Source of the DNA: Terriglobia bacterium
Lineage (GTDB): Bacteria > Acidobacteriota > Terriglobia > Terriglobales > Acidobacteriaceae
DNA: 64,000 nucleotides
Reading direction: 5' to 3'
Assembly (NCBI GenBank): GCA_020072585.1
Contig: JAIQGL010000014.1
Coordinates: 124,001-188,000, forward strand
In this document: positions 1 through 64,000 of the stretch, piece after piece
Layout of the letters: each line of letters opens with the position of its first letter
Numbering within the stretch: position 1 is the stretch's first letter
The notes under the pieces: model-generated
Databases searched by the model: none
What the model saw: the letters and a program-made list of their open reading frames with translations, nothing else
What the model was told of the DNA's origin: nothing
Position numbers and translations under genes: made by a program

Positions 1-665
1 ATCAGCACATTCATGCAGAAGATGCAGTCGAACTTTCCCATGTAGACAACTTGGGCAAGGTTCATTGGAGCAAACGTAACCAGGTTGCGGATGCGCGGCC
101 GGACCAGATAATGGTCGCCCATGCGGGAAAAATATTGTTCGCGCTGCCGCGGTGAAACCGTTTCCAGGTCACGCGGCTCAAACACGCCATGCTCGGCATG
201 GTCCAGGGCCTGGCGGCTCACGTCCGTGGCCAGAATGTGGATGTTCCACGCATCGGCAAACTCAATAGTGTCCGCCACTGTCATGGCGATACTGTAAGCT
301 TCTTCACCGGTGGAACAGCCGGCGCTCCATACGCGCAGCGAACGCGGGCTTTCCCAGAATTTTTTCATGTGCAGGTCCGGCAGGACCTTTTTCTCCAGCG
401 CTTCAAAGATCGCGGGATAGCGAAAGAATGAAGTCTCCTGCGTCAGCAGGCGCTGCAACAAAGAGTCATATTCCACGTTGGAATTCTTGATCAGGCGCAA
501 CAGATCGGTGCCGTGCATCAGCTTTCTGGCTTCAATATGCTCGAGCACACGGGTGGAGAAAAAACGCTCGCGCGAATCATCAAAAAGGATTCCCGAGCGC
601 GTCTCTATCAGGCCGCGAATCTCGCTGAGTTCGTGTTCGCTGACTGTCACTACTCCCCCTGCCAT
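1..665 (-). CDS. cheR: Chemotaxis protein methyltransferase CheR (partial)
   Basis: The minus-strand frame starts at ATG 665, after a GGAG ribosome site, and runs off the left edge, so the C-terminus is missing. About 221 codons are visible. The N-terminal helical CheR domain (EHELSEIRGLIETRSGI) is followed by the SAM-binding motif WSAGCSTGEEAYSIAM and by ILATDVS. CheR transfers methyl groups from SAM to glutamates of chemoreceptors in the cytoplasm. It is the last visible gene of the unit response regulator-CheW-MCP-CheR and lies 38 bp after the receptor gene it probably serves. A second complete CheR lies at 14668-15573. Confidence 0.93.
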   Translation of the reverse strand, partial: MAGGVVTVSEHELSEIRGLIETRSGILFDDSRERFFSTRVLEHIEARKLMHGTDLLRLIKNSNVEYDSLLQRLLTQETSFFRYPAIFEALEKKVLPDLHMKKFWESPRSLRVWSAGCSTGEEAYSIAMTVADTIEFADAWNIHILATDVSRQALDHAEHGVFEPRDLETVSPRQREQYFSRMGDHYLVRPRIRNLVTFAPMNLAQVVYMGKFDCIFCMNVL

Positions 666-703
666 GTCTCTCCTCTAGTTGCTCGTTGCTCCTGAATACG
701 GCA

Positions 704-2170
704 CTAGCGCCTTGCCATGGCCGCAGCAGCGCTTACCAGCTCCGGCCGGGATTCGCCGGGAAGCGCATTGGTATTGGCATTGCCGCCCGCGGAAACACGG
801 AATTGTGAAAGTGCTTCGTTCAGCTGTTCTGACATGTGCACCAGCTGCTCCACCGTGCGCGAAGTCTGCCGCGCGCCCTGGGAAGTCTGGCGGGTAATAT
901 TGGAGATGATCTGCATCGCGTTGGCCACGCCTTCCGTGCCGCGCACCTGCTGTTTGGAAGCCAGAGAGATTTCCTGCACCAGCTCTGCCGACTGCCGCAC
1001 CACGCTGGAAATTGCGTCCAGGGCGCGGCCGGCCTGGTCAGCCAGCTTGGCGCCGATTTCCACTTCCTTGGTGCCTTCTTCCATCACGATCACGGCGTCA
1101 TTCGTCTCCGCCTGAATGGCCTTGATCAGAGCGGCGATATCTTTCGTTGCAGCGCGTGAGTGTTCGGCCAGCTTGCGGACTTCATCGGCAACCACGGCAA
1201 ATCCGCGTCCGGCTTCACCAGCTCGCGCGGCTTCAATAGCAGCGTTCAACGCCAGCAGGTTGGTCTGTTCGGTAATGTCATTGATGACGTTGACGATTTC
1301 AGAAATTTCCAGCGACCGGTCACCCAGGGCCTTAATGCGCTTGGCGGTTGCCTGCACTGAGGAACGAATGCGCTGCATGCCTTCCAGCGTGTCCCGCACG
1401 GAGCGGTTGCCCTGCTCGGCTGCGTCCAGCGCGCGTCGCGCGGCTTCCGCGCTGGCCTCAGCGTTGTTGGAAACCTGTTTCATCGAGACCGTAAGCTGTT
1501 CCACGGCGGACGACGTGTTGGTAATTTCCTGGTCCTGCTGGATGGCGCCGGTAGACATCTCTTCCGACGCGATCAGGATTTCGTTGGCGCTCGACTGCAC
1601 GTCAATGGCTGCCTTGCGCACGCGCTCCAGCACCTTGGCAAAGTTATCAAGCATGTAGTTGACGGAGTCCACCACATTGCCCAGCGCGTCATTACTCACG
1701 CGCCCGCGCAGCGTCAGGTCGCCGCGGGCAATCTGGCTCACAATCGTCAGGAACTCGGTCACGCTCTTCTGCAAGCTCTCCTGCGCTTCCTGGTTGAAGA
1801 TGGCGCGGGACGAGCTCTCGGCAGCGCGGTTCAGCTGTTCGGCAATAAAGCCGAAATCGTCCGCCGAATCCACCACTGCGCGCGTGCGGTAGTCACCCTG
1901 GGCAAAGCGTTCGGCAAATTCCGACAAACGCTTAATGGGATCAAGCACCCGGTTGGCGATGCGGAAAACCGTAAACGCTACTGCGCCCACGCACACGGCC
2001 AAAGCGATCACCAGGAATACTCCCGCTGATCCGCTGACACTTGGCGCGTCGGCAATTCCAACGCCGTGGGACATTGAGCCTGCGTGATAAGCCATCCATA
2101 GCACGGCCAGGAATGCAACGGCATTCACGCCAACCATGGTCCACAGGGTCGAGTTCAAACGACCTTTCAT
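704..2170 (-). CDS. Methyl-accepting chemotaxis protein, short periplasmic loop
   Basis: A 488-residue receptor. Two membrane segments (about residues 11-29 and 49-72) are separated by only some 20 residues, so there is no room for a periplasmic ligand domain. A HAMP domain follows (about 73-120), then a second HAMP-like segment (about 135-190). The coiled-coil signalling domain has the conserved hairpin tip [19 protein letters not shown] near residues 301-319. Family knowledge: the tip binds CheA and CheW. With so small an exterior it may sense inside the membrane or cytoplasm, or through a partner; that is inference. The start follows AGGAG with a 7-base spacer. It sits between cheW and cheR. 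Confidence 0.94.
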
Positions 2171-2181
2171 AACTATTGCTC

Positions 2182-2335
2182 CTGTCGCTCCGCTCCAAAC
2201 CGCCGCAGAGCTTCAAAAAACTGATCTACTTCTTCAGCACTTTCTGCTGGCCGCTCAGCGCCTGGTCGGCTTCGCGGCCTTGTTGAACCTCTGTCGCTCC
2301 GCTCCAAACCGCACAGAGCTTCAAAAAACTGATCT
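2182..2335. repeat. Imperfect 45-46 bp direct repeat flanking a coding-like insert
   Basis: Copy A is 2182-2227 and copy B is 2291-2335, differing mainly by CGCCGCAG versus CGCACAG. Copy B begins at the stop codon of cheW and copy A lies just upstream of the receptor start. The 63 bases between them read on the minus strand as a plausible C-terminal tail (QQGREADQALSGQQKVLKK, then stop). A related piece occurs near 21366-21386. Function unknown. Confidence 0.7.
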
Positions 2336-2847
2336 CAAATCACCGGAACGGGAAACGTCTCAGTCAATTTCTTCAAATTCAATGCCAGCGCCATCCGGTC
2401 TTCATGCCGTAACATGCCGCAGCAGTGTGGCATCTCCTGCGGCGCCTCTTCCACCAGCAGCGGCTCTGAAGTGCTGCAGGTACCGATTACTTCGTCCGCC
2501 GCAATCCCGATCCGCAGATCATCGTTGTCGCCTTCACCCTTGAGACTAGCCACCACCACGTGTTTCGGGTGCAAATCCGGGCGGCGCCCTTCCGTGAGGG
2601 CGATGTCCACAACCGGCACGATCGAACCGCGCAGGTTAAAAATACCCATCAAAAAAGCCGGCGCCAGCGGCACCCTGGTCAGGTGCGGCCACTCCACAAC
2701 TTCCTCCACATCGAGCACGGAGAAACAAAAACGCTCGCGACCTGCCCGAAACAGGCAGTACTGCCGCTCCGGTTCCGCCTTCGGCAGCAGTTCAAGCTGC
2801 TCGGCTTCCGGTGAGAGAGGTTCGAGTTGTTGCTGCTCTTCGGCCAT
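2335..2847 (-). CDS. cheW: CheW-like adaptor (PilI-type)
   Basis: A 170-residue protein with a single CheW domain (about residues 28-165) after a Glu/Gln-rich N-terminal tail. Typical signatures are FSVLDVEEVVEW, the FNLRGSIVPVVDI turn and GIAADEVIGT. CheW couples receptors to the kinase CheA at the inner face of the membrane. It lies between the PilH-like regulator and a receptor gene, and its stop codon overlaps the edge of a direct repeat. No CheA is visible in this minus-strand unit, so it probably shares the CheA at 15570-17696. Confidence 0.92.
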   Translation of the reverse strand: MAEEQQQLEPLSPEAEQLELLPKAEPERQYCLFRAGRERFCFSVLDVEEVVEWPHLTRVPLAPAFLMGIFNLRGSIVPVVDIALTEGRRPDLHPKHVVVASLKGEGDNDDLRIGIAADEVIGTCSTSEPLLVEEAPQEMPHCCGMLRHEDRMALALNLKKLTETFPVPVI

Positions 2848-2991
2848 TTGCTTTTTTTCTGAAATCCCGAACCCGCGCTGTTTGCGGGTGAGGGATCTCT
2901 ATTGCCTTACAATCTGCTTACGTTCACCAATTCACTGTTTCGATCCTGTGTTCCCTCTCGGCTATAGGGTTCCCTCGCTTCGCTCGGGATT

Positions 2992-3366
2992 TCACAAAAC
3001 GCTTTTCCCAACCAGGCTGCGTACCATTCCCAAAAGCTCCTCGTTGGTAAATGGCTTTACCACGTACCCGTCAGCACCCTGCTGTTTGGCCCAGAACTTG
3101 TCACTCTCAGTACTCTTGGAACTCACCATCACCACCGGAATGCGGGCGTAGTCAGCGTTGCCCTTGAGTTCGCGGCAGGCCTGGAAGCCATTGCGCTGGG
3201 GCATCACCACATCCAGCAAGATCAGGTTCGGCCGCTCCATGTCGATCATCTGCTCCAGGCGGGTAGGATCGTGCACCGGGACTGACATATAACCGGCCCG
3301 ATCCAGCACAGACTGCATCAGCTTGACCTCGGCAGGTGAATCATCGACAATCAGAATCTTCGTCAA
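2992..3366 (-). CDS. Single-domain response regulator, PilH/CheY-like
   Basis: A 124-residue receiver domain without an output domain. The acidic pair is D8-D9 (ILIVDDS), the phospho-acceptor D52 (LLDVVMP), and the conserved lysine lies in VVKPF. The stretch ESDKFWAKQQGADGY resembles PilH of type IV pilus chemosensory systems more than flagellar CheY. The start is TTG at 3366 with AGAGG nine bases upstream. It is the first gene of the unit that continues into cheW, the receptor and cheR, and a sigma-54 type promoter lies 38 bp upstream. Confidence 0.9.
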   Translation of the reverse strand: MTKILIVDDSPAEVKLMQSVLDRAGYMSVPVHDPTRLEQMIDMERPNLILLDVVMPQRNGFQACRELKGNADYARIPVVMVSSKSTESDKFWAKQQGADGYVVKPFTNEELLGMVRSLVGKSVL

Positions 3367-3403
3367 ACAGACAGACCTCTAGTACTTGTATCCATATAAG
3401 TAG

Positions 3404-3420
3404 TGCAATTCCGCAGCCAA
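3404..3420 (-). promoter_or_regulatory. Sigma-54 type -24/-12 promoter
   Basis: On the minus strand TTGGCTGC-GGAA-TTGCA matches TTGGCACG-N4-TTGCW, with the required GG-N10-GC spacing. The predicted start of transcription is about 3393, giving a leader of roughly 27 bases before the TTG start of the response regulator. A palindrome for an enhancer-binding protein lies at 3537-3553. Confidence 0.72.
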
Positions 3421-3500
3421 GCTTCAGGTTCAGCCACAGAATCTCAACTAACTAATAAGTATTTTAGAATGAGTTGATTAAGTAGATTTAGGACAGGGCT

Positions 3501-4199
3501 TCACTGGATACTGGAGAGCGTGTGAGACGGCTTATCTGTCTCATCCTGAGACGAATTCTCAGCCGAGCGGGCTTCCGCCGCCACCGATGAGAAGCGCTGC
3601 ATGATCTCATGCATATGCAAAGCCATCTCGTGGATGGTTTGCAGCTGATCACGTGCAGGCTCGGGAAATGCGTCGGCATCCAGCAAGAGCAGTTCGGCAT
3701 TGCCCAGGACAGAGGTCAGCGAATTGTTAAGGTCGTGGCGGCTCTCCAGCATGTAGCGCCCCAGTGTGGCCCCGCGTGAACTCGCCAGCGCCGCCTGTTC
3801 CGCACGGCGAACCCGCTCGGAAAGGTCCATGCGCTTCAGGCATTCCGTGGCCAGTGGCAAGAGCGAATCGAGCCATACCTCATGCGATTGCATGACGTGC
3901 AGGCGTGGATACCCGGACCTTGCCGTCTTTACGTCTTCAGAGCTTTCAAGAAGGCAGATCACCGGATAATCGCCGCCATCCACCATCTTCAGAACTGATG
4001 CCAGGCGTTTGCCGCGCACAGCGCCGACAATGGCCAGGTCAAATTCACCTTCCCCGATTTTGCTCAGCAGATCGGTGCTCATCACCGTGATTCCAGGAAG
4101 ACCAGGCTCCGCCTGCCAGCGGGCCATCAGGTCGTGGGCAAAAGCGGGATCGTCAGCAATGAGAACAACCTGAGAATCGCGCACCTGAACTCCCGTCAT
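3501..4199 (-). CDS. Degenerate receiver fused to a stand-alone DHp (histidine phosphotransfer-like) domain
   Basis: A 232-residue protein. The first 120 residues resemble a receiver fold (VVLIADD... near 11-17), but the phospho-acceptor position reads FDLAIVGA, so no Asp is present. A helical pair follows with the H-box-like SRHDLNNSLTSVLGNAE, His155, typical of histidine-kinase dimerisation domains. No ATPase domain follows. It may act as a phosphotransfer or kinase-docking module; that is inference. Its start overlaps the stop of the upstream 524-residue gene by 4 bp (ATGA). The activator palindrome at 3537-3553 lies inside its 3' end. Confidence 0.72.
   Translation of the reverse strand: MTGVQVRDSQVVLIADDPAFAHDLMARWQAEPGLPGITVMSTDLLSKIGEGEFDLAIVGAVRGKRLASVLKMVDGGDYPVICLLESSEDVKTARSGYPRLHVMQSHEVWLDSLLPLATECLKRMDLSERVRRAEQAALASSRGATLGRYMLESRHDLNNSLTSVLGNAELLLLDADAFPEPARDQLQTIHEMALHMHEIMQRFSSVAAEARSAENSSQDETDKPSHTLSSIQ
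3537..3553. promoter_or_regulatory. Palindromic activator-binding site (TGTCTCA-N3-TGAGACG)
   Basis: A near-perfect 17-bp dyad inside the end of the DHp gene, about 117 bp upstream of the sigma-54 element at 3404-3420, which is the usual place for an enhancer site. A further half-site TGAGAC is at 3523-3528. Similar dyads occur at 6455-6471 and 11715-11731. Confidence 0.65.
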
Positions 4200-5770
4200 C
4201 CAGCCGCCTTCTCGCCTTCGGCGATCAGCGACAAGAGGCGCTTGGTGGTTGCGGCCAGATTTACCGCCGCGTCAATGTTTTTAGCTTCTTTCGCGGCTTC
4301 AACATGGGACTTCATCTCTTCCACCTGGGCGCGAGCAATATCCATGGCCGCCGCAAGGTCGGTGGATTCGTTCTTTTTGTGGCGCTCCATGCAGACATGC
4401 AGGATCGTGCGCGCCGCCACCGTACGCTGTAACGCTTTGGACATTTCGTCGTCCTGCACAAACGCCTGCGCTTCCCAGGTAGCGATCAACAATTTGCATC
4501 CACCCAGAACAATTGCTGAGACGGCGGGAGAGTTCTTGGCCGGCACGCCTTGCAACTGTTCGGCAATATCTGCCACGCAGCGCGCCAGATAGCTTTCTTC
4601 TTCCGCCTGCGCTTCAGCCACCGATTCAGAACCGGCACTATGGGCAGGCCGCGAGATCAGGTCCGTGGGATCAGGTTCCGCTATCTTGATCGATTCCACC
4701 GGCGCAGCAGCAACAGGAATGGATTGAGGTTCTGGCTTCGGCGCGCTGACCGCAGCTGCCTCAAGAATGTCTTCCTCTTCCGGTTGAGCTGCTGTCTCTT
4801 GCTTCTTTGCCGGGACTGCGGGAACCGCTGTGGCTTGAACTGGTTCTGGCAACGATACGGGCGCAGCGACCTGAGCGGGAACGCTTTCCCTGGCGCTCTC
4901 CAGTGTGCGTTGCAAAGCATGGCGCAGAAGGATCAGTTGCAGGAATGATGAGCCGCCGGAATAGGGCGCACGGAATGGCGTTTTCCACTGGTGGACCACA
5001 TGCCGTACCTGCTCCAGCGATTCGCTTTCGGTCAAACCTGCGTCGCGGCAATCGACCGTGGCAAAGCCCAGCCGTTCCAGTTCGTTCACTGCCTCACGGA
5101 TGGCATGCAGATCAAGATGCATGGCATGAAAGAACGCACGCCGAGCCAGAAAATTAAAACGCGTAAATGCCACAAGAAAGCCAGGCTGGAAATAGTCGTC
5201 TCCCACGGCCAGCTTCAACTCGCGCACTTCCTGCAGCGCGCCGGTATTTTGCAGCTCTTCCAGGCTATTGGATTCATTCAGCTTGCGCAGCTTGTCGTCG
5301 AGACTTGGGGCCCAATCGGGAAAGCCATCAACCACTTTCCCCATTGCGGGCTGCAGCACGCGGGCCACTTCGCTCAACGCGGTCTCCGCCATGCCATGGG
5401 GTGCGCTATGGGCAAAGTATTGCACCAGAAGAAAATCAATCTTGTCCTTGTCCGCCTCGCTCTTCTGCGGCTTTTCCAGATGGCGGACGATAAGGTAGCG
5501 CAGGTTCTCTTCATTCTGCAGGCTGGTGCTTTGCAGCAACTGGCGCAACTGCCACACCTGCACATGCGCATCAATCTGCTCAAACCATTGGAGCACGCGT
5601 TCTCTGGCTTCCGTCTCCGGCGGGTCTACCGTGTCTTCCAGTTCAGCGCACGGTGTCATGCCGAGCTCGAAGGTACGATCCAGCTCCGCATAGACGGTAT
5701 ACAGCCGCCGCGCGACGCGCCAGAATTCCGCAGTTTCACCTAGGTTGAGCGTAGCCATTGTTGTCGTCAT
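4196..5770 (-). CDS. Uncharacterised protein of the chemotaxis locus
   Basis: I do not recognise a family for this 524-residue protein. Residues 1-300 look like a compact, mostly helical domain rich in Leu, Glu and Arg. Residues about 300-400 are a low-complexity Pro/Ala/Glu/Val linker. Residues about 405-524 are helical and Ala/Glu-rich (AAMDIARAQVEEMKSHVEAA) and may form a coiled coil. There is no signal peptide or membrane segment, so it is probably cytoplasmic. It follows the PilZ-like gene and overlaps the DHp gene by 4 bp, so a structural or adaptor role in this signalling pathway is likely but unproven. Confidence 0.8.
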   Translation of the reverse strand: MTTTMATLNLGETAEFWRVARRLYTVYAELDRTFELGMTPCAELEDTVDPPETEARERVLQWFEQIDAHVQVWQLRQLLQSTSLQNEENLRYLIVRHLEKPQKSEADKDKIDFLLVQYFAHSAPHGMAETALSEVARVLQPAMGKVVDGFPDWAPSLDDKLRKLNESNSLEELQNTGALQEVRELKLAVGDDYFQPGFLVAFTRFNFLARRAFFHAMHLDLHAIREAVNELERLGFATVDCRDAGLTESESLEQVRHVVHQWKTPFRAPYSGGSSFLQLILLRHALQRTLESARESVPAQVAAPVSLPEPVQATAVPAVPAKKQETAAQPEEEDILEAAAVSAPKPEPQSIPVAAAPVESIKIAEPDPTDLISRPAHSAGSESVAEAQAEEESYLARCVADIAEQLQGVPAKNSPAVSAIVLGGCKLLIATWEAQAFVQDDEMSKALQRTVAARTILHVCMERHKKNESTDLAAAMDIARAQVEEMKSHVEAAKEAKNIDAAVNLAATTKRLLSLIAEGEKAAG

Positions 5771-5870
5771 TATTTGTGTATCGCTTACGCGACGAAACCG
5801 CTAGAGATCCCGGAATCAACCAACAGTTTTCAGCTCCTGCATCTGGCCGCTCGCATATCCGGGCTTCCCG

Positions 5871-5899
5871 CCCCACCACGCGAAAACCGCGTGTTGGGG
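5871..5899. repeat. Intergenic hairpin
   Basis: CCCCACCACGCG at 5871-5882 pairs with CGCGTGTTGGGG at 5888-5899 with one mismatch. It sits between the PilZ-like gene and the 524-residue gene. No T-run follows on either strand, so it does not look like an intrinsic terminator. It could be a dispersed palindrome or a processing or stability element. Confidence 0.55.
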
Positions 5900-5965
5900 G
5901 GCCCGAGCTTCGCGGCCTTGCTTCAAAAATCTAAAGTCGCTTGCACAATCAATCGCCCGTGCCCC

Positions 5966-6319
5966 TCATGCTTTGATGACCCAGTTGGCAACGTCTTCCA
6001 GAAACCTGGCGGCAACGGCCATCTTGCCATGGTGAAAACGCATGGCCACGATCCTGGCCGCAATATCAAGCGACCCATCCGAGTTCCGCACCCGCACGGT
6101 ATCGTCAAAATCCAGAGGCAGGCGGGAAACAAACAAAACTTCCCTGGACGTGCCAAATTCGATCGCCGTCTGCTCCGCGGGAGCGCCGTTAACGGCATCT
6201 CCCTTAATGACACGCACAGGGATCTTCACTGGCACTGCTCCCGAAAAAAACTTTGCTAGTTCGCTGACGCAATCTGTTCTCTCCACCAGCTTTGGCCCTT
6301 TAGAGACTGCTCTCCCCAT
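5966..6319 (-). CDS. PilZ-like domain protein
   Basis: A 117-residue protein whose second half (VRVRNSDGSLDIAARIVAMRF ... MAVAARFLED) resembles the beta-barrel of PilZ domains. The canonical RxxxR and D/NxSxxG cyclic-di-GMP ligands are not clearly present, so binding of the nucleotide is uncertain. The start ATG at 6319 has AGGAG 12 bases upstream. A sigma-54 element at 6367-6383 would start the transcript about 37 bases before the start codon. It is the first gene of the unit that continues to the 524-residue protein and the DHp protein. Confidence 0.65.
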   Translation of the reverse strand: MGRAVSKGPKLVERTDCVSELAKFFSGAVPVKIPVRVIKGDAVNGAPAEQTAIEFGTSREVLFVSRLPLDFDDTVRVRNSDGSLDIAARIVAMRFHHGKMAVAARFLEDVANWVIKA

Positions 6320-6366
6320 GACTTGGGATTACTCCTATATCGAGAAAACTTAGCTGAAACACTTAG

Positions 6367-6383
6367 AGCAAGACCCCGGCCAA
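6367..6383 (-). promoter_or_regulatory. Sigma-54 type -24/-12 promoter
   Basis: On the minus strand TTGGCCGG-GGTC-TTGCT fits the sigma-54 consensus with exact GG-N10-GC spacing. The predicted transcription start is near 6356, upstream of the PilZ-like gene. TGTCTCA repeats lie 72-126 bp further upstream. Confidence 0.72.
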
Positions 6384-6454
6384 ACTGCGGAACCACTAAG
6401 CTATTGATTCGGAAGATGCAAATTACTTCACTGTGAACCCGTTCCTGCTGAAGC

Positions 6455-6493
6455 TGTCTCAGGATGAAACAATGTCTCAGTCGATTTGTCTCA
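6455..6493. promoter_or_regulatory. Cluster of TGTCTCA activator half-sites
   Basis: The dyad TGTCTCA-N3-TGAAACA is at 6455-6471. Further direct TGTCTCA copies follow at 6473-6479 and 6487-6493. The last copy contains the stop codon of the NtrC-type activator gene. The cluster is placed as an enhancer for the sigma-54 promoter at 6367-6383. Confidence 0.65.
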
Positions 6494-7888
6494 TGAGGCC
6501 GCTGACGCGCTTTTGTCCAGGCCAATGTTGTATCGCTTGAGCTTCCGATAGAGCGTGGCGCGGCTGATTCCCAGCATCTTTCTGGCGCGCGCTTTATCGC
6601 CCTGCACCTGCTCAAAGACGCGTTGAATCGTGTCCCGCTCAAGCTCTTCCAGATCGGTGTTTGAGCCTGCCGGTCTTTCCTGCGGAAATTCAACAGCCAC
6701 TGGGCCCTCTTGCTGTTGCCGCAGCGCGGGCGGCAGATCGGGAATGTCGATCGTCTCATGGCTGCCAAGGGCCACCGCTCTCTCAATACAGTTTTCCAGC
6801 TCACGCACATTGCCCGGCCAGTCATATTGCAGCATGCACTTCATGGCGGCGGGAGAAATCGTGATCGTCTTGTCCGGGGCAAACCGGTCCAGAAAATAAT
6901 GCACCAGCGGAGGAACGTCAGACCTTCTCTCCCGCAATGGCGGCAGATGCAATGTGACCACGTTCAAGCGGAAATACAGGTCCTTGCGGAACTTGCCTTC
7001 TTTTTGCGCCGCTTCCAAATCTCTATTGGTAGCGGCAATCACCCGCACATCCACTTTTATTTTCTGGTTGCTTCCCACCGGCCGCACTTCTTTTTCCTGC
7101 AACACGCGGAGCAGCTTGGCCTGCAACTCCTGCGAGAGCTCGCCAATCTCATCAAGAAAGATTGTTCCGCCGTGCGCGGTTTGAAACAGTCCGTCCTTGG
7201 AGCGGATAGCGCCGGTGAACGCGCCCTTTTCATAGCCGAACAACTCGCTTTCAATCAGCGTGGGAACAAGAGAGCCGCAATCCACCGCGACGAAAGGCCG
7301 CTTGGACAGCAGGCCGCGGTAATGGATGGCCCGCGCCACAAGCTCTTTGCCTGTCCCACTCTCACCGGTGACCAGCACCGGCGTGCGCGTATCTTTCAAG
7401 CGGGCGACCATGCGCAGCACATCCTGGATCTTGTGCGAGGAGCCCACAATGCCGCTCAGATCCATCTCCGTGCTCACGCGTTCGCGCAAGAACTGGTTCT
7501 CCGCCACCAGGTTCACCTTTTCCGCCATGCGCTGGAGCAGCAGCTTGAGCTCTTCTATGCGGAAAGGCTTGGTGATGTAGTCATACGCTCCCAGCTTCAT
7601 GGCCTGCACCGCGGTCTCAATGGACCCGTGGCCCGTCATGATGGCGATCTCCGTTCTGGGCAGCAACTGCTTCACGCGCGGCAGAAATTCCAGGCCGGAC
7701 ATATTGGGCATCATCAGATCGGCCAGGATGATGTCGGGCGAATCGTTCTCCATTTGCGCCAGTGCGGCTTCCGCGCTTTCAGCCTCCACACAGACAAAAC
7801 CAACGGATGCACCGACGGTCATGCAGAGCTTGCGTATGCTCTGGTGGTCGTCCACGATCATGAACCGGACTCTTGCGTCGTCTGTCAT
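6491..7888 (-). CDS. NtrC-family sigma-54-dependent response regulator
   Basis: A complete 465-residue activator. The receiver domain has its acidic pair at D13-D14 and phospho-acceptor D57 (IILADLMMP). The AAA+ domain has Walker A GESGTGKE (about 175-182), the sigma-54 contact loop GAFTGA (about 222-227) and Walker B FLDE. A Fis-type helix-turn-helix ends the protein (ARKMLGISRATLYRKLKRY). Phosphorylated members hydrolyse ATP to open sigma-54 promoters. It overlaps the receiver gene before it by 4 bp and forms an operon with that gene and the sensor kinase. Its likely targets are the dyads near 3537, 6455 and 11715; this is inference. Confidence 0.95.
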   Translation of the reverse strand: MTDDARVRFMIVDDHQSIRKLCMTVGASVGFVCVEAESAEAALAQMENDSPDIILADLMMPNMSGLEFLPRVKQLLPRTEIAIMTGHGSIETAVQAMKLGAYDYITKPFRIEELKLLLQRMAEKVNLVAENQFLRERVSTEMDLSGIVGSSHKIQDVLRMVARLKDTRTPVLVTGESGTGKELVARAIHYRGLLSKRPFVAVDCGSLVPTLIESELFGYEKGAFTGAIRSKDGLFQTAHGGTIFLDEIGELSQELQAKLLRVLQEKEVRPVGSNQKIKVDVRVIAATNRDLEAAQKEGKFRKDLYFRLNVVTLHLPPLRERRSDVPPLVHYFLDRFAPDKTITISPAAMKCMLQYDWPGNVRELENCIERAVALGSHETIDIPDLPPALRQQQEGPVAVEFPQERPAGSNTDLEELERDTIQRVFEQVQGDKARARKMLGISRATLYRKLKRYNIGLDKSASAAS

Positions 7889-8283
7889 TGTGCTTTACCA
7901 AAGATCCTTTCCACAGTGTTGATCAGTTCCTGCACGCGGAAGGGTTTTTCGATATACGGCACGCCGGTGCTTTGCAGCGCTTTCATGGTGTGCTCATTCA
8001 CGGTGTCACCGGTGATAAAAAGCATGCGCTCTTTCAACTCAGGGCGGTGCGCGACGATCCATGCGTGTACGTCAGCGCCGCTGGCGCCGCCAGGCGTGCG
8101 CATATCAGAGATAACGCCGCCAAAACGGCCTGTCTCCAGCACGCGTATCCCCTCAGCCGCGGAGTTCGCGGTCCGGCAGGCATAGCCGCTCCGTTCCAAT
8201 GCCGTGCGGATGAACTCCATCACCGAGCGCTCATCTTCGATCAACAGAAGCGGCAGGCTCGCAACCGCCAGGCCGACGTTCAT
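7885..8283 (-). CDS. Single-domain response regulator
   Basis: A 132-residue receiver domain with an LLIEDE acidic pocket, phospho-acceptor D60 (GVISDMRTP) and a conserved lysine in IEKPF. No output domain is present. ATGA overlaps at both ends link it tightly to the sensor kinase before it and the NtrC-type activator after it. It may act as a phosphate relay or sink between the two; that is inference. Confidence 0.9.
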   Translation of the reverse strand: MNVGLAVASLPLLLIEDERSVMEFIRTALERSGYACRTANSAAEGIRVLETGRFGGVISDMRTPGGASGADVHAWIVAHRPELKERMLFITGDTVNEHTMKALQSTGVPYIEKPFRVQELINTVERIFGKAQ

Positions 8284-11200
8284 GGTTTCGCTCCTGCGGC
8301 GGCCACCACCAGCTTTAGATCAGTCCTGGTGCGGATGGGCAAGCGCACGCTGAAAGTCGCTCCCTGCGTTTCCTGATTATTGGCGCACAGGATCTCGCCT
8401 TCATGTTCGCGCACAATGCCGTAACAGATGCTCAGGCCAAGTCCGGTCCCCTGCCCTACTTCTTTCGTGGTAAAGAAGGGATCAAAGATGCGTTCCGGAT
8501 GCTGAATGCCTTCACCGTTGTCGCGGAACAGCACCTCGACCCAGCCTCCGTCCTGAATGGTTTCAATCTCGATCAGCCCGGGACGGCCTGCGGACTGCAC
8601 GGCATCATACGCGTTGTTCAGAATATTGAGGAACACCTGTTGTAACTGGTGAGAATCGCCGATCAATTCCGGCAGGCGCTCATCAAATTTCTCCACGATC
8701 TGCACACCGTGATTGGCAAAGTCATAGGAACGCAACGCAATGGTCTTGCGCAGGATGTTGTTGATCTGCAATGGCTGGCGCTGCGGCGGGCGCTGGCGGG
8801 CGAAGCTCAACAGGTTCTGCACGATCTCCTTGGTGCGCTGCGCCTCTTCCAGAATTACCTGCAAGTCTTTGCGCGCGCTGCCCGGCACTTCCGGGTTCTC
8901 CATGAGAAGGTCAGAGAATCCCATGATCGCCGTGAGTGGATTATTCACCTCATGCGCCACGCCGGAAACAAGTTGGCCTACGGCGGCCATTTTTTCCGTG
9001 TGCATCAGCTTGGCCTGAATCATTGAGGTGTCAGTAATGTCGGTCATCAGCACCACCACGCTGCTCACTTCGCTGCGGTCGTCGCGCATGGGGCTCAGGT
9101 TCACGGAAAATTTGCCCTGTGTGCCGTTGCCGCGCGTGATCATCAGCTCAAGATTGTCTGATTGCAGGCCGTGCAGGCTGGCGTCAAATGCCTCAGCAAA
9201 CGATTTTTTATGCGAGAGGGAGATGATCCGGTCCAGGCGGTGGCCGACCAGTTCGTTCTGTTCAAAGCCGCCACCCTCGTAAACACGCTGGTTGGCATAG
9301 CTGATTAACCCCGCGGTATCGGCAACCATGATCATGGTCTGCGTGTTGTTCAGAATCTTGCTGGTGAAGTCGCGTTCGCGCTGCAGCTGCGCCTGGAAGT
9401 TCTTGACCTCGGTAATGTCAAGAAAGACGCCGCGATATTGCATGATCTTGCCCTGTCCGTCTTTCACGACGAATGCATTCTCCAAAGCGTGAATCATGGT
9501 GCTGTCACGGCGGCTGAGCGTGACTTCAAAGTTGCGAATCGCACCTCTCTCGGTCAACTGGCGGGTGATTTCGTCGCGCTGCTCAGCGGAGACATAGACC
9601 TGCGTCTGCAAGTCAAGCTTCAGGACCTCTTCGCGTGTCTGATAACCCAGCATCCGCACCAACGCATCATTCACTTCAATGAAATGGCCTTCGGGCGAAG
9701 CAAAGAACACGCCTTCCTGGACGTTATCGAACAGCTCGCGATAGCGCTGTTCGGCTTCACGGCGGTCAGTAATGTCCTTGAGCACGTGCACCGTTTGCAG
9801 CCCTTCATCCAGAGCGCCATGGATGCGCGAACTGGAAACCAGATAGGTGCGCTCCAGCACCGGATGCAGGTATTCGTCAGACTCGTTTTCGCCCCGGCAG
9901 AAGGGGCACGGCTGCGGAGAATCAGACGCAATCGATACCAGCGCGCGCATGCTCAGGCCGATCAACTCGGCCGGCCGCACTCCAATGAACTCTGCCAGAG
10001 ACCGATTGACGCGGAGCACCTCATACTGCTCATCGTGCACCACGATGAAATCCGAGATGGAATCAAATATCTCCGCCCATTGCCGGCTGGACTGCGTGAT
10101 TCTGGTGAACAGCCGGGAGTTCTCCAGCGCCACGGAGGCATGCACGATCAACGCCTGGAGCAGATTGAGATCGTTGGGCATGAGTTCGCGGCTGATGTCA
10201 GCCAGCGCAAGGATGCCGAGAAGATCAGCTTCAGTTCCTTCAAGCCGCACTAGGGTGAGGTTCTGCCAGCCGCAAGCCGCTGCCAGCTCCGGCCCCAGCA
10301 TCTGCACGCCGCTGCCGGTGATCTTGAGATCAGGATGCCGCTCAGCGAATTCAGAAAATGCCGCGTTAAGCTTGCGCTGCAGCTCGCGCTCCGGTCTGGC
10401 GCCACAGAACCCGACACTCTCCACCTTGTTGCCCTGCGCCAGCGCCAGAATGGCAGACCTTGCGCCAATCATGCTGGCCACGCGCTCAGTAAAATTCTTT
10501 ACAAAATCCGGCAGACGCAAGGCCGAGCCCAGGTCCAGGGCCATCTCCATCAGATCTTCCGTACGCTTGCGATGCTGGTCAGAAAGTTGGAGATTGTGGG
10601 CCGATTCCAGCGCCACCGTAATCTCGGCACCCAGCACGCGGGCACGACGAACATCGTCCGGCGTGATGCGGCCTTTGTTCTTTTTGTCTGCCAGGCCCAG
10701 TACGCCGAGCGGGCGGCCATCGGCGGTCGTCAACGGCATACCCAGGTACTGTTTTACGTCAGATTCCCAGCGCAGCAACTGGGACTTCTCATTCGCAGCG
10801 AGCTGGCTTACATCCTCACAGATATGAGGCGTCCTGGTTTCAAGCACACGCCGGACGATAGCGGAGACGTCAAAATCCAGCCGGCTCGATGTCCCCTTGT
10901 TAGCGCCCCAACGCAGGCGGCACTCGCCGGAATCCACAAGTGCCACAAAAGCCCGGGAGAAGCCGAGAAAATCAGCCGCACGCACCACGAATCGGGGAAG
11001 AAAGCTCTCCAGTTGCGACGTGGCCCCAAGCTCGGCGGAGATATCCAGCAGCAGGTCAAGGTCATGCTTTTGTGTTGAATAAAGACCGGCGAGCTCGGCA
11101 TTATCCAGCGCCAGGCGGGCCATATTGCCCAGCACGCTAAAAGCGGAGAGTTCAGCGGGAGAGAAGACGCTGTCTCGAACCACCAGAAGTACGGCCGCGG

Positions 11201-11648
11201 TCTCCGTGGTCATCATAGGCTGCGCAAGGCCGTGATAGATGGCTTCGCCTCCATGAGACCGGAATGAGAAACGGAAGTCGAGCAGGCGCTTTTGCTCGAT
11301 CGCCTGCGTAGCGAAGGAGCGCGCATGCTCCAGCAGCGCTTTCTTGCCTGCCGGCTCGTCCACGTCTGTACAGACGGCCCCGGGCAGATAGCTTTCACCA
11401 TGGCGGACCATCATGCCAGCCACCACGGCTTGAAAGATTCCTCTTGCGGATTCCGCAATGTGTTGCCGCAGAACCGTGGCGTCTCCGCTAAGAGCCGGCA
11501 GCTTAACGCACGCCTCAAGCACCTCTTCCATGCTGACCGACGGCCGATTCGGCAGCTTAGTGCGAACTTGTCCGGCTTTTCGCGTCGGTCTCATCAGTCT
11601 CAGTCGTTTTCCTACTGTGGGAAGACTGAAGGTACTCTGGAATCTCAT
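8280..11648 (-). CDS. Large GAF/PAS sensor histidine kinase
   Basis: A 1122-residue kinase with no obvious membrane segment, so probably cytoplasmic. Two or three GAF-like domains cover about residues 40-530. Three PAS domains follow (about 530-880); the first has a CPFCRGE cysteine pair that could bind metal or sense redox state. The HisKA H-box is SGVAHEVNNPLTAIMGFSD. The ATPase domain has the N box LNILNNAYDA and G boxes DNGEGI and GTGLGLS. It resembles NtrB-type kinases and heads the operon with the receiver and the NtrC-type activator, its probable phosphorylation partner. A later ATG in frame (MRPTRKAG) is an alternative start. Confidence 0.92.
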   Translation of the reverse strand: MRFQSTFSLPTVGKRLRLMRPTRKAGQVRTKLPNRPSVSMEEVLEACVKLPALSGDATVLRQHIAESARGIFQAVVAGMMVRHGESYLPGAVCTDVDEPAGKKALLEHARSFATQAIEQKRLLDFRFSFRSHGGEAIYHGLAQPMMTTETAAVLLVVRDSVFSPAELSAFSVLGNMARLALDNAELAGLYSTQKHDLDLLLDISAELGATSQLESFLPRFVVRAADFLGFSRAFVALVDSGECRLRWGANKGTSSRLDFDVSAIVRRVLETRTPHICEDVSQLAANEKSQLLRWESDVKQYLGMPLTTADGRPLGVLGLADKKNKGRITPDDVRRARVLGAEITVALESAHNLQLSDQHRKRTEDLMEMALDLGSALRLPDFVKNFTERVASMIGARSAILALAQGNKVESVGFCGARPERELQRKLNAAFSEFAERHPDLKITGSGVQMLGPELAAACGWQNLTLVRLEGTEADLLGILALADISRELMPNDLNLLQALIVHASVALENSRLFTRITQSSRQWAEIFDSISDFIVVHDEQYEVLRVNRSLAEFIGVRPAELIGLSMRALVSIASDSPQPCPFCRGENESDEYLHPVLERTYLVSSSRIHGALDEGLQTVHVLKDITDRREAEQRYRELFDNVQEGVFFASPEGHFIEVNDALVRMLGYQTREEVLKLDLQTQVYVSAEQRDEITRQLTERGAIRNFEVTLSRRDSTMIHALENAFVVKDGQGKIMQYRGVFLDITEVKNFQAQLQRERDFTSKILNNTQTMIMVADTAGLISYANQRVYEGGGFEQNELVGHRLDRIISLSHKKSFAEAFDASLHGLQSDNLELMITRGNGTQGKFSVNLSPMRDDRSEVSSVVVLMTDITDTSMIQAKLMHTEKMAAVGQLVSGVAHEVNNPLTAIMGFSDLLMENPEVPGSARKDLQVILEEAQRTKEIVQNLLSFARQRPPQRQPLQINNILRKTIALRSYDFANHGVQIVEKFDERLPELIGDSHQLQQVFLNILNNAYDAVQSAGRPGLIEIETIQDGGWVEVLFRDNGEGIQHPERIFDPFFTTKEVGQGTGLGLSICYGIVREHEGEILCANNQETQGATFSVRLPIRTRTDLKLVVAAAGAKP

Positions 11649-11714
11649 TTTGAGTCAATAAGGAATTGACCTGCCAGAATCACAGGGACAACACCATCCA
11701 TCGACCTTAGATAC

Positions 11715-11731
11715 GGTCTCACTGTGAGATG
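11715..11731. promoter_or_regulatory. Palindromic activator-binding site
   Basis: The dyad GGTCTCA-CTG-TGAGATG has the same 7-3-7 layout as the sites at 3537 and 6455. It lies in the divergent region between the sensor kinase gene and the plus-strand che operon, about 150 bp upstream of the sigma-54 element at 11881-11897. A half-site TGAGACG follows at 11756-11762. Confidence 0.6.
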
Positions 11732-11880
11732 AAAAGCAACAAACAACCTGGTGAATGAGACGCAACTCAAGCAAGATTGTTCCGCTTGGCGAGGCTCGGC
11801 TTCTCATGGTCATACTTAACCTATTGATTTTTTTGGTTTTGCTGGAGCTTACATGCCGAAAGTGCTAATCCCATGCGTTG

Positions 11881-11897
11881 GTGGCCATGGCCTTGCT
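11881..11897 (+). promoter_or_regulatory. Sigma-54 type -24/-12 promoter of the che operon
   Basis: GTGGCCAT-GGCC-TTGCT has GG-N10-GC spacing and matches the consensus at the key positions. Transcription would start near 11908, leaving a 160-base leader before the receptor gene at 12070. Confidence 0.65.
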
Positions 11898-12069
11898 TTT
11901 ATTTACGAGCTTTCATTCCCTGTCAGGGGGAGCTCTTGTCTTTTGTCGGATTTTGGGAAACAAGGACGGCTTCAGTTGGCAGGCTCAAGGGTTTCAGGGA
12001 CAAGTAGCTTCGACATAAAAGAGAACACGAGCCGCGTGATGGCGAAGGTGGCCCGTAGAGGTTCGAAAC

Positions 12070-14112
12070 ATGCGTATCAGCAAAAGCATTGGGGGCAAGC
12101 TCTATACGGGCTTTGGCCTGATCATGGCAATCGTGGTGGTGGCCTTTTTTGTGAACTGGCTGGCGGTCCGGCATGAGCAGACCACCCGGGCACTCTATAA
12201 GAAGTCCATTACGATGGTGGAAAACCTGTCCAAGCTGGATCGGGCGAGGAACCAGAACCGTCTCTTTCTGCGCAACTTCCTCCTCAACGGCGACCGGCGC
12301 GAATCCGACGCCCTGGCCCGGGGTGAGAGCGATGTGGATACCCTGATCGCTGACATCAAGGAAAACGGTATGACCCTTGGGGACACCGCCCGCGTACGCC
12401 AGCTGCTGGACCAGCTATCTGATTCTGAACGGGACTGGGCCAGGACCTTTGCCTCCCCCTTGATGGAAAAACGCCGCCAGGTGGATACCGGCAGCGCGAC
12501 CGTGGCGGAATTGCAAATCGCCTATCTTCAGGCCACACCTACGCCGGAACAGAAACAAAAAGAAGAGCAGCCGATGCTGCAACTGGCAGCCATGACCAAG
12601 GAAGCCAACTCCGAGGCAGAAGCCTCTGATAGCACCGCCGCAATGCTGATTACGCTGATTACACTTGGCGGCCTGGTGCTGGTGATCATCCTGGCGGGCT
12701 CAATCTCCTGGCGTGTCGCGAAATCGATCACCGTTCCACTTTCCCAGCTGATCAGTGTGGCCGGACAGATCGGCGACAACGGAGACCTGGAGCAGCAAGT
12801 CAACATTGTGGGCGAAGATGAAGTCGCGCAGCTAGCGCGGACCTTTAACAACATGGTGCAGTATCTGCGCGAGATGGCGGGCATTTCAGAGGCGATTGCC
12901 GGCGGTGATCTCTCCGTGGAAATCAACCCGCGCTCCTCGCGCGACACCCTGGGTAAGGCTTTCCGTGAAATGACCCTGGGCCTCCGCAACATGGTAAAGA
13001 ATGTGCGTGACAGCGCGGCCCAGGTGGCCAGCGGCTCCAACCAGGTCGCATCCGCTTCTGACGAATCGGCCAAGATCAGCGTACAGGCGGCCTCTGCCAT
13101 TGACGAGGTCACCAGCACCATGCATGAGATGAGCATCAACGTGCAAAACATGGTGAAGAGCACGCAGATGCAGGCCTCTAACGTAAGCGAAACCTCAGCC
13201 TCCATCGACGAAATGGTGGCCTCAATCCAGCGCGTGGCCGATACGGCCAAAGTGCTGCTGGATATCTCACAGCGCTCGCGTGACGAGGTGCATAACGGCA
13301 TCAACACCATGGAAAAGGCGACCAACGGATTGAGCCGCATCAATGCCGCCATCGGTTCCTCCGCGGAAATCATCTCCGCCCTGGGACAGCGCGCGGACGA
13401 CATTGGCAAGATCATTGAGGTAATCGACGATCTGGCGGAGCAGACCAACCTGCTGGCTTTGAACGCCGCGATTGAAGCCGCCCGCGCCGGCGAGCACGGG
13501 CTGGGATTTGCCGTGGTGGCCGACGAAGTCCGCAAGCTGGCGGAAAAGTCAGCGCAGTCCACGCGGGAAATTTCCGAACTGATCCAGAGCATCCAGAAGG
13601 AAGCCCGCAAGGCCGTGGACAACATGGAAAAGTCGACCAGCATCGTGAATGAAGGCATCACGCTGGGCGGCGACCTGAGCGGCGCGCTGAAGAAGATTTC
13701 CAGCGTGGTTTCAGAGGTCTACAAATTTGCTCAGGAAATTGGCGCAGCCACCAACGAGCAGTCGCATGGTTCTTCACAGATCGCCAAAGCTACCACGCGT
13801 CTGAACGAGATCACGCATGAGATCAACTCTTCCGTGGAAGAGCAGGCTTCAGGCGCGCAAGCAGTGGTTCGCGCGATGGAAAAGATGCGCGAACTGGTGC
13901 AGCGTTCCTCATCCGGATCAACCGAGCTGGCGGCATCAGCGGAGCAGATGTCCAAGATGTCACGCTCCATGCTGGAAGCAATGGACCGCTTTGTCCTGGA
14001 AAACACGATGGCAGCACGCGATGGGCGCGGCGCGCCACGCCGGGGCGAAGAACAACCGGGCCGCAGCACGCCGACGGCACAATACGCGACCGCGGGCGCG
14101 CACTACAACTAA
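12070..14112 (+). CDS. Methyl-accepting chemotaxis protein
   Basis: A 680-residue receptor. Membrane segments lie at about 13-33 and 192-213 and enclose a roughly 160-residue helical periplasmic region of the four-helix-bundle type. HAMP domains follow (about 214-320, probably two in tandem). The signalling hairpin [19 protein letters not shown] lies around residues 456-474. The start ATG has AGAGG nine bases upstream. It is the first gene of the complete che operon and is followed 17 bp later by cheW. Its ligand cannot be told from the sequence. Confidence 0.95.
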
Positions 14113-14129
14113 GCACGGAAGGAGACCCA

Positions 14130-14621
14130 TTGGCCAAGGAACTGCACATTGTCGGCTTCCGCGTGGGACGCGAGGTGTTTGGCGTACCGATCTCGCTGGT
14201 ACATGAGATTGTGCGCGTACCGGAGATTACTTCTGTTCCGGATTCGCCCGGCTGCGTACAGGGAGTCATCAACCTGCGGGGTAAGATTGTCTCCGTGGTG
14301 GACCTGCGGCGGCGTTTTGGGGAGAAAGACATCAAGCCTACAAAAAAGAACCGCATCCTGGTATCTGAGGTGCACGGCAAGCTGGTGGGGCTGATCGTGG
14401 ACAGCGCATCTGAAGTCCTGAAGATCCCGGAGAGTGATGTAGAGCTGCCGCCAGTGTTTGACCAGGGCGAACTTAATTACGTAACCGGCGTGGGTAAGCT
14501 GAATGGCCGGCTGATCATACTGATTGACCTGAACAGAATCCTCCAGAAGGGCGAGCTCAAGCGGCTGGGTGAAGTTGTTGAACCCCAATTGTCCACCGCC
14601 GCCGCTGCTGCGGGATTGTAG
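14130..14621 (+). CDS. cheW: Chemotaxis adaptor CheW
   Basis: A 163-residue single-domain CheW. FGVPISLVHEIVRVPEIT, INLRGKIVSVVDLRRRFG and VGLIVDSASEVLKIP are characteristic. The start is TTG at 14130, chosen because GGAAGGAG lies just five bases before it and no ATG fits. It bridges the receptor at 12070-14112 and CheA. It is the second CheW in the window and is closer to the classical chemotaxis type than the one at 2335-2847. Confidence 0.94.
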   Translation: MAKELHIVGFRVGREVFGVPISLVHEIVRVPEITSVPDSPGCVQGVINLRGKIVSVVDLRRRFGEKDIKPTKKNRILVSEVHGKLVGLIVDSASEVLKIPESDVELPPVFDQGELNYVTGVGKLNGRLIILIDLNRILQKGELKRLGEVVEPQLSTAAAAAGL

Positions 14622-14667
14622 AGCGGCTGCATTTTTTAAGAGGACCAGGGAATAAAACGGGAAACCA

Positions 14668-15573
14668 ATGGCCACACCGAGTGTTCAAATCCAAATCAGT
14701 GAACCGGAATACAAGCTGCTGCAGACCCTGGTGTACCAGGAATGCGGCATGTACTTTGACGAACGGCGGGCGCACTTTCTACAGGACCGCCTCCAGCGCC
14801 GGCTGAAAATCTGCGGGCTGGACACCTTTTACGCCTACTATCGCCTGCTCACCAGCTACCAGGGCAAGGCGGAGTTGAGCGCGCTGGTGGAAAATCTCAC
14901 TGTCAATGAGACCAGCTTCTTCCGCAACAAGCCGCAGCTTGAGCTGTTCCAGAAGATCGTTCTGGAAGAACTGCTAAGGCGCAAACAGGAACGCCGTGAC
15001 TGGAGCCTGCGCCTGTGGTGCGCGGGATGCTCGACCGGGCAGGAACCATACACAATGGCCATGCAGGTATGCGACGCGCTGGCTTACTACTACCTGCGCA
15101 ACCCATTGCCCTTTGAAATGCCCGTTCCCAAGCCTCTGATTCCACCACCGTGGAAAGTGGAGATCCTGGCTTCTGACATTAACTACTCCGTGTTGCGCGC
15201 GGCCCAGGAAGGCGTCTACCCGGAAACCCAGATGGACTCCGTCGATTACGCATATCGCCTACGCTACTTCGATAAGGTCGGCGACCGCTATGCCATCAAG
15301 CGCAGCCTGAAAGACCTGGTCCATTTCGATTTCCATAACCTGAAGACCGAATTTCTGCCCCAGCGCAATGACATTATTTTCTGCCGCAACGTAATGATCT
15401 ATTTTGACGAGGCCGAGCAGAAACGCCTGGTGGAAAAACTCTACCGCTGTCTGAACGCGGAAGGGTATTTGTTCATCGGCCACGCTGAAAGCCTTTTTGG
15501 GCTTTCTGACAAGTACAGGATGGTCCATCAGAACAACGGCACGGCATACCAGCGCATTGAGGTGGCAGGGTGA
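14668..15573 (+). CDS. cheR: Chemotaxis protein methyltransferase CheR
   Basis: A 301-residue, full-length CheR. The N-terminal helical domain is followed by the SAM-binding fold with LWCAGCSTGQEPYTMAM, ILASDINYSVL and the DIIFCRNVMIYFD motif. It methylates receptor glutamates and thus sets adaptation, opposing CheB. Its stop codon overlaps the GTG start of cheA (GTGA), which indicates translational coupling. Confidence 0.95.
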   Translation: MATPSVQIQISEPEYKLLQTLVYQECGMYFDERRAHFLQDRLQRRLKICGLDTFYAYYRLLTSYQGKAELSALVENLTVNETSFFRNKPQLELFQKIVLEELLRRKQERRDWSLRLWCAGCSTGQEPYTMAMQVCDALAYYYLRNPLPFEMPVPKPLIPPPWKVEILASDINYSVLRAAQEGVYPETQMDSVDYAYRLRYFDKVGDRYAIKRSLKDLVHFDFHNLKTEFLPQRNDIIFCRNVMIYFDEAEQKRLVEKLYRCLNAEGYLFIGHAESLFGLSDKYRMVHQNNGTAYQRIEVAG

Positions 15574-17696
15574 CGTTTTTCCCTGACGATCGGGCCTCCG
15601 AGCTCCGCGAACTCTTCTTTGAGACGGCAACGGAACTGTTGCAGACACTCAATGAAGAGGGGCTGGAGCTGGAGAAGCGTCCGGAAGACGGAGAAGTGCT
15701 GCGCCGCGTGCGCCGCACCGTGCACACGCTCAAGGGAGACTCAGCCGCTTGCGGTTATACCGAATTAAGCGAGCTGGCCCATGCCCTGGAAGACGTACTC
15801 AAGCCCGAAGTGGCCGCGCTGAGCAAGCAGGCGCTGGCAGAAGTAGTGCTGATTGCCGCCGACACATTCAGCTCCATGCTTTCCGCGTATCGAGGCAGCC
15901 TGCAACCGCCCGCAGGAGAGGAGCTGAAACAGCAGATCCTGTCACTCACGCGCAAGCCCGCCAGCAATGTCCGCTACAAGCTGCAGGCGCGCTTTGTGTG
16001 GAGCGAGTACGAGCAGATTGTGGTGGCGGACGCGCTGGGCCGGGGCGAAAACGTTTACAACGTGGCGTTTTCCATTGAGCCGCAATGCCCCATGCGCGGC
16101 GCGGCCATGCAACTCATTCGCAATGTGCTGCAGGATTGCGGCCGCCTGCTGGCGATGGCGCCGGACCAGAGCACACTGAGCAACGACCTTGACGTGGTGG
16201 AAGCCGCCATTTCGAGCGAAAATTCCGAAGAGTGGATCACAAGAAAGTGCCGCATCCCATCCGTGATCGCGGAGGTCCTGGTGCAAAGGGCCACGCACCG
16301 CCAGGAACAGCCGGAAGATCTGCTCGATATCGTGAAGCACGTAACCACTCCGGTGGAAGACGAAACTGAAGTAGCGATCCACGCGGAAGAGACACATGCG
16401 CCGGCGGTTGAGGTCGCGCCTGAACCCGCAGCTCCGCCCGTGGCCAATGCGGCCACAGCCGCAGCGGATTCCCAGTCCACAAGTTTCGCCAGCATGTCAG
16501 AAACGCTGTTGCGCGTGGATGCGGAAAAGATCGACTCAGTCCTGAACCTTGTGGGTGAACTGATTATCGCCAAGAGCATGCTGCACCAGGCGATCAACGA
16601 ATTCGACAGGAAATATCCTAAAGATCCTTTGAAGATGCGCTTCTCCGATGCCATGGCGTTCCAGGCCCGCATCATGAACGATCTGCAAAAATCGGTCATG
16701 AAGATCCGCATGGTGCCGGTGGAGCATCTTTTCCGCCGCTTCCCACGCGTGGTCCGCGATGTGGCCAAGTCCTGCGGCAAAGAAGTAAATCTCGCGGTGA
16801 CCGGACAGGACACTGATCTGGACAAGAGCATTCTTGACATGCTGGCCGAGCCGCTCGCCCATCTTGTGCGCAACGCGGTAGACCATGGCATTGAATCTCC
16901 GGCGGAACGCATCAATCAAGGCAAACCTGCCCAGGGCACAGTAACGCTTGACGCGTACCACCAGGGCAATCAGATCATTATTGAAGTAACCGACGACGGG
17001 CATGGCATTGACCGCGACAGGCTGATCGCCAAAGCGGTGGAGCGAGGACTGCTCAAGGCGGGAGATGCGGCGGTCCTGGGGGAAGCCGACATCAACAATC
17101 TCGTTTTCCATCCCGGACTAAGCACCGCCGATCAGGTGACTGCAATCTCCGGACGCGGCGTCGGCATGGATGTAGTGAAGACAGTGCTCGAAAAGCTGAA
17201 GGGGTCTGTCAGCATCAGGACCACGCCCGGCAAAGGAACCACGTTCTTTTTGAAAGTCCCGCTCACGCTTGCCATCATCAAGGCGCTGCTGTTCCGCGTG
17301 GGCGACCGTTTATATGCGGTCCCGCTGGCTTCCGTGATGGAAATTACCCGGACGACGCATGGCGCGCTGCATCGCGTGGACAATCAGGATGTGATGCAGT
17401 TACGGAATGAAGTCCTGATGCTGCTGCATCTCCACCGCCTGCAAAAAGAACCCGCGGAAAAGGACAAGATGTTTGTAGTGGTAATTTCCACCGGCGAGCG
17501 CAAGTTCGGCCTGGTGGTGGACCATCTGGTAGGGGAAGAAGAATTGGTCATCAAGGCCATGGACGACCATTTGGTCGCTACGGACCTGGTCAGCGGCGCT
17601 TCAATCCTGGGCGACGGCACGGTGGTGCTGATCCTGAATCTTTCAAGTGTGGTGACAAAGCTGGGTAGGTTACAGATGGTGGGAGCGACAGCATGA
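15570..17696 (+). CDS. cheA: Chemotaxis histidine kinase CheA
   Basis: A 708-residue kinase, the only CheA in the window. The Hpt domain carries phospho-accepting His52 in VHTLKGDSAACGY. A less conserved middle region (about 130-300, with a Pro/Ala/Glu linker) is followed by the dimerisation domain. The ATPase domain has HLVRNAVDHGIE, DDGHGID and GRGVGMDVV. The C-terminal CheW-like domain ends the protein. It phosphorylates CheY and CheB in response to receptors. The GTG start overlaps cheR and the end overlaps cheB by 4 bp. Both receptor arrays in the window probably depend on it. Confidence 0.96.
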   Translation: MTFFPDDRASELRELFFETATELLQTLNEEGLELEKRPEDGEVLRRVRRTVHTLKGDSAACGYTELSELAHALEDVLKPEVAALSKQALAEVVLIAADTFSSMLSAYRGSLQPPAGEELKQQILSLTRKPASNVRYKLQARFVWSEYEQIVVADALGRGENVYNVAFSIEPQCPMRGAAMQLIRNVLQDCGRLLAMAPDQSTLSNDLDVVEAAISSENSEEWITRKCRIPSVIAEVLVQRATHRQEQPEDLLDIVKHVTTPVEDETEVAIHAEETHAPAVEVAPEPAAPPVANAATAAADSQSTSFASMSETLLRVDAEKIDSVLNLVGELIIAKSMLHQAINEFDRKYPKDPLKMRFSDAMAFQARIMNDLQKSVMKIRMVPVEHLFRRFPRVVRDVAKSCGKEVNLAVTGQDTDLDKSILDMLAEPLAHLVRNAVDHGIESPAERINQGKPAQGTVTLDAYHQGNQIIIEVTDDGHGIDRDRLIAKAVERGLLKAGDAAVLGEADINNLVFHPGLSTADQVTAISGRGVGMDVVKTVLEKLKGSVSIRTTPGKGTTFFLKVPLTLAIIKALLFRVGDRLYAVPLASVMEITRTTHGALHRVDNQDVMQLRNEVLMLLHLHRLQKEPAEKDKMFVVVISTGERKFGLVVDHLVGEEELVIKAMDDHLVATDLVSGASILGDGTVVLILNLSSVVTKLGRLQMVGATA

Positions 17697-18772
17697 GCAG
17701 TAAATTGCGAGTCCTGGTGGTGGATGATTCCGCGTTAATGCGGAAATTGATTCCACAGATCCTCGCCCAGGACAGTGAGATTGAAGTCGTTGGAACGGCC
17801 ATGGATGGCGCGTTTGGACTGAAGAAAATTGAAGACCTCCGTCCGGACGTTGTGACGCTGGACCTGGAAATGCCGCGCATGGACGGACTGGAGACACTGC
17901 GCGAGATCACGCGAAGGTTCCGCGTGCCCGTGATTGTGGTAAGCGCTCTGACCACTGACGGTGCAAGCGCAACCTTCAAGGCGCTGGCGCTGGGCGCGTT
18001 TGATTTCGTGGCCAAGCCGCGTGATGCCGCGTCCGCGCACATGGATGAGATTGCCCTGGACCTTATCAACAAAATCAAGGTCGCGGCAAAAAGCAAGATG
18101 CGCAACACGACGGCGCCCGCGGTCCTGGACCGGCCCAGGCCGAATAAACCGGCGCTGCGTCCACGGCGTGAGCCGACCAAGATCATCGCCATTGGGATCT
18201 CCACCGGCGGGCCGAACGCACTGCAATACCTGCTGACGCAACTGCCTGGTGACTTCCCGGGGAGCATCGTTGTAGTGCAGCATATGCCCGAGGGATTTAC
18301 TGAGATGTTTTCCCGCCGGCTGGATGAATCATGCGCCATTGACGTTAAGGAAGCGCAATCCGGGGACCTGCTGATTGCCGGACGCGCGCTGATCTGTCCC
18401 GGAGACCGTCATATCAAGCTGCGGCGCATGCCGCTGGGGAACACCGTGGTTCTTTCCGATGAAGCACGTATGAACGGACACAGGCCGTCGGTCGACGTTC
18501 TGTTCCGTTCGGTGGCCGCGGAGTTTGGCAGTCGCGCTGTGGGCGTCCTGATGACGGGCATGGGCGACGACGGAGCTGAAGGCCTGGGGTTGATGAAAGA
18601 TGCAGGGGCACTGACGATCGCGCAGAGCGAGGATTCCTGCACGGTCTTCGGCATGCCCAAAGCCGCTATTGAGCGTGGTCACGCGATGCGCGTGGTCCCG
18701 CTGGACATGCTGGCCAACACGCTGGCCATGCAATGCAATCCGGAAAAGATTGCGAGAGCTGTAAAAGTTTAG
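17693..18772 (+). CDS. cheB: Protein-glutamate methylesterase CheB
   Basis: A 359-residue protein with an N-terminal receiver (acidic pair D11-D12, phospho-acceptor D57 in TLDLEMP) and a C-terminal methylesterase domain. The catalytic triad is visible: Ser in GISTGGPNAL, His in VQHMPEGF and Asp in MTGMGDDGAEG. It removes methyl groups from (and can deamidate) receptor side chains once phosphorylated by CheA. The start overlaps the cheA stop by 4 bp. Confidence 0.96.
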   Translation: MSSKLRVLVVDDSALMRKLIPQILAQDSEIEVVGTAMDGAFGLKKIEDLRPDVVTLDLEMPRMDGLETLREITRRFRVPVIVVSALTTDGASATFKALALGAFDFVAKPRDAASAHMDEIALDLINKIKVAAKSKMRNTTAPAVLDRPRPNKPALRPRREPTKIIAIGISTGGPNALQYLLTQLPGDFPGSIVVVQHMPEGFTEMFSRRLDESCAIDVKEAQSGDLLIAGRALICPGDRHIKLRRMPLGNTVVLSDEARMNGHRPSVDVLFRSVAAEFGSRAVGVLMTGMGDDGAEGLGLMKDAGALTIAQSEDSCTVFGMPKAAIERGHAMRVVPLDMLANTLAMQCNPEKIARAVKV

Positions 18773-18797
18773 CTGGAGTTGCTAGGAGAATAAACAT

Positions 18798-19235
18798 ATG
18801 GACACATTTCCAATCCTGATTCGCAAGGACGGCAAACCGATCCGGTACCTGGTAGTGGACGACTCTGTCTTCGCGCGCAAGAACGTGGCCAAGATGGTGG
18901 AGTCTTTCGGCGGCGAAATCGTCGGCGAAGCCGGCGACGGCTGCACCGCCATCACTGAATTTGACCGCACCACGCCTGACATGGTCCTGATGGACATCAC
19001 TATGCCGCAAATGGAGGGCATAGAGGCGGCGGAGCGCATCGTCCGGGCACATCCTGACGCCCGCATCGTCATGGTTTCCTCCGTCGGATACCAGGAAAAC
19101 ATTGTGGCCGCGCTACAGAAAGGCGCCCGGCACTTTGTCCAGAAGCCGGTGAAGTCGGAGATCCTTTACGAAGTCATCAAATATGTGATGGGCGATGACG
19201 CGGTGGTGGCTACGCCGGCAGCCCAGGAGAGCTGA
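18798..19235 (+). CDS. cheY: CheY-type response regulator
   Basis: A 145-residue receiver. The acidic pair is D21-D22 (YLVVDDSVF), the phospho-acceptor D66 (VLMDITMP) and the lysine lies in VQKPVK. A 15-residue N-terminal extension precedes the domain, as in some CheY proteins paired with CheX. Family knowledge: CheY carries the signal from CheA to the motor or another output. No flagellar or pilus genes are in the window, so the output is unknown. It lies 25 bp after cheB and directly before cheX. Confidence 0.93.
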   Translation: MDTFPILIRKDGKPIRYLVVDDSVFARKNVAKMVESFGGEIVGEAGDGCTAITEFDRTTPDMVLMDITMPQMEGIEAAERIVRAHPDARIVMVSSVGYQENIVAALQKGARHFVQKPVKSEILYEVIKYVMGDDAVVATPAAQES

Positions 19236-19239
19236 GACG

Positions 19240-19731
19240 ATGAAGATTGAACTCATTCAGCCTTTTATCAACGCCGCTGACGCCGTGCTTGCGGAGACGC
19301 TGCAATGTCCCACGCGCATGGGCGACGTCACCATGGACGAAGAAGCTTACCGCCGCAAAGGCGTGGCTTCCATGGTCACGATCAAAGGCGACATCGAAGG
19401 CCGCATCATCTTCGATATCGATACGCCGACAGCGGCCAAGGTGGCAAGCTATCTCACGGGATCGCCGGTGCCGGAAAGCGATGAAGTGGCCCGCGAGACC
19501 GTCTGCGAACTGGCCAACATGGTGATTGGCAGCGCCATCTCAGCGCTCAATGACCAGGGTTTTAAATTCAAGATTTATCCGCCGGTAGTCCACGCCGAAG
19601 AGCTGGGCGAGAAGAGCAGCGAAGATCAGGAGGCCCTGGTGATGTGCTTTGATACCGACAGCGGAAACATCTTCATGAATATCGCCATGCGCTATAACCG
19701 CAGGCGAAGGGTCGATACGCGGCCAAGTTAA
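19240..19731 (+). CDS. cheX: CheX-like CheY-P phosphatase
   Basis: A 163-residue CheX/CheC-family protein. The start ATG at 19240 is preferred over an upstream in-frame start because GGAGAG lies eight bases before it. The catalytic ExxN motif is seen in CELANMVIGSAIS. Residues MVTIKGDIEGRIIFDID form the typical beta region. It would end the signal by dephosphorylating CheY-P. It is the last gene of the che operon, with a terminator 26 bp downstream. Confidence 0.88.
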   Translation: MKIELIQPFINAADAVLAETLQCPTRMGDVTMDEEAYRRKGVASMVTIKGDIEGRIIFDIDTPTAAKVASYLTGSPVPESDEVARETVCELANMVIGSAISALNDQGFKFKIYPPVVHAEELGEKSSEDQEALVMCFDTDSGNIFMNIAMRYNRRRRVDTRPS

Positions 19732-19757
19732 ATTTTGTTCGGCTCAACTCCAGCGCA

Positions 19758-19785
19758 GGGCGGCCTCAGGCCGCCCTTTTTTATT
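19758..19785 (+). terminator. Intrinsic terminator of the che operon
   Basis: A perfect 8-bp GC stem (GGGCGGCC/GGCCGCCC, loop TCA) is followed by TTTTTTATTTTT. It lies just after cheX. Confidence 0.93.
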
Positions 19786-19805
19786 TTTCCAATTGTTATC
19801 CCTGG

Positions 19806-21287
19806 CTACGGGAAGGTGCGGACGACAAATGGCTTCTGCGCCGCGCACGGCAATGCCACGTCATCATTAAAGTTGGGATCGATGGCGGGAACGCACTTGG
19901 GGTCCTGCTGCGGAACATGGAACGTCGGCAGAGGACGGCTGACGATGCCGGCATTCACCGGAGTTGCCACCACGGTGTTGGTCGTTGTCCTGATAATCGA
20001 GATGGATGGCGTGGTAAATGTCCTGTCCGGCAGCGGCGACCCGGGCAGGCAGTCTGTTTCGCTTGCGGGACAGTTCGGGCGATGCACGTCGTCGCGAACC
20101 GTGGTAACGTCATTCGCGCTGATCACAAAAACCCGCGACGCATCGCCGGAGGCATCCAGAGAAATTGCGCCAGCGCCAACAGTGATGGTGCCAGACTCGC
20201 GCAGCCCAACCACGTCAATCACGCTGACCAGATTGCCGGCGCAGCTCGGCGCCGCCGTTAAAATAGTGGTGTGGTTGACTCCAGCCGGGCAGTTTCCCAG
20301 CGCCGCATAGGCCCTGGTGCCGTCAGAAAGCGCCGTAACCGAGGTGGGCGAACCGGAGAGAGTTATGTCAGCCAGCTTGACCGGCAGAACCTGCGGTATG
20401 GATCCCAGATCAATTCCGTTGGCCTTGATCACGCTGATGGTGTTGTTGCCGGTGTTGGAAACATAGACGCGCTTCAGCTTCGATTCATAGAAAGCAAAAT
20501 TCGGTGACGGCCCCACCGCAATGGTGGCAATCACAATCTCCAGCGAAGTATCAATTACGCTTACGGTCCCGTCGCCCTGATTGACCACGAAAACAAACAG
20601 TCCATCCGTGCTCATCACGCCCCAGATTGGCTGCGAGCCCACCGGAATCGTCTTCACCACCGAGTCATCAATAGTGGAAATCTCCGTAACGTTGTTGCTG
20701 CCGTGGTTGACGACAAAAACCTTGTTGTTGGCCGTATTGCCGGCAATCATCACCGGCTCAGTGCCGACGGAAAGCGTGGTGGTCACGGCCAGAACGCTTG
20801 CTGAAATTACATCCACGTTGTTGCTGATCCTGTTGGCGATGTAAATGTTATTGGAGCTGCTGGTGGCGCCGGCGATTGGTCCCAGGCTGGTGGCGGGCAG
20901 AGTCACGGTTGATACCGTGGCCGACTGCGGCAGCAACGCGATATAAATCGAAACCGTGGGAGGCGTGCTGGCATCGCCGCTATTGATGATAAAGACGCGA
21001 TTGGAGGTCTTTCCCAGGAAAACGGGATTGATTCCCACCGGAACGATTCCTGCATTCGTGTCCCCTGAGACATCAATATGCAGATCACTGCCATCCGCAG
21101 ATATGGCCGGAGTGGGCACGATTGGATTGGTGGATAAGGTGATGGCATGCGCGAGCGTTCCCGGATCGCCCGTGGGCGATGGAACAGGCACGATGAATTG
21201 CCGCAATGTGTCATTGCAACCCACCGCCACCATCACAAAGATTGCCGTTCCCAAAAGCAGCCACAAGGACTTAAAACGTGACTTCAT
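19806..21287 (-). CDS. Lipoprotein with YVTN-type beta-propeller repeats
   Basis: A 493-residue exported protein. A signal peptide ends at a lipobox (VAVGC), so it is probably lipid-anchored. The body consists of repeated blades of about 40 residues with motifs such as NNKVFVVNHGSNNVTEIST and LKRVYVSNTGNNTISVI, typical of YVTN beta-propellers in surface proteins. Such repeats usually serve binding rather than catalysis. The start ATG at 21287 follows GGAG. It stands alone and is convergent with the che operon. Confidence 0.85.
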   Translation of the reverse strand: MKSRFKSLWLLLGTAIFVMVAVGCNDTLRQFIVPVPSPTGDPGTLAHAITLSTNPIVPTPAISADGSDLHIDVSGDTNAGIVPVGINPVFLGKTSNRVFIINSGDASTPPTVSIYIALLPQSATVSTVTLPATSLGPIAGATSSSNNIYIANRISNNVDVISASVLAVTTTLSVGTEPVMIAGNTANNKVFVVNHGSNNVTEISTIDDSVVKTIPVGSQPIWGVMSTDGLFVFVVNQGDGTVSVIDTSLEIVIATIAVGPSPNFAFYESKLKRVYVSNTGNNTISVIKANGIDLGSIPQVLPVKLADITLSGSPTSVTALSDGTRAYAALGNCPAGVNHTTILTAAPSCAGNLVSVIDVVGLRESGTITVGAGAISLDASGDASRVFVISANDVTTVRDDVHRPNCPASETDCLPGSPLPDRTFTTPSISIIRTTTNTVVATPVNAGIVSRPLPTFHVPQQDPKCVPAIDPNFNDDVALPCAAQKPFVVRTFP

Positions 21288-21474
21288 CAAGACTCCGCCG
21301 GTCTTACCGGTCTGAACGCAGAAACTCTAAAATATTGCGAAGAATTTTATTGTAACCGATTGTACCTGTCACTTCGTTCCAAACCGCCCTGGAGGGGGTT
21401 AGCCAGGTCCGCCATTTTTGCGGCAGCCCTTTCTTGTGTACGATGCGCATAGGAGCTTTGCAGCCGCCAGCACT

Positions 21475-22302
21475 ATGTATGTTCCGGAGACCACAGGCTT
21501 AGCCACGGAGGAAAGACTGCCAGAGCCGCGCTCATTCAAGACCGCTGACATTCTGGCGCTCGCCTTTGCCGCCGGCATTCTGGTGGTCTTTGAACTTTTG
21601 CATCATGCTGAATTCCCTCCCATGGGCAGACGCTTCCTCACCGCACTCGCCATCACCGCCGGGTTTGCCGTGCTGGCCTGGTTCGCTGGTGGAGTGAATT
21701 TCAGCGGTGCTCTTGCCGGCTCGGCTGTGGCCTTCATCATGGCGGTCCGCGACCTGCGCATGTTTCTGGCGCTGCTGATCGTTTTCGCCGTCACACTTGC
21801 CGCGACCCGCGTGGGCTATGCGCGAAAGCAGCAGCTCCGCACGGCGCAGGCCGGCGGACGCACCGCCGCGCAAGCCATGGCCAATCTCGGCATTGCCGCG
21901 CTAGTGGTTGCCATAGCCCCCGCAGGATGGCCTGTCCTGGCTCTGGCTGCTCTGGCGGAAGCCGCCGCCGATACTTCATCCAGCGAAATCGGCATGGCCT
22001 TCCCCGGCAAAACGTTTCTGATCACAACTTTCAAGCCGGTGCCGCCCGGCATCGACGGAGGTATGAGTCTTCTTGGAACACTCGCTGCCTGGGCTGGGGC
22101 GGCCACGGTCGCAGCAGCAGCGGTGCTCTCAGAACTCGTCCCCGCTGGACAGGCCGTGGTCATCCTAGGCGCCGGCTTTTTCGGGACGGTAGTCGATAGT
22201 CTGCTCGGAGCGGTCTTCGAGCGTCGCGGCTGGCTCGGTAACGATCTGGTCAATCTGCTGAGCACCGCATCGGCCGTGGGCGCGGCGTGGGTGATGATCT
22301 AG
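21475..22302 (+). CDS. DUF92 family integral membrane protein
   Basis: A 275-residue polytopic membrane protein with about seven hydrophobic segments. The signature EAAADTSSSEIG...LITTFKPVPPGIDGGMSLLGT identifies the DUF92 family, whose plant member VTE6 is a phytyl-phosphate kinase. A bacterial role in prenyl-alcohol metabolism is possible but unproven. ATG 21475 is preferred to a TTG 57 bases upstream, which would add 19 residues without membrane character. It has no evident operon partner. Confidence 0.8.
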   Translation: MYVPETTGLATEERLPEPRSFKTADILALAFAAGILVVFELLHHAEFPPMGRRFLTALAITAGFAVLAWFAGGVNFSGALAGSAVAFIMAVRDLRMFLALLIVFAVTLAATRVGYARKQQLRTAQAGGRTAAQAMANLGIAALVVAIAPAGWPVLALAALAEAAADTSSSEIGMAFPGKTFLITTFKPVPPGIDGGMSLLGTLAAWAGAATVAAAAVLSELVPAGQAVVILGAGFFGTVVDSLLGAVFERRGWLGNDLVNLLSTASAVGAAWVMI

Positions 22303-22831
22303 AAACTCAGCTCCCAAGTCGCTGCTCTGGTTCGTGTGATCCATGTTCATCAGTGGGCTTTTGCTTTTCAATTTTGGCAATTACCCGATTTTGGCAATTT
22401 TGGCAATTCTCTTGTGGCCTTCTGCCTGCGTCCTTCAGCCAGACCCCCACCCCCCATAGCACCTTTGTTGAAAACAAAAGTCAAAGCGCCATTCGAAAGG
22501 ACTGTCAAAAGGCTGTCGACGTCCTTTTTTCGCCTATTTTCCCTGCCGAATTGCGTACCTTTTCGGCTTACGCTTATTCTGTTTTCAAAGATCATCCGCC
22601 AGACACACTTCCGCCTGAATGGCAATGTAGAACTTTACCATTTATTCGCCTTACTGTCAAACAAAAACGCCTCGGCTTGGTGAAAGAACGACGCTTCCAT
22701 CCTCTAGCACGGTTCGTTTTCGCGATACGCCTACCCCCGCTGTTATCCTGAGAGATGCGGCACGTGCAGTCTGAAATGAACCAATGAGTATGGTGCGCGA
22801 CGAGGCTCTTGTCTAACGATCCCTTTTCACT
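22303..22831. other. Non-coding stretch with TTGGCAATT-type repeats
   Basis: No convincing gene is seen here. Three ATTTTGGCAATT units lie at 22371-22382, 22388-22399 and 22397-22408. Related elements are at 37280-37314 and 37374-37405. A weak terminator-like hairpin with T6 (about 22498-22533) may end DUF92 transcripts. Confidence 0.6.
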
Positions 22832-22881
22832 ATTGTCATCCTGAGCGATGCGCGCGAAGGCGCGCGCGAGTCGAAGGACCC
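22832..22881. repeat. Dispersed repeat, TCATCCTGAGCG type (copy 1)
   Basis: ATTGTCATCCTGAGCGATG is followed by a CG-rich dyad (CGCGCG...CGCGCGCG) and GAGTCGAAGGA. A second copy in the same orientation is at 23491-23543 and a partial inverted copy at 23337-23385. Copy 1 lies immediately downstream of the GIY-YIG gene. Confidence 0.75.
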
Positions 22882-22909
22882 CGGTGCATTGTCCTCCGCG
22901 ATTACTGCA

Positions 22910-23269
22910 TCAAGGCGTTCTCTCCAGGGGCTGTCCCCGGAAACGCATTTCCCGTCCCCAGTGCTCGGCCAGGTCCTGCCAGCGGGGATTGGACTTTTCA
23001 ATCAGCGCAATCTTCTTCTCGCGCCGCCATCCCTTGAGCTGTTTTTCACGCCTGATCGCACTTTGCACGTACCGGTAGGTCTCGTAATGAACGAGACGGT
23101 GGATTTTATATTTGTTGGTGAATCCCTCAATGGAATCCATTTTGTGCTGGGATATGCGGCGGTCAATATACCCGGTAATGCCGACGTAGAGCGTGCCGCT
23201 GCGGCTTACCAGAATGTAAACCCAGAATTTGTAATCGTACCCGTCGCGCACGGCGGAGAATGTTAGCAC
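22910..23269 (-). CDS. GIY-YIG domain endonuclease-like protein
   Basis: A 119-residue protein with the single GIY-YIG domain of the YhbQ/UvrC-N type. The motif reads WVYILVSRSGTLYVGITG, followed by the conserved Arg (DRRISQHK) and a later Glu region (RREKQLKGWRREKK). The start GTG 23269 may be slightly early. Stand-alone members are small and mostly uncharacterised nucleases. It lies among repeats of the TCATCCTGAGCG type, which suggests a link with their spread; that is inference. Confidence 0.87.
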   Translation of the reverse strand: MLTFSAVRDGYDYKFWVYILVSRSGTLYVGITGYIDRRISQHKMDSIEGFTNKYKIHRLVHYETYRYVQSAIRREKQLKGWRREKKIALIEKSNPRWQDLAEHWGREMRFRGQPLERTP

Positions 23270-23336
23270 AAGCGGTAAATAAGAGAACTCCCTGATGCAG
23301 CATGGTCACAATGGGCATTCTCGCGATCCTTCGGCT

Positions 23337-23543
23337 CCTCCTCTGTCGCTATGCTCCTTCGGAGTTCGCTCAGGATGACAAAGCCTTAAATTTCAACGTT
23401 GAAAACTTGCGTTTATCAAAGGCCCGCAACGCCTGATTTTCGTTCGCCGTAAAATGCGACGAAGTGCATTGTTTAACCATCACTTTCCCCTATTGTCATC
23501 CTGAGCGATGCGCGCGTGCATGCGCGCGCGAGTCGAAGGATCG
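23337..23543. repeat. Dispersed repeat, TCATCCTGAGCG type (copies 2 and 3)
   Basis: A partial inverted copy (23337-23385) carries CGCTCAGGATGACA. A full direct copy (23491-23543) matches copy 1 apart from the dyad centre. The stretch between is non-coding. Together with copy 1 they flank the GIY-YIG gene on both sides. Confidence 0.75.
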
Positions 23544-23671
23544 CAAGATGCATCCTTGCCATAATGATTCAGGGAGTTCTTTCGATGGACTCAAATCCTG
23601 TGATTCCCTTAGCAACATAAGCAAACTCAACCCGCGACACCCCAGTCCGGCCAGTGCCGGGTAAGCTTGAT

Positions 23672-24967
23672 CTATTCGCGAGCGCCGGGTGTTTTTTTGA
23701 ATGCATCTCTCGCGGCAGTGCGGACATTGGGGCTTGGATCGGACATCCGCTCACTCAGAATCCCTAGTGCCTTTCTAGAGCGCAATTCGCCTAAATAATA
23801 AATAGCAAAGCGACGAACAGAGGCAGATCGATCGGAGGCCATTTGCACGAGATAGACGAAGGCATCTTTGCTATGAATGGCAAATAGGGCGGTAGTAGCT
23901 GCAATTCGTTCTGAAACAGAGGAACTATTCAGGAACTCTCGAAGGTGAGCGTCGTATAAATTGCGCGCTTCTGGATTAACTCCCGAAAATGCCGCTTTAA
24001 TAGCAGGAATTGAGCCGGACATCAAAATATTCAAGATCGAAGGTTCGAACGTCGGTCTAATTTTTCTAAGCAGTGCTTCAAGTCCTACTTCGTAGGAGTT
24101 TCTAAAATCTGCATAGACTTTATCGCGCAAGAACAGTGGGATCTTACATTCACGATAGAAAAGAGGAAGGACAAAAACACTCTGTCTTTCCAGTTCAAGC
24201 TCCAATGCTGCATTCAATTCCTTTTCAACCCATGGAGATGCAACTGAATCAGGTGAAAGAACTATTCCTAACCATCCACTAGTCGAAATTCCCTGTTGGA
24301 TCTTCTTATTGAGCGAATCACCGATTCGCATTTCAAATGCATCAACCCATATATTCACCCCATGGCGAATCAAGTCCGCGGCAAGACGTTCCACGAAAGG
24401 TTTGTCTTTGCTGGAATAGCTTACAAAAAGATCTTTTTCCATCTGAATGCTGGTTTTTTCGGTATTTCGCGACATTGATCGTTGATGATTAGCTTTTTGA
24501 TTGGCGAGAAGGGAATAGAGCGGGCAAGCGGAATAATGCATCGGAATCATGTCCGACCATTGCCAACGCCAGTCACTTCGATCAGCATGCCGCGCCGCTA
24601 GGCGTGTATGCGCTGTTTCCAAATCCAATTCGTCAGCATAGCGGGAAAGGAATGTGGCAAACAATCCAAATCCGTCAAATGCTACCTCAGGACAAAAGTT
24701 GCTGAACATACTTGCTTTTCGTTCGGAGCCGGAAACTGACGTTGCCTGTTCATCCGTTTTGGGCCATAGTGCCGAACGAGTCCACTTTTTTAATAGGCGA
24801 TTCTCCTCATTTGGCGACAGTCCTGTGAACCCCGCACCACCCAGAAGCGACAGGCTCTGAAAATAACGAGGGCAATGATCTGCGTTAGCAAACGGACAAC
24901 GCGGTGTCGGGGTCCCTTTTTGGGAACTCTCGCTTATGTACCAATCCAAATCTCCGATCATTTGCAT
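23672..24967 (-). CDS. TIR domain protein with N-terminal Cys domain and C-terminal HEAT repeats
   Basis: A 431-residue, three-module protein. Residues 1-170 form an unrecognised domain with conserved-looking cysteines (CPFANADHCPRYF, C24 and C33). Residues 178-300 are a TIR domain (FVSYSSKDKPFVERLAADL, IWVDAFEM, SPDSVASPWVEKEL); Glu250, four residues after Trp246, fits the catalytic glutamate of NAD-cleaving bacterial TIRs. Residues 345-428 hold about three HEAT repeats (VRRFAIYYLGELRSRKAL...). No signal peptide is present. The gene is visibly richer in AT than its neighbours and is divergent from a small HTH gene. A defence or signalling role is inferred. Confidence 0.88.
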   Translation of the reverse strand: MQMIGDLDWYISESSQKGTPTPRCPFANADHCPRYFQSLSLLGGAGFTGLSPNEENRLLKKWTRSALWPKTDEQATSVSGSERKASMFSNFCPEVAFDGFGLFATFLSRYADELDLETAHTRLAARHADRSDWRWQWSDMIPMHYSACPLYSLLANQKANHQRSMSRNTEKTSIQMEKDLFVSYSSKDKPFVERLAADLIRHGVNIWVDAFEMRIGDSLNKKIQQGISTSGWLGIVLSPDSVASPWVEKELNAALELELERQSVFVLPLFYRECKIPLFLRDKVYADFRNSYEVGLEALLRKIRPTFEPSILNILMSGSIPAIKAAFSGVNPEARNLYDAHLREFLNSSSVSERIAATTALFAIHSKDAFVYLVQMASDRSASVRRFAIYYLGELRSRKALGILSERMSDPSPNVRTAARDAFKKTPGARE

Positions 24968-25012
24968 CAGTCTACGCCCATTTTGGCAAGTGGGGGCACT
25001 ATGACGTTTTTC

Positions 25013-25041
25013 TTGACACGAATAATACTATCTAGGACAAT
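25013..25041 (+). promoter_or_regulatory. Sigma-70 type promoter
   Basis: The -35 box TTGACA (25013-25018) is perfect. A 17-bp spacer leads to GACAAT (25036-25041), which matches the -10 consensus at 4 of 6 positions. Transcription would start at or next to the A of ATG 25049, implying a leaderless mRNA for the HTH gene. Confidence 0.6.
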
Positions 25042-25048
25042 GACCTAT

Positions 25049-25324
25049 ATGGATGGTTTCTCCACTCGGCAGGCTGCCAAAAAATTGGGTTTGGGGTCTA
25101 CAACTCTTGCTCACTACATCGAGCTGGGCAAAGTCCCAACTCCCAAGGTAGTCCGTCTCGGTAATTTTCAAGTGCACGTCTGGACCCTCGCCGAAATCGA
25201 ACACGTCCGCCAACTCCTGCCCAAGATCGCCAACGGCAGGAAAACCCGTTACTCCAAACTTCGTGAAAAACAAAAAGCACGGACAAAATCGCCCGTGCCT
25301 CGCAAAACGAAAAAGAAGAAATAA
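25049..25324 (+). CDS. Small MerR/excisionase-like HTH protein
   Basis: A 91-residue protein with a winged-helix MerR/AlpA-type DNA-binding domain at the start (FSTRQAAKKLGLGSTTLAHYIELGKVPTPKVV). A basic tail rich in Lys and Arg follows (KLREKQKARTKSPVPRKTKKKK). No effector or dimerisation domain is present. ATG 25049 is chosen because the -10 box of the promoter overlaps the earlier ATG at 25040. It is divergent from the TIR gene, which it may regulate; that is inference. Confidence 0.75.
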   Translation: MDGFSTRQAAKKLGLGSTTLAHYIELGKVPTPKVVRLGNFQVHVWTLAEIEHVRQLLPKIANGRKTRYSKLREKQKARTKSPVPRKTKKKK

Positions 25325-25332
25325 CCCACAAC

Positions 25333-25353
25333 CATTTGGCTATTTGCCAAATG
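25333..25353 (+). terminator. Hairpin after the HTH gene
   Basis: CATTTGGC/GCCAAATG with a 5-base loop lies 9 bp after the stop codon. The T-run is poor (CTAATTGCTTT), so termination would be weak. Confidence 0.45.
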
Positions 25354-25435
25354 CTAATTGCTTTAACCAACGGGCAGCGCCCGGTGTTTCCGCACCGAAC
25401 GCGCCCTAACCAGAATCGCCTTAAGGGAGGCAATC

Positions 25436-25756
25436 ATGGCTACGAACAAAACTAAACGCTCCATCCACCTGACGCAACCTCATCCTCAACCTGCAGACCT
25501 AATGCCGGTCAGGGCCCACGCTTACCGCACCCTCGCCGAGATGAACACCGGCCTTGAACAGGCCATCCAGAGCCTCGAAACGCTCAGGAAGATCAGCTAC
25601 TTCTCTTCAGATAGCATCGCGGGCATCCACTACCTGCTCTCCCGGACTCGGGCGCAGGTCAACCGTGAACTCATGGTCATTCTCGCCGCGCGCGAAACCG
25701 CCAATGCACGCCACTTCCAGCAGCTTTGCCCTGGCCCCGAAGCCATCAGCCAATAA
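25436..25756 (+). CDS. Hypothetical protein
   Basis: A 106-residue soluble protein of unknown family. The start follows a good ribosome site (GGGAGG). The N-terminus is polar, with repeated His/Gln/Pro. The rest is predicted helical (TYRTLAEMNTGLEQAIQSLETL-like run, then LLSRTRAQVNRELMVILAAR), with no membrane segment or known motif. It lies 111 bp after the HTH gene, separated by a hairpin, and a GC hairpin follows its stop. Confidence 0.65.
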   Translation: MATNKTKRSIHLTQPHPQPADLMPVRAHAYRTLAEMNTGLEQAIQSLETLRKISYFSSDSIAGIHYLLSRTRAQVNRELMVILAARETANARHFQQLCPGPEAISQ

Positions 25757-25769
25757 ACGTCATCACCAT

Positions 25770-25791
25770 GGGGCGCGCAACCACGCGCCCC
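25770..25791 (+). terminator. GC-rich hairpin between convergent genes
   Basis: GGGGCGCG (25770-25777) pairs with CGCGCCCC (25784-25791), with only TTCC after it. It lies between the hypothetical gene and the convergent YdcF-like gene and probably terminates one or both. Confidence 0.5.
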
Positions 25792-25805
25792 TTCCACTCG
25801 GACCT

Positions 25806-26420
25806 TTATGTCACGTGGAAGAGCCACAGCGTGTAGCTGCCGATCTCATGCCAGGCTGATTCCTGCCGTCTCCAGAAAGTCTGCGGACGGGAATTAGGCC
25901 GGGGCGCGCCATAAACTGTCACGCCTTCCCGGCCCAGCATCTTCTTGATGCGGAAGATGTGGTAGCCGTCACTCACGGCAAGGCAGGAACGCATGCCGTT
26001 AGCATACATAATGGTGCTGACCCGGCGGGCGGATTCAGCCGTGTCCGCGCTTTGCGTTTCTGCAATGAGCTGGTTGTCCGGGATGCCGAGGGTCTTAAGG
26101 TATTCGCGCCCCACCACGCCTTCACTGAATCGCGGATCGCCGCCGGAGCCGCCGGTAATGATGACCATCGGCGCCAGGCCGCGATGGTAGAGCTGCGCGG
26201 CGTGGTCGAGCCGGGCTTTATAGACCGGAGAGGGGCGTCCGTCATACTCAGCCGCGCCGAAGACTACGATTGCGTCCGCCGCGCGCGCTTCATCCCGCGC
26301 CGCCTGGTCCACAATGCGCCAGTACACCGCCCCGGCATAGCAGACCGGCGTCAGGGCCAGTGTCGCGAGCAGCCATTTCTTCCAACGCTTGGTGGCCATG
26401 GAATCCAGGCACTCAGCCAA
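25806..26420 (-). CDS. YdcF/SanA family (DUF218) protein
   Basis: A 204-residue protein with one N-terminal membrane anchor (about residues 13-32). It is followed by the DUF218 fold: ADAIVVFGAAEYDGRPSP, MVIITGGSGGD, EGVVGREYLKTLGIP and a C-terminal His (SDGYHIFRIKKM). Family members act at the envelope, SanA in vancomycin sensitivity, but the reaction is unclear. The start overlaps the end of tsaC by 8 bp; the in-frame ATG at 26399 is an alternative start. Confidence 0.85.
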   Translation of the reverse strand: MAECLDSMATKRWKKWLLATLALTPVCYAGAVYWRIVDQAARDEARAADAIVVFGAAEYDGRPSPVYKARLDHAAQLYHRGLAPMVIITGGSGGDPRFSEGVVGREYLKTLGIPDNQLIAETQSADTAESARRVSTIMYANGMRSCLAVSDGYHIFRIKKMLGREGVTVYGAPRPNSRPQTFWRRQESAWHEIGSYTLWLFHVT

Positions 26421-27072
26421 AGCGCAGGAACTCGGCCAGGTCGCTCTCTGGAATTGCGCCCTGGCGCAGAATGCTGATGTGCCCGGGCTCGCTCATGTTG
26501 ATGATGGTGGAGGCCACGTCGCGCGGGCTGTCTCCGCCGTCCACGATCAGGCTGATGCGGTCTCCCAGTTGCTGGCGTACTCCTTCCGCCGTAGTGCATT
26601 CGCTGGCCCCGCTGATGTTGGCCGAAGTAGCAGTGATCGGCACCCCCGCGGCCCGGATCACCTCCACCGCCACGCGCGAAGCAGGAAGACGCAGCGCCAC
26701 GTTCCCGGTATTCGCCGTGACCTTTAAAGGCAGCCTTGAGGACGCTTTCACGATGATGGTCAGCGGCCCGGGCCAGTACTTCCGGGTGATCTCGTAAAAC
26801 ACGTCCGGCAGCGGACGCGCCAGGTACTCCGCCTGTTCCACGCTTTCAATCAGGAGCGAAAGCGGTTTGTGCCGGCTGCGCGTTTTAATGTCATAGATCA
26901 GGTCAACGGCGCGAAGGTTCAGCGGATCGGCCGCCAGCCCATAAAAGGTGTCCGTGGGCATGCCGACAACCTGCCCCTGCTTGATGCGGTCGGCAACATA
27001 AGAGACCAGACGCATGTCCGGTGTTTCAGGATTGATCTTCAGGATTTCCGCAGCCAAAACCGACTCCCCCAA
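26413..27072 (-). CDS. tsaC: L-threonylcarbamoyladenylate synthase
   Basis: A 219-residue YrdC/Sua5-type enzyme. The substrate-binding motif GMPTDTFYGLAADP, the KTRSRHKPLSLLI loop and ITATSANISGASE are all present. It makes threonylcarbamoyl-AMP from threonine, bicarbonate and ATP for the t6A37 modification of tRNA. Its length fits the YrdC core; the Sua5 C-terminal extension is absent. It precedes the YdcF-like gene with a short overlap. Confidence 0.92.
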   Translation of the reverse strand: MGESVLAAEILKINPETPDMRLVSYVADRIKQGQVVGMPTDTFYGLAADPLNLRAVDLIYDIKTRSRHKPLSLLIESVEQAEYLARPLPDVFYEITRKYWPGPLTIIVKASSRLPLKVTANTGNVALRLPASRVAVEVIRAAGVPITATSANISGASECTTAEGVRQQLGDRISLIVDGGDSPRDVASTIINMSEPGHISILRQGAIPESDLAEFLRFG

Positions 27073-27239
27073 CCCATAAGTAATTCTTGAGCATATAGCT
27101 GAACGGCCCGCCCCACCAGCGCTTGAAAAAAAACAGCTGCCAGGCCCGGTGAAACGACTAAGAATAAACCAGCTTGCGCAGAAAACCTAGACCCCGGGAA
27201 TACTTGAATGGCCTTGATGTGGCAGTATGATGGCTGTCA

Positions 27240-28118
27240 ATGACTCTTCAGAGCCCAGCCGATTCCCGCCTTCGCCGCGTAACCAGCCGCCAGAATACGC
27301 TGGTCAAGGACCTGCGCAAGGCCTTCACCCAGGGAGAACCCACCAGCCAGGGTTACATTGCCGTGGAAGGCGTGCGGATCATTGAAGAGGCCATCCGCAG
27401 CGGTCTGCGTTTTCAGGCGGTATTCTTCAGCGACTCCGGCAGCGCGCACGCCGGCCGCCTGCTGCCGCAGATCGCCAGCAATGTAGAGGTCATGCTGCTG
27501 CCCGACGATGTCTTTACAAGCGCCGTGAACACGGAATCACCACAGGGAGTGGCCGCACTGGTCAAGCTGCGTTCGCACAAGTTTGAAGACCTGCTGGAGC
27601 AGAGCGGCCAGGGTTCACAAAATCAGGGTTCACAAAATAAAGATACGCAACTGCTGCTCGGTGTGGCCGGCATCCAGGATCCCGGAAACCTTGGGACCGT
27701 CATCCGCTCCGCTGAAGCTTTCGGCGTCCGCGCCGTGCTGCTGGGAGAAAAGACGGTAAGCCACTTCAATGCAAAAGCCGTGCGCGCCTCTGCCGGATCA
27801 TTATTTCGTGAACCGCTTATCAGAGTGAAACTTGGTGAAAGTATCGCGCTGCTGAAACAACACGGCGTGCGCGTGCTGGCTACATCGTCTCACAAAGGCA
27901 AACTGCTTCATGAAGCCAACTTCACCGGCGCGGCGATGATCATTGTGGGCAATGAAGGCGCAGGCGTGCCGCCGGAAATTCTTTCTCTGGCTGATGAACT
28001 CGTGACGATCCCGCACTCGCCGCGCGTGGAGTCACTCAATGCGGGGATAGCAGCATCGATTCTATTGTATGAAGCGGCAAGGCAGAGAAAAAATCTCACC
28101 CCAGATAAACACGGATAA
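27240..28118 (+). CDS. TrmH/SpoU family RNA 2'-O-methyltransferase
   Basis: A 292-residue protein. An N-terminal substrate-binding domain (FIAVEGVRIIEEAI-like) precedes the SPOUT domain with the knot motifs IQDPGNLGTVIRSAEAFG, IIVGNEGAGVP and IPHSPRVESLNAGIAASILL. It methylates a ribose in rRNA or tRNA; the exact target cannot be told. A small tandem duplication (QGSQNQGSQN near residue 125) sits in the linker. The last residues and the stop codon are encoded by the left arm of an intergenic inverted repeat. Confidence 0.92.
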   Translation: MTLQSPADSRLRRVTSRQNTLVKDLRKAFTQGEPTSQGYIAVEGVRIIEEAIRSGLRFQAVFFSDSGSAHAGRLLPQIASNVEVMLLPDDVFTSAVNTESPQGVAALVKLRSHKFEDLLEQSGQGSQNQGSQNKDTQLLLGVAGIQDPGNLGTVIRSAEAFGVRAVLLGEKTVSHFNAKAVRASAGSLFREPLIRVKLGESIALLKQHGVRVLATSSHKGKLLHEANFTGAAMIIVGNEGAGVPPEILSLADELVTIPHSPRVESLNAGIAASILLYEAARQRKNLTPDKHG

Positions 28119-28201
28119 CACGGATTTATATGGATAAAAAATTTACGCGGTACACATTTATTTAAGATTGATCTGTGTAAATCAGTGTTATCCGTGTCAT
28201 C
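28103..28201. repeat. Inverted repeat of about 31-bp arms
   Basis: The left arm (about 28103-28134) carries CACGGATAACACGGAT. The right arm (about 28171-28201) carries ATCAGTGTTATCCGTG, which is complementary apart from one position in this core. It could form a long hairpin between the TrmH-type gene and rarA. The left arm overlaps the last codons of the methyltransferase gene. Confidence 0.7.
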
Positions 28202-28226
28202 AGTGGTAAGGTTTTGAAAGGTTTTT

Positions 28227-29606
28227 GTGGGCTTGTTTCAAGCACTTCCGGAGCAGCAAGGCAAAGGCGCGCGCCCGCTCGCCGACCGCATGCGTCCGCG
28301 CACGCTCGATGAATTTGTCGGACAGGAACACATCGTCGGGCCGGGCAAGCCCCTGCGTCTCCAGATCGAGCGCGACGATCCTGGCTCCATCATCTTCTGG
28401 GGACCGTCGGGCACGGGCAAAACCACTCTGGCGCAGATCATCGCCCATGTCACCAAGGCCGAGTTCATCGAATTTTCCGCAGTGCTCTCTGGGATCAAAG
28501 AGATCAAGCAGGTCATGGCCGACGCGGAAAAGGCCCGCGTTTACGGCACGCGCACTATTCTTTTTATCGACGAGATTCACCGCTTCAACCGCGCCCAGCA
28601 GGACGCCTTTCTTCCCCACGTTGAGCGCGGCAACATTCGGCTGATCGGCGCAACCACTGAGAACCCATCGTTTGAGATCAATGGCGCGCTGCTCTCGCGC
28701 TGCCGCGTTTATATCTTGAACCAGCTCACGGAAGACCAGATCGTCGTGCTGCTGCGCCGTGCGCTGGAAGACACGGAACGCGGTCTGGGCAAAATGGGCC
28801 TTCGCGCGGCTGACCAGGTTCTACAGCAGATTGCCGCCTACTCCAGTGGCGATGCCCGCTCTGCATATAACGTCCTTGAGGTCGCCGCGGCGACTGCCGG
28901 AGAAAACGGCGAGATCACGGAACAGATCATAAAAGACACGCTACAGAAACGCGTGCTGCTCTATGACAAGTCAGGAGAAGAGCACTACAACCTGATTTCT
29001 GCGTTGCATAAATCCGTCCGCAACAGTGACGCGGATGCGTCACTCTACTGGCTGGGACGGATGCTTGAATCCGGCGAAGATCCGCTCTACATCGCCCGGC
29101 GCGTGGTGCGTATGGCATCGGAAGACATTGGTCTGGCCGCCCCGGAAGCGTTGAATCTCTGCCTGTCGGCAAAAGATGCCATCGACTTCCTCGGCATGCC
29201 GGAGGGCAATCTTGCTTTGGCGCAGGCTGTGGTCTATCTGGCGCTGGCGCCGAAATCGAATGCGCTCTACACCGCCTACAGCGCTGTGCTTGAAGACGTG
29301 GAAAAGACCGCCGCCGAGCCGGTCCCGCTGCACATCCGCAATGCAGTCACCAATTTGATGAAGCAGGTCGGATATGGCAAGGGCTACCAGTACGCGCACG
29401 ATCTCGAAGAAAAAGTCGCCAACATGGAATGCATGCCCGATAACCTGCGCGGGCGCGAATACTACCATCCCACGCATGAAGGCAGAGAAAAGCTGCTGGC
29501 GCAGCGGATGCAAGAAATCAAGCAGCGCAAGGAAGAGCTGCGGAATGCTGAAGTTAAAAAACCAAAATCTTTGAAACGCAGAGAAAAAGAGGAAACAGCA
29601 GAGTAA
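28227..29606 (+). CDS. rarA: Replication-associated recombination protein A (RarA/MgsA)
   Basis: A 459-residue AAA+ ATPase of the clamp-loader family. Walker A is [11 protein letters not shown] and Walker [11 protein letters not shown]; sensor 1 lies in [11 protein letters not shown] and an arginine finger in LLSRCRVY. The C-terminal tetramerisation domain has [20 protein letters not shown] and EGREYYHPT. It acts at stalled replication forks. The start is GTG at 28227, in the sequence just after an inverted repeat; no strong ribosome site is seen. The tail is Lys-rich. Confidence 0.95.
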
Positions 29607-29734
29607 TAGAAATAGCTTTCCAGAAACAATTGTGTGGCACAGCCGCCCTCGACTGTGAAAATTCCTGGGTTATACTTACTGTGCTCCTTCGCTTGATGTG
29701 GCGGGCGCCAATTCATCGCAAAGGAGAAACTACC

Positions 29735-29977
29735 TTGAAACTCGAATTTGAAGACCAGCCAACGTTCGTCCCCAGCAGCAAGCGCCGGCGCAGCTTTCGC
29801 TTCTGAAACCAATGTAAAGCGCGGCTTTCAGGGCGTTGCGTGGCGGCACAAAAGAGCTGCGTGAAAAACTCGGAAGAAACGACCTTTGCCCGTGCGGCTC
29901 AGGGCGCAAATTTCAAAAAATGCTGCCTGACTTCCAGGCGCTATGACGGTGTAAACCGAAACTACTTCAGCAGATAA
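29735..29977 (+). pseudogene. SEC-C motif protein gene broken by three +1 frameshifts
   Basis: A TTG start with an AAGGAG site opens LEFEDQPTFVPSSKRR, but a stop comes after 23 codons. The next reading frame continues with [19 protein letters not shown], the third with [18 protein letters not shown], and the first again with [12 protein letters not shown] up to TAA at 29975. Together these rebuild a small protein ending in a zinc-binding SEC-C motif (CPCGSG...KKCC). Each break is one extra base; two fall in homopolymers (AAAA near 29850, TTT near 29911). A terminator follows 5 bp after the stop. It is probably a recent pseudogene, unless the sequence has errors here. Confidence 0.75.
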
Positions 29978-29981
29978 ACAA

Positions 29982-30009
29982 GGGCATCGGCGAAAACCGG
30001 TGCCCTTTT
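29982..30009 (+). terminator. Intrinsic terminator after the SEC-C pseudogene
   Basis: GGGCATCGG/CCGGTGCCC forms a 9-bp stem with one G-T pair, followed by TTTT. It may also serve the convergent CoA-binding gene. Confidence 0.75.
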
Positions 30010-30032
30010 GATGACAGCGTTTTCTTTGTCGA

Positions 30033-30443
30033 TCAACTGAATCTTCTCCGGTGCTCCTTCAAAATACACAAATCCATCACCACAAAAATTCCGGCTTTGC
30101 GCGCCTTCGCTGCTGCTTCTTCGTGAATCACGCCTTCCTGTAGCCAGATCGCAGGCAGTTTCAACCGGATGGCTTCGTCCACAATATCGGGCACAAACTC
30201 TGAGCGGCGGAAGACATCCACGATGTCGATCGTCTCGCCGACATCGGAAAGAGACGGCACCGCTTTTTCGCCCAGCGCGCCTTTGATCGCCGGGTTGACG
30301 GGAATGATGCGGTATCCCTGGCTCTGCATATATGCGCTCACGCCGTGGCTGGGACGCAGCGGGCTGTCTGACAGGCCCACCACGGCAATGGTCTTAGTCC
30401 GCTTCAGTAGTTCACCGATCTCATCGGTCGCAGCAGTTTTCAC
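30033..30443 (-). CDS. CoA-binding domain protein (YccU family)
   Basis: A 136-residue Rossmann-fold protein. The glycine-rich start IAVVGLSDSPLRPSHGVSAYM and the VNPAI...GEKAVPSLSD pattern match stand-alone CoA-binding proteins of the YccU type. IDIVDVFRRSEFVPDIVDEAI and IWLQEGVIHEEAA follow. The ligand and role in the cell are poorly known. GTG 30443 is chosen because AGGAG lies just upstream; a longer frame would add 25 residues that do not fit the family. Confidence 0.88.
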   Translation of the reverse strand: MKTAATDEIGELLKRTKTIAVVGLSDSPLRPSHGVSAYMQSQGYRIIPVNPAIKGALGEKAVPSLSDVGETIDIVDVFRRSEFVPDIVDEAIRLKLPAIWLQEGVIHEEAAAKARKAGIFVVMDLCILKEHRRRFS

Positions 30444-30554
30444 CCTGATCTCCTGGTAACGGTCTCCAAGAAAATAGCATTCTATTGGAAGCCTGCAACA
30501 AGAAAAAGGATTCGTCATTGATGGCGATCACATCCGTGCACCGCCGCAATGTGG

Positions 30555-31790
30555 TTATTCTTTCTTGGCCCCGCCGCGTGAAGCCTTCTCCGTGTACAGC
30601 TTGGCCGCCACCTTGCGAATGGTATCGGGAACATTCTTGTTGTGACGCAGGCTCTTCAGGTCATACACCTGCAGGCCCTTGATAAGGGTGAGTGAAATGT
30701 CGAGAGGACACTTGGGGTTGTTGCACAGGTTGCGCACTACCGGATAAAGCTTCAAGAAGCGGCGCTGGCGTGCAATCTCACGAAAGACGTTCTCCTGAAG
30801 ATTTTTTGATCCCGCGAAGGACTCGATTTCAGCGTCCGTCACCTTGGGTGAAGAAAGCACTGCGTTCTGCACCAGGCGAGCCGTGTCCCGGATCAGGAGC
30901 GCACGCTCTTCTCTGCCTCCGATGAAGCCCAGCTTGATCCGCTGGCCCACGTTCAGCCGGGATACCCTTTGCAGCACGGTAATTCTCTTCTGTTCAGCAC
31001 TCTCAAATTCGTCTGGAATCGCCACGGGAACTTCAGCCGCGGGAGCCGGCGCCGCTGGAACAGCCGTCTCATTCGCATTTTGCGGCGGTGCTTCTGCTGC
31101 CTGCGGCTCAACAGCTTCTGCGCCGGTAACGGGCCCAGTGTTGGATGGCTCTGCACCGGCTTCTGGCGCTGCTTCTTCATCCTTCGTTAGCTCAAAGGGC
31201 TTCTCTTCCGCTGCCGCGATTTCTGACGCATGCTCCTTCTGAAACGCCTGCAGCGCAGCTTCCGTGTCCGGGTGGACCTCAAATTCCTGCAATGTCTGCT
31301 CCGCGGGCGGCGGGGCGGATGTTGCGCTATCATCGCCGCTACGGAGCGCCTGCGCTTCAATCGGCGTGAGATATTCATTGCCCAGGAGCGCTTCCACCAC
31401 GCCGGGACTACTCCGCGCGCGCTTACTGGCCAGCAGCATATTCACGGTTTCGCGGGAACCGGTATCGGCAAGCTCCATCAGCAGGCTATCCGGGATTGCG
31501 GGATTTTCGATCAGTGTGGGCATCAGCACGGGACGCCGGTTTTCCGGCTGCCAGTAATAGAGCAATACTTCCGGCGTGGCTGTATCTTTGCCGAGCACTT
31601 CCATCGCGGACTGCGCGTCCCATTTGGCCAGGGTCATCCGCGCATCCTGCCCAAAGAGCGCGTTCTGGGAAAGATAAACCAGCACCTCCAGCATCTCTTC
31701 CGCAGGGACAGGCAGCGCTCCCTTGGCGGCCGAGCGCATGGCGTTCACAGGCAGGGTATTTTGCTTTATCTGTTCAAGAAGAGACGCCAT
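30555..31790 (-). CDS. Conserved hypothetical protein, HEAT-like with acidic linker
   Basis: I do not recognise this 411-residue protein with certainty. Residues 1-150 are helical and could be HEAT/DUF2336-like (PEVLLYYWQPENRRPVLM, IPDSLLMELADTGSRETVNML). Residues 170-270 are a low-complexity Ala/Pro/Glu linker. Residues 280-400 form a second helical domain (RLNVGQRIKLGFIGGREERALL, VRNLCNNPKCPLDISLTL) with two cysteines. It has no signal peptide. It lies 12 bp after prfB in the lnt-prfB unit and is probably co-transcribed. Confidence 0.8.
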   Translation of the reverse strand: MASLLEQIKQNTLPVNAMRSAAKGALPVPAEEMLEVLVYLSQNALFGQDARMTLAKWDAQSAMEVLGKDTATPEVLLYYWQPENRRPVLMPTLIENPAIPDSLLMELADTGSRETVNMLLASKRARSSPGVVEALLGNEYLTPIEAQALRSGDDSATSAPPPAEQTLQEFEVHPDTEAALQAFQKEHASEIAAAEEKPFELTKDEEAAPEAGAEPSNTGPVTGAEAVEPQAAEAPPQNANETAVPAAPAPAAEVPVAIPDEFESAEQKRITVLQRVSRLNVGQRIKLGFIGGREERALLIRDTARLVQNAVLSSPKVTDAEIESFAGSKNLQENVFREIARQRRFLKLYPVVRNLCNNPKCPLDISLTLIKGLQVYDLKSLRHNKNVPDTIRKVAAKLYTEKASRGGAKKE

Positions 31791-31802
31791 AATTTCCAGA
31801 GT

Positions 31803-32901
31803 CTAATTCTGGTCACGCCGGGCGACAAGATATGCCCGTATAAACGGCTTCAAGTCGCCATCCAGCACGCGGTCCACATCCCCCACTTCCAGCTTGGTGC
31901 GATGGTCTTTTATCAGCCGGTAGGGATGCAGCACATAAGAGCGTATCTGAGAGCCAAAATCAATGTCCAGTTTGGAATCTTCCAGCTTTTTACTGATGGC
32001 CCGCTTCTTTTCCATTTCAAATTCGTAGAGCTTGGACCGCAGCATCTTCATGGCGCGCTCGCGGTTCTTGTGCTGTGAGCGCTCATTCTGGCACGCCACT
32101 ACGATGTTCGTGGGAATATGCGTGATGCGCACGGCGGAATCCGTGGTATTCACGTGCTGGCCGCCTTTGCCTCCGGAGCGGTAGGTATCAATACGGAGAT
32201 CTTCCGGCTTGATGTCCACCTGGATGGAGTCATCGATTTCCGGCGAAACGAATACGCTGGCAAAGGAAGTATGCCGGCGCTTGGCCTGGTCAAAGGGCGA
32301 TATGCGTACCAGCCGATGGACGCCAATCTCGCTCAGCAGCAGCCCATAGGCGTAGTCCCCCGTAACGGTAAACGTCGCCGATTTTATTCCTGCCTCTTCC
32401 GCCGGCTGATACTCGTTGATATCTGTGCTGAAGCCCTGCCGCTCCGCCCAGCGCAGATAAAGACGTAACAGCATTTCCGCCCAGTCCTGCGATTCCGTTC
32501 CTCCCGCGCCCGGGTGGATGGTGACAATGGCGTTGCGCATATCATGCTCGCCGGAGAGCAGGGTCTGTGTCTCCAGCTTATCGGCAACTTCGCGCAGGGC
32601 ATCAATTTCCTTGCGCAAATCTTCCACCACGCCTTCGCCTTCGCGTGCCAGATCAAAGTAAGCCTGGATGTCCTCTGTGCGGCGGGCCAGATCAGCATCC
32701 ATCGCCAGGGATTCTTCCAGACGACGGCGCTGCCGCATTAATACCTGCGACTTCTCCTGGTCAGACCACACATTGGGATCGCCGACCTTCTTCTCGACTT
32801 CAGCTAGTTGCTGGCGAAGTGAAGGGGCGTCAAAGATAGCTCCGCAGATCGCGTACTTTGTCGCGCACGGCGGTGTATTCGCGTTCTAACTCTTCAACCA
32901 T
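31803..32901 (-). CDS. prfB: Peptide chain release factor 2, with programmed +1 frameshift
   Basis: Translation starts at ATG 32901 and 23 codons (MVEELEREYTAVRDKVRDL...) lead to an in-frame TGA at 32832-32830. The slippery CTT-TGA-C with a GGAG anti-SD match just upstream is the classic RF2 shift site. After the +1 shift the frame continues with DAPSLRQQLAEVEKKVG into the main 322-codon open frame. The protein has the RF2 stop-recognition tripeptide SPF (RISPFDQ) and the catalytic GGQ (GKGGQHVNTTDS). RF2 reads its own UGA, so its level is self-limiting. It follows lnt by 5 bp. Confidence 0.96.
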
Positions 32902-32906
32902 AGTTG

Positions 32907-34517
32907 CTATGCAGGGCGGGCTTCAATCATGGTGCGGGCGCGGTAGCGCCAGCGCACAAACACCGCTATTAAAGAGATTACCACACATATCCAGGCAAAC
33001 ACGTCGCCATTGCGGGTGTAAAACGTGCTTTCATTCTGGGGCGAATATGGCGCCACCAGCGCGGTACGCATGTTCCGCGGCGCCTGCTTCACCACCCGCC
33101 CAAACGGATCAATGGAAGCCGTGGTGCCGTTGTTGGTGGTCAGCAGGATCCAGCGATGGTTTTCCACCGCCCGCATCCTCGCCATCTGCAAATGCTGCGC
33201 CGGAGCACCGGTTTCGCCATACCAGAGATCGTCAGAAATATTGATAAGCACCTGCGCGCCGTTCGAGGTGAACTCGCGCACCTCTTCCGGGAAAACCGAC
33301 TCATAGCAAATAAAGATTCCCCCGTGTCCCCCATCCAGCTCAAAAACCTTACGCTGCGTGCCGCGGCCAAAGTCACCCACCTCGCGCGTCAACTTGCTGG
33401 CAAAGAAGAGCAGGTCTTGAAACGGAACATATTCACCGAAAGGCACCAGATGGATTTTGTCGTAGTGGCCCACCATGTTTCCATGCGGGTCCATGACCAG
33501 GGCGGAGTTAAGGAGCTGCCGTTTGCCGCTGGCATCCTGCGTCTCTCCCAGGCTGCCGACGACCAGATATGAATTCGTATCCTGCGCGATGGCCACCAGC
33601 CACTGCTGCAATCTGGGATCAGCAATAAAGAATGGCGCCGGCGACTCCGGCCAGATAATCAATCCGGCATTTTCAGAGGAACGTATGGGCTTGGCCGCAT
33701 CCACGCTTAGGCGCGCCAGAGCACTGATGGTCTGGTCAAAATATCGGGGCGTCCAGTCCGACTGATTCAGCAAGGGGACATTTTGCTGCACCAGAACTGC
33801 CTGTTGCGTAGCAACAAATGGGGCCGGTTGGGCCAGTACGCCAATTTGCAGGGCAATAGCCGCTGCCGCCGCGGAGATTAGCAGGTTCTTGCGCCGCTGG
33901 CCATACAGCAGCAGCGCCGCCACGAACGCGCAATTCACCAGCATGATGGCAAATGAGAGCCCGTAAACGCCCGTGGTCTGGGCAATGCGTGCAAAGGGGA
34001 TATTATCCACCTGCGTGTTTCCCAGCAGGTTCCAGGGGAAGCCGGTAATCCGGTCACGAGCAAGTTCTATGGCTACCCAGAAAAACGGCGCCATCAGCAG
34101 GGGCCTGCGATTGCCCATGTTGGAGCGGCGGGCCATGAGCACTACCAGCAGTCCAAACAAAGCATGGTGCAGCCCCATGCCAAACGCGGCGGCCAGAGTT
34201 ACTGGTGCGGCCAGAAGCCAGTGCAGCCCGCCATAGCCGGTCATCACGGGAAAGACCCAGTAGTCCGTACCCAGATACCAGACGATCCCACTAAGCCATG
34301 CAATCGCAAATCCCTGCCACAGGGTAAACGGACGCAGGGAACGGCCTTCAGAATCGAACATCTCGCCTTCCCCGCCGCGTCCGCGCAGAAGCGCGTAGAG
34401 CAAGGGGGCCATGGCTATCCAGGAAAGAAAGTAGAAGTTGACCTTGGGAAAGACGAGTATCTGCAGCCCACTGGAGAGCAGCGCGAGAACCCAGGCCCTG
34501 GAGGGAATGTTGCGCAC
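32907..34517 (-). CDS. lnt: Apolipoprotein N-acyltransferase
   Basis: A 536-residue inner-membrane enzyme with about seven membrane segments and a periplasmic nitrilase-like domain. The Glu-Lys-Cys triad is seen as Glu in IIWPESPAPF, Lys in YDKIHLVPFGEY and Cys in IFICYESVFPE. It adds the third acyl chain to the N-terminal cysteine of lipoproteins. The domain order and length fit the family. It is the first gene of the lnt-prfB-hypothetical unit. Several lipoproteins in this window would be substrates. Confidence 0.95.
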   Translation of the reverse strand: MRNIPSRAWVLALLSSGLQILVFPKVNFYFLSWIAMAPLLYALLRGRGGEGEMFDSEGRSLRPFTLWQGFAIAWLSGIVWYLGTDYWVFPVMTGYGGLHWLLAAPVTLAAAFGMGLHHALFGLLVVLMARRSNMGNRRPLLMAPFFWVAIELARDRITGFPWNLLGNTQVDNIPFARIAQTTGVYGLSFAIMLVNCAFVAALLLYGQRRKNLLISAAAAAIALQIGVLAQPAPFVATQQAVLVQQNVPLLNQSDWTPRYFDQTISALARLSVDAAKPIRSSENAGLIIWPESPAPFFIADPRLQQWLVAIAQDTNSYLVVGSLGETQDASGKRQLLNSALVMDPHGNMVGHYDKIHLVPFGEYVPFQDLLFFASKLTREVGDFGRGTQRKVFELDGGHGGIFICYESVFPEEVREFTSNGAQVLINISDDLWYGETGAPAQHLQMARMRAVENHRWILLTTNNGTTASIDPFGRVVKQAPRNMRTALVAPYSPQNESTFYTRNGDVFAWICVVISLIAVFVRWRYRARTMIEARPA

Positions 34518-34533
34518 TGAGCACAGATTTTAG

Positions 34534-34605
34534 CAAACCGAGCTTTTTAACAAACCCAGCTTTCCTTGGTAGTGGGGCTACTTGAACCCGCAGGTAGCCA
34601 CTACC
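34534..34605 (+). promoter_or_regulatory. Direct repeat and hairpin upstream of a small membrane-protein gene
   Basis: CAAACCGAGCTTT (34534-34546) and CAAACCCAGCTTT (34551-34563) form a 17-bp-period direct repeat. A hairpin follows (GGTAGTGGGGCTAC at 34568-34581 with GTAGCCACTACC at 34594-34605, two bases bulged). They lie between lnt and the divergent small gene and probably hold its promoter control. Confidence 0.45.
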
Positions 34606-34639
34606 CTTTCCTTTGATTCCTTTCTGGCACAGGACTACA

Positions 34640-34777
34640 ATGGCAATCGTGAACTTCCTGGTCCACCATGTTTTACCGGTTTTTCAGTACCTTTTTCTTG
34701 CCGGGCTGATCGGCGCCGTGCCGGTGATTGTTGTCACGGCCATAAAAACGGCCCAGAGCATGCTGGAAGAGGACTAA
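34640..34777 (+). CDS. Small single-pass membrane protein beside APC permease 1
   Basis: A 45-residue protein: MAIVNFLVHHVLPVFQ, then one hydrophobic helix (YLFLAGLIGAVPVIVVTAI) and an acidic end (MLEED). It aligns without gaps with the 51-residue protein at 44477-44632 (shared LF..GL.G...V and a C-terminal acidic pair). Both lie next to the paralogous permeases. By analogy with KdpF-like peptides it may be a small subunit or regulator of the permease; this is inference. The ribosome site is weak. Confidence 0.65.
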   Translation: MAIVNFLVHHVLPVFQYLFLAGLIGAVPVIVVTAIKTAQSMLEED

Positions 34778-34816
34778 AAACAAAGGGCAGGAATTAGGAT
34801 ATTGAGGAATTAGCAC

Positions 34817-34862
34817 GGCCCCTGCCAACAGGCGCTCTTGTGCGTCCTTGTTGGTAGAGGCC
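34817..34862 (+). promoter_or_regulatory. Long hairpin just upstream of APC permease 1
   Basis: A 14-bp arm (GGCCCCTGCCAACA, 34817-34830) pairs with TGTTGGTAGAGGCC (34849-34862) with one mismatch and one G-T pair. GTTATTATTTAAAAA separates it from the permease ATG, and no Shine-Dalgarno sequence is seen. It could end the small-gene transcript or act as an attenuator. Confidence 0.55.
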
Positions 34863-34877
34863 GTTATTATTTAAAAA

Positions 34878-37268
34878 ATGTCAGCAGGCTCAGGAGCTGT
34901 CCTACCACTTTCGAACCGGGTCCGCATCGTTGTTGCGACCTCGGTCATGCTCACGTTCATCTCTTACTGGCGGGCAGCCGCCATTGTGCTGAATGACCTG
35001 GGCTCGTCCGCGTTTTATGCTGGCGGCATCGCCGAACAAGCGGTCGGCAAGTCAGCCCCGTGGTTCATCCTTGGGGTCATGCTCTTTGCTTTCGCCGTGC
35101 GCTCCGTCTACGTGGAAAGCTGCTCCATGTTCACCCGCGGCGGCGTCTATCGCGTGGTGAAAGAGGCCCTCGGCGGGGCCTTTGCCAAGTTCAGCGTCTC
35201 CGCGCTGATGTTTGACTACATTCTCACCGGCCCGATTTCAGGCGTGTCCGCCGGACAATATATCGCCGGCCTGATCAATGAATTATTTGCTGCGGCTGCC
35301 GCCCATGGCTGGGTTCCGCAGGCCATGCACAATATGTTCCATGGCACGCCGCACATTGACGTCAATCACGCCGCGGCCGCATTCGCTGTGCTCGTCACCC
35401 TGTACTACTGGTGGCAGAACCTTAAGGGCATTGAAGAATCCAGTGACAAAGCTCTGCGCGTGATGCAGATCACCACGGTCATGGTGGTCATTCTGCTTGT
35501 CTGGGCCATTTATACAGTCCTGCATACCAACGCTTCTTTGCCGCCGCTGCCGATTCCTTCAAACCTTAAGTTCACTCCTGAAGCTTTGGGGTTCTTAAAG
35601 AACACTGACATTGCCAAGACGTTTGGGCTATTCGGAATCCTGATAGCCTTTGGCCACTCCGTTCTGGCCATGAGCGGTGAAGAATCTCTGGCCCAGGTGA
35701 ACCGTGAAATTGCCAGTCCCAAGCTGCGCAACCTGAAGCGCGCCGCGCTGATCATTGCGATCTTCAGCTTCGTGTTCACCGGCATCGGCTCCATGCTGGC
35801 CGTCATGATCATCCCGGATGAAGTTCGCGTTTCGGTTTATCGTGACAACCTCATCAGCGGCATGGCCATGTACATGGTGGGACCGCATGTTTTAAAGCTG
35901 GTCTTCAGGGTCTTTGTTGTCGTGGTGGGCTTTCTCATTCTTTCCGGCGCCATCAATACTTCCATCATCGGCTCCAACGGTGTACTCAACCGCGTCTCTG
36001 AAGATGGCGTGCTCACGGACTGGTTCCGCCGTCCACATAAAAAATTCGGCACCAGCTACCGGATCGTCAACTTGATTGTCGGATTGCAGTTATTCACCAT
36101 CATTGCCAGCGGTGGCGACGTCATTCTGCTGGGCGATGCTTACGCCTTCGGCGTGATCTGGAGCTTCACGCTCAACAGCGTCGCTATGCTTGTGCTGCGT
36201 TTCAAGTACAAAGGCGAGCGGGGCTGGCGCGTACCCCCGAATATCAAGATACCGTGGCGCGGTGGGAAAATTGAAGTTCCCATCGGGTTGGTTTCAGTCT
36301 TTCTGGTCCTGTTTTCCGTGGCCGTGGTGAATTTGTTTACCAAGGAAAACGCCACCAAATGGGGCCTGGGCTTTTCGATTGTCTTTTTTGCGATCTTCAC
36401 GGTTTCTGAGAAGGTCAACAAGCGAAAGTTCGCCCATGTGGAGCAGCAGATGAAGGAACACTTCCATCTGCTGCACCAGGAAACCATCGGGCGTGAGGCC
36501 GTGCAGGTGCGTCCGGGAAGCGTGCTGGTGACGGTGCGTGATTTCAATACCCTGAACCATCTGCGCTGGACGCTGGAAACAACGGATACCGGCGAGACTG
36601 ACATTGTTGTGATGGAGGCCCGCCTCACCGGCTACGGCAGCGCCTATACCGACCTGGCGATGGAGCAGATCTTCAGCGACTACGAGCAGACACTCTTTAC
36701 CAAAGCCGTCTCCATTGCTGAGAGCTACGGTAAGACCATCTCCCTGCTGGTTGTGCCGGCGCGCGATGTCTGGTCAGCGATTGTACAGACCGCCAATGCA
36801 ATGGAGTCATCGGCAGTGGTGTCAGGAATTTCCAGCAAGATGACCGGTGAGGAGCAGGCTTTCCGCCTGGGTCAGGCTTGGGAAGCAATGCCGGAGCCGA
36901 AACGGCAGTTCGTTTTTCAGGTGGTGCGAACTGACTCCACTGTAGAAACCTACCGCATTGGCCCGCACACGCCCACCATGAAAACTGAGGACGTGCATCT
37001 TGTCCACAAGATCTGGCTTGATATCAAGAAAATCCAGGGCACAGAGGACATACACCACTCTGACATTGTCAGTCTGGCGCTAACCCGGCTCTCCCGCGAC
37101 TATAACCTGGATAAGGACGATGTACTCAAGAACCTGAAAAAAGGTGGACGCGCGCTAAATTCCAAGGCCGCAAGCTTTGTCCGCGAACCGGACACCGAGG
37201 ACACGCAAAAACGCACGGAAAGCCCTCGTCGCGAACAGCCCATGCCACCCGTTACCGGACCAAGGTAG
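34878..37268 (+). CDS. APC-superfamily permease with cytosolic C-terminal domain (1)
   Basis: A 796-residue transporter with about 12 membrane segments over residues 12-500. The region RGGVYRVVKEALGG...SALMFDYILTGPISGVSAGQY is typical of APC permeases. A cytosolic tail (about 520-796) contains a USP-like fold (VLVTVRDFNTLNHLRWTLETT, ISLLVVPARDVW, SSAVVSGISSKM). The plan of an APC core plus a cytosolic domain resembles KimA-type potassium importers, but the substrate is not certain. A paralogue lies at 42095-44332, with a KdpDE-like system between. Confidence 0.85.
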   Translation: MSAGSGAVLPLSNRVRIVVATSVMLTFISYWRAAAIVLNDLGSSAFYAGGIAEQAVGKSAPWFILGVMLFAFAVRSVYVESCSMFTRGGVYRVVKEALGGAFAKFSVSALMFDYILTGPISGVSAGQYIAGLINELFAAAAAHGWVPQAMHNMFHGTPHIDVNHAAAAFAVLVTLYYWWQNLKGIEESSDKALRVMQITTVMVVILLVWAIYTVLHTNASLPPLPIPSNLKFTPEALGFLKNTDIAKTFGLFGILIAFGHSVLAMSGEESLAQVNREIASPKLRNLKRAALIIAIFSFVFTGIGSMLAVMIIPDEVRVSVYRDNLISGMAMYMVGPHVLKLVFRVFVVVVGFLILSGAINTSIIGSNGVLNRVSEDGVLTDWFRRPHKKFGTSYRIVNLIVGLQLFTIIASGGDVILLGDAYAFGVIWSFTLNSVAMLVLRFKYKGERGWRVPPNIKIPWRGGKIEVPIGLVSVFLVLFSVAVVNLFTKENATKWGLGFSIVFFAIFTVSEKVNKRKFAHVEQQMKEHFHLLHQETIGREAVQVRPGSVLVTVRDFNTLNHLRWTLETTDTGETDIVVMEARLTGYGSAYTDLAMEQIFSDYEQTLFTKAVSIAESYGKTISLLVVPARDVWSAIVQTANAMESSAVVSGISSKMTGEEQAFRLGQAWEAMPEPKRQFVFQVVRTDSTVETYRIGPHTPTMKTEDVHLVHKIWLDIKKIQGTEDIHHSDIVSLALTRLSRDYNLDKDDVLKNLKKGGRALNSKAASFVREPDTEDTQKRTESPRREQPMPPVTGPR

Positions 37269-37279
37269 CCAGGTGATCA

Positions 37280-37405
37280 GGATTGCCACAACTGCCAAGA
37301 GTGCCAAAGATCGCCGAAAGTGAAAAGCGCAGCTGTGAAACGCTGATCAAGTTGTAGGGCTTCAATTTGGATTCTTTGACAATTGCGGCGATTTTGGCAA
37401 TTCCA
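37280..37405. repeat. Inverted pair of TTGCCA-type repeats
   Basis: GATTGCCACAACTGCCAAG and following bases (37280-37314) face the opposite-oriented GCGGCGATTTTGGCAATT (inside 37374-37405). They lie between convergent genes. The second copy encodes the last residues of the MobB-like protein. The family recurs at 22371-22408. Confidence 0.55.
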
Positions 37406-38003
37406 CCAGCTTTTCCCGCACAAATGCCGCGATCTCTTCCGTGACGTATGGCGGAGGCTGGATTTTGAAAACCGGCTTCCCTGCCAGCGCGTCCATTGAC
37501 ACGGTCTTCCACTTTGCCCGGTCGTTTGACTGGTGCAGGATCACGGCATCTGCAAGAGGCAGAAATTCGCGCGCGGAATCCTTGAAATCCTCGGTATCGG
37601 CATCGAGGACCGTGAGATAAAGGTCAGGACGCAGAAAACGGATCACGCTGTTTGACTCCATGATTACGTTCTCCGCTCCCGCAATCTTGCGTTCGATGTC
37701 GGGCATGGCATCCCCGAGCCGCCCCTGCTTGGTGCGCACCCAGAGCGAGCGTTTTGCTCCGGCCACAAGAAAACGCGAGGTATCGCTTTCACCGCTCAGG
37801 TCTTTCTCCTCACTCAGTGCGCGGAAATGGTCGTCTCCGGTGTCACAGTCGCAGGGCTTCCCATCGGCGGAGCAGATACCGTGGCCGAACTGCGTGATCT
37901 TCAACGCAGTCCAGTTGAACTCCCGCAGCGCTGCAATCAGCCCTGCAACCACGCTGGTCTTGCCCACGTTCCGGGAATGTCCACCTACTACAACAAGTGC
38001 CAT
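37362..38003 (-). CDS. MobB-like P-loop GTPase family protein
   Basis: A 213-residue protein with a P-loop at the very start (VVVGGHSRNVGKTSVVAGL), as in MobB and related proteins. A cysteine cluster follows (HGICSADGKPCDCDTGDDH) that could bind metal. DADTEDFKDSAREFLPLADAVILH resembles the nucleotide-base region. ATG 38003 is chosen since the P-loop must lie near the N-terminus; the longer open frame adds 56 residues of non-coding character. MobB takes part in molybdenum cofactor delivery, but no other such gene is nearby, so the substrate is open. Confidence 0.72.
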   Translation of the reverse strand: MALVVVGGHSRNVGKTSVVAGLIAALREFNWTALKITQFGHGICSADGKPCDCDTGDDHFRALSEEKDLSGESDTSRFLVAGAKRSLWVRTKQGRLGDAMPDIERKIAGAENVIMESNSVIRFLRPDLYLTVLDADTEDFKDSAREFLPLADAVILHQSNDRAKWKTVSMDALAGKPVFKIQPPPYVTEEIAAFVREKLVELPKSPQLSKNPN

Positions 38004-38168
38004 AAGGCTATTTTCGCAGGTTTCGCCGGCTTTAAAAACTCCAAACTTTGCATGCGAGAGTGGCTTTTCAAGAAAATCGCTCAAAGGAACATGGGCGAAG
38101 GGCCTAGCGATCATGATGCAGGCCGCGTGGGGTTCCGTCACCAGGGCTGGACCATCCTTCGGACAGCA

Positions 38169-38200
38169 CAAAAAAACGCGGAAGCCTCATGGCCTCCGCG
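38169..38200 (-). terminator. Intrinsic terminator of the sigma/anti-sigma/Spy operon
   Basis: On the minus strand CGCGGAGGCCATGAGGCTTCCGCG forms a stem and is followed by seven T. It lies 20 bp after the Spy-like gene. Confidence 0.88.
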
Positions 38201-38220
38201 CTGACGTGCACTCCGTCGAT

Positions 38221-38769
38221 TTATTCGCCTTCCGGCCTGGGCGTAGCGTCTGGCCGGCGTGTATGGTTCAGTATCTCCTGCTGTACCGGCGTGAGCTTGT
38301 TCTTGATGCGGACCAGCAAGGTCAACTGGGCGCGTTTCACATCGCGCTCCGCGGTCAGGACTTTTTCCAGCTGAGCGAGGATTGCCTCTTCATTCAGGTG
38401 CTGCGCCTTGGCCAGGGTGAACAATTTTTCGCTTTCATCCTGTAACTTCCACTGTAGCTCGGTAAAGTTCAGCTGTGCCTTGCGCAGCTCGGCTTTGAAG
38501 TAGGCCAGCTGTTCGTCCGTCAGCTGCAGCGCTTCCTGCTTCTGCATGATCAGTTCGGGGGGATAAAAGTTGCGCGCAAATGGGTCCTGGCCGCCCTGGC
38601 CTTCCTGCGCGGTCCAAACCCGCGGCCCTGATCCTGAGCCCGAACCTGTGCCCGAGCCCTGGCCCTGGCCAATTTGCACCGTGCGCGCTTCCGGCGCCGG
38701 TTGCTGCGCCTGTGCCAGTGTGCCTGCCATGATCAGAACGGCAAGAATGTAGAACAGTCTGGGTTTCAT
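38221..38769 (-). CDS. Exported Spy/CpxP-like protein
   Basis: A 182-residue protein with a signal peptide (MKPRLFYILAVLIMAGTLAQA). A Gly/Ser run (GSGTGSGSGSG) follows. The helical body (LTDEQLAYFKAELRKAQ, LFTLAKAQHLNEEAILAQLEKV, LVRIKNKLTPVQQEIL) resembles periplasmic Spy/CpxP and metal-resistance LTxxQ proteins; LTPVQQ is the second such motif. It probably acts as a periplasmic chaperone or stress sensor. It overlaps the anti-sigma gene by 4 bp and is the last gene of a three-gene envelope-stress operon. Confidence 0.78.
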   Translation of the reverse strand: MKPRLFYILAVLIMAGTLAQAQQPAPEARTVQIGQGQGSGTGSGSGSGPRVWTAQEGQGGQDPFARNFYPPELIMQKQEALQLTDEQLAYFKAELRKAQLNFTELQWKLQDESEKLFTLAKAQHLNEEAILAQLEKVLTAERDVKRAQLTLLVRIKNKLTPVQQEILNHTRRPDATPRPEGE

Positions 38770-39326
38770 TTGTGTCCCTCCTCTATTTTCAAATCCATGA
38801 TTTTCAAATCAACGATGTTTAAATCCATGCGCATAAAACTCTCGCCCATCTGCGGGGAGCCGCTAAGAAGTTCTTTACCCGGGGTTTCCATCAGCGCTGC
38901 CGTTGGTGACTGCCAATTTGCCAGTTGCGTGGCGCCGGCAATATCGGCGGGCAAAAGCTTGTGACTGGGCCGCAGATTCACTACACCGGCAACAATCGCA
39001 AGAGCAAGGGCCAGCGCAGACGCCGCGAACATCCAACGCTGGTTGGTGATCAGCCGAGGCATGCGAAACCAGCCTGTGACCGCGAATTTCTTTTGTCCGG
39101 CGGCTTCGGCTGCCTGCACCACGCGCGCATGAAAGTCCGGTTGCGGGCCGCCCTGTGCAACCATAAGCAGCGCGGCGTCCATGCGGGCGCGGCGCACACG
39201 CAACGTTTCCAGCTCTTGCCGGCACTCTTCACAGCTAGCAAGATGTTGCTGTAAAGAGCTCTCAGTCTCACCGGTCAGCGCAGCTTCCAGCAGCGAATCT
39301 TTGCGATCTTTGCAGTCATTTGTCAT
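38766..39326 (-). CDS. Anti-sigma factor with zinc-binding N-terminus
   Basis: A 186-residue protein. The cytosolic anti-sigma domain has the zinc motif HLASCEEC. One membrane segment (about 96-117, WMFAASALALALAIVAGVV) leads to a short periplasmic part. The C-terminus (MDLNIVDLKIMDLKIEEG) is encoded by three 15-bp repeats at 38786-38830. It should hold the sigma factor encoded before it, with which it overlaps by 4 bp, until an envelope signal releases it. Confidence 0.85.
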   Translation of the reverse strand: MTNDCKDRKDSLLEAALTGETESSLQQHLASCEECRQELETLRVRRARMDAALLMVAQGGPQPDFHARVVQAAEAAGQKKFAVTGWFRMPRLITNQRWMFAASALALALAIVAGVVNLRPSHKLLPADIAGATQLANWQSPTAALMETPGKELLSGSPQMGESFMRMDLNIVDLKIMDLKIEEGHK

Positions 39327-39832
39327 TGCATTGCTTCCAACAAAAGTTTTCTGGCAGCATGCAGCCGAGAGCGCACCGTGCCTGTGGGAATTCCTAGAAT
39401 CGCGCCCACATCCGCGGCTTCCATTTCTTCCACGATAGAGAGCTGCAACACCTGGCGAAGTTTCTCCGGCAGCGCGGCCATCTGTTGCCGCATCTGCTCA
39501 ACAAGCAGCCGGGCATTGGCAGAGCCGGCTCCGCCGGTGACCTCCGGTTGCAGCGTTTGCCACGCCGTATCGCGTGACATCCGCCGCCGCGTACCGCGCT
39601 GGCGGTTAAGCGCCATGCGGAACGAGATCCGGTTGACCCAGGCACGAAACTTCTCCGCGTCACGCAGCTGGGCAAAATTCTGATAGGCGCTCAAGAATGC
39701 CTCCTGCGCAATCTCTTCGGCATCGGCGGCGTTGCCCAGCACGCTGTAAGCGATCTGAAATACCCGGCGCTGGTTTTCCGTGACTCTGTCACTAAAACTC
39801 TGCTCCCGGGTTACGCTGCCGGTCATGGTCAT
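39323..39832 (-). CDS. ECF-type RNA polymerase sigma factor
   Basis: A 169-residue sigma factor. Region 2 is visible as VFQIAYSVLGNAADAEEIAQEAFLSAYQ, with the DNA-binding stretch FRAWVNRISFRMALNRQRG. Region 4 is LPEKLRQVLQLSIVEEMEAADVGAILGIPTGTVRSRLH. ATG 39832 has GGAAG upstream; a GTG 12 bases earlier is possible. It heads the operon with its anti-sigma factor and a Spy-like protein, the usual layout of an autoregulated envelope-stress unit. Confidence 0.92.
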   Translation of the reverse strand: MTMTGSVTREQSFSDRVTENQRRVFQIAYSVLGNAADAEEIAQEAFLSAYQNFAQLRDAEKFRAWVNRISFRMALNRQRGTRRRMSRDTAWQTLQPEVTGGAGSANARLLVEQMRQQMAALPEKLRQVLQLSIVEEMEAADVGAILGIPTGTVRSRLHAARKLLLEAMQ

Positions 39833-39858
39833 GAGTGCTTCCACTGTCTGCCGCCTTA

Positions 39859-39918
39859 TGCCATTTTGCCAGGTTCACATTTTGCTGGTGCCACTTTACT
39901 GTGCCCACATTGCTGATT
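39859..39918. repeat. Four degenerate 15-bp tandem repeats upstream of the sigma gene
   Basis: The units are TGCCATTTTGCCAGG, TTCACATTTTGCTGG, TGCCACTTTACTGTG and CCCACATTGCTGATT. They lie 27-86 bp upstream of the sigma-factor start, in a gap of about 360 bp. The rest of the gap (39919-40208) shows no clear gene. Confidence 0.5.
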
Positions 39919-40208
39919 GCGCTTTCACTATATCCAGACACCGCCACAGGGAAAGGCGTTCAAGCGGTTTTTCAAAGATGTTACGAGAATGGGGCGGCCA
40001 GACGGGGATTTGTTTCCGTGAGGCGTTTCTATCGCGAACGCAAAGTGCAGGGTGGGACGGAGTTTGAAAACGGGAGATTGCGCGCCCTGATTTTCTGCCC
40101 GAAGAATGGGAAGAGTGAATCGCAGTTCTAAAAAAAATATGATTTGAGGAATCACATGCCGGCGGTGCGGAAGCGATGGCTATGCCGGCGAATGTCCTAC
40201 AATGAGAT

Positions 40209-41327
40209 GTGACTTCCTGGAGCGGGAGCTGGCCCGTTCGTTATCTCATTGCGACCATCACCGTGGCGCTTCCAATCGCGTTGCTTGAACAACTGCGCCT
40301 TGAGCTGAGCCAGACCAGCATCGCTCTCATTCTTGTTCTGCCCGTGGTTCTGGTGGCCGTAACACAAGGCCGCGGACCTGCTCTCTATGCCGCGTTCCTC
40401 GCCGGACTCTCTTTTAATTTTTTCTTTATCGGACCGTTCTATTCCTTCCTGATCAACCGCCCGGAAGACCTGGTGGCGTTTCTTGTCTTTGTGGCCGCGG
40501 CGGTGCTGGTGGGCCAGCTTTCGTCCCGGCTGGAAAAGCGCGTTTTGTTGACAGAAAAACAACAGAAAGAGTTGGTCCATGTGCGCGGTGAATTTGAACG
40601 CGCCGCAGCCCAGGCCGCTGAAGCTGACGCCCTGCGCAAGAGCGAACAGATCAAGACCGCGCTACTGGATGCGGTTACACACGATTTGCGCACGCCTCTT
40701 ACGGCCATCAAGGCCGCCATCAGCACGATTCGCATGGAACCGGTCACCCCGGAAGTTCAGCGCGAGCTTTTTGAAGTGATAGAGCAGGAGTCTGACCGGC
40801 TCAATCACTTCATCCAGAGCATGATGGACCTGGCCAAACTTGAAGCCGGTGAGATCACCCTGGCCAGTAAAAATGTGGCAGCTGATGAAATGGTTGAGGA
40901 TGCCCTTCTTCGCGCGGGTCCATTGCTGGCCGGGCACCCCGTGGAGGTGGCTATTGCAAGCGGCCTGCCTGCGCTGCAGGTTGATCCACGGCTACTCTCA
41001 CAGGTACTCTTCACGTTGCTGGAAAACGCCACCAAGTACTCTGGCGCCGGCACAATCACCGTCTCTGTGCGGCAGAACGGAAACAACATTTGCTTCGCCG
41101 TAAGCGATGAAGGCCCTGGTATCCCCACGGAATTGCGCGCCCAGGTGTTTGAGAAATTTTTCCGCGCCGGACAGCAACCTGGTCTTGGCATGGGGCTGGC
41201 CATCGCTCGCGGAATTGTGCAGGCCCATGGCGGAAGAATCTGGATTGAAGATGGCCCGAACGGAAAAGGAACAAGCGTGCTATTCGAGATCCCAATCGTG
41301 GCCGGTACGCCGAGTAAACAACAATGA
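40209..41327 (+). CDS. KdpD-like sensor histidine kinase lacking the N-terminal domain
   Basis: A 372-residue kinase. Residues 10-105 form the four membrane segments of the DUF4118/KdpD type (FNFFFIGPFYSFLI). The HisKA domain has His158 in LLDAVTHDLRTPLTAIKAA. The ATPase domain has VLFTLLENATKYSGAG, DEGPGIP and GLGMGLAIA. The large N-terminal nucleotide-binding and USP-like parts of classical KdpD are absent. The start is GTG with a poor ribosome site. It overlaps the regulator gene by 4 bp (ATGA). Confidence 0.9.
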   Translation: MTSWSGSWPVRYLIATITVALPIALLEQLRLELSQTSIALILVLPVVLVAVTQGRGPALYAAFLAGLSFNFFFIGPFYSFLINRPEDLVAFLVFVAAAVLVGQLSSRLEKRVLLTEKQQKELVHVRGEFERAAAQAAEADALRKSEQIKTALLDAVTHDLRTPLTAIKAAISTIRMEPVTPEVQRELFEVIEQESDRLNHFIQSMMDLAKLEAGEITLASKNVAADEMVEDALLRAGPLLAGHPVEVAIASGLPALQVDPRLLSQVLFTLLENATKYSGAGTITVSVRQNGNNICFAVSDEGPGIPTELRAQVFEKFFRAGQQPGLGMGLAIARGIVQAHGGRIWIEDGPNGKGTSVLFEIPIVAGTPSKQQ

Positions 41328-42016
41328 TTGACGATCCTAAGAAAATTCTCGTGGTGGACGATGAGGCCCAGATCACCCGTGTGCTCCTGCGCGGTCTGGA
41401 ATCTGCCGGATATCAGGTACGTGTCGCCAATGACGGACGCGCCGGGCTGGAAACTTTCCGCACATGGCTCCCTGACCTGGTCATCACCGATCTCTCCATG
41501 CCCGGCTACACCGGCCTGGAGTTGTGTGAGCGCATCCGCCAGCTGTCGGAGGTGCCGGTGCTCGTTCTTTCAGTCAAAGAAGACGAGCCCACCAAGGTCA
41601 AGGCGTTCGATCTGGGCGCGGACGACTACGTTTCCAAGCCGTTCGGCATGGCTGAACTCACCGCACGTGTTCGTGCCCTGTTGCGCCGTTCCGCAACACC
41701 TTCGCAATCCGACGCCGCCTATGAAGCCGGCGATTTTAAGATTGATCCGCAACAGCGTCTGGTGGAAGTCAGCGGCAAATCTGTGCACCTCACGCCCAAA
41801 GAATACGATCTGATCCAGTATTTCCTCGCCAATCGCGGCAAAGTTCTTACCCATCGCGCCATCCTTACGGCCATCTGGGGCAGCAATAACACAGAGCAGC
41901 CGGAATATCTGCGCGTCTTCATCGCCAACTTGCGTAAAAAATTCGAGCCCAATCCGCGTACGCCCAAATACATCAAGACCGAGCCCTGGATTGGCTACCG
42001 GTTTGATCCGGAATAA
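41324..42016 (+). CDS. KdpE-like OmpR-family response regulator
   Basis: A 230-residue regulator. The receiver has VVDDEAQI, phospho-acceptor D56 (VITDLSMPGY) and DYVSKPFGMAELTARVRALLRR, close to KdpE. The winged-helix output domain ends with VFIANLRKKFEPNPRTPKYIKTEPWIGYRF. It probably controls one or both neighbouring permease genes through 11-bp direct repeats at 42041-42062 and 44403-44435; that is inference. Confidence 0.93.
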   Translation: MIDDPKKILVVDDEAQITRVLLRGLESAGYQVRVANDGRAGLETFRTWLPDLVITDLSMPGYTGLELCERIRQLSEVPVLVLSVKEDEPTKVKAFDLGADDYVSKPFGMAELTARVRALLRRSATPSQSDAAYEAGDFKIDPQQRLVEVSGKSVHLTPKEYDLIQYFLANRGKVLTHRAILTAIWGSNNTEQPEYLRVFIANLRKKFEPNPRTPKYIKTEPWIGYRFDPE

Positions 42017-42040
42017 CTTCTTTTATCTCTTTTGCTGAAA

Positions 42041-42062
42041 TCTTAACGTCTTCTTTATGTCT
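42041..42062 (+). promoter_or_regulatory. Tandem 11-bp direct repeat, OmpR-type operator candidate
   Basis: TCTTAACGTCT and TCTTTATGTCT are directly abutting and share 9 of 11 bases, the spacing expected for OmpR/KdpE-family sites. The repeat lies 33 bp upstream of the permease start. Confidence 0.5.
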
Positions 42063-42094
42063 TGCCGTCTTATGCTCAGCATGGGCGAAGCATT

Positions 42095-44332
42095 ATGAAC
42101 GCGACTCTTGAAAAACTTCGGCGGCCAGCCATTCCTGTTTTTGTGGCGACCACCGTCATGCTCTCCTTTATCTCCTTTTGGCGGGCAGCCGCAATTGTGC
42201 TCTCTGATCTGGCTTCTTCAGCTTATTACGTTGGTGGCGACACGGAAAACGTAATTGGCAAGAGCGCTCCATGGTTTGTTCTTGGCGTGATGCTGTTCAG
42301 CTATGCCGTGCGGGCGGTTTACATTGAGTCCAGCAGCATGTTCGTGCGCGGGGGCGTGTATCGCGTGGTGAAGGAAGCCATGGGAGGCATGCTGGCCAAG
42401 CTTTCTGTCTCCGCTTTACTTTTTGACTACGTGCTTACCGGCCCCATCAGTGCGGTTTCCGCCGGTCAATATATGGCCGGCTTTATACAGGACCTGAGCA
42501 CCCGGCTCGGCCATCCTGTTCATGTGCCAATGAACGCGTTTGCCGCGGCGTTTGGCATAGTGGTTACTTTGTATTTTTGGTGGAAGAACATTCAGGGTAT
42601 CCACGAATCCAGCGAAAAAGCGCTGTGGATCATGCAGATCACCACGGTCATGGTGGTGCTATTGATTGGGTGGTGTTTGTTCACGCTTTCGCGGACCGGG
42701 TTCCATCTACCGCCGTCTCCTGTCCCGGCAAACATCACGTTTAGCAATGGCTTCTTTGGCTGGCTCCCCGGATGGTTTGGCCATCTGACATTCATTGTTC
42801 TGGTGGTTGGCTTTGGACATTCCGTGCTTGCCATGAGCGGAGAGGAATCTCTGGCGCAGGTAAACCGTGAGATACAGGCGCCCAAACTCAAAAATCTGGA
42901 GCGAGCCGGCCTGGTGATCTTTCTCTATAGCCTGCTGTTCACCTCGCTTGTTTCATTCTTTGCGGTCATGATTATCCCGGACAAGATACGGCCTGAATAT
43001 TTCGGCAACCTGATCAGCGGACTGGCCATGCACATGAGCGGTCCTTATACGCTCAAGCTGCTGTTTCAGGGCTTTGTCGTCATCGTTGGCGTACTGATTC
43101 TCTCGGGCGCGGTGAATACCGCCATTGTCGGCGCGAATGGAGTCTTGAACCGCGTGAGTGAGGATGGCGTCTTAACATCATGGTTTCGCCGGCCGCACAA
43201 AAAGTACGGAACCACGTTTCGCCTTATCAACCTGATCGTCGGTCTTCAGGTACTGACGATCGTCGTCAGCGGAGGCAATGTTTATCTTCTGGCGGCTCTA
43301 TACGCGTTCGGCGTGATCTGGAGCTTTGCGTTCAAAGCTCTGGCCGTCCTGGTGCTGCGTTTCACCCACAAAGAAGAGCGCGAGTGGAGGGTCCCGGGAA
43401 ATCTGCGAGTGGCAGGCATAGAAATCCCGATCGGGCTGGGTTTGATTGCGCTTTTGCTGTTTCTTGTTGCCATCGTCAATCTTTTCACCAAGCCTGCGGC
43501 CACCATTGCCGGCGTTGCTTTCAGCACTGCATTTTTTCTGCTGTTCACCATTAGTGAACGCCTCACGGCCCGTGCGCGGACAGGCAAAGACCACGTTGAG
43601 CAGTTTCGCGTTTATAGCAATCCTGCGCTGTCAGATAAGGTGTTGAGCGTGAGGCCGGGCAATCTTCTGGTGGCTGTGCGCGATCCGGAAAACCTCTCCT
43701 ACCTGCGCGAGGTCCTGCAACGGACAGATACCTCCCGGCAGGACGTGGTGGTGATGACTGCGCGGCTCTATCACCGTGAACACTCATTCAGCGGCAACGC
43801 CACGTATGAGGCCAAAGACATCTTTGACCACTATGAGCAGGAATTATTCAGTGCGGTTGTCACGGTGGCGGAAAAGCAAGGCAAGCCTGTCTCATTGCTG
43901 GTTGTACCCGGCAGCAATGTCTTTGACACCATTTTGATGGCGGCGCAACAGCTTCAGTCCGCCAAGGTTGTCACCGGCTACTCAGAAAAACTTTCACCGG
44001 ACCAGCAGGGCAAACTCACCGGCGATGCCTGGGAGCGTCTGCCGGAGCCCAAACCGCGTCTGTCGCTTGAGCTTGTCGACCGGAATGGGGCCGCAGTGGA
44101 ATACCGCCTTGGGCCGCATACGCCGCGCCTGCGCCCGGAAGACGTCCAATTGATGCACTCCATCTGGCTTGATTTGACGAAAGATCTCGAGTTGAGCGGC
44201 CTTCATCATTATCACGTGGTGGCGCTTGCCTTGCGTGAACTGCAACATGAGTTAAACACCAATGCAAGAGAAGAGCTTTTGCAGAAACTTTCGCATGATG
44301 TGCATGGGCTCACGGCTCCACGGTCCCAATAG
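42095..44332 (+). CDS. APC-superfamily permease with cytosolic C-terminal domain (2)
   Basis: A 745-residue paralogue of the permease at 34878-37268, alike along its whole length (RAAAIVLSDLASSAYYVGG, RGGVYRVVKEAMGG, FGHSVLAMSGEESLAQVNREI, GAVNTAIVGANGVLNRVSEDG). It has about 12 membrane segments and a USP-like cytosolic tail (LLVAVRDPENLSYLREVL). ATG 42095 is chosen over a TTG 33 bases earlier. It lies directly behind the KdpDE-like genes. Potassium or amino-acid import is possible; the location hints at potassium or osmotic stress. Confidence 0.86.
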   Translation: MNATLEKLRRPAIPVFVATTVMLSFISFWRAAAIVLSDLASSAYYVGGDTENVIGKSAPWFVLGVMLFSYAVRAVYIESSSMFVRGGVYRVVKEAMGGMLAKLSVSALLFDYVLTGPISAVSAGQYMAGFIQDLSTRLGHPVHVPMNAFAAAFGIVVTLYFWWKNIQGIHESSEKALWIMQITTVMVVLLIGWCLFTLSRTGFHLPPSPVPANITFSNGFFGWLPGWFGHLTFIVLVVGFGHSVLAMSGEESLAQVNREIQAPKLKNLERAGLVIFLYSLLFTSLVSFFAVMIIPDKIRPEYFGNLISGLAMHMSGPYTLKLLFQGFVVIVGVLILSGAVNTAIVGANGVLNRVSEDGVLTSWFRRPHKKYGTTFRLINLIVGLQVLTIVVSGGNVYLLAALYAFGVIWSFAFKALAVLVLRFTHKEEREWRVPGNLRVAGIEIPIGLGLIALLLFLVAIVNLFTKPAATIAGVAFSTAFFLLFTISERLTARARTGKDHVEQFRVYSNPALSDKVLSVRPGNLLVAVRDPENLSYLREVLQRTDTSRQDVVVMTARLYHREHSFSGNATYEAKDIFDHYEQELFSAVVTVAEKQGKPVSLLVVPGSNVFDTILMAAQQLQSAKVVTGYSEKLSPDQQGKLTGDAWERLPEPKPRLSLELVDRNGAAVEYRLGPHTPRLRPEDVQLMHSIWLDLTKDLELSGLHHYHVVALALRELQHELNTNAREELLQKLSHDVHGLTAPRSQ

Positions 44333-44402
44333 CAATACTCCCCATAAGCGATGAGAGACAAAGCATTCGGTATTGCCGTACTCCGGTAGTCCCAAAAACA
44401 AT

Positions 44403-44435
44403 TTCTTTCCGAACTCTTTATAAATTCTTAACGCG
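44403..44435 (+). promoter_or_regulatory. Three 11-bp direct repeats, OmpR-type operator candidate
   Basis: TTCTTTCCGAA, CTCTTTATAAA and TTCTTAACGCG follow each other without gaps. The core TCTTWA is shared with 42041-42062. They lie 42-74 bp upstream of the small gene at 44477. Confidence 0.45.
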
Positions 44436-44476
44436 ATTCCGCCGTAGTTTGGATAGTAGTGGGAGAAATCCAAATT

Positions 44477-44632
44477 ATGCTGCACTATCTTGTACTTTTT
44501 CTTGAGGCATTATTCTTCGTCGGACTCGGCGGATCATTGATTGTTGCGATTCTGGCCTTCGTGGGCGACATTCATGAATTCTTCGAAAACGATAAACCTG
44601 AGGGAGCAGCAAGCCAGGCAATAGGCGACTGA
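44477..44632 (+). CDS. Small single-pass membrane protein beside APC permease 2
   Basis: A 51-residue protein: MLHYLVLFLEALFFVG, a hydrophobic helix (GLGGSLIVAILAFVG), then an acidic tail (DIHEFFENDKPEG). It is similar to the 45-residue protein at 34640-34777. It has its own leader with 11-bp repeats and a GGGAGAAATCC element before the ATG. A role as an accessory subunit of the neighbouring permease is inferred from this repeated pairing. Confidence 0.68.
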   Translation: MLHYLVLFLEALFFVGLGGSLIVAILAFVGDIHEFFENDKPEGAASQAIGD

Positions 44633-44710
44633 CGGACGCGCCGGGTACGTCATCCCGTCTTGCTAGAGCGCATGGCTCCCGCTGTGCGCTTTTTATTTCT
44701 GTCACTCAAG

Positions 44711-45619
44711 TTAATACAATGAGGGCTCGCCCGGCGGGCGCGTCTTCCATCGCCGGTGGACCCACAACCACTGCTCCGGATAGCGCCGGGCATAAGTTTC
44801 AATCACCTTGGTAAAGAGCGCTGTGTTGGCGATTGCGTCGGCTTCATCATCGCCTGTCTTGATCATTTGCAATGGCGGGTCAAACCGGATCTTGTACTTG
44901 CCCAGTTCATTGTCCCATACGGTAAATGCCGGCAGCACCGCGGCGCCGGTATGGAGCGCTACCCGCGCTACGCCGGTGGCCGTGCACGCGGGCACGCCGA
45001 AGAAATCCACAAAAGCGCCTTGTGGTGGTGTCATGTTCGTGTCCATCAGAATACCCACAACTTCACCGCGCTTCATGGAAGTAAGTAGTCCGCGGGCAAA
45101 ATCCTGTTTGCCGAAGGTGCGGTTGCCATGGAGCGTGCGGTAGCGGTCGACAAAAGCATCCACATAAGGATTGTCGAGCGGCCTCACCACAATGTTCATC
45201 GGGTTGCCGTTCAGCGAATGTACAAACGAGCCGATCTCCCATCCCCCGAAGTGCGCGGTCAGAAACAACACACCCTTGCCCCGGCTGCGCGCCTCGGCAA
45301 AATGCTGAAAGCCGTCATAAATCGCAATCTGGGAGGCATTTTCCTTACTGTATCGCGGGAACAGCGCAAACTCAGCCAGCTGGCGGCCCAGCCCCTTAAA
45401 CAGCCCCCGCAGAATCTGTAGTTTGTCTTTGCGGCTTTTTTCAGGAAACGCCAGGTCAAGGTTGCGCAGGCCAACGCTGCGCAAGCGCCGGTGCACTGTA
45501 TACATGAGCATGCCAATGCCCTGGCAGAAAGACCTGGCCAGCGGACGCGGCAACGCGCCAATGCCGGTGGCCAACAGCCAGACCGGGAAATATTCAAGCT
45601 TGTGCCGGAGTGTGGACAA
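44711..45619 (-). CDS. Lipid A biosynthesis-type (LpxL/HtrB) acyltransferase
   Basis: A 302-residue enzyme of the lysophospholipid/lauroyl acyltransferase family. The catalytic HX4E motif is seen in LTAHFGGWEIGSF. GILMDTNMTPPQGAFVDFFG is the conserved substrate region, and the C-terminal part has WLWVHRRWKTRP. Such enzymes add a secondary acyl chain to lipid A at the inner membrane. One hydrophobic N-terminal segment anchors it. The start is TTG at 45619, without a clear ribosome site. It stands as a single gene. Confidence 0.9.
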   Translation of the reverse strand: MSTLRHKLEYFPVWLLATGIGALPRPLARSFCQGIGMLMYTVHRRLRSVGLRNLDLAFPEKSRKDKLQILRGLFKGLGRQLAEFALFPRYSKENASQIAIYDGFQHFAEARSRGKGVLFLTAHFGGWEIGSFVHSLNGNPMNIVVRPLDNPYVDAFVDRYRTLHGNRTFGKQDFARGLLTSMKRGEVVGILMDTNMTPPQGAFVDFFGVPACTATGVARVALHTGAAVLPAFTVWDNELGKYKIRFDPPLQMIKTGDDEADAIANTALFTKVIETYARRYPEQWLWVHRRWKTRPPGEPSLY

Positions 45620-45789
45620 CTTGGGACGGTATCATCGCGGAGGAAATATTTCAAACCGGCGTAACCAATGGCGTGGTCCCGGCCTCCAATTAGGTTGATG
45701 TGTGCAATCCCCCGCTTGCGGGCCTTCTTCCTGGAGCGGCGTGACTATTAGAATGTCTAGAATTGTCTGAAACAGCGAAGGAGAGATGA

Positions 45790-46335
45790 ATGAAATTTCC
45801 GCAGACACTACCCGCTCTTGCCGTCATCGCGATTGCGATTTGTGGCTGTAAAGCAAGTGCTCCCAGCAAGGCAGAGAATGCCGTGGTCAACGAAGTGAAA
45901 CATGAGGTGACCATCGGCGGCAAGGACGTGAAAAACCCAATCGCCTATACGGCTGACGCCGCAAAAGAAGGCGGCGAACACTTCCAGCATCACTGCCAGA
46001 TCTGTCATGGCCTGGATGGCCAAAATACCGGCGTGCCTTTCGCTGCCAAGATGGATCCTCCCGTGGCTGACCTCTCCGTTAAAGATGTCCAGGACTACAC
46101 GGATGGCCAATTGAAGTGGATCATCGAAAACGGCATCAAGCCTTCAGGCATGCCGGGATGGAAAGGGATTCTGGACGAAGAGGAAATGTGGAACATTGTC
46201 CACTACATTCGCCATCTCCCGCCGAAGGGCAGCCTGGGAGCGCCTGAGATTTTCAAAGAAGAAGCAGAAGAGCACGAGCACACGCACGACGCAGCCGGCC
46301 ACGAGCATAAAGACGTAAAACCGCACAAACACTGA
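45790..46335 (+). CDS. Cytochrome c lipoprotein with His-rich tail
   Basis: A 181-residue exported protein. The signal peptide ends in a lipobox (AIAICGC). A class I cytochrome c domain follows, with haem motif CQICHG and the distal Met region GIKPSGMPGWKG. The C-terminal tail is rich in Glu and His (EHEHTHDAAGHEHKD) and could bind metal. The start has an excellent ribosome site (GAAGGAGAG). It would carry electrons at the outer face of the membrane. Confidence 0.9.
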   Translation: MKFPQTLPALAVIAIAICGCKASAPSKAENAVVNEVKHEVTIGGKDVKNPIAYTADAAKEGGEHFQHHCQICHGLDGQNTGVPFAAKMDPPVADLSVKDVQDYTDGQLKWIIENGIKPSGMPGWKGILDEEEMWNIVHYIRHLPPKGSLGAPEIFKEEAEEHEHTHDAAGHEHKDVKPHKH

Positions 46336-46361
46336 ACGCATTGGTGACGCAAAAGAAAACG

Positions 46362-46388
46362 GGGGCCCCATGGCTCCGCTTATTTTTT
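46362..46388 (+). terminator. Terminator after the cytochrome c gene
   Basis: GGGGCC/GGCTCC (one G-T pair, loop CCAT) is followed by GCTTATTTTTTT, 27 bp after the stop codon. Confidence 0.65.
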
Positions 46389-46441
46389 TATGGCCGAAAA
46401 CTCGGTCAGCGGCGCCTCTTAACAGATGGGCGCTGCAAATC

Positions 46442-47320
46442 TCAACTCAACATGGCCGGATCGAACTTTGCCTCTACGCGATGCGCGACTGCTGGCGGAG
46501 GCGTCGGCGTGGGAGCAGGTGTTGTATCGGTTGCCGGCGCAGGCTCAGAAGCTGGTGTGGGCGCTGGAGTAGCGGCAGGCGGGTTCACCGGAGCCGTAGG
46601 AACTGAACTTACCGGAGGCGCCGGAGGTTGTGGAGAGTTGGCTGGCGCTGTGTCCGTCCCGGCGGCTTTGCGCACCGCTGCAATAAATGTCTCTGACGAT
46701 TGTGGAGACTGTACCGAACCCGTCAGAATGCTCTTGAAATCAACCATGCGGCCGTAGAGTTCCTTGGTGGCATCTTCATCCTGCTTGATCACTGCTCCGT
46801 TGAAAGAAATGCCGGCAAACAGGCCGCGTGCGCGGGAATAGGTCAGGACTTCAGCGCGGAGCTTCCAATCGGTGGAGCCTTCGGTATGGCGTCCTACCGG
46901 GCCAGCGGCAACGGAGGCATCCGCGCCAAGCTTGAATTTGCTGGTCAGCAAGGCCTGCATGCCGCGATCATTCATTACCACCATCACCAGATCCACAGCT
47001 TGGCCCCCAATCTGCAAACCAATGCTTCCGCCCGTGGTGGTGAGGGGTGCAGGAGCGCTCCAACCGGTGGCTGTGCGGCAGGTAGCCATGCCGCGGCCGT
47101 GCGCGCCGCCAATCACAAACCCACCCTTAAGCAATGAGGGTACAACCGCCACACACTTCGCCGAACCAAGGATGTCTGAAGGAATGCCTTTGTCAGGCGC
47201 AGCCATGATTTCATCCAGAACCGTGGCAGCCGATTGAAGCCGGCTTGATGCTGCTTCCGAAGCGAAAGCTACGCTGGATAGCGTGACAGCAAACAGCACA
47301 ACACGAAGCAGTGTTTTCAT
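46442..47320 (-). CDS. Exported SYLF (YSC84) domain protein
   Basis: A 292-residue protein with a signal peptide (MKTLLRVVLFAVTLSSVAFA). The SYLF domain is clear: AKCVAVVPSLLKGGFVIGG, GSIGLQIGGQAVDLVMVVMN, YSRARGLFAGISFNGAVI. Family members bind lipids; the bacterial role is unknown. The C-terminal 70 residues are a Pro/Ala/Thr linker. ATG 47320 is chosen because GAGGAGA lies directly upstream and it begins the signal peptide; the longer open frame would add 49 residues. A terminator-like hairpin lies in its leader. Confidence 0.88.
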   Translation of the reverse strand: MKTLLRVVLFAVTLSSVAFASEAASSRLQSAATVLDEIMAAPDKGIPSDILGSAKCVAVVPSLLKGGFVIGGAHGRGMATCRTATGWSAPAPLTTTGGSIGLQIGGQAVDLVMVVMNDRGMQALLTSKFKLGADASVAAGPVGRHTEGSTDWKLRAEVLTYSRARGLFAGISFNGAVIKQDEDATKELYGRMVDFKSILTGSVQSPQSSETFIAAVRKAAGTDTAPANSPQPPAPPVSSVPTAPVNPPAATPAPTPASEPAPATDTTPAPTPTPPPAVAHRVEAKFDPAMLS

Positions 47321-47387
47321 ATTCTCCTCAAAAAATGATTTTAGTCGCTGGGAGCAGCTTAGGAGAAGATGCGGGAAAATAATAAAG

Positions 47388-47423
47388 GGTTGGATACGGT
47401 GACCCTCGTGACCGTGTCCAACC
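47388..47423 (-). promoter_or_regulatory. Hairpin with T-rich tail in the leader of the SYLF gene
   Basis: A 13-bp stem (GGTTGGATACGGT/ACCGTGTCCAACC) is followed on the minus strand by CTTTATTATTTTC. The NarL-type gene upstream already has its own terminator at 47574-47602, so this one may be an attenuator. Confidence 0.5.
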
Positions 47424-47573
47424 CCGTCTCCCAGGTTCTGTGGTAGGTGAGTAGAGTATCCATCCACACCGTTTTCCCGGCAAGTAACCGGGGTTCCTTT
47501 TGCAATGTCAATTCGGACATGTACTTAGGGAGACATCAAATTCGTCAATAGGCTTCATTACTAACTCAAAGCA

Positions 47574-47602
47574 AAAGGCCCGGCAGAATCCCGCCAGGCC
47601 TC
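47574..47602 (-). terminator. Terminator of the NarL-type regulator gene
   Basis: On the minus strand AGGCCTGGC pairs with GCCGGGCCT (loop of 8) and TTTT follows. It lies 19 bp after the stop. Confidence 0.78.
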
Positions 47603-47620
47603 AAAAATACTTGCCAGCGC

Positions 47621-48277
47621 TTATTTCGACGAAGTGACCAGCGAATGCGTGATCGCATGCACTGAGAGCGCAATGCGGTTTTGCACACCCACTTTGCGCA
47701 TGAGCTTGGCCACGTGGGCTTTCACGGTGCGTTCTTCAATGCCTAGCACCGAACCGATCTCCTTGTTGGAGCGGCCCACCACCAGAAGCTCAAGCACTTC
47801 TTTTTCGCGATCCGTGAATGTGACCCTGCCTGCGGGGAAGATGCGTCCCGGAGACGAGGTCACGCGTTCGATAAAGATGGAGAGCACGCGCCGGGGGGCC
47901 CATACCGAACCCGCGTGTACGATCCGCATGGCCTGAATGAACTCCGCTGGTGACGCGGCTTCATCCACATAACCTTTTGCTCCCGCGGCCAGGGCCTTCA
48001 AAATGGTTTCATCATCGGCGCCGCTACCGGTGACGATGATGCGCAGATCCGGACGTGCGGCTTTGAGACCAGCCATTACGTCAAATAGGTTCTGTCCCGC
48101 CCGCGTGCCCAGCAGAACAAGGTCAACATCCTTCCGTGGACCCAACTCCGCCAGACTGCAGGAGACCAGTTCAAGGTCTGTTTCTGTATCGAACAGCGAT
48201 TTCAATCCAATAAACCGCAGCGGATCGCTCTCTACTACAGCGATGCGAATCGTTCTCTTCGATGCGCCTGCTTTCAT
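47621..48277 (-). CDS. NarL/FixJ-family regulator with degenerate receiver
   Basis: A 218-residue protein. The C-terminal LuxR-type HTH is intact (FTDREKEVLELLVVGRSNKEIGSVLGIEERTVKAHVAKLMRKVGV). The receiver fold is degenerate: the phospho-acceptor position reads LVLLGTRAG, with Gly for Asp, and the usual Lys is replaced (GYVDEAAS). It is therefore unlikely to be controlled by phosphorylation at that site. ATG 48277 is chosen because it starts directly before the receiver; the longer frame adds 38 residues of non-coding look. Confidence 0.85.
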   Translation of the reverse strand: MKAGASKRTIRIAVVESDPLRFIGLKSLFDTETDLELVSCSLAELGPRKDVDLVLLGTRAGQNLFDVMAGLKAARPDLRIIVTGSGADDETILKALAAGAKGYVDEAASPAEFIQAMRIVHAGSVWAPRRVLSIFIERVTSSPGRIFPAGRVTFTDREKEVLELLVVGRSNKEIGSVLGIEERTVKAHVAKLMRKVGVQNRIALSVHAITHSLVTSSK

Positions 48278-48430
48278 CAATACTCCTTCCAAGACCGTGG
48301 CGTGATGTTGTGCATTGTAAGCAAAAAATGGTGCGCGCGATCTGAAAGTATCATGAACCTCGGCCCAAGCCCATTCCTTAGCAGGGTACATGTACTAATG
48401 TTGCAGCGCAAGGTTCCAGCATCTTAGGGG

Positions 48431-49075
48431 TTACTTGCTGGCTTCCAGAGACGTAGTGCCTGGATGGAGCACAAAGCCATCTGTATGGCCCAGCGCAAAA
48501 CCGCGCCGGTAGCCTTCACAATAACTCTGCTCGGCAGCAAGGTCGCGTTGTTTCGCCGGATGGAAATTGGAACAGCCTACAAAATGAAAATCGAGTTGCG
48601 CGGTAGAAGAACTCGCGGAGCCGCCGTGCGCAAACCCTTCGTTATAGCCGGAAAAGAACCCCTGATCAAAATACGCGTACGCTGGGTCAGCAGGCGAACG
48701 CGAATCCTCCAGCGCAACCGACACCGCGCGGAGTGAATCCACGGCGCGGAACTGGCGCCCGGAATAGCCATCGCTATATCCGGCCTTCAACCCTGCCTGG
48801 AATCCCCGTTCGAAGACGCGGCGCGGCCCAAACTGCGGAGAATATCCAAGCTTCAATCCTCGCACTTCTCTGAGTTTGGTCCGGGGCAGGGTGCCAACGC
48901 AAATGTCTGTATTGCCCATGTGGTAGCCCGCTTCGTAGCCATGTCTATATCCGTGGGCAAAGGCGGAGCGCGCAAGCACTGCTGCGGAACCAGGCTCACT
49001 CAAATGAAGGTCCTGCGCACCCGCTGAGAGGGCGAACACGGCCCCAAGGCAAAGCGTGAGCACAAGACGCGCCAT
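48431..49075 (-). CDS. Exported protein with GY-rich repeats
   Basis: A 214-residue protein of unknown family. A signal peptide (MARLVLTLCLGAVFALSAGA) is followed by four copies of a Gly-aromatic motif: FAHGYRHGYEAGYHMG, FERGFQAGLKAGYSDGY, FDQGFFSGYNEGFAHGG and YCEGYRRGFALGHTDGF. The [GA]-[YF]-x3-G pattern resembles the deca-GX3 pattern of helix-packing proteins such as Yae1. Three cysteines are present. ATG 49075 has GGAGG 12 bases upstream. It may be periplasmic or secreted. Confidence 0.75.
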   Translation of the reverse strand: MARLVLTLCLGAVFALSAGAQDLHLSEPGSAAVLARSAFAHGYRHGYEAGYHMGNTDICVGTLPRTKLREVRGLKLGYSPQFGPRRVFERGFQAGLKAGYSDGYSGRQFRAVDSLRAVSVALEDSRSPADPAYAYFDQGFFSGYNEGFAHGGSASSSTAQLDFHFVGCSNFHPAKQRDLAAEQSYCEGYRRGFALGHTDGFVLHPGTTSLEASK

Positions 49076-49220
49076 AACGGGGTTCAACCTCCATCTTCGT
49101 TGAGTCAGATGACCCTTCGTAACCCCGAGATGTCACTCGCGTTTAAGCTGTGACTAAGGTCAATTTACCTAGGCTCTAGGTCTTTCGATGAATGGGCGTA
49201 AATCGCATGCAGCTCGATAC

Positions 49221-49364
49221 TTATCTCACCTTAACCCAATCATGAAGAGATAAGCCAGACTCTCCGGCCCCGGCAGATTAAAAACCTGGGGGAAACGGAG
49301 CCGAAGGGAAGGCGACTCAGACTGATTTGCGATTTTCCCCAGGCGGTAAAACAGCCGCCTGGGG
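49221..49364 (+). ncRNA. Candidate structured leader with mutually exclusive hairpins
   Basis: TTATCTC/GAGATAA (49221-49227 with 49247-49253) forms a first stem. CCCCAGG at 49337-49343 can pair either with CCTGGGG at 49285-49291 or, as part of a perfect 10-bp stem, with CCGCCTGGGG at 49355-49364. The alternative pairing is typical of a cis-regulatory leader. It lies 45 bp upstream of the transglutaminase gene. I could not match it to a known riboswitch. Confidence 0.45.
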
Positions 49365-49408
49365 CATTCGTATTCCTCCCCCGAGGTTCAGGTGCTCCGG
49401 ACATTGTC

Positions 49409-52400
49409 ATGCGCAACCTGCTGCGTTACATGCCGCTGGTTTGTCTTCTAGCGCCTTCTCTGGCGTTTTGTGCGCAACCTCGCAATCCTTACGATCTGGA
49501 ACTGGAAAACCTACGCTCCCAGTGGACTGCCGCCGGCAAATTGGAAAAGCTCGCGCTGTTGGACCATATCCAGAGCTTGCGTGATTACACAGATGACCGC
49601 AGCCAGATAAACCTAGCCCTGGAAAGCATCCGGCAGACAGCCGCCGAAAACGACGTCATAAGAAATGAGGCTGCGGCGTATCTTGACGATCTTCGGGCCT
49701 TCAAGGTGCCATCCCAGCCGCGGGCGCAGCACTGGTATGCCGTTGACGAACCGCGCCAGCGCATCTTGTCAGAAGCGCGCACCAACGCGGCCAGGGGCGA
49801 TGATTTCGCGACTCTGGCTGAACTGGAGCATCTTGCCAGCATTCCCGCGGCGGCTGACCACATGTTGCAGGCAGTTCATCTGGAACCCACAGCTGCGCAC
49901 TGGCTGCGGGCCGCCCAGTTTTGTGAGGAACCTCTCCGCAAATTTGCTGCTCTGCGCAGAGGACTGGACCTGGAGCCAGCCAATTCTCGCCTGAACGTGG
50001 AATTGGCCACCTATTACGTCGGCCGCCAGCAGTTGGAGAAAGCACGCGACGTGCTTACAGCGGCAATAGAGTCCGCGCCGGACGATTTTGTCATCCGTGA
50101 ACGCCTGGCAAGTCTCTTTCTGAATCTGGGCCTTCGGTCCATTGCATTGCAGGAGTTGCGACGCCTGGAGAAACAGTGGCCGGCTCCGTTATGGCTACAG
50201 GCAAGACTGGCCCTGGACTATGAGCAAATGGGGCTGCTGGACAATTCAGCCCGGCTGGCGGCGGCCGTGGTCACGGAAAAGAGTGATGATCGCGAACAGC
50301 TTGAGCTGCTGGCCCGCTTCCACGAACGCCGGCACATGAAATATGACTTGCAGACTGACTACATTGCCCTCTCACGCCTGCAACCCGCTCAGCCCGATAT
50401 CTGGTCACGCCTGGCGCAAGTGCAAATCGATTGTGGCGATGCGGAAGGCGCAAAGAAATCACTGCTGCGCATGATCGCGCTGGACCAGGAAAATACTGAC
50501 GCGCATCGCCGTCTGGCCCAGGTCTATGAAAGCCTGCACCTTGACCGCGAAGCCCAGCAGGAGCTTGTAAAGGCTTCAACCGTTGCGCGGCCTGACATCT
50601 TGATTGTGGATGCCCAATATCTGGCAGACCCGGCAAGTCTGGTGCAAACTGCATTCACCAACTCGCCCGCAATGTCTGATACCGCCCTGGCTGACATCCG
50701 TGTACAGGAACTTCTGGCCAGCGGGCTGGACCGGGTCCACATCCAGCAGCTTCACTTCGTTGGTTCTGAAGCCGCCATGGATGCGCATCGTGTCAGCTCT
50801 ATTCGCTATTCGCCCTCTACTCAGGACCTGCGCATCATTCATGCGCGCGCCTGGAAGCCAAGCGGCGCGGTGCTGGATGCGCAAGAGCTCGGCGACAGGG
50901 AGCTGGCCGACAATCTGGTCTCTATGTATTACGACATGCGTTTGCACCAGCTGCGCTTTGCGGGACTGGAAAAAGGTGACGTAGTTGAGCTGGAATATTC
51001 ACTCACGCCCAAGCGCCGCTCGGCTGCGTACAGCGGATACTTTGGAGAGCTCGTTCTGTTTGCCGGACGCAGCCCGGCCCAGTTGAAGCGCTATGTCCTG
51101 ATCGCACCCGCGGCACAGAAAGTCTTTGTCCATGCGGAAAAAATTGCTCCTGCCAGCGTCGCCGCCAGGGACGGTTCACAAGTGTTTGTCTGGGAAGCAC
51201 GTTCGGTCCCCGCATTGCCCCGCGAGCAGCACAGCCCCGGCATTACTGAGATTTCTCCCTACGTCCATGTCTCCACCCTGGGCGACTGGAAACAGCTTGG
51301 CTCCTGGTATGCCGAGCTTGTCCGCCCGCAATTTGTTCTTGACCAGTCACTCGAAAGCGAACTGGCGCGCGTGATCAAAGGGCTGCGTGGCGATCGCGAA
51401 AAGATCTCCGCCATACAGGAATTTGTCCTGCGCAGCACACATTATGTGGCGCTGGAGTTTGGCGTCTATAGCTACAAGCCGTATCCAGTTACACAGATTT
51501 ATGCGCGACGTTTTGGTGACTGCAAGGACAAAGCCAGCCTCATGATTGCTCTGCTCCGCTCTGCGGGCATTGAAGCCGAAATCGCGCTGGTGCGCACGCG
51601 CTCTCTGGGGGATGTGGTGGCTGAGCCCGCCTCCATCGCGCTCTTTAACCATGCTATCGTCTATGTGCCAAAGTATGAGCTCTGGCTCGATGGCACGGCA
51701 GAGTACGCCGGACGCGAGCTTCCTTTAGAAGACCAGGGCGCGCTCACGCTGACCGTAAACCTGAACGGCGCCGCGCAGGTCCGGCACGTGCCCATGAGCC
51801 GGGCCGCGGACAACTATACCCGGCACATCATCCGGGGCGAGCTTTCCTCGCAAGGCGTGATTCAGTTCAGCGGCTCAACGACCACGCGCGGCGAAGACGC
51901 TCCCGGATTGCGCCATGACCTTGCTGTGCGTGAGCAACAGCTGGATATGTTCCGCCGCGAACTGGCCGAAGTCTTTCCTACCGTGCAGGTCAACAGCGTG
52001 GCTGTTCATGGCGCTGAAGTGCTTTCCGGCGATGTCAGCGTGGATTTTCAGGGCGCGCTGAACTCCCTGCAGCACAAGCGCGTTGTTTCGCTCAGCTCTT
52101 CCTGGATGCCGCGCGCTTATGTTGCGGCCCTGGCAGGGTCCAGCACCCGCACACAAGACCTGGTTCTGCCATCGCCATGGACGACTGAAGAAGAAATTCA
52201 CATCGCGTTGCCGGAGGGAACGGAGATTACCTCACTGCCGCGTGACCAGAACATCAGCAGCAGTTTCGGCTTGGTACGGCTGCACTATAAGAAATCTGCC
52301 GGTGAGATCGTGGTGCAGAGCCATGTTCAATTTGAAAAGGCGCGGGTCAGCGCCCAGGATTATCCGGCGTTCCGCCAGTTCTGCGCCCAGGCGGAGCGCA

Positions 52401-52438
52401 GCTTTCGCGGTGAAATCACGCTGAGCCTGCCCCAATGA
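49409..52438 (+). CDS. Large exported TPR/DUF3857/transglutaminase-like protein
   Basis: A 1009-residue protein with a signal peptide (MRNLLRYMPLVCLLAPSLAFC). Residues 30-430 are helical TPR-like repeats. A DUF3857 beta domain follows (about 470-640). The transglutaminase core has the catalytic Cys in RRFGDCKDKASLMIALLRSAG, His in LFNHAIVYV and Asp in WLDGTAEYAG. A C-terminal beta domain ends it. Known members are periplasmic and may act on proteins or peptides, but substrates are unknown. It overlaps the next gene by 4 bp. A structured leader precedes it. Confidence 0.88.
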   Translation: MRNLLRYMPLVCLLAPSLAFCAQPRNPYDLELENLRSQWTAAGKLEKLALLDHIQSLRDYTDDRSQINLALESIRQTAAENDVIRNEAAAYLDDLRAFKVPSQPRAQHWYAVDEPRQRILSEARTNAARGDDFATLAELEHLASIPAAADHMLQAVHLEPTAAHWLRAAQFCEEPLRKFAALRRGLDLEPANSRLNVELATYYVGRQQLEKARDVLTAAIESAPDDFVIRERLASLFLNLGLRSIALQELRRLEKQWPAPLWLQARLALDYEQMGLLDNSARLAAAVVTEKSDDREQLELLARFHERRHMKYDLQTDYIALSRLQPAQPDIWSRLAQVQIDCGDAEGAKKSLLRMIALDQENTDAHRRLAQVYESLHLDREAQQELVKASTVARPDILIVDAQYLADPASLVQTAFTNSPAMSDTALADIRVQELLASGLDRVHIQQLHFVGSEAAMDAHRVSSIRYSPSTQDLRIIHARAWKPSGAVLDAQELGDRELADNLVSMYYDMRLHQLRFAGLEKGDVVELEYSLTPKRRSAAYSGYFGELVLFAGRSPAQLKRYVLIAPAAQKVFVHAEKIAPASVAARDGSQVFVWEARSVPALPREQHSPGITEISPYVHVSTLGDWKQLGSWYAELVRPQFVLDQSLESELARVIKGLRGDREKISAIQEFVLRSTHYVALEFGVYSYKPYPVTQIYARRFGDCKDKASLMIALLRSAGIEAEIALVRTRSLGDVVAEPASIALFNHAIVYVPKYELWLDGTAEYAGRELPLEDQGALTLTVNLNGAAQVRHVPMSRAADNYTRHIIRGELSSQGVIQFSGSTTTRGEDAPGLRHDLAVREQQLDMFRRELAEVFPTVQVNSVAVHGAEVLSGDVSVDFQGALNSLQHKRVVSLSSSWMPRAYVAALAGSSTRTQDLVLPSPWTTEEEIHIALPEGTEITSLPRDQNISSSFGLVRLHYKKSAGEIVVQSHVQFEKARVSAQDYPAFRQFCAQAERSFRGEITLSLPQ

Positions 52439-55400
52439 GATTGCCGGTCCGCGCTCTTCCTCTCCTGCTCGCCTGTATAAGTTCCTTCTGCCTGAACGTG
52501 GGCGCGGGATTCTCACAAGCAGCTGGGCAGGCGCAGATGGATGGAACCAGCGCTTCCCTGCTTCAGAAGTTTTTTTCTCGTTTCGATCTGCCGGCCGCCG
52601 CCGATGAGGCCGAGCAGCGGCTGCATAAAACGCCCAATGACGCCCTGGCGCTTTTCACCAGAATGGAAACTGCTGAACTGCGGGAGCATCCGTCGGCAGT
52701 CCTGGATTCCGCTCTGCGGCTCTGCCGTCTGAGCGTTGCGCCGGAGCTTCAGGAACTGGCCTCCAACCGTGTACTGCAACATGCAGGCAATACGTGGGCA
52801 TTCAATTCAGTGCTGCGCCGGGTAAAGTTGGCGGCCGCTCTCAGCAATGGTTGCACATTGAACCTGAGGCTGGCCCTGGTGGCCGCAGCGGCAGATGGAG
52901 CAAACATCGACCTTGATCAGGCCGCACACTCTTCCGGGCTCATCACACGCTGGCGAATCGTTGGTCCGTTTGGAAGGTACAACAACGTTGACTTTGAACG
53001 CCGCTGGCAGCCGGAAGCAGATCCATTTTTCCGGACGCAGTATGCAATCGAGCAAAACCGGGATGCAATAAGGACTGATAGCCATGCGAACGTCGCTGCG
53101 CGGTCAGATCTTTCGCATGTAATCGCACCGGAGCGCTTCTGGTTCCGTGACGGCATGATCACTTTGCCGGAGTACTTTTCTTCGTCCGGCATTTTTTATG
53201 CTGCGGGCGATGTCGAAACCACGGCGGGAACACATTCTCAGATTGACGTGTTGAGCTCGGGCACGTATGAAGTTTTCGTCGACGGGAAATCCGCCCTGTT
53301 GCACGACGCACGTTATGCGGCTGGCGCCTCTCGCGATTCCAACGTGCTGCGTCTGGCACCTGGCCACCACCGTATCCTGGTCAAGTTCAGCGCGGACGCT
53401 GCGCCGTTGAGCCTGTCCCTTCATCCGCGATTTCAGCTTCAATTGGAGCAGAAATCTTTGCTGCCTGAATCCGTATTGGGATATGCGCGCGAGATGACAG
53501 CCTATTTCCACGGCGACTTTGTTGGCATGGGGCGTTTATTGCGCGCGCAGAAGGACCATGACGCCGGGTATATTCAATATTTGCGCGCTTTGCTCTATTC
53601 CGCGGCAGAGGACCATTCGCCCCGCGCGGACGCAGCATGGAAGGCCCTGGCAACCGCACAGCCAGCAGCGTTGCTGGCCCGCTTGAGATCGGCGGAAAGC
53701 GCGGTCGAACGCGGCCAGACCGATGCGGTACGCACGGAGATCATGAGTATTCTTGCCGAGCGGCCGCAATCGGAGACGGCGCTACAGCTGGCCTTCAGCG
53801 TTTCCCGCCGTAATCAGGCTGATGCGCCGGCGCTGCTTGGCCGTTTGCTGGAATTGCATCCTTCCTGCTCGAGGCTGGCTGAAGCCGTGAAATTCCATAA
53901 CTCAACCGCGGAGCAGGACAAAGCCAGCCGGATTGAGCAGAAACTGGGATCTTGTGCGCCGGAGTCACTGCATTACGCCCGAGTCCTGGCAGAATCCGGC
54001 CGTCACAGCGCTGCCGCCGCATACTTACAGCTATTGGTCACCAGAAATCCTCTTCATCGGGCGGCACGACGGTTCCTTATAGAACAATTGGCGCTGGACA
54101 ATCAGTTCAGTGCGGCAAAGCTCCAGGCCAGGCAATTGAGTGCCATCGCCGTCAACACAAAAGATTATTCCCGTCTGGCGGAAGACCCGGAAGCGGCCCA
54201 GGACAGCAAGAGCCAGCGCGCCAACGGTTTTGCGCACGGCGGTGAATTCTACGTCCCCTTCCGCCGCAATGGCGTTGAACTGGTTCGAAAATCGGCGCAA
54301 CGAAGCTTCTCTGGAGGAGCAGCTGTAATTTTATTGTCGGACAAGGCAATGCTGGTTAGTCCTGCGGGTACGGTTTCCATCTACGTGCACCGCATCACCC
54401 GTCCTCTGAACAAAGAAGGCATCAGCCGCTATGGAGAAATCACGCTGCCTCACGGCGCTGACCTTCTGGAGTTGCGGACGATCAAGTCCTCTGGCGAGAT
54501 CATTGAGCCGGAACTGGCCCAGCAGAAACCCACGATTTCCATGCCTGCGCTGGAGCCTGGCGACGCGATCGAAGAAGAGTACGTCACGCACTATGCGGAG
54601 TTGGGGCAGGTCGCGGGAAGCGCCGGCGCTCATACTTTTGGTTCTTTTGCCGCCCCAATACTCTATTCGCGATTCGTCCTGCTCAGTCCGCCTGATGCCA
54701 GAATTCATGTTCGCGAACAAGCCGGTCCGCCCCAGGCGCTGGTAGGAGCGAACAATGGCTTGGTGATCCGCATATGGGAGCGCGACAACATTCCCCAGAC
54801 AACCGCGGAACAGTTTCTCCCGGCCATTAACCTGCTGCCCACGGTTACCGTGGCCGAGGCGGATAAGACGCGGGACCGGCTGCGGGATGAGTTGATTGAA
54901 GCAACGCGCACTGGTCTGCGTACGGATGAAGCCGCAATGGAACTTCATCTTGCGCAAATCCCGGCAGCACAAAACCCTGGTGAAACTGAGCAGGCAATGC
55001 GGCTTTACCGCTTTGTGACGGGCAAATTTGATTCCACCGGACCGGATTGGGCCGGCAGCCCGGCTGAAGAAACTCTGGCCAACGGACAAGGCAGCCGCAC
55101 CATGGCGTTATTGGCGCTGGCCCGTTCCACCGGACTCAGGGCTGGGTTGCTTCTGGCCCGCAGGGTAGACCAGAGTTGCGGCAAAGACCACGACTTCTCC
55201 TGTTATTCCGAACCGCTGGTGCGGTTCTGGCCTCTCAATAGCGAACCTGTGGATGTGGATGCCGAGTCAGACGACCTTCCCTTTGGCGCCATCCCTCCTT
55301 CTCTCGATCCCCGCGACGCTCTCTTCGTGCCACTGCTTGCGGAAGAAGAGAGAAAACCAGAAATCGCGCCGTTGATGATCAAGCCGGCAATCGAGAAAAG

Positions 55401-56082
55401 TGTGGCCGAAGGCGATCTCTACCTCCACCAGTCGGATTTGGTAGCGGATATCCGGGTGCAGTTGGGGCCGGTGCGGGCGCAGGAAGTCAGAAGCATGCTG
55501 CGCAACGCGGGCGAGCGCGAGCGCCAGGCTTTTTTTGAGCAGCTTGCCATGCGCATCTTCCCTGGCGTCACCACCGTAACCGGCTCAGTGACGCATGAGA
55601 ATGATCTGGAGCAGCCGCTCAAGCTTTCGTTGCACTGTGTGGCTCCGCAGTTCATCAGCCAGCAGAGCGGCGCGGTAGAAATCGATCAACTGGCGCCTGC
55701 TCTTGGTCTGGCTGGGATCTACGCCAGGATACCCACGCGCAAGTTCCCTCTCTATATTGAGTCACTGTTCTTTGAAAGCACTGTTTTCCATTTACATCTT
55801 CCGGCTGGGATGGACGTCAGGTCTTTACCCGCTGACCTTGCCGAAAAGACTGAATTTGGCGAATACACCGTGCGGTTTGTGCGGTCGTCGCGTCAACTGG
55901 ATATTCATCGCGACTTTCACATTCCGGTACAGGTGATTGCGCCGGAGAGATATCCGGCCTTCGTCCGTTTTGCTCTGCAGATTGACGAGACCGAACGACA
56001 GCGGATCTCCTTGGAAGTGGCAAAAGACGCAGCCAGCGGACAAGCCAAGAGCAGTCTGCCTCCGGTCCGCTTAAAACAATAA
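52435..56082 (+). CDS. Large exported TPR/DUF3857 protein with a probably inactive transglutaminase domain
   Basis: A 1215-residue partner of the preceding gene, with a signal peptide (about residues 1-30). TPR-like repeats surround a beta insertion (about 230-330, SGTYEVFVDGKSALLHDA). The DUF3857 domain is seen in YVHRITRPLNKEGISRYGE. In the transglutaminase core the Cys position reads GQGSRTMALLALARSTG, so Ser replaces the nucleophile. It is probably a structural or binding subunit. The 4-bp ATGA overlap suggests equimolar synthesis with the active partner. Confidence 0.86.
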   Translation: MRLPVRALPLLLACISSFCLNVGAGFSQAAGQAQMDGTSASLLQKFFSRFDLPAAADEAEQRLHKTPNDALALFTRMETAELREHPSAVLDSALRLCRLSVAPELQELASNRVLQHAGNTWAFNSVLRRVKLAAALSNGCTLNLRLALVAAAADGANIDLDQAAHSSGLITRWRIVGPFGRYNNVDFERRWQPEADPFFRTQYAIEQNRDAIRTDSHANVAARSDLSHVIAPERFWFRDGMITLPEYFSSSGIFYAAGDVETTAGTHSQIDVLSSGTYEVFVDGKSALLHDARYAAGASRDSNVLRLAPGHHRILVKFSADAAPLSLSLHPRFQLQLEQKSLLPESVLGYAREMTAYFHGDFVGMGRLLRAQKDHDAGYIQYLRALLYSAAEDHSPRADAAWKALATAQPAALLARLRSAESAVERGQTDAVRTEIMSILAERPQSETALQLAFSVSRRNQADAPALLGRLLELHPSCSRLAEAVKFHNSTAEQDKASRIEQKLGSCAPESLHYARVLAESGRHSAAAAYLQLLVTRNPLHRAARRFLIEQLALDNQFSAAKLQARQLSAIAVNTKDYSRLAEDPEAAQDSKSQRANGFAHGGEFYVPFRRNGVELVRKSAQRSFSGGAAVILLSDKAMLVSPAGTVSIYVHRITRPLNKEGISRYGEITLPHGADLLELRTIKSSGEIIEPELAQQKPTISMPALEPGDAIEEEYVTHYAELGQVAGSAGAHTFGSFAAPILYSRFVLLSPPDARIHVREQAGPPQALVGANNGLVIRIWERDNIPQTTAEQFLPAINLLPTVTVAEADKTRDRLRDELIEATRTGLRTDEAAMELHLAQIPAAQNPGETEQAMRLYRFVTGKFDSTGPDWAGSPAEETLANGQGSRTMALLALARSTGLRAGLLLARRVDQSCGKDHDFSCYSEPLVRFWPLNSEPVDVDAESDDLPFGAIPPSLDPRDALFVPLLAEEERKPEIAPLMIKPAIEKSVAEGDLYLHQSDLVADIRVQLGPVRAQEVRSMLRNAGERERQAFFEQLAMRIFPGVTTVTGSVTHENDLEQPLKLSLHCVAPQFISQQSGAVEIDQLAPALGLAGIYARIPTRKFPLYIESLFFESTVFHLHLPAGMDVRSLPADLAEKTEFGEYTVRFVRSSRQLDIHRDFHIPVQVIAPERYPAFVRFALQIDETERQRISLEVAKDAASGQAKSSLPPVRLKQ

Positions 56083-56117
56083 GGGCCGGAAGTAACCCGG
56101 CCCACATTTCAGTTTTT
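56083..56117 (+). terminator. Terminator of the transglutaminase operon
   Basis: GGGCCGG/CCGGCCC (loop AAGTAAC) begins at the stop codon edge. TTTTTT follows ten bases later, so it is an imperfect intrinsic terminator. Confidence 0.6.
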
Positions 56118-56163
56118 TCGTCCCGCCAGAATCTTATTCGCCTTACGGCAAGGTCACCGTTAT

Positions 56164-56442
56164 TTAGTAACGTGTCCCGCCGGCGATTGGCATATTGCGA
56201 TAGCCGCTTTTTTCTTCTCCCAGCCGCTCCAGGAAAGTGGACGCCATATCCACGAACTTGCTGCCTTTCTCAATGTACTCCGGCATGTGATGCCACAGTT
56301 CTTTAAATTTTTCAGGGTGTTCAGCGGCAAACGTGGCCACGCCGATTCCGGCAACAGCCAGGCCCGCGGGCCTTCGACCGGTCAGGAACAATATTGCTCC
56401 TGCCGCAAAAGAACCGTACATCAGCGTCTTCTTCCAATCCAT
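56164..56442 (-). CDS. Small membrane-associated protein
   Basis: A 92-residue protein of unknown family. One or two hydrophobic stretches lie near the N-terminus (YGSFAAGAILFLTG, GLAVAGIGVATFAA). They are followed by an amphipathic helical part (HPEKFKELWHHMPEYIEKGSKFVDMASTFLERL). ATG 56442 has GGAGGAA directly upstream; a longer frame lacks a ribosome site. It is a single gene. Confidence 0.7.
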   Translation of the reverse strand: MDWKKTLMYGSFAAGAILFLTGRRPAGLAVAGIGVATFAAEHPEKFKELWHHMPEYIEKGSKFVDMASTFLERLGEEKSGYRNMPIAGGTRY

Positions 56443-56987
56443 TTCCTCCACCCCCAGAATTGTGTGCTGTAAGCTCAACCTTAATAATTTATCAATTTAT
56501 CTTCTTCGCCCCTAGAAGTCATCCAGACTTCCCTGAACCCGGATTGATTAGAACCATTGATACGGCTTTCTGTTGCCCCCCCGAGATTTTACTCTGTCCA
56601 GAGAAGTTAGATTAGCAGCTTACAATCACATTCATCCCATCCGAGCCGTGCCGTGCCGTGCCGAAATGGGAATCCCCAAAAAGACGCGAATGGAAATAGA
56701 CTCAAAGAAATTCTTTGCGAAAAACCATTTTGGGGAAAAAATAAAGTGGGCGCCGGTATAGGGGCGACGCCCACGTGGGGGTACTGCGTTATTTTGTTAT
56801 TAGAATAGACGTAATGATCAACAAAAAGTTTCGCGATTCCCGGGAAATTAATATAAATAAACACTACCAAAGTTAATAATGCCCAGCCCAACATTAAAAG
56901 TTTATAAGAAAATACAAGTTAGTAAAAAACCCCTCGTTTGAAAACGAGGGGTGGAGAGTAAAGGAGAGAGGAGATACAATCGACGAC
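56443..56987. other. AT-richer non-coding stretch with pentamer repeat and two minus-strand terminators
   Basis: No convincing gene is seen. GCCGT is repeated in tandem at 56645-56663. A minus-strand hairpin GTGGGCG/CGCCCAC (56746-56774) is followed by TTTATTTTTTCC. A second, stronger terminator lies at 56921-56952. A transcript between the two is possible, but the open frame there has no ribosome site. Confidence 0.5.
56921..56952 (-). terminator. Terminator of the sigma-factor gene at 56988
   Basis: An 11-bp stem (ACCCCTCGTTT/AAACGAGGGGT) is followed on the minus strand by TTTTTT. It lies 36 bp after the stop codon. Confidence 0.9.
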
Positions 56988-57500
56988 TTACGACATGCGT
57001 GAAATCAATTCCCGCATTTGCAAACGGGCCTGGTGCAATCCAAACTGCGTTTCCTGCACATTCATTCCAAGAAGATGGGCGATCTTTTCGTGCGTATAGC
57101 CTTCCACATCGTGCATGAGAAAAATGAGTTTTTCAGTGGCCGGCAACTGTACCACTGCACGCTCCAGATGTACGCGTTTCACGTTTCCGCGAACGCTCTT
57201 GGTTTCAGCGGAAATAGCAGTGTTTAAGGTAAGCGTGCCAATCCGTGTAATCTCGCGGATTTCGGCCAGGAATGCCTGATCAATGTGTTCCGTCCTGGGG
57301 CTCGCCGATGAGGCAAATGCGCGCAGAAACGTGTTCCCTGAGAGTTCTTCGGCTGTCAGTTCATTGTCCGTCATCCAAAAAGCCAGGGAGTAGATTCTGT
57401 GGCAATGTTCGCCGTAGATCTCATCATATTTGGCCGTGCGGCTTTCTACTGTGGGAACCAGAAGTCCCAGATTGCTGAAAATACCCACGTTGCTAGACAT
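56988..57500 (-). CDS. ECF-like sigma factor
   Basis: A 170-residue protein. Region 2 is recognisable but diverged (YDEIYGEHCHRIYSLAFWMTDNELTAEELSGNTFLRAF). Region 4 is clear (LPATEKLIFLMHDVEGYTHEKIAHLLGMNVQETQFGLHQARLQMRELI). It directs RNA polymerase to a specific promoter set. No anti-sigma gene is adjacent, so its control is unknown. The gap upstream (57501-57841) carries a possible branched RNA structure. Confidence 0.85.
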   Translation of the reverse strand: MSSNVGIFSNLGLLVPTVESRTAKYDEIYGEHCHRIYSLAFWMTDNELTAEELSGNTFLRAFASSASPRTEHIDQAFLAEIREITRIGTLTLNTAISAETKSVRGNVKRVHLERAVVQLPATEKLIFLMHDVEGYTHEKIAHLLGMNVQETQFGLHQARLQMRELISRMS

Positions 57501-57679
57501 TGAACCTACCTCTTTTCGGCCCGGTGAGGGTCCCTTTTTAAATACGATCCATCAATCTCACACTGGGATAGAGCAATCCAGTTGCCCAAAGAACGCAGAT
57601 GACCATCAAGTTTTGCAATGGAAATTAAGTCCTTGATTCTTAACCCTCTAGGCGCAACCTGTGAGAGAAGAGAGAAAAT

Positions 57680-57770
57680 CTACAAGCTACCGGGTTAAGG
57701 TGCGATCCTGATCTCGATATAGTTTATGGGTACTTGAATACCACTTATTTCTATATAAGTGCTCTTGTAG
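57680..57770. other. Possible branched hairpin structure
   Basis: CTACAAG (57680-57686) and CTTGTAG (57764-57770) close a region. It contains the hairpins GGTA/TACC (57729-57742) and CACTTAT/ATAAGTG (57742-57761), which share one base and compete at their edge. It lies in the 340-bp gap between the methyltransferase and sigma genes. Function unknown. Confidence 0.35.
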
Positions 57771-57841
57771 AAGTCTAAGGCGGGTAAATTTTACAGAAGT
57801 GATCGAAACCGGAGAGGGAACAGAATTTATCGAACCATTTT

Positions 57842-58516
57842 TTATCGAACCATCAGCACTTCCCGGATATTGTCACGTCCCAGGAAAAACTTGCGCGAAG
57901 CAAAATCTTTGAACAGGTTCTCAATATGACGGTTGTTAAAAATCCGCTGCAGCCGGAAGCCCTGGATTGGCTCCAGTTCCAGCGTGTCTTTTTGCACAAT
58001 ATGGTGGCGTGAGTAGAGTGATTCCACGCCAGCGTCTTTGGTGTGAAAGAAGGCGAGCAGGTGCCCCTTCGTCTTCAGCATCACTTGCAGGCGCTCTACC
58101 AGAGGTTTGACCAGTGCCTCAGGCAGATAGTCCGCGACGTCCCAGAATAAGATGGCATCGAATTGGCCGGCCGGATAGTCAAGATTTTCCGCGAAGAACT
58201 TTGCCGGATCAATCTGCATGGATCCATCTTCCTGCTTCACCAAATAGCTTGCATCCTGCGATTCGCGCAAAATATCTTCGTTAAAAACGCGCGCACCGAG
58301 CTCGGTAAGCAGAGTAATGTTGGTAGGCGAGGTGGGTCCAAGGTCAAGGACGCAGATCTTCTCTTCGCCGCTACTGCTCAGGCTGCGCATGAAGTCGCCC
58401 AGGCCTATGCAGTGGCGTCTGGTCCGTGGCTCAGCCTTGGCGCCCTCCTGAGGCTTGGATGGCGAACTATCTGCTCCACGGAACCATCGCATCAACTTGT
58501 GGTTAGAGGAGCTCAC
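57842..58516 (-). CDS. Class I SAM-dependent methyltransferase-like protein
   Basis: A 224-residue protein with a Rossmann-type core. Motif I is weak but recognisable (ICVLDLGPTSPTNITLL). FDAILFWDVADYLP is motif II/IV-like and LQVMLKTKGHLLAFFHT fits motif V/VI. The N-terminal 30 residues are polar and the C-terminal 50 are basic (IENLFKDFASRKFFLGRDNIREV). The substrate is not evident. It follows the bactofilin gene by 17 bp, so the two are probably co-transcribed and may act in the same envelope process. Confidence 0.78.
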   Translation of the reverse strand: MSSSNHKLMRWFRGADSSPSKPQEGAKAEPRTRRHCIGLGDFMRSLSSSGEEKICVLDLGPTSPTNITLLTELGARVFNEDILRESQDASYLVKQEDGSMQIDPAKFFAENLDYPAGQFDAILFWDVADYLPEALVKPLVERLQVMLKTKGHLLAFFHTKDAGVESLYSRHHIVQKDTLELEPIQGFRLQRIFNNRHIENLFKDFASRKFFLGRDNIREVLMVR

Positions 58517-58533
58517 GCTCCTCTAACTCTACC

Positions 58534-59142
58534 TTATTTACTATCCAAAAAGGAACCCTGCGCGGCTGAGCTCGCACTATAACTGGCAACGCCGGAGCTT
58601 GAGCTGGAGTCACTGCCATTGCTCATACTTGCGGCAGCCGCCATTGGCTTGCGGGGCTCTGCTCTGGCATCTTTCTCTTTGATATCGATGGCGCCTTTGA
58701 AAAATGCGCCGTCTTCAATCACAATGCGCTGCGTGCTTACGTCGCCAATCAGCGTACAGGATTTGCGCAGTTCGACGCGGCCGGTGGCGATGACATTGCC
58801 TTCCACCTTGCCATGTACGACCAGATCACGTGCGGTGATGCCGGCTTTGATCCTGCCATTGGGGCCGATGATCAGGCTATGGTCCCGCAGATCAACCGTA
58901 CCTTCAATCTCACCATCCAGATAAAGGTCTTCACTGCCGGTGAGCTCGCCTTTGATCTGTACTGATTTGCCGATGTGCCCTACATCTGCGCGGTACGGAT
59001 CGCTGGCTTTCGGCGTCTCTTTATGCGGTGCTGGTGCTGGGATACTGGGTGCAGCAACGGCAGCTGGCGGGGGTACATGCTGCGCAGGCTGGCTCGGATT
59101 CATATTCATGGGTTTATTGTCTTCCGGACGTGCTTTCCACAT
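58534..59142 (-). CDS. Bactofilin
   Basis: A 202-residue cytoskeletal protein. The central right-handed beta-helix of the bactofilin (DUF583) family is clear: VQIKGELTGSEDLYLDGEIEG, RIKAGITARDLVVHGKVEGN, VELRKSCTLIGDV. It is flanked by a Pro/Ala-rich N-terminus and a Ser-rich C-terminus. Bactofilins polymerise without nucleotides and anchor envelope enzymes. ATG 59142 follows AGGTGG by five bases; the GTG nine bases earlier is less well placed. Confidence 0.93.
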   Translation of the reverse strand: MWKARPEDNKPMNMNPSQPAQHVPPPAAVAAPSIPAPAPHKETPKASDPYRADVGHIGKSVQIKGELTGSEDLYLDGEIEGTVDLRDHSLIIGPNGRIKAGITARDLVVHGKVEGNVIATGRVELRKSCTLIGDVSTQRIVIEDGAFFKGAIDIKEKDARAEPRKPMAAAASMSNGSDSSSSSGVASYSASSAAQGSFLDSK

Positions 59143-59487
59143 TTCGGCCACCTTTTTTTCCTTTTTGGTTATCGCTCTCTTCAGAGAAAACTAGAAAAAC
59201 TCGGATTTTTCGGAACGCCTGTGCAGATCCAATCAGGAGTTTGACCGCTAGTTTACTGCCGTATTGGCAAATCAAATAGTTACTCTAGGTGTGCGCCGGA
59301 AGGCAATCCCATGCTCATACGCGGTATCCTGCTGCCTAAATTTCCGTAGTTATAAAATAGTAAACAGTAATCATTTTACTACCTGTATTCATAGCAGCGT
59401 AAAATATTTATTTTCATAAACTTACATGACATTGAAATCGCCCCCTCCAAATAGTTTGGCTGTCTATTTGCTTTTAAGTAAAGCGTC

Positions 59488-59640
59488 GACCGGACGGAAT
59501 TGTCGCGGCGGGCCGGGCGGAACCGATAACCAGGGGAACAGCGGTTCTGAGCGGAGGTCGCGGCTATCGAGCCAATGGGACTGCCCTTTCCGGGAGGTCG
59601 ATTCTGAATGAAGAGGCGGCTGAAAAAGCCGCCTTTTTCA
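59488..59640 (+). ncRNA. Orphan structured RNA candidate with intrinsic terminator
   Basis: The segment begins with TCGACC and CGGAA, which pair with TTCCG and GGTCGA some 110 bases later. It encloses GAACCG/CGGTTC and GGC/GCC hairpins. A strong terminator ends it (GGCGGCT/AGCCGCC at 59615-59633, then T5). No plus-strand gene lies upstream, so the terminator implies a short independent transcript. A weak promoter (TTGGCT-17-TAAAGC) is at 59456-59484. It does not match tmRNA, SRP RNA or RNase P RNA as far as I can see. The gap from 59152 to 59487 holds no gene. Confidence 0.5.
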
Positions 59641-59755
59641 TTGGCCTACGCTGCGGGAAACGCCCGGTCTGCATTCTCCCTCCTTCTTCCAGATTAAAAT
59701 GCAACTAGCTGCTGCCTTTCCGGCGTCTAACATTTATCAAGCTTTGACATAATTT

Positions 59756-60661
59756 ATGCGTAATCTTAGGCTCTTCTGGGGCCCGACATTTTTGTTCCTA
59801 GCAAGTCTGGCTCTGGCTGGAGCGCAGGGCCATCCCCTAACTGCCACGGAAAACCCGTCTCCGCTTCCACCAGACGCAACCCAATACGTGAGGGAAACTA
59901 TCCAGCGGGAACTGGATTCCGATGCTCACGACCATTCGCATTGGCGTTTTCGCATTCACCGTGAAGACGATAAGGGCAGCCAGGACCGCGACGTTATCGA
60001 TACCAAAGAAGGACAGATTGCCCGCACTCTGTTGATCAACGGCCAGCCGTTGCCTGCCGAGGTGCGCGCAGCGGATGAAGCGCGCATGAAAAAGCTGGTG
60101 GAAGATGCGGGTGAGCGCGCAAAGCGTGAAAAGCGCGCTAAAGACGATGAAGCCAAGCTGATACAGATGTTCAAGGCAATTCCTGAAGCTTTTATCTTTA
60201 AATATGATGGCGCGGAGGATGGCCAGGTTCGTCTTTCCTTTTTTCCCAATCCGCACTACAGCGCACCCAACCGGGAGTTGCAGGTGTTCCGCTCACTGAG
60301 CGGCAAAATGTGGATTGATCGCGCTGCTGGCCGTCTCAGCCGGATGGACGGTTCATTATTTGAAGATGTCACCTTCGGATGGGGCCTTTTGGGACGGCTG
60401 AATAAGGGTGGCACGTTTTCAGTGTTGCAAAGTCACGTAGGCGACTCCCATTGGGAAATCACCGCGCTCAACGTGAAAATGACAGGTCATGCCGTCATCT
60501 TTAAAAGCATCAATGTAAAGCAACTACAGCGAATGACTGATTTTCGCCGGGTAAAAGATGACCTGACGATTGCGGAGGCCTACCAAATGCTTGAGAAGGA
60601 CGAACATCCTGTCTCCGCGGACAACCAGTCAGGCGCAGCCAAGGCTCCCGTCAAAGACTGA
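59756..60661 (+). CDS. Exported hypothetical protein
   Basis: A 301-residue protein with a signal peptide (MRNLRLFWGPTFLFLASLALAGA). I do not recognise the family. Residues 40-110 are charged (HDHSHWRFRIHREDDKGSQ). Residues 110-145 are a Lys/Glu/Arg-rich helix. Residues 155-290 form a beta-rich domain (FIFKYDGAEDGQVRLSFFPN, MWIDRAAGRLSRMDGSLFEDV, GGTFSVLQSHVGDSHWEITALNV), loosely like lipoprotein-sorting folds. It is convergent with the cytochrome cluster, with only five bases between stop codons. Confidence 0.75.
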   Translation: MRNLRLFWGPTFLFLASLALAGAQGHPLTATENPSPLPPDATQYVRETIQRELDSDAHDHSHWRFRIHREDDKGSQDRDVIDTKEGQIARTLLINGQPLPAEVRAADEARMKKLVEDAGERAKREKRAKDDEAKLIQMFKAIPEAFIFKYDGAEDGQVRLSFFPNPHYSAPNRELQVFRSLSGKMWIDRAAGRLSRMDGSLFEDVTFGWGLLGRLNKGGTFSVLQSHVGDSHWEITALNVKMTGHAVIFKSINVKQLQRMTDFRRVKDDLTIAEAYQMLEKDEHPVSADNQSGAAKAPVKD

Positions 60662-60666
60662 ATCCC

Positions 60667-62091
60667 TCACTTTGCTGCCTGGACCAATCCCAAATCTACA
60701 AGGATTTTCGGGTTTTTCTCATCTGAGGCCAGGATGTTGTGACAAGCGCTGCAATCCTGCGTTATGGTCGTGCCTTCCTTGGCGGTGTGCTGCTCGTCAT
60801 GGCACCGGAAGCAGCCGTCAAAGTCTGTGTGCCCTAAATTGTTCGGGTACGTGCCCCACGTGACTTTCATCGCCGGGAAAACATTGTGCTGAAAGATTGC
60901 CAGCAGGGCCTTGGCAGAGCGCGAGATTTCATCACGCCTCTGGGCATAGACCTGGGGATAATTATTGCGATAAAAATCTTCCAAAGCAGCCGGAATCCGG
61001 GCTTCTGCCTCTTGCTCAGTGGCATACGGCTGTTTCAAGATGGCTACACCCTGTTTCTTAACAAACGGAAGTGCAGCAGAAATCTCACCGGTGCCCAGGG
61101 CTTGATCCATGGCCCGCACTGGAAGCTGATAGATGTGCGTGGGCCGGTTGTGACAGTCAACACAATCCATCTGGCGCAGCTGTGACGGATCAGGGTTGGC
61201 ATTCCCCGAGGCATAAACGGTTGTTTTTCCAGCCGCTGTATATTCCACCCAGGGTATTGTCTGGCGCTTCTCGTCAGAGGCGTAATAGCGTACAGAAATG
61301 CCCTCGCCAAGATGACGGCCGTGAATACCTACACGGCTCATTCCACCACCAAGATGCAACATGAGAACGGTGTGGCTGACGGTGTTGGACTCGTCTTCAC
61401 CGTAGGAGACGATGTCACGCAGGCGATCTTCACCAAACTTCTGCGGCCAGTGGCACGTTTCACAGGTTTCACGTGCGGGACGCAGATTGCGCACGGGAAC
61501 GGGAATAGGCCGGGGATAGTTGTTCAGAGCCACAGCAACTACCTGGCCGGCGCCGGAAAACTTGCTGCGCACAAACCAGGAAGCGCCTGGACCAATGTGG
61601 CAGGTCACGCACTCCACACGCGAATGTGGCGACCGCTGGTGTGCCGTAAATTCAGGCTGCATCACGGTGTGGCAGGTCTGGCCGCAAAATCCGACCGTGT
61701 CCATGTAACGCACGGCGCTGTAGGAAAACTGGGAGGCAATGATGATATTGATAAACGTGGTTCCGGCAACAAATGCCGCAAGTTTCCGCAGCTCAGGATT
61801 ATGCGGATCGAGAGGGGGAAAGTCAGTGGGCATTTCCCCTTTGGCGCGTTTGCGCCGGCGGTTCAGATAAATGCCGATCGGGATCAACAGAAGACCGCCA
61901 ATGAAAATTCCAGGCAGCAGGAGATACAAAACTATCCCAAAGTACGGATGCAAGGCGCTGCCGCGAAGCGTGATGGGCAGAAATACCATCCACGAGACAG
62001 TGGCTGCGGTAACCACAATCACGCCAACCAGGCTGATCCAGTTGTTGGAGAGGTACACCAGGGGTGAAAGCCATCCTCGCAAGGTTTTCAA
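60667..62091 (-). CDS. Six-haem NapC/NirT-like membrane cytochrome c
   Basis: A 474-residue protein. Three N-terminal membrane segments (about residues 12-100) precede the haem region. Six CxxCH motifs are visible: CGQTCH, CVTCH, CETCH, CVDCH, CFRCH, CSACH. The first two lie in a NapC/NrfH-like block that takes electrons from quinol. TTG 62091 is chosen because GAGGAG lies seven bases upstream and a longer frame has no ribosome site. It follows the nine-haem cytochrome by 38 bp and probably works with it in electron transfer between quinones and periplasmic partners. Confidence 0.9.
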   Translation of the reverse strand: MKTLRGWLSPLVYLSNNWISLVGVIVVTAATVSWMVFLPITLRGSALHPYFGIVLYLLLPGIFIGGLLLIPIGIYLNRRRKRAKGEMPTDFPPLDPHNPELRKLAAFVAGTTFINIIIASQFSYSAVRYMDTVGFCGQTCHTVMQPEFTAHQRSPHSRVECVTCHIGPGASWFVRSKFSGAGQVVAVALNNYPRPIPVPVRNLRPARETCETCHWPQKFGEDRLRDIVSYGEDESNTVSHTVLMLHLGGGMSRVGIHGRHLGEGISVRYYASDEKRQTIPWVEYTAAGKTTVYASGNANPDPSQLRQMDCVDCHNRPTHIYQLPVRAMDQALGTGEISAALPFVKKQGVAILKQPYATEQEAEARIPAALEDFYRNNYPQVYAQRRDEISRSAKALLAIFQHNVFPAMKVTWGTYPNNLGHTDFDGCFRCHDEQHTAKEGTTITQDCSACHNILASDEKNPKILVDLGLVQAAK

Positions 62092-62129
62092 TGTTGCGCT
62101 CCTCTTTATTTTTATTGGGTTACCACACG

Positions 62130-63794
62130 CTACTCTGGTTGCTGTGTATCCGGTTCCTTGCGGGGTGACCGCCCGGTCAACCACGCTGAATCCATCGGAT
62201 ATACATCTGGATCAAAAATGACAAAATAAAAATGCCAGATGATAATCGCCAGAGTTGCCAGCACTGCTTCGTAGAAGTGTATCGAAGTGGCAACATCCAG
62301 AACAATCTTGGGCAGCCATTTCAAAACAAGAGTATCACCCCACAGCAAGACTCCGGTCATCAGCATAACAACCGATCCCCACACCAGCGCCCAATACTCG
62401 GCCTTTTCTATGTAGCTGTGCGGAGAGCGTCCGGGAAATTGCTTGCGCAAGCCGACGTTGTAAAGAAAGTTCGATACGGCTTCCCGAATATCTCGTCCTG
62501 CGGGCAGGAGCGCGCGCCAATGGGCTCTCAACCTGCGGCTGAACACCAGAGAAAGGATGTGCGCGAGTGCCGCCGACATGAACACTACGGAAGCAACGCG
62601 ATGAAATATCCCACGCATGGACCGCGCGGATTCCCATAGCAGAAGGGGCCGGGCCCACCAGTGCTCAGGATACTTCAAGGCAAAACCGGTCCATGCCAGG
62701 GCAATAAAAGAGAGCGCGAGCAGAACATGCTCAATTCGCTCAAACGGCAAAGTCCGTAGTGGCGCTTCCATGTTCGCAGTGGCTGGGGTCTGCTTTTGCT
62801 GGGAAAAGCGGAGACGCCGGAGTTTGCGCAACCAGTCTCCCAGGTTATGCAAAAACATAAACCCCAGCGTTAAGGGAATGATGAACAGGTAGATGTAGCG
62901 CACCCAGCGCAATACAGGCGGCTCTCCCTGTCCCTGGGCCATATGAATGCGTCCAAGAGAAAAACGCGCGCCTGCTCCTGTATGGCACTGGCCGCAAGTC
63001 TTGGCAAGGTTGCCGGGATGGATGGTGGATTTGGGGTCCGATGACGCACGGATGTTGTGGACACCATGACAGCTTGCGCAATTGGCCACAGTTTCAGTGC
63101 CTGACTTCGCTGCCAGGCCATGGAATGATGCGTCAAAGCTGACAATGCGGTCTGCGGGCAGTCCAAAACGCCGGGTAAGGCGCACATCATTGTGGCACGA
63201 TCCACATGTGTCTCGGATCTTGCTGCGATGGACCGATGAAGCAACGTCGCTAGGCCGCAGGATCGAGTGCTCGCCGTGGCAATCGGTGCAGACGGGAGCC
63301 TGCATGATGCCCCGCTTCACCGCCTGCCCATGAATGCTGCCTTCATACTGCTCAGAAACGTCGGCGTGGCAGGCGCCGCAGAGTCCGGGTACCTCTGCCC
63401 GAAATTTTGCCGTCTTGGCGCTATCAAGTTCATGCGCCGTTCCATGACAAGTGTCGCAGCCTGGAGCAGACCCGTTGCCATGGCTGGCAGCCTGGCCATG
63501 CACACTGCGCGCGTAGTCTCTAGCCATATTAGAGTGACAGGTGGCACAGGATGGCTTGGGAACCCCCTCGGGATGAGGAAATTCTTCATGCCGCGAATGA
63601 CAAGTCTGGCAGGCGACGGAACCGTGACCGTGGGTTTTTATCTTGTCAGCAACATCAGAATGGCAGGATACGCAAGCCTGATTGTCCACCGTCGCCTTGT
63701 TTGCGGCAGGCGCCTGGCTGCTTTGGGCAGTGTCACCCGCATGCGCGAAAACGACGGTTATGAGTAATATCAGAAAAATCCGCAACAGGCTCAT
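62130..63794 (-). CDS. Nine-haem cytochrome c fused to a b-type cytochrome domain (CbcL-like)
   Basis: A 554-residue protein with a signal peptide (about residues 1-19). Nine CxxCH motifs fill residues 40-285 (CVSCH, CQTCH, CATCH, CDTCH, CGACH, CTDCH, CGSCH, CASCH, CGQCH). A membrane domain follows with about five segments and histidines at FdnI/HydC-like positions (RIEHVLLALSFIALAWTG, FHRVASVVFMSAALAH, IIWHFYFVIFDPDVYPMD). The layout of nine c-haems plus a di-haem b domain is that of Geobacter CbcL, an inner-membrane quinone oxidoreductase. Direction and partner are inferred. It starts the cluster's two complete genes. Confidence 0.93.
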   Translation of the reverse strand: MSLLRIFLILLITVVFAHAGDTAQSSQAPAANKATVDNQACVSCHSDVADKIKTHGHGSVACQTCHSRHEEFPHPEGVPKPSCATCHSNMARDYARSVHGQAASHGNGSAPGCDTCHGTAHELDSAKTAKFRAEVPGLCGACHADVSEQYEGSIHGQAVKRGIMQAPVCTDCHGEHSILRPSDVASSVHRSKIRDTCGSCHNDVRLTRRFGLPADRIVSFDASFHGLAAKSGTETVANCASCHGVHNIRASSDPKSTIHPGNLAKTCGQCHTGAGARFSLGRIHMAQGQGEPPVLRWVRYIYLFIIPLTLGFMFLHNLGDWLRKLRRLRFSQQKQTPATANMEAPLRTLPFERIEHVLLALSFIALAWTGFALKYPEHWWARPLLLWESARSMRGIFHRVASVVFMSAALAHILSLVFSRRLRAHWRALLPAGRDIREAVSNFLYNVGLRKQFPGRSPHSYIEKAEYWALVWGSVVMLMTGVLLWGDTLVLKWLPKIVLDVATSIHFYEAVLATLAIIIWHFYFVIFDPDVYPMDSAWLTGRSPRKEPDTQQPE

Positions 63795-63909
63795 CGTCCC
63801 TCAAAAGAAAACCTTTCATTTTTTTTGACGACTACCACAGGCAGAGCGTCCGCAAAAGACGGTACGCGCTCTACCGCACAACTCCTTCCCACGGCACACT
63901 GCTCCCGTT

Positions 63910-64000
63910 CTACTTCCCTTTGGCCAGCCCGCGCATATATTTCACTAGTTCCTTGATCTGGTCGTCCGTGAGTTTGCTTTCATATGCCGGCATCTTGCCT
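63910..64000 (-). CDS. Cytochrome c (partial, C-terminal end)
   Basis: About 29 codons are visible before the TAG stop; the gene runs out of the window. KMPAYESKLTDDQIKELVKYMRGLA is the Met-ligand region and last helix of a class I cytochrome c. It lies about 115 bp before the start of the nine-haem cytochrome on the same strand and is probably part of the same respiratory cluster. Confidence 0.8.
   Translation of the reverse strand, partial: GKMPAYESKLTDDQIKELVKYMRGLAKGK

Follow-up and report, generated by a model that had tools for sequence, protein, structure and literature searches.

In the enteric NtrB/NtrC (glnLG) and other self-regulating NtrC systems, an activator of REC-AAA+-HTH build is combined with dyads upstream of sigma-54 promoters. 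The portions available of two reports describe autoregulation of the regulator operon in NtrC systems (PMC8743547, PMC10274813). Chemosensory genes under sigma-54 are described, in sources likewise available in part, for Rhodobacter sphaeroides and Geobacter (PMC7277832, PMC2577667), and in Myxococcus xanthus NmpRSTU a local NtrC-like regulator binds upstream of the sigma-54 site in a motility target (PMC6211767, available portion). Among the literature matches listed, none dealt with the activator described here, its site or sigma-54-controlled chemotaxis in Acidobacteriota.

We analyzed a stretch of 64,000 nt from a soil bacterium (Terriglobia bacterium, GCA_020072585.1, contig JAIQGL010000014.1; the window) together with its own genome of 6.9 Mb (G000) and the genomes of relatives. 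The locus very probably represents a self-wired two-component regulon, in which a locally encoded activator would drive three sigma-54 operons (two chemosensory sets and one PilZ) and repress its own sigma-70 promoter. This reading draws on site positions, conservation, gene co-occurrence and the link between AAA+ loss and absence of pairs; binding, phosphotransfer, activation, repression, IHF action and operon unity are its predicted parts. The initial annotation had proposed that the activator switches the chemotaxis operons together. The conserved sites and the co-occurrence of dyad core and activator support this, with two amendments: operon 2 encodes PilZ-like, all-helical and HisKA-like proteins and no core chemotaxis protein, and the regulon is extended by the activator's own operon. 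The features are compiled in Table 1.

Table 1. Genes, promoters and putative regulatory sites of the locus (window coordinates)
Feature	Position	Strand	Basis or remark
-24/-12 element, operon 1, TGGCTGCGGAATTGC	3405-3419	-	GG-N10-GC; conserved in relatives
-24/-12 element, operon 2, TGGCCGGGGTCTTGC	6368-6382	-	GG-N10-GC; conserved in relatives
-24/-12 element, operon 3, TGGCCATGGCCTTGC	11882-11896	+	GG-N10-GC; conserved in relatives
Operon 1 dyad (putative activator site)	3537-3553	-	1 mismatch to TGTCTCA-N3-TGAGACA; core to -24, 119 bp
Additional half-site TGAGAC next to operon 1 dyad	3523-3528	.	Sequence, alignment
Operon 2 dyad (putative activator site)	6455-6471	-	1 mismatch to TGTCTCA-N3-TGAGACA; core to -24, 74 bp
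Further TGTCTCA half-sites at operon 2 dyad	6473-6479 and 6487-6493		
Operon 3 dyad (putative activator site)	11715-11731	+	3 mismatches to the 17-bp consensus; core to -24, 152 bp
Additional half-site TGAGAC by operon 3 dyad	11756-11761		
Operon 2 IHF-like site AATCAATAGCTTA, in the interval from dyad to -24	6397-6409	-	Enriched and phased in relatives
Operon 3 IHF-like site AATCAATAGGTTA, in the interval from dyad to -24	11817-11829	-	
Fourth site: sigma-70-like promoter TTGACT-N18-TACCTT of the kinase-receiver-activator operon	11629-11658	-	Dyad core over -35 and spacer
CheY-like receiver, leading gene in sigma-54 operon 1	2992-3366	-	Pfam, tblastn
CheW, operon 1	2335-2847	-	Pfam, tblastn
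MCP, operon 1, followed by CheR	704-2170	-	Pfam, tblastn
CheA-REC hybrid, CheB and two CheW, operon 1	Past window edge	-	Pfam, tblastn
HisKA-like (DHp only) protein, operon 2	3501-4199	-	Pfam, at curated cut-off
All-helical protein without family assignment, operon 2	4196-5770	-	
PilZ-like protein, leading gene in sigma-54 operon 2	5966-6319	-	AF2 pLDDT 79.7; Foldseek matches to PilZ-containing structures
NtrC-type activator: REC, AAA+ with GAFTGA, Fis-type HTH	6491-7888	-	Pfam, motifs
Single receiver protein	7885-8283	-	Pfam
GAF/PAS histidine kinase	8280-11594 (revised start, 11594 or 11531 in place of 11648)	-	Pfam
Operon 3: MCP, CheW, CheR, CheA, CheB, CheY, CheX	12070-19731	+	Pfam

Each row of genes would form one operon. 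A fold comparison with the PDB gave no match at E 0.001 for the all-helical protein of operon 2. The start of the kinase gene was moved downstream because the first ATG of the ORF (11648) is located inside the fourth site, upstream of the predicted transcript start there, and because the alignment with six genus relatives begins only at residue 12 to 60; one of the two later ATGs is thus the more likely start. A single rpoN gene was detected in G000 (one PF04552 match, E 1.4e-58).

Pfam and motif analysis agreed with the annotated set of one NtrC-type activator with intact GAFTGA, a receiver and a large GAF/PAS kinase. The activator carries Walker A and Walker B motifs besides GAFTGA, and its REC domain a putatively phosphorylated Asp within ILADLMMPN, as read by eye. 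GAFTGA was present in all 72 full-length orthologs, and the HTH was the most conserved domain. Measured against the curated NCBIfam cut-offs, AtoC scored best (471 of 714 bits), NtrC reached 428 of 558.6 bits, and none of the best 25 of 127 families attained its cut-off.

The three -24/-12 elements and the three dyads were found where the initial annotation had placed them, with exact GG-N10-GC spacing and with core distances inside its range of 70-190 bp. The elements are of the form TGGC/TTGC and precede genes. In the operon 3 dyad all mismatches fall outside the core TCTCA-N3-TGAGA. The slightly relaxed core TYTCA-N3-TGAGA occurs just three times in the 64 kb, each time 74-152 bp ahead of TGG-N8-KTGC.

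Dyads and promoters were kept at orthologous positions in close relatives, where their footprints stand out from the surrounding diverged DNA; the proposal thereby withstood the test set in advance for its refutation. A strict pair pattern, consisting of the dyad core followed by a -24/-12 element, was designed after viewing these orthologous sites and was searched genome-wide with gaps of 65-95, 110-140 and 141-171 bp (96-109 bp lying outside the bins). G000 contained three matches, one per bin, which were the three annotated sites, and one match to the reversed pattern. Across 61 genomes, which as relatives are non-independent samples, 59 pairs were found, 47 of them at the chemotaxis locus; the reversed pattern was matched 3 times. 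Twelve of the 59 were located outside the locus, and one at the locus had the wrong orientation (G055, L153); the genome might also hold weaker activator targets elsewhere. Of the 28 genomes whose activator ortholog has at least 69% identity, 24 had a pair at the locus, while none was found within the searched bins in G019, G030, G035 and G036.

A further 60 loci (from 59 of 138 genomes with the fourth site) had not been used for the pattern but were selected for holding that site. They contained 74 pairs, 70 of them ahead of MCP2, P6, U5, CheY1 or CheW1, and the reversed control gave 0 in 616,099 bases. Most of the AAA+ domain (at least 70%) was covered in 46 loci (45 at 90%); 12 were cut before that and 2 were AAA+-less. 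At least one pair was found in 36 of these 46 loci. The other 10 lacked a strict pair, and 7 of them had a weaker pair besides the fourth site, counted irrespective of the gene that it precedes.

IHF-like sites between dyad and -24 were present in the window at operons 2 and 3 only, not at operon 1. The IHF consensus is WATCAANNNNTTR. Judged by this consensus the sites were enriched in the gaps of all three operons, yet occurred in a minority of pairs: 20 of 48 operon-2 gaps (0.16 in shuffled gaps), 10 of 62 operon-3 gaps (0.27) and 4 of 20 operon-1 gaps (0.07). The 19 forward matches in operon-2 gaps fell into two distance classes, 27-29 and 38-40 bp from -24, which differ by one helical turn.

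A fourth dyad core overlaps the putative housekeeping-type promoter of the activator operon, so that the regulon probably takes in this operon as well, by repression. The initial annotation had left this site unnoticed. The site (spacing N7-9) was present in 29 of the 61 genomes, the same 29 that gave activator-search matches, and in 0 of the other 32; N7 alone retrieved 1 of 61. Between the kinase and MCP2 genes lay 28 of the 30 matches. The remaining two belong to G011. In this genome the activator search had matched a 54% relative located on a different contig, and the fourth site adjoins an AAA+-less copy. Family-wide the site was found in 138 of 398 genomes (reversed control 0); in one relative (MNIJ, L031) it was not found by the pattern used.

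In three genomes (G011, G162 and G091) the activator is an in-frame REC-HTH protein in which Pfam detected no AAA+ domain. All three retain the fourth site, and none had a pair ahead of a target gene in the stretches examined (15.5 kb each for G162 and G091). The kinase was not found within the fetched stretches of two of them. In G091 a TGG-N8-TTGC precedes MCP1 but is located upstream of the dyad, and the promoter half of its one formal pair match overlaps the fourth site; G162 may have kept weak GG-N10-GC elements. In a clade test on a quick tree, a single origin of the AAA+ loss was rejected for all three (p-AU 0.0056) and only marginally for G011 and G091 (p 0.049). The best tree required three changes, whereas its strongly supported branches alone force only one. 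The tree omits four activators whose frames are shortened (L034, L322, L342, L362), and the clade test omits two duplicate rows (L134, L136). We lean slightly towards the view that one DNA-binding domain serves two simultaneous modes: it activates two chemosensory sets through sigma-54 and represses the sigma-70 promoter of its own operon. Of these modes, activation would have disappeared on at least two and probably three occasions, when the AAA+ domain was lost in frame along with the target pairs. What is left would be a REC-HTH regulator similar to RegA and still linked to its own promoter.

That the -24/-12 elements and dyads merely reflect chance or coding constraint has a negligible probability. 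The 17-bp dyad by itself is indeed not enriched, neither in the window (4 matches with up to 3 mismatches, 2.18 expected; 16 of 100 shuffles reach 4) nor in the whole genome (9 places with up to 2 mismatches, 14 for the reversed pattern), and only the pairing with a promoter and the conservation therefore carry the claim. A third 1-mismatch dyad of G000 (C65:102289) departs from the core required in the pair search, and the 250 bases to each side of it contain no TGG-N8-KTGC. The excess of pairs over reversed patterns, in the 61 genomes as well as in the new loci, argues against chance. Coding constraint was considered for the operon 1 dyad, which overlaps the 3' end of the HisKA-like gene; it was ruled out, as the dyad is retained in G004, G006 and G007, where tblastn did not find this gene. 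It is also improbable, though less so, that a different DNA-binding protein reads the dyads and the local activator works elsewhere. Binding by the activator is itself a prediction, and with 109 first-look candidates from the activator search, G000 probably encodes many further proteins of this type. Against this, site and activator gene share the same genomes, the AAA+-less copies keep HTH and own-promoter site where the pairs are absent, and the activator is the only minus-strand protein with a DNA-binding domain among those scanned by Pfam. Co-occurrence and domain loss thus point to the local activator as the putative ligand of the dyads.

The fourth site could instead serve activation, with positive feedback of the activator on its operon through the sigma-70-like promoter, which we regard as unlikely. 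In favor of this reading, conservation of the site equals or exceeds that of the others, and it precedes the kinase operon in 28 of 30 matches. However, its dyad covers -35 and spacer, where a bound protein normally blocks polymerase. The available portion of PMC10274813 bears on both sides: it describes GAFTGA-less NtrC proteins that act on sigma-70 promoters, and it calls self-repression of NtrC operons well established.

In the favored circuit, the GAF/PAS kinase would signal to, and as the conserved operon suggests phosphorylate, the NtrC-type activator of its own operon. The Fis-type HTH would bind dyads resembling TGTCTCA-N3-TGAGACA through their core, and from sites 74, 119 and 152 bp before -24 the AAA+/GAFTGA domain would open the sigma-54 promoters, aided by IHF-like DNA bending. 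Predicted targets are the CheY-CheW-MCP-CheR-CheA hybrid operon, the PilZ operon and the MCP-CheW-CheR-CheA-CheB-CheY-CheX operon. On the fourth dyad the activator would most likely repress its own operon, which might hold its level steady while both chemosensory sets switch together.

The sites recur across a bacterial family, ahead of chemotaxis genes and of the activator's own genes. The circuit offers a specific putative binding motif, four promoters as a target list, a revised start for the kinase gene and, in the genomes where AAA+ domain and site/promoter pairs are jointly absent, a natural comparison set; if the losses occurred as outlined, this series would show the stepwise dismantling of a sigma-54 regulon. 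It makes a widespread chemosensory locus that had no known trigger testable by footprint and reporter.

Compared with NtrB/NtrC, the locus differs in its chemosensory target operons, the extra single receiver and the GAF/PAS kinase, and also in the dyad sequence. Regulators of the RegA/PrrA family have a REC-Fis build and act without sigma-54. The GAFTGA-less NtrC proteins of Rhodobacter capsulatus and Caulobacter, which descend from NtrC and likewise act without sigma-54, are comparable to the AAA+-less copies, as far as the available portion of PMC10274813 describes them. In contrast to both groups, G011, G162 and G091 have lost the whole AAA+ domain in frame, and the pairs are absent too.

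In the available portions of the sources on chemosensory genes, sigma-54 control goes with flagellar genes in Rhodobacter and is predicted from single promoters in Geobacter, whereas here the activator is encoded in the locus and each operon has its own site. The locus shares a local NtrC-like regulator with NmpRSTU, where the target described in the available text is pilR; here the putative targets are chemosensory operons.

The initial annotation had described three -24/-12 elements and three dyads (17-bp predicted activator sites of the form TGTCTCA-N3-TGAGACA) at the chemotaxis locus, and all of these were present where it had placed them. On its own the dyad was weak evidence; strong evidence came from the dyad core and promoter as a pair. 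Pairs were searched as the core TYTCA-N3-TGAGA followed by TGG-N8-KTGC. In 61 genomes, own included, this pattern matched 21 (spacing 65-95), 23 (110-140) and 15 times (141-171), the reversed-pattern controls 0, 1 and 2 times in the same bins. According to tblastn, 47 of the 59 matches were located at the chemotaxis locus, 46 of them oriented toward the expected gene, and 12 elsewhere. The genome under study (G000) carried exactly the three annotated sites, and therefore "self-contained" is a fair word for the regulon within the strict pattern and the bins searched.

Features of the chemotaxis locus and its surroundings
Feature	Position	Strand	Remark
MCP, CheW, CheY (left to right)		minus	first gene set
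About 40 bases (tgtcgctccgctccaaaccgc...agagcttcaaaaaactgatct), duplicated between MCP and CheW	2183-2227 and 2292-2335 (within 2181-2335)
HisKA-like, unknown and PilZ-like proteins		minus	second gene set, right of MCP-CheW-CheY
All-helical protein	4196-5770	minus	524 aa, without family
P6	5966-6319	minus	short, no Pfam match, fold resembling PilZ domains
NtrC-type activator, receiver, GAF/PAS kinase		minus	third gene set, rightmost on minus; kinase start probably 11594 or 11531, not 11648
Fourth site	11629-11658	minus	before the kinase operon
MCP, CheW, CheR, CheA, CheB, CheY, CheX		plus	operon 3
TIR_2 and HEAT repeat protein	23672-24967	minus	defence or NADase-type role possible

The acidobacterial genome (6.9 Mb, 74 contigs) has Candidatus Sulfotelmatobacter and gp1 Acidobacteria MAGs as nearest named relatives; in the tree, row L033, labelled Candidatus Korobacteraceae, grouped with the rows of the family. 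The gene order of the locus was also compared in relatives. Its left chemosensory set runs past the edge of the window to include CheR, a CheA-REC hybrid, CheB and two CheW. Elsewhere, FlhA-type export protein matches were found in two adjacent frames (G000:C42:18819-21326; L250-L252), and the genome may carry a flagellar or type III export system.

The activator consists of REC, AAA+ and HTH domains and stayed below the cut-off of every NCBIfam family among the matches listed (25 of 127). GAFTGA was present in 72/72 full-length orthologs, and mean conservation was highest in the HTH (0.89), followed by AAA+ (0.85) and REC (0.78). The H-box of the kinase reads HEVNNP. Since P6 folds like PilZ domains, the model hints at a c-di-GMP input. 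The all-helical protein had no structural match at E 0.001 and was matched in 26 of the 61 genomes, own included, some of the matches being weak.

In genus alignments of the three regions, which for operons 1 (CheY-CheW-MCP) and 2 (P6 and following genes) also took in G009, dyad, extra half-site and -24/-12 element formed conserved islands amid diverged DNA. In the window the operon 1 dyad overlaps a gene at its 3' end, but it was retained in G004, G006 and G007, where tblastn gives no overlapping gene. Exact IHF consensus sites between dyad and -24 were found in 20/48 pairs of operon 2 (shuffled mean 0.16), 10/62 of operon 3 (0.27) and 4/20 of operon 1 (0.07), with a maximum of 2 in any of 200 shuffles. 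In operon 2, 19 forward sites lie 27-29 or 38-40 bp from the -24, about one DNA turn apart.

A fourth site was found upstream of the kinase-receiver-activator operon, where TTGACTCAAAATGAGATT-N6-TACCTT combines the dyad core with a sigma-70-like promoter of 18-bp spacing. Here the half-site TGTCTCA is changed to TGACTCA, thereby also forming the -35 TTGACT. Because the site covers the -35 and the spacer, it would likeliest repress the activator's own operon. The pattern TTGACTCA-N3-TGAGA-N7-9-TANNNT was found in 29 of the 61 genomes, identical to those matched by the activator search (28 through an ortholog of at least 69%, plus G011), and in 0 of the remaining 32. It was single-copy except in G011, which had two, and 28 of the 30 places lay between the kinase and MCP2 (first gene of operon 3). 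Among 398 family genomes 138 carried it (control 0), with two copies in G011 and G099; it was absent from the relative MNIJ (L031) by the pattern used there. Both sites of G099 (L307, L308) adjoin MCP2, kinase and activator genes, and this genome possibly holds two copies of the whole locus.

Selection by the fourth site gave 60 further loci (59 genomes) with 74 pairs (reversed control 0). In total, 70 pairs preceded MCP2 (40), P6 (21), U5 (4), CheY1 (3) or CheW1 (2); one preceded HK9 and three had no assigned gene. In 46 loci 70% or more of the AAA+ domain was present, two had an AAA+-less activator and 12 were cut before the domain. At least one strict pair stood at an expected gene in 36 of the 46; of the other ten, seven had a weaker pair that was distinct from the fourth site and had no assigned gene.

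According to Pfam, the AAA+ domain was missing in frame from the activators of G011, G162 and G091, which retained REC, HTH_8 with an intact recognition helix, and the fourth site. The match of the activator search in G011 was a 54% relative, whereas the fourth site adjoins the shortened ortholog; the two copies of the site are close to the ends of contigs C54 and C90. The stretches fetched on both contigs showed no chemotaxis or kinase gene, and no pair was found genome-wide in the spacing bins searched. In the 15.5 kb fetched from G162 the chemotaxis genes were retained. This stretch had no kinase match and no dyad besides the fourth site, and strict -24/-12 elements were missing in front of the chemotaxis genes, though weak GG-N10-GC elements were present. 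G091 retained the kinase and a dyad before an MCP, with a -24/-12-like match on the wrong side of the dyad; its single formal pair borrows letters of the fourth site. A single common origin of the three activators was rejected (p-AU 0.0056), to be read with caution given the long branch of G162. These three cases, few as they are, tie the HTH to the dyads, and the -24/-12 pairs to the AAA+ domain.

The proposed shared sigma-54 control is supported by our analysis, and enlarged. Chemosensory genes under sigma-54 are reported for Rhodobacter (PMC7277832) and predicted for Geobacter (PMC2577667), and NtrC autoregulation is reported as well (PMC10274813, PMC8743547). The main text of a 2025 sigma-54 regulon comparison (PMC12316311) contains no words beginning Acidobacteri, chemotaxis or IHF. 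In the open-access literature we found no publication joining the dyad motif with sigma-54, and among the entries listed for sigma-54, NtrC or chemotaxis in Acidobacteria or a chemosensory context none described the present system. Though ordinary in its parts, the locus is unusual when these are taken together: it is a chemosensory locus with its own activator and with predicted sites both at every operon and at the promoter of the activator itself, in a family that also appears to record the loss of the activating domain along with its promoters.
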